IMG/VR virus record: IMGVR_UViG_3300018424_000338
Location: 1-20,389 of that record
Strand: one strand, 5' to 3'
Origin: a virus
DNA: 20,389 bases
Part shown: positions 1-20,389 of the stretch, piece by piece
Layout: every line of letters begins with the position of its first letter
Position numbering within the stretch: position 1 is the stretch's first letter
Program-made: the position numbers and the translations under genes
The notes under the pieces: model-generated
The model's input: only the letters and a program-made list of their open reading frames with translations
Database searches by the model: none
Told to the model about the DNA's origin: nothing

Positions 1-1435
1 CTTCAACACCTTCGTGACACTTAACCGCATACATCATGTGTGGAGTCTCTTCGCGACCAGCGAGATCAAACCAATCATGAACCTTATCGGCTTTGATTGA
101 ACAAGCAAAGGGACGGAACCATTCACGGCGCTTAACAGCATTGACGTGATCTTTGCCATCCTTAATCGTAGGATCAAAAAGGATAGAACGATTACCCAAA
201 GCGCGAGGACCGCCTTCTGAACGCCCTTGATACATGGTAACGATATTACCTTCACGAATCAATGAAGCCACATCATCGTAAGTAGCATCAGTTACATCAA
301 GACCCTCTAGACTTGCTTCATAACCAGAAGGATCATATTGAGGACCATAGTATACAGACTCTTGCTTGGAAGGTCCAGGATTTTCTGCATAAGCAGTGTT
401 CCAAATATACTTGGCACCACCAATAGATGTGCCGCCATCATGGGAGATGGGTTCGCAGTAGATGTTTAGGTCAGGGAAACGCTGCCAATACTTATAGTTA
501 GCAACACAATTCAAACCATAACCACCAGAGATAACAATGTTCTTTTCTCCAGTTAGTTCAGCTGCTTTCTCAATCAGCATACACATATTTTCAGAAGTTT
601 CTTCCTGAATCTTATATGCTAGATCTTTTTGGAGATCTGTAAATTCTCCTTCTCTGAAGTTTTTAACGTCTTCTTGAAAGATAGGATACCTAGCAACGTT
701 AATAGCTGCTGCATTAGGATATGTTGGAATGATCAAATCTCTATTACCCCAACCATCCCTAAAGAAAGGGGGTAGATCGTCGTTAGGTTTACCATAAGGA
801 GCAAGACCCATAAGCTTTCCAGCTTCAATTGCTGGGAATCCGCAATATTGAGTAACTGCCTCATACATCTTGGTTTGACCAGGATATTCCGTCAAGAAAA
901 TTTCATCATCATCGGATTGCATACCAATAGCAGCTTTAGTTCCTACGTGCTTATAAACAGTCTCGAATTCATTTGGATAACCTGCTTTGAAAATAGTTTC
1001 AAATTCAAATCCAAGTTCCGTTGCTCCTGCTTCACCATGCAACTGAAGGAAACTTCCTGCGCCATCAGCTACAACACAAGCAGCAGTTTCAAATCCAGAA
1101 TTGTAGAAACCCGCAGCTGCGTGTAATTGATGGTGCTGAACATCAATAAAAGTAGTTTCAAACTCAAACTTCTTTCTGGCAAGTTTTCTGACCCATCCTT
1201 GATACAAGTCTTCCCCACACCAATCTAGTTGAGGACCGTCACGGTGTGTATGGCAAACTACTAGATGATCAATATGATCAACATAATCAAATGCTTTTAA
1301 GATTCCCGCAATAGGAGAACCGTCATACTTATTTCTTGTTAGACGTTCTTCTTCAAGATAAAAAACAATTTCTCCATCCACAAGAAGTGTGGTGCTGCTG
1401 TTATGACCGCGAGCAACTGATAAAATATTTGTCAT
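1..1435 (-). CDS. Carbamoyltransferase (NodU/CmcH family), 3' end cut by window edge
   Basis: Open from ATG at 1435 to the left edge, giving 478 residues without a stop. Family enzymes transfer a carbamoyl group from carbamoyl phosphate to a hydroxyl of a sugar or antibiotic through a Kae1-like ATP-binding domain. Motifs visible: HNSS (11-14), the His-rich HHQLHAAAGFY (101-111), DGAG (124-127), MGLAPYG (209-215), GGYGLNCVANYK (304-315), EGGPRALGNRSILF (407-420) and REWFRPFA (437-444). All the family's main motifs are present, so it looks functional; family members usually run 50-130 residues longer, which fits the missing end. The start follows the glycosyltransferase stop by 4 bases, with AAAGG about 10 bases upstream inside that gene's last codons, so the two are probably cotranscribed. 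The substrate cannot be read from the sequence; a surface glycan of host or virion is an inference from the neighbours. Confidence 0.93.
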   Translation of the reverse strand, partial: MTNILSVARGHNSSTTLLVDGEIVFYLEEERLTRNKYDGSPIAGILKAFDYVDHIDHLVVCHTHRDGPQLDWCGEDLYQGWVRKLARKKFEFETTFIDVQHHQLHAAAGFYNSGFETAACVVADGAGSFLQLHGEAGATELGFEFETIFKAGYPNEFETVYKHVGTKAAIGMQSDDDEIFLTEYPGQTKMYEAVTQYCGFPAIEAGKLMGLAPYGKPNDDLPPFFRDGWGNRDLIIPTYPNAAAINVARYPIFQEDVKNFREGEFTDLQKDLAYKIQEETSENMCMLIEKAAELTGEKNIVISGGYGLNCVANYKYWQRFPDLNIYCEPISHDGGTSIGGAKYIWNTAYAENPGPSKQESVYYGPQYDPSGYEASLEGLDVTDATYDDVASLIREGNIVTMYQGRSEGGPRALGNRSILFDPTIKDGKDHVNAVKRREWFRPFACSIKADKVHDWFDLAGREETPHMMYAVKCHEGVE

Positions 1436-1439
1436 GCTA

Positions 1440-2588
1440 TCAAACCTTTGTCTTTACATTATTTGAAAACCCATTGGGTTTATCGGTGTTCTTAAGAACT
1501 GTTTTCAAGTCGATTTGTTCTGGAGTTTCTCCCAACATTGGAATGGTTCCAGATTCAACTTTTGGTGGAGCAGATGGTTTTGCTTCTGGACCACATCCTT
1601 GTGGTCCACATCCTTGATTCTGCGGAAACTTGTACTCAAATTCAGGCTTCCTGTAGTATTTATTCATCAGTTTATCAACCGATTTCAAAATAACCTCCTC
1701 AATTTTATCATTCATATCCATGATACCATCATTGGTCCTCACGGTTTCATCATCCATACTAATTCTAATTGGATCGTAAACTCTTTTTCCTTCTCCCATG
1801 TCAAGGACATCAAATTTTGGATGATCAGGATAAGAAACATTCTCTCCGAATGTAGATCCCATCACAGCAACAACTGGTTTATCGAAAGAGTAAGCAATGT
1901 GCTGACCCACAGAATCGCATCCCAAGAATAGATCTGCTTCTGCAATAACAGAAGCCCATTGCCTAATGTTAATATCTCTAGGAACAGAAACTGGTTCTTT
2001 AAGACCTTCTGCTTCCCAGTTGAATGGAAATTCACTCATCCAAATAACAGAATACTTTTTCTGAAGTCTTCTAACAATACTTGCTGCATTATGATATTCA
2101 AAACTTCTTCCAGAAGGATCAAAAATTACATTGCCATGAGTTTGAACACCCCTACCAAATGGTTGAAAAACAACGGTCTTTTTCTTTTGAGTTAACTCTC
2201 TAACTTCTGCCACGCACATGGCACCAAAAGTTCTTTCGTCCCTAGTTAACTTGATAGTAGGAGCAGGAAGGTCTCTCAATCCTTTGCCATTAATAGCAAT
2301 ATCAAAAGCTTGAGAAAGATTTGCTTTCTGATTGTAATACTCCCAAACTCTGTATGGTTCTGGACTAACCATATCAGTATCTTTTAACTTGTCTTGAAAT
2401 AGATTCTTATGCCAAGATTCAAAGCAGTGCTTGTGTAATTCTGGGTGTCCTCTATATAAGTCCATACCACCCTCACAGACGATTACAAAATCTTCTTCTG
2501 GATGATCTTCCTTATATTTTTCTAATGCTGGGATAGAACAAAGAACTCTACCTGCTCCACCATTAATAAAAAATGATTTAGGTCTCAT
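1440..2588 (-). CDS. Glycosyltransferase family 9 (heptosyltransferase-like)
   Basis: A protein of 382 residues. GT9 enzymes move a sugar, classically ADP-heptose, onto lipopolysaccharide core acceptors in the cytoplasm. Visible here are an N-terminal Gly loop, NGGAGRVLCSIPAL (9-22), and the C-terminal nucleotide-sugar-binding signature LFLGCDSVGQHIAYSFDKP (220-238) followed by VVAVMGST, which matches the GT9 pattern D-x-G-x-x-H-x-A...KPVVAxxGxT. The two Rossmann-like halves span roughly 1-310. Residues 323-382 form an extra Pro/Lys-rich tail with a doubled Cys-Gly-Pro motif (327-334) not expected in the family. The start at 2588 is the first ATG after an upstream terminator and has only a weak GAG in front. 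It lies 4 bases before the carbamoyltransferase start, suggesting a two-gene glycan cassette. The sugar donor and acceptor are unknown. Confidence 0.85.
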   Translation of the reverse strand: MRPKSFFINGGAGRVLCSIPALEKYKEDHPEEDFVIVCEGGMDLYRGHPELHKHCFESWHKNLFQDKLKDTDMVSPEPYRVWEYYNQKANLSQAFDIAINGKGLRDLPAPTIKLTRDERTFGAMCVAEVRELTQKKKTVVFQPFGRGVQTHGNVIFDPSGRSFEYHNAASIVRRLQKKYSVIWMSEFPFNWEAEGLKEPVSVPRDINIRQWASVIAEADLFLGCDSVGQHIAYSFDKPVVAVMGSTFGENVSYPDHPKFDVLDMGEGKRVYDPIRISMDDETVRTNDGIMDMNDKIEEVILKSVDKLMNKYYRKPEFEYKFPQNQGCGPQGCGPEAKPSAPPKVESGTIPMLGETPEQIDLKTVLKNTDKPNGFSNNVKTKV

Positions 2589-2618
2589 AACTCAATCGCC
2601 TAATGATTTAGATGCTAC

Positions 2619-2625
2619 TATTTAG
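2619..2625 (-). promoter_or_regulatory. Candidate late promoter, CTAAATA variant
   Basis: Minus-strand CTAAATA followed by G lies 31-37 bases upstream of the glycosyltransferase start and directly after the terminator at 2630-2655. It differs from the T4-type TATAAATA but the same heptamer occurs at 4551-4557 at a similar distance from another gene start. Its position gives the sugar-modification pair a start site of its own. Inferred from motif and placement only. Confidence 0.4.
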
Positions 2626-2629
2626 GTAC

Positions 2630-2655
2630 AAAAAAAGAGGCGGTTTCCCGCCCCC
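2630..2655 (-). terminator. Rho-independent terminator after the 250-aa gene
   Basis: On the minus strand a five-base-pair stem GGCGG/CCGCC closes a GAAA tetraloop (GNRA type) and is followed by TC and seven T. It lies 22 bases past the stop of the 250-aa gene and ahead of the glycosyltransferase leader, so it separates the fibre genes from the glycan enzymes. Confidence 0.88.
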
Positions 2656-2676
2656 ATCTATTATATCACAGAAATA

Positions 2677-3429
2677 TCACTCTGCTTCTTCTTCTTCTAC
2701 TGCAGGTTCTTCAGAGGGTGGAAAAAGAATGGTTTCATCTAGCGTTGGAAACTTGACCATCAACCAATGAATTCCAGCAAACTTGGTGGGTGCTGCATCA
2801 CATTCTGCAATGAATCTGTCCAATTCTGCTTCTGCATCGGCATCCCAAGTACGTGATGCTTTCAACTCAACAGCAATTCGTTTTTGACCTTCTAGCATCG
2901 CCATATGACGCTCTTCCGTGCAATATGGTGGCTGGAAAGGTACATTTTCAAAAGACCAAGTTTCCGTTTCAAAGTCATATGTGATTCCCTGGTACACATC
3001 AAGAGAATCTGTAATGGGAAGAGGATCTGGATCTACATGATAAACTTCACCTGCATTTGGGTGACCTTCTGGGAAAGCATATTCCTTATTAGGCCAATCA
3101 CTAATATCAACGCCTTGCATAACAGCGGCAATTGCAGTCTCTTCATTGCTTCTAGCAGCATCCACTTTAACAAGTTGTTCTGATGGATCGCATCTAGTTC
3201 CAAGTGATTCTTCTAAATGTGCAGCACATTCTTCTTCACTCATTGATGCGCTGCTGAAGATTGGGTGGAAAGATTCATCAAAAATTAACTCCCCAGTTTC
3301 CTTTTTTACAAATACATAACCTTCTTTAGGTCCTGTGTACATAGCAGATGCAGTTTTCTGCTGTTCCCACGTATTGCCAAAATAGGTGTCAGGTAATTTA
3401 TAAGTATATTGCTTGGTAATTTCAGCCAT
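2677..3429 (-). CDS. Hypothetical acidic protein, 250 aa
   Basis: I do not recognise a family. The protein is soluble-looking, with no signal peptide or membrane segment. It has an acidic, Glu-rich C-terminus (last 15 residues), a central Trp/Tyr-containing stretch (ITYDFETETWSFENVPFQ) and a helical segment near residues 175-212 with many Ala, Glu and Asp. The start at 3429 is well supported: AAGGAAG lies 6 bases upstream and a perfect late promoter 22 bases upstream. It is the last gene before a terminator and follows the three Gly/Cys-rich proteins. Small genes next to phage adhesins are sometimes fibre-assembly chaperones, and the YDFETETW-plus-helix layout is reminiscent of tail fibre assembly proteins, but this is only a guess from position and composition. 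Confidence 0.8.
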   Translation of the reverse strand: MAEITKQYTYKLPDTYFGNTWEQQKTASAMYTGPKEGYVFVKKETGELIFDESFHPIFSSASMSEEECAAHLEESLGTRCDPSEQLVKVDAARSNEETAIAAVMQGVDISDWPNKEYAFPEGHPNAGEVYHVDPDPLPITDSLDVYQGITYDFETETWSFENVPFQPPYCTEERHMAMLEGQKRIAVELKASRTWDADAEAELDRFIAECDAAPTKFAGIHWLMVKFPTLDETILFPPSEEPAVEEEEAE

Positions 3430-3562
3430 TGTATCTTCCTTGTTTTGAAATATTTATACTAAAATAATTTTTCTTTGGAGAGTATTTACCGTATTCATGA
3501 AATGTCTTCTTCTCTTTTTCGGGCAGAAGACTTGAATCTAATTTAATTTGTTTTTCAGTCAT
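3422..3562 (-). CDS. Small hypothetical protein, 46 aa
   Basis: ATG at 3562 begins 3 bases after the stop of the 320-aa gene and reads 46 codons to TGA at 3422-3424, overlapping the start of the 250-aa gene by 8 bases. The peptide is Lys-rich and hydrophilic (begins MTEKQIKLDSSLLPEKEKK) with no recognisable domain. A GGAA sits about 8 bases before the ATG. Tight packing between two real genes, a start right after a stop, and filling an otherwise empty 136-base gap support it. Its shortness, and the fact that the late promoter for the next gene lies inside it, argue for caution. Confidence 0.55.
   Translation of the reverse strand: MTEKQIKLDSSLLPEKEKKTFHEYGKYSPKKNYFSINISKQGRYNG
3451..3458 (-). 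promoter_or_regulatory. T4-type late promoter (TATAAATA)
   Basis: A perfect minus-strand TATAAATA ends 22 bases upstream of the ATG of the 250-aa gene, leaving a short leader that contains AAGGAAG. T4-like phages use this octamer as the -10 late promoter recognised by the gp55 sigma factor. It lies inside the 46-aa ORF. Confidence 0.8.
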
Positions 3563-3565
3563 TTA

Positions 3566-4528
3566 TTATTTCCAACTAATACGAACCATTCCAGGGCTTC
3601 CAGGTGATCCGCAACGAATATCAGTATCACAAGCATATGCAGTAGATCCACCCATGCCAGGAACGTAAGCAGTGCAGTAACTACCACCAACACCAACTTG
3701 AGACATTGCTCTAGCTTGCTCACAAGCACCGCAGTTTTTACCACCACATGATTGACCGATGTGAATCCATCCACCTCTAGAGTTCATTAGACCACCAGGA
3801 TAAGGAATTCCCCACTGGTTACAGCATCTCTCATCCTGTCTTCTTGGCATATAGTAACCAGGAAGACCATAGGAACCATAATCAGCACCATAAAACAATG
3901 CACAACATCCTGCTTCGCATGTTCCGCAAAGATATCTACCCCAAATATTTTTACCGTCATTACAGCAACCATAGCAATAAGAACCATTGCCGCCATGTCC
4001 ACCTTCAGCACAGAAATCAAAACCACAATTAGCAACAGAAGCTAGATTATGACCAATTACATAAGTCTTGCAACCTCTTCTTCCTGAACAAGAAGAAGCT
4101 CTGTCAGATAAACCAGCAACACAAACTTGATACTTACAACCTGGGACTACCTCGGCACCACACAAACGCTTATACGCATAAGCACCAGAACCACCTGGAG
4201 GACCAACGTGACAGCAGCAGTTGCCACCACCTGCTCCACCACCACCCCAGAGTTCGAAGATAACGTCAGAAGCTCCAGTGGGAATTTCCCAGTCTTGGTA
4301 ATATGTATTGTGATGAGCGTCTCTGCCGTCTCCTGGGTGGGTACTTAATGTTGAATTGAGGCTGCCACCAGTAGCAGTGATATAAATCGTGCTATATCCT
4401 TCTAGAGGATATTGTGGTAGAAGGTCTGTAATAACTTCATCACCGACTTTAACTTCTTTATCAGAAGCCGCTCCCGATGTTTGTGCTGTTACTTTCTTAC
4501 CAAGTAAATTCCTTAAATTAGTTGCCAT
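3566..4528 (-). CDS. Gly/Cys-rich putative tail adhesin (paralogue 3), 320 aa
   Basis: This belongs with the next two genes upstream. It opens with the shared NLRNLLG (4-10), has a variable N-terminal region to about 85, then FELWGGGGAGGG (91-102), a conserved CAEGGHGG (173-180), further Gly runs, and ends in PGMVRISWK. I count 25 cysteines (about 8%), including NCCC, YCYGCC and GCC clusters. The hydrophobic-strand-plus-WGGGG layout and final beta strand resemble glycine-rich domains of phage tail fibre tips such as the polyglycine adhesins of T4-like phages. An adhesin role is inferred; Cys enrichment is not part of that known family. AGGAC lies before the ATG and a CTAAATA promoter candidate 23 bases upstream. 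No signal peptide. The 46-aa ORF follows after 3 bases. Confidence 0.88.
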   Translation of the reverse strand: MATNLRNLLGKKVTAQTSGAASDKEVKVGDEVITDLLPQYPLEGYSTIYITATGGSLNSTLSTHPGDGRDAHHNTYYQDWEIPTGASDVIFELWGGGGAGGGNCCCHVGPPGGSGAYAYKRLCGAEVVPGCKYQVCVAGLSDRASSCSGRRGCKTYVIGHNLASVANCGFDFCAEGGHGGNGSYCYGCCNDGKNIWGRYLCGTCEAGCCALFYGADYGSYGLPGYYMPRRQDERCCNQWGIPYPGGLMNSRGGWIHIGQSCGGKNCGACEQARAMSQVGVGGSYCTAYVPGMGGSTAYACDTDIRCGSPGSPGMVRISWK

Positions 4529-4550
4529 TGGTTTATAGTCCTATTGGTAG

Positions 4551-4557
4551 TATTTAG
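4551..4557 (-). promoter_or_regulatory. Candidate late promoter, CTAAATA variant
   Basis: Minus-strand CTAAATA ends 23 bases upstream of the 320-aa gene, just past the stop of the 331-aa gene, the same placement as the perfect late promoters in this window. It would give this third paralogue expression independent of the two before it. Confidence 0.45.
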
Positions 4558-4561
4558 AATA

Positions 4562-5557
4562 TCAGTTACACATGTATGCAGCGTGGAGACAATCTGCCAT
4601 GCCTGTGCAAATATTCAGTGCAGCGCAATAGCATCCGCAACGTTCGCCTTGATAAGTAATTCGTATCATACCAGCAGAAGATGGAGAACCATGAACACAG
4701 CAAGAAGCGCAAGACAGTGTTGCTGGGTAAGGCATTGGGTGTGAAGACCATCCCCTCTCATGAGGAGCCGCCTGTTGGAAACCAGGAAGACCAACAAAAG
4801 ATGCTGTAGCATTTCTCATGTGAGCATAAGCACATGTTTGAGTCGTGCAATGCTTAAATGTTACCCAAGCTTCAGCACCAGTGTGTGCCATATATGGAGG
4901 AACAGGAATGTGTTGATACAGTGCTTTCTGACATGAGCAATGGTATCTAAAGTATCCTGTTCTACCACAGATGTTGATGTCGCCACCATATCCAGGAGGT
5001 CCAAACTCTACGCAGTTGTCTGGGGCAGCAACATTGTCAAACAACACAATTCTATTTTGTCCGAAGTAGTTATTATCAGGACCCGCTGCTTGGATTAAAT
5101 TGCAGATAGCACATCCACCATACCCACCTTCAGCACAAATCCTTACATTTGGTCCACATACTGTACTCCAACATCCTCTACAACCTCTCTTATCAGTAAT
5201 AGAATCACTTCTACCCATCACTTTACCAATACAGAGACAATAGCAGTTTCCACCAAGAGTGCCACATATTGTTTTACGAACATATGCTCCAGTAGTTGGG
5301 ATGGTAGATACTGCACAGCAACAAGCTGAAGCAGCTCCACCTGCTCCGCCCCAGACTTCAAAAGTAATTCGGCAAGTGCCACAAGGAGCACACCATGTGT
5401 GTCTCCTTTGAGCATTCCAACCGCAGTCATAATTACAACAGTCTTTATCGTATGTAAAAGTAATTACTTTTCCATCCGCTAATGGGCTAGGAACTTGTCC
5501 GTAAATACCTAGATCTGATTTGTGATCTGTTCCTAATAGGTTTCTTAAACTGCTCAT
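4562..5557 (-). CDS. Gly/Cys-rich putative tail adhesin (paralogue 2), 331 aa
   Basis: Begins MSSLRNLLG like its neighbour upstream. FEVWGGAGG (66-74) and CAEGGYGG (141-148) align with paralogue 3, and FGPPGYGGD and AGMIRITYQ mark the later Gly region and closing strand. I count 34 cysteines (about 10%), in groups such as DCC, WCAPC, ACCC and NCYCLC. Unlike its relatives it continues past the closing strand with a Cys-studded tail of about 27 residues (CGCYC, then single Cys to the end), a possible extra disulphide or metal-binding cap. It starts 24 bases after the previous stop with only a weak Shine-Dalgarno (GGAC about 12 bases upstream), so translation may depend on the upstream gene. Adhesin function is inferred from the Gly-rich architecture and fibre context. 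Confidence 0.88.
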   Translation of the reverse strand: MSSLRNLLGTDHKSDLGIYGQVPSPLADGKVITFTYDKDCCNYDCGWNAQRRHTWCAPCGTCRITFEVWGGAGGAASACCCAVSTIPTTGAYVRKTICGTLGGNCYCLCIGKVMGRSDSITDKRGCRGCWSTVCGPNVRICAEGGYGGCAICNLIQAAGPDNNYFGQNRIVLFDNVAAPDNCVEFGPPGYGGDINICGRTGYFRYHCSCQKALYQHIPVPPYMAHTGAEAWVTFKHCTTQTCAYAHMRNATASFVGLPGFQQAAPHERGWSSHPMPYPATLSCASCCVHGSPSSAGMIRITYQGERCGCYCAALNICTGMADCLHAAYMCN

Positions 5558-5581
5558 CTTTTTAAGTGTCCGTAAAGTGTA

Positions 5582-6628
5582 TCAAGAGGCTGAAGTATCT
5601 GGATATAATGTAAGTCTAATACCGCCGCCAGCACCAGGACCACCACAACGACAGCAACTATCAGCACCGCCATTTCCTGGTGCTGTGCCACCAGAACCAA
5701 TTGGTCCCATGTACTGTTCGGAAGTACCACCTGGGTAATATCCTGGTCTGTGGGATAACTGGTGAACAAAACAGTCCCAGCAGGAGCAGCAGCATTCGGT
5801 GTTGCCAAGTTGAACTTGCTGACCACCATGAGTAGAATTCAGACCAGCTGGGTATGGAGTGTACCAAGCCCAATTGCAAGAATTTCTTCCTTCACCGCCA
5901 CTATCGTGGCGAACATTCGTTGAACCAACAGGGGGGTGATAGCAGCAACCACATCCAGGAACAGTAGTATTTCTGCCATCTCCTCCACAGCACTTCTGAA
6001 TTTCGCACCAATTTCTAGGATATCCTTCGGAAGCTCTGCTGTAACCATGGAATGATTGTGCTTGGTGGTTACATTCGTTAAAGGGGTAGAGGGTGTTATT
6101 TTTACAGTGATACATCAGGTTATAATCATAACACATACAAGCACCGCAGTGTAGACCACCACAACCACCACGAGAACACATAGTAAAGTTATTTTCTGTG
6201 CAGAAGTAACTCCAGCAACCAGTACAACCACCGTTACAGCTGGCACAGCAACGTGGTAATGCTGCTACCATCTGGATACACATTCCATCAAAGTATCCAG
6301 TTTCTCTACCAGCCCAATTACCAGCACAGATAGTACGTGACTTATATTCACCAGAAGCGCCTGGCCAGGTTACCGAACGACATCTCCAGTTACTAGACAT
6401 CCCCCCAGCACCCCAGAGTTCGATCTTCATTCTACAAATATTGAGGCCATCTGGAACACACCAGCATGTGCAATGCCAATGACGATTGAATGAGTCGTCG
6501 TTAACACAACCGAAACCACAGTGACTGCCTCTCCAGACCCACTGATAACCGTCGTCACCCATGTATGTTGGTACTCTCCTGATATCAGCCTCATCTGGCT
6601 TATCAAGGAGATTTCTTAAACTAGACAT
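5582..6628 (-). CDS. Gly/Cys-rich putative tail adhesin (paralogue 1), 348 aa
   Basis: First and most Cys-rich of three tandem relatives: I count 37 cysteines (about 10.6%), with HCTCWC, RCCASC, GCGCC and ECCCSC clusters. MSSLRNLL opens the protein, IELWGAGG (69-76) and CSRGGCGG (151-158) match the two relatives with near-identical spacing, and the C-terminus GPGAGGGIRLTLY is again a Gly run plus beta strand. Also unusually rich in Trp, Tyr and His, as expected of a surface-binding tip. A strong AAGGAG lies before the ATG at 6628. It follows the 111-aa gene by 19 bases without a clear late promoter, so it is probably read from the promoter at 7010-7017. No signal peptide or membrane segment. 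Receptor-binding function is inferred. Confidence 0.88.
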   Translation of the reverse strand: MSSLRNLLDKPDEADIRRVPTYMGDDGYQWVWRGSHCGFGCVNDDSFNRHWHCTCWCVPDGLNICRMKIELWGAGGMSSNWRCRSVTWPGASGEYKSRTICAGNWAGRETGYFDGMCIQMVAALPRCCASCNGGCTGCWSYFCTENNFTMCSRGGCGGLHCGACMCYDYNLMYHCKNNTLYPFNECNHQAQSFHGYSRASEGYPRNWCEIQKCCGGDGRNTTVPGCGCCYHPPVGSTNVRHDSGGEGRNSCNWAWYTPYPAGLNSTHGGQQVQLGNTECCCSCWDCFVHQLSHRPGYYPGGTSEQYMGPIGSGGTAPGNGGADSCCRCGGPGAGGGIRLTLYPDTSAS

Positions 6629-6647
6629 TTAAAACTCCTTGTATATA

Positions 6648-6983
6648 TCAGTTTGATAGAATAGACCAGCCGTATGACGAACCCGAATAAATTAATTCTA
6701 GTGAGTTATTGCTGATATCAAAATCTAGATCATCTGCAATGTTGGCAATCTTGTTGCCATTTCTTGCAATGATTGCCTTAACAGTGCTACAGTTACCTGC
6801 AGAATCAATAAGATTAATACGATCTCCAATAGCTGGGTTAGCTGGTAATGTAACTGTTAGTTCCGCTCCGTTAGTAGCAGTATCGATAAAGATAATGTCA
6901 CTAGCGTTTGCAGTGAGTGAAGTGGTAGCGGTTCTGGTCGCTCCGCCAGCAGCGCCTGCTGGTGCTGTTAATACTCTTCCCAT
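6648..6983 (-). CDS. Small virion/fibre tip protein with beta capping domain, 111 aa
   Basis: Residues 1-30 are Ala/Thr/Gly-rich. From about 40 on there is a compact beta domain: ELTVTLPANPAIGDRINLID, IIARNGNKIANIADDLDFDI, and a final ELIYSGSSYGWSIL. The pattern of TLP, GD, DSAG, ARNG and a closing GW is common in marine phage structural proteins and also occurs in the C-terminal half of the 152-aa protein at 11105-11563. Such domains often cap beta-helical fibres or sit at trimer ends; that role is inferred. The start at 6983 has AGGAGA about 11 bases upstream, and a GATAAATA late promoter lies 27 bases upstream, overlapping the previous stop. Confidence 0.85.
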   Translation of the reverse strand: MGRVLTAPAGAAGGATRTATTSLTANASDIIFIDTATNGAELTVTLPANPAIGDRINLIDSAGNCSTVKAIIARNGNKIANIADDLDFDISNNSLELIYSGSSYGWSILSN

Positions 6984-7009
6984 GGGTCTTTAGTCTCCTG
7001 TGTATTAGT

Positions 7010-7017
7010 TATTTATC
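7010..7017 (-). promoter_or_regulatory. Late promoter, GATAAATA form
   Basis: The minus-strand octamer GATAAATA matches the NATAAATA form of the T4-type late promoter. It overlaps the TGA stop of the 106-aa gene and ends 27 bases upstream of the 111-aa gene's ATG. It probably also drives the first Gly/Cys-rich genes downstream. Confidence 0.65.
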
Positions 7018-7336
7018 AAGTAGTAGATTCTTCAACGCCGTAAACAGCGACACTTACATCTGCGGTGTCTGAATAGACTACAACTTTTTTGCCAGCTTGA
7101 AGAGCAAAACCTGTTCTTTCTAAAACACCCTTGGATGCAATTTCTGCATCGTACTCAACCCATTCTGCAACTAGAGGAGATGCATTCGCAGATAGTGCAA
7201 TCCTAACTGTAGAAGTAGCAGCACCGCGATTTACAATGTTTAAGTTTGCATATGCAACTGTGTCAGCAGGAACGGTGTATACCAGGGTATCAACACCTGC
7301 GGATGGATTTGATTGTCCTAAAATTCCAGAAGCCAT
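7016..7336 (-). CDS. Small virion structural protein, 106 aa
   Basis: An Ala/Val-rich all-beta protein. MASGILGQSNPSAG is followed by LVYTVPADTVAYANLNIVNRG and alternating strands, with VLERTGFALQAG and VVYSDTADVSVAVYGVE at the end. This pattern (TVPA...NIVNRG...EYD...LERTG..L.AGK..VVYS...V...VYG) is typical of small structural proteins found widely in marine T4-like and other tailed phages, probably tail or fibre associated. No enzyme motif, Cys or membrane segment. A GGAG lies before the ATG and a perfect TATAAATA 40 bases upstream gives it its own late transcription start right after the terminator of the 1098-aa gene. Confidence 0.85.
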   Translation of the reverse strand: MASGILGQSNPSAGVDTLVYTVPADTVAYANLNIVNRGAATSTVRIALSANASPLVAEWVEYDAEIASKGVLERTGFALQAGKKVVVYSDTADVSVAVYGVEESTT

Positions 7337-7375
7337 TTATATTCTCCGTGTATGAATCAGTAATTTTTCTTTTAT

Positions 7376-7383
7376 TATTTATA
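7376..7383 (-). promoter_or_regulatory. T4-type late promoter (TATAAATA)
   Basis: A perfect minus-strand TATAAATA lies only 2 bases downstream of the T run of the terminator at 7386-7412 and 40 bases before the ATG of the 106-aa gene. It restarts late transcription exactly where the long fibre operon ends. Confidence 0.8.
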
Positions 7384-7385
7384 AC

Positions 7386-7412
7386 AAAAAGGGGGTTAAA
7401 CCCCCTTTTTTT
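7386..7412. terminator. Hairpin terminator, nearly symmetric, after the 1098-aa gene
   Basis: A five-base-pair G/C stem GGGGG/CCCCC with a 5-base loop is flanked by A and T runs on both sides, so it could act on either strand. On the minus strand it lies 14 bases past the stop of the 1098-aa fibre gene and ends in TTTTTG. No plus-strand genes are nearby, so minus-strand use is the likely one. Confidence 0.87.
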
Positions 7413-7425
7413 GGGTAGAGCAGGA

Positions 7426-10400
7426 TCAGATAGCGCCTGCCCAGAATACGTATCCCTTCAGGTTTTTGACTTCTGTGTCTACGTATGTCTTAACTGCTTG
7501 CTCGGTTGGAACTTTCTCGTTACTGTTTCCAGAAAGAGTACCATCAGATGAGAATTCACTGATGATCTCACCGATTTGAGCACCGATAGAACCAAGTTGT
7601 AGTGAAGACAGACCAGACAGATCGAAGGAGGAAGCGTTTAGAGTTGTGCTACCAGTTGACTGGTTAACTCTGAAGTATTTACCAACCGAGAAGTTGCCAT
7701 CTTGGTCAGTAGAAACATAATAAACACGACCAGGAAGTTGTTCAGTAACTTCATTACCTGGAGCAGGTGATTGAATTGGCAGACCAGGGAAATTAGTTGT
7801 GGTCTTACCACCAGTACCAATATTCAGGAAGTCGTGACCAGTTAGTCTGACCTGTGAGTACAGATATCTAATCTTAAAGTTCTGACCATCATAAGAAGAT
7901 GTGGGCTTCTCTTCGGCTAAAGTAATAAGAACTTCACCATTAGGATCTTCAACAGAGCTAGATACTAACATGAACTCGGATTCAATTCTAATGTAGTCTC
8001 CTGAAACAATACTGTCTTCATTAAAGACTCTGATATCAGTTTGTGTGGCATCCAGATCACCAATAACTTGTGTTTGTGTTTGGTTAGAACCTGTAATAGC
8101 ACGAACAAGATCACCACCAGCGTGTGTAGTTGCTGTTGATGTTTCCACGCCCCTAACAACATTAATAGAAGATGCTGATGGGAATGGTGTAGAAGCATCG
8201 ATCTGCATTACCTCATTACCTACGATGAGGAAAGATCCTGCAGTGAATGGACTAATAGTATCAACTTGAAGAACAGTGTCTACAGCGGAAACACTTGCCT
8301 GAAGAGTTGCCGATCCGCCAACGCTGTATCTAACAATATCAAGAAGACCATCATGAGTAACAGCAGTGGATCCTAAAGATCCTCTGGTTACAACCAAATC
8401 CCCCTTACCATCGGGTGGGGTGTATGAAGAGTTAGTGACAACATAAGTAAACTGATCAGCACCAAGGTTTCCTGGACCAGTTACAAATTCAATCGAACCA
8501 CCTGGCTTGGGAGCAGCAGAAAGATCTCTAACAACAAGAGCAAATCCCTTCATACCACTTTCGAAGTCAGCATTACTTACAAGCGATGCTGATGTGAGTG
8601 ACTGATTTCCGTTAATAGTTTCACCAAGAGTGAAATCACCCTTAAGTTTTCTAACGAGAACTTTGTTTGCCGAGTTTTGAGAAGAAAGAACTTCAGCAAT
8701 CGCTCCAGATACAGCACCAATGACTCTTTCGCCGTTGGTGAAAGCAGCTAGAGATCCGCCAGGAGATAGGTTTGTACCCTCAACATAGTTGAGTTCTACA
8801 CCATCGATTCTGCCATCAATAGTTGCCTCATCAGCGTTGAAACCAGAAGAAATAATACCGTAAGTACCCCAAGAAGAGTTACCAGCAAGAGATCTGATAT
8901 TACCACCGCGAGTAGCAACATATGATGCATGTGCGTAGTAAGTGAAACAAGAAACGATTTCAGAGTTACCGTTATTTGTTACGAAGAAACCAACACCAGA
9001 TTGTCCTCCAGAACCTTCATGAATTTGAGTAAAGGAGTCAAATAGCATTGACTTGTTTGAAGGAGTTCCAGTTCCATCCCATTTCTCATGAACCTTACCA
9101 TCAACAATAGCACCTACACCAGTCTGCGAGAATGCAGAACACTGTGAGATATAAGGTGACTTGGTTGTTGGGGAGTTTGGATTGAGGCGAAGGAAAGTTC
9201 CTTTGATTGTTGCTGTATTGAGATCTTTGGGATCGGTCAGAGATTTTTCAAATCCAGCCATGCCATCCATAACTAGATCCTTGAGCATTGTCTTATTGCT
9301 CATGAAGAACATAGTGGTTTCTTCATTATTAATCGCTGCTACAGAAGTTACAGAAGCTGTTCCTCCAGAGTGGGGGAAAACACTTGAATTACTCCAAGTA
9401 CCAGAAGTAGGTAGAATTTGAAGAACAGTTACTCCACCAACAGTTCTATGACCATAGATAACGCCAGTAGCATTGCCTCCTTGAGCAGTCTCGCCATCTA
9501 CAATATCATCTTCATCAATTAATGCATTTAATGTTACATCAAGCATAGAACTGGCTTGACCAGTATTGGGTTTAATAACACTAGTTCTGATGTTATCACC
9601 GATAATAGATACGTTTTCTGGAACAATAATAGGTAGAGTCTCGAAATAAGTGCCAGCCTTAACATAGATTGATGCTGGACCTGTAATATTATCACATGCA
9701 TAACGCAGCGAAGCGAATGCTCTAGAGATATTTTCGCCAGTATTGGTGTCACTACCTTCAGTTGTAACGTAGTAAACAGGGTCGGTTACATTGTTATTTT
9801 CCCAAACAGGAACTCCATTTCCATCTACTGTGAGGACCTGACCGTCTGTTCCAATTGGAAGACGAGCAGCACCAGCACCAGAACGATAAAGAATATCACC
9901 AGTTGTTGTCAGAACATTAGACTGGGCACCTTCTGCGAGAGTATTCCAATATGTACCAGTTGCATCAGTCTCTGGTGTTTGGTTTGTAGATTCTGAAACA
10001 GCGATGTAAGAGTTGCTATTACGTACAACAGCATCACCTGCATAATAGGTAGTACCAGAATCCCAAGTTCCTTGCCAAGTGAAACCACCAACAATGAAGT
10101 CCCAATCAGTTGGATTGCTTGATGGAATTGAACCAGAATTAGTAGTTTTTGATACGTAAGAATTACCACCAAGAAGAACAACGTCTCCTTGCTTATAGTC
10201 TGTTCCTGCGTCCCAATCTCCAACTACTTTAAATCCAGTAGTTACAATTTCCCAATCAGTTAGAGTGTTGGGAGTAGATCCTGTGTGAATTGAAGTAGCA
10301 ACGTAAGTATAACCACCGTAGGAAACAATATCTCCTGGTTGATACTCGGTAGCAATATTCCATGTATCTTCGAATACTAGACCAGAAACAAATAATTCGA

Positions 10401-10722
10401 AGTTTGCTGGATCGAATGCACCTGTAGAGGTGTGAGCGATAGTTGTTCTGTACTGGTTATTGCCGTACTTGACAATATCGTTGAGCTTATACCAAGTGCT
10501 TGCTTGCCAATCACCTTTATTTTCGATACTTTCTGTATGAAGATTCCACTTGGTGGAGTCTCCACTGTAGAACATTGTTTCGTTCGATACAGAGGTGTGG
10601 TTAGCAACCGCTACGTAGGTGTTAGCACCATACTTTACGATATCGTCAACCTCGTAGGAAGTGGCTACCTGCCAATTTCCTCTCCAGTTAAACTTTAATC
10701 TACCTAATCTGAAATCAGCCAT
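7426..10722 (-). CDS. Large tail fibre: five W-repeats, beta-helix domain, fibre C-terminus (1098 aa)
   Basis: Five repeats of about 50 residues open the protein, each a W followed by Y-x(3)DxVxYGxxxY: W17 to T43, W72 to T98, W121 to G148, W170 to G197 and W220 to P250. They resemble chitin-binding type 5/12 carbohydrate modules. A fibre-type linker TTTGDILYRSGAGAARLP (272-289) is followed by VYYVTTEGSDTNTGENISRA (316-335), then YVKAGTYFETLPIIVPENVS (353-372), the usual opening of a pectate-lyase-like right-handed beta-helix found in phage tail proteins. The C-terminal end carries KVPTEQAVKTYVDTEV, a common fibre trimerisation-end motif, and closes in KGYVFWAGAI. Start at 10722 has AAGGAAG 10 bases upstream, 14 bases after the 123-aa gene stop. 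It is the last gene of an operon started at 11591-11598. Likely a long fibre or baseplate-attached adhesin. Confidence 0.92.
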   Translation of the reverse strand: MADFRLGRLKFNWRGNWQVATSYEVDDIVKYGANTYVAVANHTSVSNETMFYSGDSTKWNLHTESIENKGDWQASTWYKLNDIVKYGNNQYRTTIAHTSTGAFDPANFELFVSGLVFEDTWNIATEYQPGDIVSYGGYTYVATSIHTGSTPNTLTDWEIVTTGFKVVGDWDAGTDYKQGDVVLLGGNSYVSKTTNSGSIPSSNPTDWDFIVGGFTWQGTWDSGTTYYAGDAVVRNSNSYIAVSESTNQTPETDATGTYWNTLAEGAQSNVLTTTGDILYRSGAGAARLPIGTDGQVLTVDGNGVPVWENNNVTDPVYYVTTEGSDTNTGENISRAFASLRYACDNITGPASIYVKAGTYFETLPIIVPENVSIIGDNIRTSVIKPNTGQASSMLDVTLNALIDEDDIVDGETAQGGNATGVIYGHRTVGGVTVLQILPTSGTWSNSSVFPHSGGTASVTSVAAINNEETTMFFMSNKTMLKDLVMDGMAGFEKSLTDPKDLNTATIKGTFLRLNPNSPTTKSPYISQCSAFSQTGVGAIVDGKVHEKWDGTGTPSNKSMLFDSFTQIHEGSGGQSGVGFFVTNNGNSEIVSCFTYYAHASYVATRGGNIRSLAGNSSWGTYGIISSGFNADEATIDGRIDGVELNYVEGTNLSPGGSLAAFTNGERVIGAVSGAIAEVLSSQNSANKVLVRKLKGDFTLGETINGNQSLTSASLVSNADFESGMKGFALVVRDLSAAPKPGGSIEFVTGPGNLGADQFTYVVTNSSYTPPDGKGDLVVTRGSLGSTAVTHDGLLDIVRYSVGGSATLQASVSAVDTVLQVDTISPFTAGSFLIVGNEVMQIDASTPFPSASSINVVRGVETSTATTHAGGDLVRAITGSNQTQTQVIGDLDATQTDIRVFNEDSIVSGDYIRIESEFMLVSSSVEDPNGEVLITLAEEKPTSSYDGQNFKIRYLYSQVRLTGHDFLNIGTGGKTTTNFPGLPIQSPAPGNEVTEQLPGRVYYVSTDQDGNFSVGKYFRVNQSTGSTTLNASSFDLSGLSSLQLGSIGAQIGEIISEFSSDGTLSGNSNEKVPTEQAVKTYVDTEVKNLKGYVFWAGAI

Positions 10723-10736
10723 TGTTGTTTACTTCC

Positions 10737-11108
10737 TTAATTGGGACCTTCGGTGGTATAATCATAGGGTTCATTGAAACGAATTACAAAGTATCCGTCG
10801 TCATCAATAAAATAACTAATTTTTCTCTCGTCGAATCTAAACTGTTGATATCGATCGAGTGGATTGTTGTACAGAGACTTTTCTTCTGTCACTTCCTCTA
10901 CATAATCGTAAAGACCAGCAGCAATATCTAGGTATGGCGTACCATCTTTACGAGTAAAATCAGCCATTTCATCATCAATGGATCTGATTCTGGTATAAAT
11001 CAACATACCATCCTCATCCTTGCGGAGAGCATGTACATAAAAATCATTGCCCAATTCCGTTTCCGTAGAATCGGTTGGATTCATGATATCACTTAAATAC
11101 ATCGTCAT
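10737..11108 (-). CDS. Hypothetical protein, 123 aa
   Basis: No recognised family. Hydrophilic and acidic: LGNDFYVHALRKDEDGMLIYTRIRS in the first half (beta-rich), then YDYVEEVTEEKSLYNNPLDR and ISYFIDDDGYFVIRFNEPYDY. No Cys, signal peptide or membrane segment. The ATG at 11108 overlaps the stop of the 152-aa gene in an ATGA, indicating translational coupling; a second ATG two codons on is possible. Sandwiched between an Mtd-like protein and a long fibre and cotranscribed with both, it is probably a fibre or baseplate connector or assembly factor, but nothing in the sequence proves this. Confidence 0.85.
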   Translation of the reverse strand: MTMYLSDIMNPTDSTETELGNDFYVHALRKDEDGMLIYTRIRSIDDEMADFTRKDGTPYLDIAAGLYDYVEEVTEEKSLYNNPLDRYQQFRFDERKISYFIDDDGYFVIRFNEPYDYTTEGPN

Positions 11109-11563
11109 ACGACTACCCTCCAGTAAACTCCTTCCCAGATTAATTGTACCCTGGCACCTCTAACATCGAAAATTAGAGGAGAAGAGATCACATTATTTTC
11201 ATTAATAAATTGTCTTCCGTTAGTATCTACCAATGTGATATTATTTATATCCCAAGTAAATGCTGAATCGACGAATTCAACAGTGTCTCCAGGTCTAGGA
11301 ATCAACTGATTATTATAAGAAGGTAATGTAAGAGTGATGGGTCCACTGGAAGAATCTACGAGATATCTTAAATTCGTTCCAAGAAGAGTGTCCGAAGTAA
11401 TGAACTCCCATCTTGATCTTTGAACATCAAAACCGCCAGCGGTAGAGCCGTCATGGATGACAGCCATATTTTTGTCGGTATCAATAGTTAATTCACCTTC
11501 TGCTCCCGTGAAGAAAGCATGTTCAGCAGTAGTACCCCTTCTAAATTGTACCTGGGTAGTCAT
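11105..11563 (-). CDS. Tail fibre protein with Mtd-like N-terminus and beta capping domain, 152 aa
   Basis: Residues 5-45 (VQFRRGTTAEHAFFTGAEGE, then LTIDTDKNMAVIHDGSTAGG) match the N-terminal motif seen in many phage fibre and receptor-binding proteins, including the major tropism determinant type: QxRRGT...F.G..GE...DTD...VHDG...GG. Residues 70-152 form a second beta domain (ITLTLPSYNNQLIPRPGDTV, then FDVRGARVQLIWEGVYWRVV), the same kind as in the 111-aa protein. Short for a fibre, so probably an adaptor or tip. No obvious Shine-Dalgarno sequence precedes the ATG at 11563, but a perfect late promoter lies 28 bases upstream. First gene of a three-gene unit. Confidence 0.88.
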   Translation of the reverse strand: MTTQVQFRRGTTAEHAFFTGAEGELTIDTDKNMAVIHDGSTAGGFDVQRSRWEFITSDTLLGTNLRYLVDSSSGPITLTLPSYNNQLIPRPGDTVEFVDSAFTWDINNITLVDTNGRQFINENNVISSPLIFDVRGARVQLIWEGVYWRVVV

Positions 11564-11590
11564 TAGAATTAATTTTAAGGTTACTGATAG

Positions 11591-11598
11591 TATTTATA
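11591..11598 (-). promoter_or_regulatory. T4-type late promoter (TATAAATA) in an inverted repeat
   Basis: A perfect minus-strand TATAAATA lies 4 bases after the stop of the 2092-aa gene and 28 bases before the 152-aa gene. It is embedded in a short inverted repeat, ATAGTA-TAAA-TACTAT. It should drive the 152-aa, 123-aa and 1098-aa genes as a unit. Confidence 0.8.
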
Positions 11599-11601
11599 CT
11601 A

Positions 11602-14600
11602 TTAAATTATCCATCCATAAGTTCTTTCTGGAGCGACAGAAACCTTTCTGTCTGTGGAATTTCCGAATATTGTTAGTACACCTTCTCTGCTGACCCATAC
11701 TCCAAGTGGTCCAATTTCTTCGCCCTTTCCATATACGAAGATAGTACCAGAACCAGGGTTTGCTGGAGAAATATTGATGAAAGCATCGCCACTGATTGTT
11801 GCTTGACCAGTAGTTGTGTATGACTGTGTTCTGATAACTGCGACTTGACCATCGATATCGATTGTAACCTGACCAGTAAAGTCGCGAACATGAGAGTTTT
11901 CTGACTGACCAGAAATTGCTGTAGATCCAGATCCAGAGTATGCTCCTCTGCTGAACGCATTTGCAGACTCCCCAGAAATAGTTGCTGTTCCAGAAGCAAC
12001 TTCTGCTCTGGTAACTTTTCTTCTGGCAACACCATAGAACTCCCCGAAGATACCTGCGGTAACTGGGATTGTTCTTGCTTCCGCAGCACTGTCGAATAGA
12101 TATAGGTCTCCAGAACCAAAGTAATTTGCGGATAGTTTGACAACTGCTTCGCCAGTAATGGTGAGAATAGTTGTCTTTGCTGGAACAAGCTTGGTGAAGG
12201 ATTCTTCTGCGCCAATGAAGGAGTAAAGATTTCCAGAACCTTCGTAGTTTCTGACATGTACATCTTCGACTTGACCAGAAACAGTAAATGTTCCTGTGGT
12301 CTGATGAGCGAATGTTCTTCTCTCTTCCTTCGATACAAGACCAAATAGACTTCCAAATCCTTCGTATGGCAGTGAGAATGCTTCTGCTGCAGAACCAGTG
12401 AGACTGAAGATTCCTCCAGAGATTCCAACAACTGCTCTGGATTCCGCAGCACCAGAGAACTTCTTGAGCGAACCAGAACCAATTTTTGTGTATACCCAAA
12501 TTTGTCTGGTATCTGCAATACCATTGACATCGAAGAGAACTTGAAGATCGTCTGGACTTGCTGCGAATGCTTCCGCTGCTCCAGAGATTGTGGAAATAGA
12601 TCCTTCGCCAACGTGCAGCAAGGAAATTCTGACAACAGAATCTCCAGAAACAATTGCCGTACCACCATCAGAAACGTATTTCTTGACGACATATACTTTA
12701 ACATCTTCGCTGAAGATAGAAGCATTGACTGTCTTGACTTCGGATACTGCAGATCTGATTGTTGCAATTCCAGTGAAGTTGAAGAGTGCTGTATCTTCTG
12801 CTGGATTGAAGGTAGCCGACTCTGCTGCGCCAGAAAGTGTAGAGATAGATCCAGAACCAATATTGGTAATGGAGAAGTTGGTCTTTGCCTTGCCGAAGAT
12901 TTGTGCAGAACCAGATGCAGGATACTTCTTGATAACGTAAACTTTGACATCTTCGTTGAAGATAGAAGCATTGACTGTCTTAACTTCAGACTTGGTAGAC
13001 TTGACTGAAGTAATGCCGCCACCAATGGAGAATAGAAGTTCTCTTTCGTCTGGATTGACAGTAAGAGATTCTGCAGCACCACTAAATGTTCCGATAAGAA
13101 CATCGCCAACATAATCTGGAACAAATCTCTCACTTGCAGTTCCAGAGATAGCAATTTGTACTTCTGGTTGCTCTGCGAACGTGAGGAGTTCTGGAGCAGA
13201 AGATCCTCTGAATGTGAATAGAGATCCGAAGAACTCTTCCGCAACTGTTGTACGCTGACCACCAAGACCAGAGATTTCGAGATCTGCTTGGAATGCAGGA
13301 AGCTTTCTGGAAACTGCTTCGCCAGCAATACCACGCGAGAAGATATGTACCTGACCTGGATAGTTTGGTACATAATGAACTGGATCTGCCTGACCAGAAA
13401 TCTGTGCATGAACCGTTGGTTGCTCTGCAAATGTAAGTAGAGCAAAGCTGGATCTGACATCGCCACCAAGTTTGACGTTGGTTGTAATATCTGGTGGATT
13501 GATAACAAATGCTTCTGTTGCAGCACCAGAAAGTTGTAGATGTGCTCTGGTGAATGCTGGTAGATCGACAGTAATTGCCTCTCCAGAAATACCAGCAGCA
13601 AAGATCGTACCAGAACCAGTGTTGTTTGGTAGATAACTTTCGCCAAGTTGACCGAAGATCGAAATGGAACCAAATCCAGATTCTGCAAATACCAGAGTTG
13701 CTGGTCTTGGAATACCACCAAAGATAGATAGAGATCCAGTTCCTGTAGGAGCGGCAAATGTGAAACTCTTGTCCGCAACGCCAGTGACATCGAAGAGAAC
13801 TTGTAGATCGTCTGGGCTTGCTGCAAAAGATTCTGCTGCACCAGATAGAGTAGAGATAAATCCTTCGCCAGTGTAAGAAGGAGTGAATCTGTCCACTGCC
13901 TGACCAAAGATCTCGGCATTGGTGAAGAATGTTTCTGGGAAAGTTCTGATCGCAGGACTTGCCGTTCCTGTGATAGAAAGAGTTCCTCCTTCGACAACGG
14001 CAGTAATTGCTTTTCTTTCTTCTGCTGTACCAACGAAAGTGGCGAGAGTTGTCTGATCGGGTGGATTGACGACGAAGGCTTCTGCGGCACCAGATAGAGC
14101 AAATATATCTCCAGAACCAGTAAAGCTTGGAGTGAATCTATCAACAGCATTGCCGTCAATGCTAATAACACCACCAGGATTAATAGCACCTGTGAATGTG
14201 ATGTTGATGGCACCTCTGACTCTGATTGTTCCGAATGATTCCTCTGCGAACGTGAGGATAGGTTCGGAAACCTGACCAGTGATGTCAAACAGAACTTGTT
14301 TGTCTGGTGGATTTGCGATGAATCTTTCTGTCGCTTCGCCGTAAATTCTGAATTGACCTGTGCCACCATGCTTGTTTGGCAGAGCAACGCCAGCAGTTCC
14401 AATTGTAAAGAGAGAACCAGAACCAAAGTAGTTGATTCTGATAACAGGAACAACATCCTGACTGGATCCAGATACGATCTTGAATAGACCGAATGGATAA
14501 TTTGTAGTATGCTCGGTAATTGACTGCCAGTCGATAAGCTCGTCTTGCAGACTGATCCATCCCGTCTCGGGATAGTAAACATTGTTTAGATAACCATAAT

Positions 14601-17600
14601 CTTGTGTTGGATACTGTGCAACATTAGTCGCTCCAGAATCAGGAGCAGAAGCAATAGATCCAAGATCGGGTGTATCGAAGAAGTCAATCGAAGAATTGTT
14701 GTAAGAGTATACTCTTCTCTCTTCCTTACCAATGAAGGAGAACAAGTTACCATCAACAACTTCGGAGAAGGTTGCTTTCTCTGTAACAAGACCACCATCG
14801 ATATCGATCTCGATCGAACCGTTGTATCTTGGAATGAACGATGTAACCGCAACACCTCTGGTGGTAAACAGAATCTGCTCTTCTGGAGGATTGCCAATGA
14901 AGCTTTCTTCTGCTGCACCGAAGATTTCCAGATGTACATCGAAGATTTCTCTGACAGATGTAGAATCTGCAACTTCTCCATTGAACTCGAATAGAGTCTG
15001 GAATACTTCGTTGGAGATGAATCTTTCTTCCGCTGTACCAAGGATGCTGAATGATCCCTCGCCACTGAAGACAGGAGGAACAAATACAAATACATCGCCA
15101 AATGTAAATAGATCTCCAGATCCAATAAAATCTTTTGTTCTTGGTGTTTGTGCTTCGCCCTTGAGTGGGAAGATACCAAATGGATAGTTTGTAGCATGAC
15201 CAGTGATATACTCGTAATCGAGTAGAGTATCCTGCAGACTGATCCATCCAGTTTCTGGATAGTAAACGGTTTCGAGATATCCATGATCTTCGGTGTGTGT
15301 AGCAACCTGGGAGACATATCCATAATCTGGTGTCTCGAATAGATTGATCGAAGATGTGTTGTAATGGTATGTTCTTCTCTCTTCCTTGCTGACAAAGGAG
15401 AATAGATTGCCTTCGACAACCTCGGAGAATGTAGATCTCTCTGTAACAAGTCCACCATCGATATCGATGTGTGTAAATCCGTTGTAACGAGGGATAAACG
15501 ATGTAATTGTATCTCCACCGAAGGTGAAGAGAATTGGTCTCTCTGGTGGATTTGCAATAAAGCTTTCTTCTGCAGCACCATCGATATGCAATTCAATATC
15601 AAAGATTTCTCGGACAGAAGTGGAATCCGATGCAAATCCATTGAACTCAAACAGAGTCTGGAAGGATTCATCTGATACAAATCTCTCTTCTGCAGAACCA
15701 CGAATACTGAAGGATCCTTCGCCTTCGTGATATGGAGGAACGAAGACGTATACTTCGCCAAAGATTGAAATAGTACCAGAACCAACCCAGTTAGGCTGGA
15801 ATGCAATTTCGGTATTACTAGTGAGAGGTAGAATACCGAAGGGATAATTTGTAGCGTGATCAATAATGTACTGATAATCAAGTCTAGCGTCAGGAGTGCT
15901 AATCCATCCTGTCTCTGGATAATAGACTAGATCTAACGCACCATGATCAACTTCTTCTGTTGCTGCATTAGCAATGTATCCATAATCAGGACTTGTGAAG
16001 AAGTCAATAGAAGATGTGTTATAACTGTAAGTTCTTCTTTCTTCCTTACTGATGAAGGAGAACAGATTACCGCTAGCAACTTCGGAGAATGTAGATCTCT
16101 CGGCAGTAATTCCGCCCTCAATATCGAAGAGGACATTACCAAAGAACCTGGGAATGAAGCGTGTACTGGATGCTTGACTACCGAAGGCGATGGAAGTTCC
16201 TTGAACAGGATCTTTAATGATCGCAGATTCAGATGCAACGCCACCAAATTCGAGAAGAACTTGTTTCTCTTCTCCAGCATACTGAATAGATTCTGATCCA
16301 CCACCAAATCCAAATAGATTGCCACCACCAAAGATACCAACAGTGATGCCAATAACTGCTGTGCCATCGAGACTGATAGTACCAGCACCATAATGGTTTT
16401 GTGGACCTTTGGTGATTGCATTGCTGAATGCAAATAGTGTTCCAGAACCAATCCAATTTGGCTGGAACGAAATAGTCGTTTCGCTCTTGAGACGTAGTGT
16501 TCCAAATGGATAATCACTGAACGATACTACGTTCGCTAGATCTCCATAATCTAGTGGTTGGAATACATCGTCACCAGCAGCAGGAATTACCTTGCCATAG
16601 TCAACATTTGGTTCGGTAGCTGCAGAAGCAACACTCTGGTAGTCTTCCTTCTCGTATAGATATTCGCTGGATGTATTGTATGAGTATACATTCCTTTCTT
16701 GTAGACCAGCGATGGAGAACAGACTTCCCGATCCTTCCCATGCAAATGTCTTCGTGACATATTTGGTGCCGAAAGTAAATAGCGATCCTCCACCGAATGT
16801 GCGAAGAATGATACCAAGAGTGGCTTCTCCACTAATATTGAAGAGAGTCTTGCGTTGATCTCCAGGTCCTATAACACCGTATTCAATGCTCTGGAGACCA
16901 TAGTGGTCAAACTGATATCCACTATTACTTGCTTGGTAGATTGTGATCTCGGAGTTCTGTACTCTTGCTCCTTCAGGAACAGGAACAGTAACACTGTTTA
17001 GAGTATTGAAAGAAGTGTCGTTTTCAGCGACAATAATAGTATTTGGGAATCCAGTAAACTGAATTCTTAAATCTTCGCCGCCATCTGGTTCTTCACCACC
17101 ATTAAAACCATTGCCCTTAATGGCATTGACCGTTATTTCTTCTACTCCCTCTAAATTGAGGTAGAATCGTAAAGACCTAAATCCGCTTACATTAGTACCA
17201 AAGCGGATATGAGGACCAATGTTGAATCCACCTAGAGATCCTGTTCCAGAACCACCTGTAGAGTATGTGGTACGTGTGAACGTTGTATTTGGATCATTAT
17301 TAATGTCATCTGCAGTAACTTGAACAAAGTTACCGTAATCAGGCTGCTCGGGATAGACCGTAGCTTTTGCTTCGCCCGCAAAGGATCCACTGAATAGAGA
17401 TCCAGATCCATAGTATTTGGTGGAGAAGGCGGCGTTAGCAGCGCCTTGGAGGGTCCCGAGACCCTCCGTGTCGTATACAGATCCAAACGCCGCCAGAGCG
17501 GCACCTCGAATGGATACAGTGCCTGTGACAATCCATGGTGCTTGCAAGACGGTATACGCCTTACCAAGCTCGAATATTTGACCGCTACCAACGAATACCT

Positions 17601-17880
17601 TCTTAACTTTGAAAGTCGTGCTACTCGCAAGCTTGACTTCACCGAAGGGAAATCTTGTTCTGCCAGGAGGTTGGCGAATATCACCCCATTCATACTGTGC
17701 TGCGTGGTCTTCCGCTACACCACCGTAGTCAGCACTAGCAGTTGGGGTTCCTCCTAAAGTTCCTAAATCAAAATAGACAAACTCATCAACACTGGAAGAG
17801 TTATAGCTGTAGGAAATAACTCCGAAGTCAGCACCACGGAGTCCTCCTATAAACCCTTCACCAGTGTATGAAAATATCAT
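11602..17880 (-). CDS. Giant repetitive virion fibre protein, 2092 aa
   Basis: Almost entirely repeats. A short beta unit of about 20 residues (GSGSLFTFGGAAE and variants such as GEGSFSILGTAEERF) recurs throughout, often as SGAAESF..NPPD...LF..TGxA, suggesting a beta-solenoid or beta-prism shaft. A larger module, YSYNTSS...DYG...YYPETGWIS...TNYPFG, occurs five times (starting near residues 24, 390 and then three times in a 660-bp tandem). A non-repetitive domain of about 160 residues sits at 179-338. I found one Met (the initiator) and no Cys. The codon before the ATG is TAG, fixing 17880 as the earliest start, yet no Shine-Dalgarno or late promoter is visible between it and a terminator 20 bases upstream. 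It ends YGWII. No enzyme motif. Likely a long fibre or whisker; related DYG/PFG repeat proteins occur in marine phages as I recall, unverified. Confidence 0.9.
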   Translation of the reverse strand: MIFSYTGEGFIGGLRGADFGVISYSYNSSSVDEFVYFDLGTLGGTPTASADYGGVAEDHAAQYEWGDIRQPPGRTRFPFGEVKLASSTTFKVKKVFVGSGQIFELGKAYTVLQAPWIVTGTVSIRGAALAAFGSVYDTEGLGTLQGAANAAFSTKYYGSGSLFSGSFAGEAKATVYPEQPDYGNFVQVTADDINNDPNTTFTRTTYSTGGSGTGSLGGFNIGPHIRFGTNVSGFRSLRFYLNLEGVEEITVNAIKGNGFNGGEEPDGGEDLRIQFTGFPNTIIVAENDTSFNTLNSVTVPVPEGARVQNSEITIYQASNSGYQFDHYGLQSIEYGVIGPGDQRKTLFNISGEATLGIILRTFGGGSLFTFGTKYVTKTFAWEGSGSLFSIAGLQERNVYSYNTSSEYLYEKEDYQSVASAATEPNVDYGKVIPAAGDDVFQPLDYGDLANVVSFSDYPFGTLRLKSETTISFQPNWIGSGTLFAFSNAITKGPQNHYGAGTISLDGTAVIGITVGIFGGGNLFGFGGGSESIQYAGEEKQVLLEFGGVASESAIIKDPVQGTSIAFGSQASSTRFIPRFFGNVLFDIEGGITAERSTFSEVASGNLFSFISKEERRTYSYNTSSIDFFTSPDYGYIANAATEEVDHGALDLVYYPETGWISTPDARLDYQYIIDHATNYPFGILPLTSNTEIAFQPNWVGSGTISIFGEVYVFVPPYHEGEGSFSIRGSAEERFVSDESFQTLFEFNGFASDSTSVREIFDIELHIDGAAEESFIANPPERPILFTFGGDTITSFIPRYNGFTHIDIDGGLVTERSTFSEVVEGNLFSFVSKEERRTYHYNTSSINLFETPDYGYVSQVATHTEDHGYLETVYYPETGWISLQDTLLDYEYITGHATNYPFGIFPLKGEAQTPRTKDFIGSGDLFTFGDVFVFVPPVFSGEGSFSILGTAEERFISNEVFQTLFEFNGEVADSTSVREIFDVHLEIFGAAEESFIGNPPEEQILFTTRGVAVTSFIPRYNGSIEIDIDGGLVTEKATFSEVVDGNLFSFIGKEERRVYSYNNSSIDFFDTPDLGSIASAPDSGATNVAQYPTQDYGYLNNVYYPETGWISLQDELIDWQSITEHTTNYPFGLFKIVSGSSQDVVPVIRINYFGSGSLFTIGTAGVALPNKHGGTGQFRIYGEATERFIANPPDKQVLFDITGQVSEPILTFAEESFGTIRVRGAINITFTGAINPGGVISIDGNAVDRFTPSFTGSGDIFALSGAAEAFVVNPPDQTTLATFVGTAEERKAITAVVEGGTLSITGTASPAIRTFPETFFTNAEIFGQAVDRFTPSYTGEGFISTLSGAAESFAASPDDLQVLFDVTGVADKSFTFAAPTGTGSLSIFGGIPRPATLVFAESGFGSISIFGQLGESYLPNNTGSGTIFAAGISGEAITVDLPAFTRAHLQLSGAATEAFVINPPDITTNVKLGGDVRSSFALLTFAEQPTVHAQISGQADPVHYVPNYPGQVHIFSRGIAGEAVSRKLPAFQADLEISGLGGQRTTVAEEFFGSLFTFRGSSAPELLTFAEQPEVQIAISGTASERFVPDYVGDVLIGTFSGAAESLTVNPDERELLFSIGGGITSVKSTKSEVKTVNASIFNEDVKVYVIKKYPASGSAQIFGKAKTNFSITNIGSGSISTLSGAAESATFNPAEDTALFNFTGIATIRSAVSEVKTVNASIFSEDVKVYVVKKYVSDGGTAIVSGDSVVRISLLHVGEGSISTISGAAEAFAASPDDLQVLFDVNGIADTRQIWVYTKIGSGSLKKFSGAAESRAVVGISGGIFSLTGSAAEAFSLPYEGFGSLFGLVSKEERRTFAHQTTGTFTVSGQVEDVHVRNYEGSGNLYSFIGAEESFTKLVPAKTTILTITGEAVVKLSANYFGSGDLYLFDSAAEARTIPVTAGIFGEFYGVARRKVTRAEVASGTATISGESANAFSRGAYSGSGSTAISGQSENSHVRDFTGQVTIDIDGQVAVIRTQSYTTTGQATISGDAFINISPANPGSGTIFVYGKGEEIGPLGVWVSREGVLTIFGNSTDRKVSVAPERTYGWII
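12516..12609 (-). repeat. Near-identical SGAAE..ASPDDLQVLFDV unit, copy 2
   Basis: Encodes ISTISGAAEAFAASPDDLQ then VLFDVNGIAD. It matches the copy at 13776-13869, 1260 bp (420 codons) away, far more closely than other units of the array match each other. Confidence 0.7.
12640..13010 (-). repeat. Two-copy 246-bp repeat (82 aa)
   Basis: Two copies of a unit encoding SEVKTVNASIF, then DVKVYV and KKY, then a GSGxIF/SGAAES segment. The same gatagaagcattgactgtct string occurs at 12961 and 12715, a period of 246 bases, an exact multiple of three. It sits within the 2092-aa gene. Confidence 0.75.
13776..13869 (-). repeat. Near-identical SGAAE..ASPDDLQVLFDV unit, copy 1
   Basis: Encodes ISTLSGAAESFAASPDDLQ then VLFDVTGVAD. 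This is the upstream partner (in transcription) of the unit at 12516-12609; only a few residues differ. Confidence 0.7.
14455..16275 (-). repeat. Tandem 660-bp (220-aa) repeat, about 2.7 copies
   Basis: Landmarks recur at exactly 660-base steps: the RSTFSEV segment near 16081, 15421 and 14761, and the KEERRxYSYN segment near 16033, 15373 and 14713. Each unit encodes FSEV..GNLFSF..KEERR, YNTSS, TPDYGY, YYPETGWIS, HATNYPFG, then EERF, FQTLFEFNG, STSVREIFD, AAEESFI.NPPE and SFIPRYNG. The last copy breaks off after PFGLFKIV. The period is a multiple of three, so the frame is kept. Confidence 0.88.
16867..17346 (-). other. Non-repetitive domain inside the giant fibre (residues about 179-338)
   Basis: This stretch lacks the GSGSLF and PFG repeats on both sides. 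It has FNIGPHIRFGTNVSGFRSLR, LNLEGVEEITVNAIKGNGFN, LRIQFTGFPNTIIVAEND and EITIYQASNSGYQFDHYG, a pattern of alternating beta strands that suggests a jelly-roll or galactose-binding-like sandwich. Function unknown; a glycan-binding or branching domain is a guess. Confidence 0.5.
17431..17502 (-). other. Cluster of three GC-rich hairpins in coding DNA
   Basis: Within 72 bases of the giant gene are a perfect 8-bp stem with 4-base loop (17448-17467, ggagggtc/gaccctcc), a perfect 5-bp stem with 4-base loop (17489-17502, gccgc/gcggc), and a 4-bp stem with 7-base loop (17431-17445). They lie about 380-450 bases into the gene and use GC-rich codons unlike the surroundings. Confidence 0.7.
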
Positions 17881-17900
17881 CTACAACAGCGTACAGCAGT

Positions 17901-17927
17901 AAAAAGGGGGATCGCAAGCAACCCCCC
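17901..17927 (-). terminator. Hairpin terminator after the 477-aa gene
   Basis: On the minus strand a G5/C5 stem, extended by wobble and A-T/G-C pairs around a small loop, is followed by TTTTT. It is 33 bases past the stop of the 477-aa gene and 20 bases before the ATG of the 2092-aa gene. Confidence 0.85.
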
Positions 17928-17959
17928 TGTAGCATGATGTAGAATTCAATTGAAATGTA

Positions 17960-19393
17960 TCAGTCGAGGCTGACGTTCAGAGTGACTTTGATTTGGTCAC
18001 CAGCGTTTTGGATGCTGTATGGTCCGTTTGTGAATCTTTCTGCGAAGAAGATTGAGTTGTAGATAGTAGCAACACCTGCTGCACCAGCACCACCGCCATC
18101 AAGAGCGGGTTCGCAAGTAAATTCATTAGCAGTTGCTGTATGAACGGTGTATGTTCCAGGAGTTGTGGTGTTGTTTGTAGTACCTTGATCGATATAAACA
18201 ACATCACCAACAACTAGACCATGACCAGTGAAGGTTACCTTGGAGAAGTCAAACTCAACTTCGTCGTTTCCAGATGCAGGAGCGATGTTCTCTAGAAGTA
18301 GGTTGTTGAGGTAAACATCAACAGTTCCATCTTCATCTTCGGTCTCTCTATCGATACCAATAATTACCGTGTTAGCATCGATAGCGTCAGGAGCACCACC
18401 AATAACACCAGCGGTTCCACTCTGGGAAACTGCCATGCCTTTTGCTAAATCTGCAGCAACTTCAACTCTAAAGTCTCCGTTACCACTGACAGCACCGCTA
18501 TTAGCTTTATCTAGGTAGATGGTAGTTCCTGCGATACCAGCAACTCTTGCGCCAGAAGCAATACCAGTGCCAGTTACTCTTTGACCAACAGCAATGCCAG
18601 TTGTAGCACCAACAGTGATTTCAAACTCGCCAGCAGTACCAGTAATGGTAGTGGTGTTAGTTACAGCAGCAAGAGTGATAATTGCAGTACCTTGGTTTCC
18701 GCGAACACCAGTCTTGGAAACAGTAGTAGCAGCCGTAATTTGAGCAGCATCCTGTACACCAGCAAGGGTAACAGGCATGTTGTTTGCGCGAGCAAGATAG
18801 TAACCGTAGATGTCACCAGCAGCACCAGAGAATTCGAAAGTTTGCTCTGGATAAGAAGCGGTGGTTCTACCCGCACCGAAAGATAGAGATTGAGCAGCGA
18901 ATGTACCTGCGTTCTTGACACTTAAGTTGAGAGTCGTACCGTCAATGTCAACAACATATGCACCAGTGCCAACAGTATTGACAGGACCAGTTACATAATC
19001 ACCTTTCTTGATGCCAGCATTGGAAGCAACAGTGATTAGGTATGTGCCAGTAGTACCGTCACCATTAACGGTAGTAACAGCAGAAGGTTCGGTTGCAATA
19101 GCCCAACGGTTGCCGTTTAGAAGGATACCATACTGTGAGCTATAGTCTTGATCAGTTCTGTTGTTGATTACTTGGTGGTAACCAGTGGTAGGTGCAGAAC
19201 CATATCCGATACCAAAAGGTGAGGTGCCGTTATAGGGTTCAAAATATCTTGTCTGTGAAGGTGTATCACTTTCTGCAGGATACGTGTCGGTGGAATATAA
19301 TTTAAGAATTAAGTTTCTGGGAATCGCCTGATTAGCATTCAGAAGATTACGCAGAGATTCAATTTCACCTTGATTGGTTACTAGCAATGCCAT
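17960..19393 (-). CDS. Modular virion/tail fibre protein, 477 aa
   Basis: The two ends look like one fibre-type protein: an N-terminal part (1-100, with SLRNLLNANQ at 13-22, ILKLYSTDTYPAES and FGIGYGSAP) and later YPEQTFEFSGAAGDIYGYYL (181-200) that joins in sense to IFFAERFTNGPYSIQNAGDQ (448-467) and IKVTLNVSLD. Between these are inserted Gly/Thr/Ala-rich beta modules: about 105-168 (YLITVASNAGIKKGDYVTG..VVDIDGTTLNLS), 248-300 (FEITVGATTGIAVGQRVTG..VAGIAGTTIYLD) and 380-430 (FTGHGLVVGDVVYID..TYTVHTA). They share the pattern G-x(2)VxG...G...V..I.GTTI.L. AGAGGAG precedes the ATG, and a perfect late promoter lies 39 bases upstream. It ends at its own terminator, fitting strong, independent expression. 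Probably a structural or receptor-contact protein. Confidence 0.9.
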   Translation of the reverse strand: MALLVTNQGEIESLRNLLNANQAIPRNLILKLYSTDTYPAESDTPSQTRYFEPYNGTSPFGIGYGSAPTTGYHQVINNRTDQDYSSQYGILLNGNRWAIATEPSAVTTVNGDGTTGTYLITVASNAGIKKGDYVTGPVNTVGTGAYVVDIDGTTLNLSVKNAGTFAAQSLSFGAGRTTASYPEQTFEFSGAAGDIYGYYLARANNMPVTLAGVQDAAQITAATTVSKTGVRGNQGTAIITLAAVTNTTTITGTAGEFEITVGATTGIAVGQRVTGTGIASGARVAGIAGTTIYLDKANSGAVSGNGDFRVEVAADLAKGMAVSQSGTAGVIGGAPDAIDANTVIIGIDRETEDEDGTVDVYLNNLLLENIAPASGNDEVEFDFSKVTFTGHGLVVGDVVYIDQGTTNNTTTPGTYTVHTATANEFTCEPALDGGGAGAAGVATIYNSIFFAERFTNGPYSIQNAGDQIKVTLNVSLD

Positions 19394-19431
19394 TGAGACT
19401 CTCCTCTACTTATTTCGTGCGAGTTTATTTT

Positions 19432-19439
19432 TATTTATA
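19432..19439 (-). promoter_or_regulatory. T4-type late promoter (TATAAATA)
   Basis: A perfect minus-strand TATAAATA lies 39 bases upstream of the 477-aa gene, in the 57-base gap after the 239-aa gene. An AT-rich leader and an AGAGGAG ribosome-binding site follow. Confidence 0.8.
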
Positions 19440-19450
19440 ATGAGTATGAT

Positions 19451-20170
19451 TTATAATTTGAGTTTCAGGGAAACGACAAATCTGGAAATGTTATTTGAAT
19501 AGACGACTTCAAATTGGAAAACATCACCAGCAGTTACAGTAGTATCCCAAGTAGAAAGATTGTCGTCTTTGTTCTTTCTTTGAACAGTATTATTTAGCAC
19601 TCCCAAATGAGGTCTTTCTGTACCACAGATGGAAGAAAAGTTGGGAAAGTCTTCGAATGAACACTTTTTAATGTCAACTTCTAGGTTTCCCTCACTATCA
19701 GAAATAATTGTCCATGACTCGATAATACCAGTAACATCGATAGTCATGTGTCCTTTAGGACCATTAGACATCGGAAAAGATCCGCTGTCAATTACATAGT
19801 TAAGAGTTCGTGTAAGATCAGCAGTTGTTGCAAATGCAACTCCGAAGAAAGCCGCTCCACCTGTGGGGGGTGTACTGAAAACAATCTGATCGTTTGATAC
19901 TACATAATCGACTCTAGGTTCGAGTATAACATTATTAATAGAGATAGATATCTGCTCTTCGTTTAGGGGAGTATATGCTTCACCATTAATAGTGATGTTG
20001 AACGTATCTTGAACTCCATCAAACTGCGAAGCAATGCTGTCAATAAGAAGGTTGGAATATTGAACAGATTTTGACGGAATCTGATAGTTTACATCAATTC
20101 CATACTGCTGTGGTAACTGCTTACCTACTCTATACGAACTATCACCAATCCTGACGTTATACTGTGCCAT
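19451..20170 (-). CDS. Tail fibre-type virion protein, 239 aa
   Basis: Two beta-rich halves. Residues about 48-115 contain FDGVQDTFNITINGEAYTPL, then ISINNVILEPRVDYVVSNDQ and IVFSTPPTGGAAFFGVAFA, a module that recurs in marine phage structural proteins. The C-terminal part, KGHMTIDVTGIIESWTIISD, LEVDIKKCSFEDFPNFSSIC, then LSTWDTTVTAGDVFQFEVVY and RFVVSLKLKL, matches a common fibre or tail C-terminal domain (GxxxxDIxKxxYxDFP...W...V.AGDxxxFxVxS...RxxLxLKx). Likely a receptor-contact or tail-tip protein. Its ATG shares a base with the previous gene's stop (TGATG), with AGGAG upstream, so the two genes are translationally coupled. Confidence 0.88.
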   Translation of the reverse strand: MAQYNVRIGDSSYRVGKQLPQQYGIDVNYQIPSKSVQYSNLLIDSIASQFDGVQDTFNITINGEAYTPLNEEQISISINNVILEPRVDYVVSNDQIVFSTPPTGGAAFFGVAFATTADLTRTLNYVIDSGSFPMSNGPKGHMTIDVTGIIESWTIISDSEGNLEVDIKKCSFEDFPNFSSICGTERPHLGVLNNTVQRKNKDDNLSTWDTTVTAGDVFQFEVVYSNNISRFVVSLKLKL

Positions 20171-20389
20171 CAGGAAACTCCTGGGCTTACTTCAGCATTT
20201 CCCATAATAACTCTTGTCTTGTACCCATTAGGGTCTTCAAGAACAATGTCGTAAACATACCTTCTTCTATCAAGAGCAGCAGTTTCTACATCAGTGAGAG
20301 AAAGAGCAATCTCTCCAGTTGTTCTATTTACAAATGTCAGAGTGAAAGGAACTGACGTAGTTGCTGAATAACTTTTCTTCATTACAGCA
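20170..20389 (-). CDS. Tail-associated protein, C-terminal part; 5' end beyond window
   Basis: The frame is open to the right edge (72 residues visible). An ATG at 20382 is possible, but only 7 bases precede it and they read as codons Ala-Val, so this may be an internal Met of a longer gene. The visible part, VPFTLTFVNRTTGEIALSLT, DRRRYVYDIVLEDPNGYKTR, VIMGNAEVSPGVS, is an Ig-like beta domain seen at the start or end of phage tail and baseplate proteins (Y.YDI.L.D..G....V..G...V.P.V). It overlaps the 239-aa gene by one base. Confidence 0.75.
   Translation of the reverse strand, partial: AVMKKSYSATTSVPFTLTFVNRTTGEIALSLTDVETAALDRRRYVYDIVLEDPNGYKTRVIMGNAEVSPGVS

Follow-up and report, generated by a model that had tools for sequence, protein, structure and literature searches.

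Background

Attachment of sugars to cysteine is a feature of the S-glycosylated glycocins such as sublancin, which are small secreted peptides that bear one or two sugars. The sublancin prophage has been described (PMC6391423). Among enzymes of the GT9 type, the bacterial autotransporter heptosyltransferases (BAHTs) TibC and AAH modify serine in TibA and AIDA-I, use a catalytic aspartate (Asp-110) and possess a beta-barrel at the N-terminus as well as a four-cysteine iron finger (PMC4358343). A glycine-rich tail fibre is known from Pam3, whose gp24 has been described with its chaperone gp25 (PDB 7ypx and 7yfw); gp24 is the product of a single gene, forms a homotrimer and has a glycine-rich domain with 39% glycine, and the paper makes no mention of cysteine or disulphide (PMC9608196).

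Three tandem genes for cysteine-rich proteins

The window considered here, the whole stretch of 20,389 nt of viral DNA that was analysed, is a piece of the genome of a marine myophage of Synechococcus type, to which S-CAM1 and S-CAM3 are close. Three of its genes, all on the minus strand, stand in tandem and are transcribed in the order W1 (5582-6628; 348 aa with 37 cysteines, 10.6%), W2 (4562-5557; 331 aa with 34 cysteines, 10.3%) and W3 (3566-4528; 320 aa with 25 cysteines, 7.8%). Recounting in the window ORFs confirmed the three Gly/Cys-rich reading frames and the cysteine numbers given by a first-pass annotation, which had also rightly called this density unusual: nearby structural proteins of the window contain 0-3 cysteines (0-0.9%). 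The same annotation had listed shared motifs, and the LRNLL start, the WG core (IELWGAGG in W1, FEVWGGAGG in W2, FELWGGGG in W3) and the spacing from the core tryptophan to a C-x2-GG motif (79, 72 and 79 residues, respectively) all hold, except that the latter motif is not of the CAEGG type in W1, where it reads CSRGGCGG. A 477-aa structural protein (17960-19393, minus strand) carries SLRNLL near its N-terminus (ESLRNLLNANQ), which resembles the start of W1-W3 and is possibly a docking peptide shared with them.

All three proteins match phrog_4205 (E 2.6e-28 for W1, 3.6e-38 for W2 and 1.8e-56 for W3), and W3, the glycine-rich domain of which spans approximately residues 79-319, also passes Pfam PF21722 Gly_rich_2 (31.5 bits, cut-off 24.3), both families being annotated without function. 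The Pfam search of W1 and W2 gave no match, and their tie to Gly_rich_2 runs through phrog_4205 and paralogy only. The AlphaFold model of W3, of only moderate confidence (pLDDT 73.5, pTM 0.77), matched the Pam3 fibre 7ypx_A in Foldseek (E 2.6e-6, probability 1.00, TM 0.45/0.56); within this model, cysteines are not enriched inside or outside strands. Among solved structures, no useful relative by sequence was found for the trio or for the GT9 protein described below. W1-W3 are thus distant paralogues of the glycine-rich tail-fibre fold, in agreement with the first-pass description of diverged paralogues of the glycine-rich phage-adhesin type, and are very probably adhesins of the tail-fibre tip.

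Conservation and copy number of the trio

S-CAM1 and S-CAM3 carry the same three cysteine-rich genes in the same place, and the trio is also found in dozens of IMG/VR contigs. Exactly three tandem copies are present in 82 of 89 loci (the window, the S-CAM phages and contigs fetched from IMG/VR with the family); the remaining loci comprise five contig fragments with one or two copies, one locus with four and one with five. Clustering of the 89 loci at 85% identity gave 50 representative loci. In the clade of the window, the proteins of positions 1, 2 and 3 form separate clades, and outside it copies cluster with others from the same group of phages, which implies that trios arose repeatedly or were homogenised. 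The three diverged copies are no accident of one phage. P-SSM2 has only two cysteine-rich genes in its whole genome and many loci fetched with GT9 also have two, so that three copies are common and not required; L059, L054 and L171 encode four, five and six cysteine-rich proteins, respectively. These variants weaken the idea that an obligate trio proves a heterotrimer. That most phages have exactly three copies and others two would fit a tip built of several parts better than copies that serve as alternatives, as in the alternative receptor specificities that the first-pass annotation had suggested.

Between the window and its near relative L004, 36 of 37 cysteines are kept in W1, 33 of 34 in W2 and 23 of 25 in W3. 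Given this retention, the cysteine-poor neighbours, the phrog_4205 matches and the conserved trio, the cysteine loading of W1-W3 is not due to chance.

Gene neighbourhood

In the cassette, which is widespread among marine phages, a large CBM fibre is followed by two small proteins, these by the cysteine-rich genes, and these in turn by a chaperone-like gene, a GT9 gene and a carbamoyltransferase; in the window all are on the minus strand. The large CBM5/12-containing tail fibre (7426-10722; PF02839, E 5.3e-21; phrog_9851 tail fiber, 1691 bits) is a constant upstream neighbour, and the small fibre-associated proteins of 106 aa (7016-7336; phrog_11338 tail fiber, E 4.7e-12) and 111 aa (6648-6983; phrog_8859, E 7.6e-20, and weaker tail-fibre families) are syntenic in most related loci. 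Downstream of W3, a 250-aa protein (2677-3429; phrog_9740, E 3.3e-28) is the putative cognate tail-fibre assembly chaperone; its searches against Pfam and NCBIfam gave no match. Pfam PF16778 Phage_tail_APC is passed by the phrog_9740-type homologues of L063 and L060 and, in L082, where every cysteine-rich gene has a small gene after it, by two of these three small genes. In the window the chaperone-like gene is followed by the 382-aa GT9 heptosyltransferase-like enzyme (1440-2588; PF01075, 25.5 bits, cut-off 22) and by a NodU-type carbamoyltransferase truncated at the edge of the window (1-1435; PF16861, E 8.7e-26; PF02543, E 5.2e-20).

Further upstream, a 2092-aa cysteine-free protein (11602-17880, minus strand) is apparently made of short repeats and its other frames yield long spurious ORFs; cysteine-rich ORFs lying antisense or out of frame to it were rejected as artefacts. 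Genes resembling 2OG-Fe(II) oxygenases or prolyl hydroxylases occur near the trio in S-SSM7 and Sf-FS3 (L092, 11589-12248 and 15321-15788; L094, 12345-12977), one such stretch carrying the annotation minor coat protein, and S-SSM7 also has a tryptophan halogenase; these are possibly further modifying enzymes.

Downstream in L004, the best matches of three genes are heptose kinase, heptose-1-phosphate adenylyltransferase and ADP-heptose epimerase, all below the NCBI equivalog cut-offs. Of the GT9-bearing phages tested, the cyanophages have the adenylyltransferase and the Vibrio and Aeromonas phages lack it; the hosts of the latter make their own ADP-heptose. Heptose genes were rejected as a specific link to cysteine, being present in cyanophages without GT9 too. 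The heptose cluster of S-CAM3 (L002, 21025-21381) and P-SSM2 (L093, 16119-16475) includes a cupin annotated as 'cysteine dioxygenase', of which the L004 counterpart looks closer to a cupin of sugar pathways (weak WbuC match).

Cysteine enrichment tracks the GT9 gene

As an independent sample, we considered 78 phage ORFs from IMG/VR containing the WG(A/G)GGG motif. Their cysteine content is bimodal, with 68 ORFs at 0-3.2% and 10 at 7.6-11.2%, and all 10 cysteine-rich ORFs match the trio family. GT9 is found in seven of the nine records with cysteine-rich proteins, the other two ending shortly after the trio, and the approximately 67 records without such proteins gave one weak partial match (Fisher p ~1e-7, this match being counted). 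Two GT9 queries that are 28% identical to each other retrieve an identical set of 55 records out of 50,697 from phages.

In phages of Vibrio and Aeromonas and in other marine phages, relatives of GT9 adjoin cysteine-rich tail proteins that have no detectable similarity to the trio: proteins of 758 and 290 aa in marine virus AG-345-O18 (L096), of 559 aa in Aeromonas phage HJ05, of 760 aa in L175 and of 791 aa in L373, and those of the L230/L236/L241 group. The proteins beside GT9 in the Vibrio phages are coiled-coil tail proteins. The 758-aa protein of AG-345-O18 (10016-12292) has 73 cysteines and a start, MASGRLG, that resembles that of the small 106-aa gene. Distinct GT9 loci flanked on each side by 5 kb or more form a sample that is biased, part of it having been fetched with the trio; 93 of them have trio-family proteins, four have other cysteine-rich proteins and six have none at a threshold of 4%; of these six, L095 has a 41-cysteine tail protein and only L201 is without any cysteine-enriched candidate. 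The neighbours of the GT9 relatives in L374, L378, L211 and L221 are merely mildly enriched.

One Vibrio tail-protein family allows a matched comparison, as its members have 41-58 cysteines in phages with GT9 (D505, SBP1 and L175) and 1-9 in phages without it (D456, 168E36-1, 1.004.O, PG11 and 2.044.O), the cysteine sites of the former being mostly polar or small residues in the latter. GT9-less homologues of L230 and L373 were sought as further natural experiments and none was found. The cyanophage S-SM2 (whole genome) and the half of P-TIM68 that was searched contain heptose genes, no GT9 and no cysteine-rich tail protein. The carbamoyltransferase was rejected as the cysteine-linked enzyme, since none of the GT9-bearing phages of Vibrio and Aeromonas that were tested has it. 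A search for bacterial GT9 homologues gave three marine MAG contigs (L390-L392, labelled Euryarchaeota/Rhodobacteraceae) that are phage cassettes themselves, probably through binning errors. Because many GT9 loci share ancestry, the independent cases number about 5-7; with these and the matched comparison, the association is well supported, and a functional link between GT9 and the cysteines is likely. Literature searches on such an association found nothing, and the system is probably undescribed, as the first-pass annotation had suggested.

The GT9-like enzyme

The window protein matches the PF01075 profile and its model (pLDDT 86, pTM 0.81) has the GT-B fold. Foldseek matches of the model (E 3e-11 to 1e-8) are 3tov, a Veillonella GT9 (E 3.3e-11), WaaC (E 1.6e-9), WaaF and TibC (E 7.6e-9), ADP-heptose enzymes being among them, and the DS-x-G-x-H donor motif is invariant or nearly so in the homologues. 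The catalytic aspartate of the N-terminal G-D motif of GT9 enzymes, to which the BAHT Asp-110 also corresponds, is missing: the window protein has Arg14 where WaaC has Asp13 (TibC Asp110), in a register taken from an hhalign alignment of low probability but without gaps. At this position, 165 of 166 regex-scored homologues have arginine and one has lysine, and essentially all of 174, including the unscored full-length ones shown, have arginine. A BAHT-type N-terminal beta-barrel and four-cysteine iron finger were not seen in GT9, and with the GT9 motif beginning as early as residue 10, no barrel domain stands before it. The only cysteine column conserved at 90% or more is C224. The C-terminal tail of the window protein bears cysteines (CGPQGCGP), as do several distant GT9 tails (NPCCK, CCN, SCCSK).

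Judged from sequence, the change of aspartate to arginine could mean that the enzyme is inactive. Loss of the aspartate is also compatible with S-glycosylation, since a thiol acceptor depends less on help from a base than a hydroxyl does.

Possible roles of the cysteines

We propose that W1-W3 would be receptor-facing proteins of the tail-fibre tip with a fold like that of Pam3 gp24, folded with the aid of the adjacent chaperone-like protein, and that the GT9-like enzyme, the gene of which lies two genes further downstream, would use their cysteines as acceptors. The transfer of a sugar, most likely heptose from ADP-heptose, to the thiols would take place in the cytoplasm, ahead of assembly, and in cyanophages it may be followed by carbamoylation of this sugar by the NodU-type carbamoyltransferase. 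Dozens of S-linked sugars would thus cover the tips of the virion, either shielding them or contributing to the recognition of the receptor. Because cysteine richness, unrelated tail proteins included, is nearly confined to phages with GT9, the cysteines may well be points of sugar attachment and not ordinary disulphides. S-glycosylation is the most economical explanation, and we consider its chances about even; that the sugar is heptose is possible, with the chances lying somewhat against it. Counting against S-glycosylation are the possibly inactive enzyme, the GT9 relatives beside which cysteine is little enriched or not at all, the heptose genes of cyanophages that lack GT9 and the lack of a motif around the cysteines. 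In a broader form, in which a phage-specific, thiol-directed branch of GT9 would S-glycosylate (probably S-heptosylate) dozens of cysteines on unrelated adhesin folds and cysteine-rich tips would evolve as sugar-acceptor surfaces, a virion glycocalyx, the proposal falls just short of an even chance.

The main rival starts from disulphides or metal, which the first-pass annotation had suggested: the cysteines would become disulphide-bonded in oxygenated seawater once the host has lysed, or would bind metal, and so steady hypervariable loops and perhaps join the paralogues in one tip, the target of GT9 lying elsewhere. Cysteine and glycine are the residues most retained among trio orthologues, which fits disulphides or metal sites as well, and CCC and C-x2-C clusters occur, with Cys-Cys neighbours at twice the expected frequency; no sequence motif was found around the cysteines, only weak biases. 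However, many cysteine columns are occupied in few orthologues only, and the even numbers expected if all cysteines were paired within the chain were not found (80 odd and 73 even among 153 representatives), although intermolecular bonds could account for the latter. Moreover, the enrichment follows GT9 on unrelated sequences, coiled-coil repeats included, at positions held mostly by polar or small residues in GT9-less homologues. Modification sites therefore fit better, and disulphides, metal or cross-links as the purpose of the cysteines are less supported; we regard this rival as rather unlikely.

Two other explanations concern the enzyme itself. GT9 could be a true glycosyltransferase acting on Ser/Thr or on host LPS, the cysteines serving a separate purpose in the same phages, since GT9 enzymes normally build the LPS core or glycosylate serine (PMC4358343). 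The further sugar genes of S-CAM-type cassettes agree with this explanation, which nevertheless leaves unexplained why, on unrelated tail proteins, it should be cysteine that rises when GT9 is present. Neither the carbamoyltransferase nor the HldE-like gene is present in the tested GT9 phages of Vibrio and Aeromonas, leaving GT9 as the shared element, and marine Synechococcus LPS is reported to lack heptose; such a role appears improbable. More improbable still is a pseudoenzyme that acts as a thiol-protecting chaperone and holds the cysteine-rich nascent tip: arginine or lysine in place of the catalytic aspartate throughout, the cysteine motifs of some C-termini and the strict gene pairing would suit it, but a pure chaperone would not require the donor motif and most cyanophage cassettes already hold a separate chaperone-like gene.

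Comparison with known systems

The phage structural proteins in these genomes are nearly free of cysteine, whereas the trio tips contain about 10%. If S-glycosylation is correct, abundant marine phages would glycosylate their receptor-facing tips on cysteine by means of a new class of protein-modifying enzyme spanning cyanophages, Vibrio and Aeromonas phages, and the reading of host recognition from sequence would change.

With Pam3 the locus shares a glycine-rich distal domain, a nearby chaperone gene and the setting of a cyanophage myovirus, in addition to the match of the W3 model; unlike the single gp24 gene, it has three paralogues, 8-11% cysteine and a linked GT9. The enzyme resembles the LPS heptosyltransferases WaaC and WaaF in its PF01075 profile, GT-B fold and donor motif, but its catalytic aspartate is replaced by arginine and its gene lies in a phage tail operon. 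As with TibC and AAH, a GT9-type enzyme with a fold match to TibC stands beside an adhesin, which BAHTs hyperglycosylate; by contrast, the window enzyme has arginine for aspartate, a barrel and iron finger were not seen and the proposed acceptor is cysteine. Sublancin-type glycocins likewise are encoded by phage-borne genes and have sugar on cysteine, as proposed here, but they depend on another transferase family and bear one or two sugars, against the dozens proposed for these tips.
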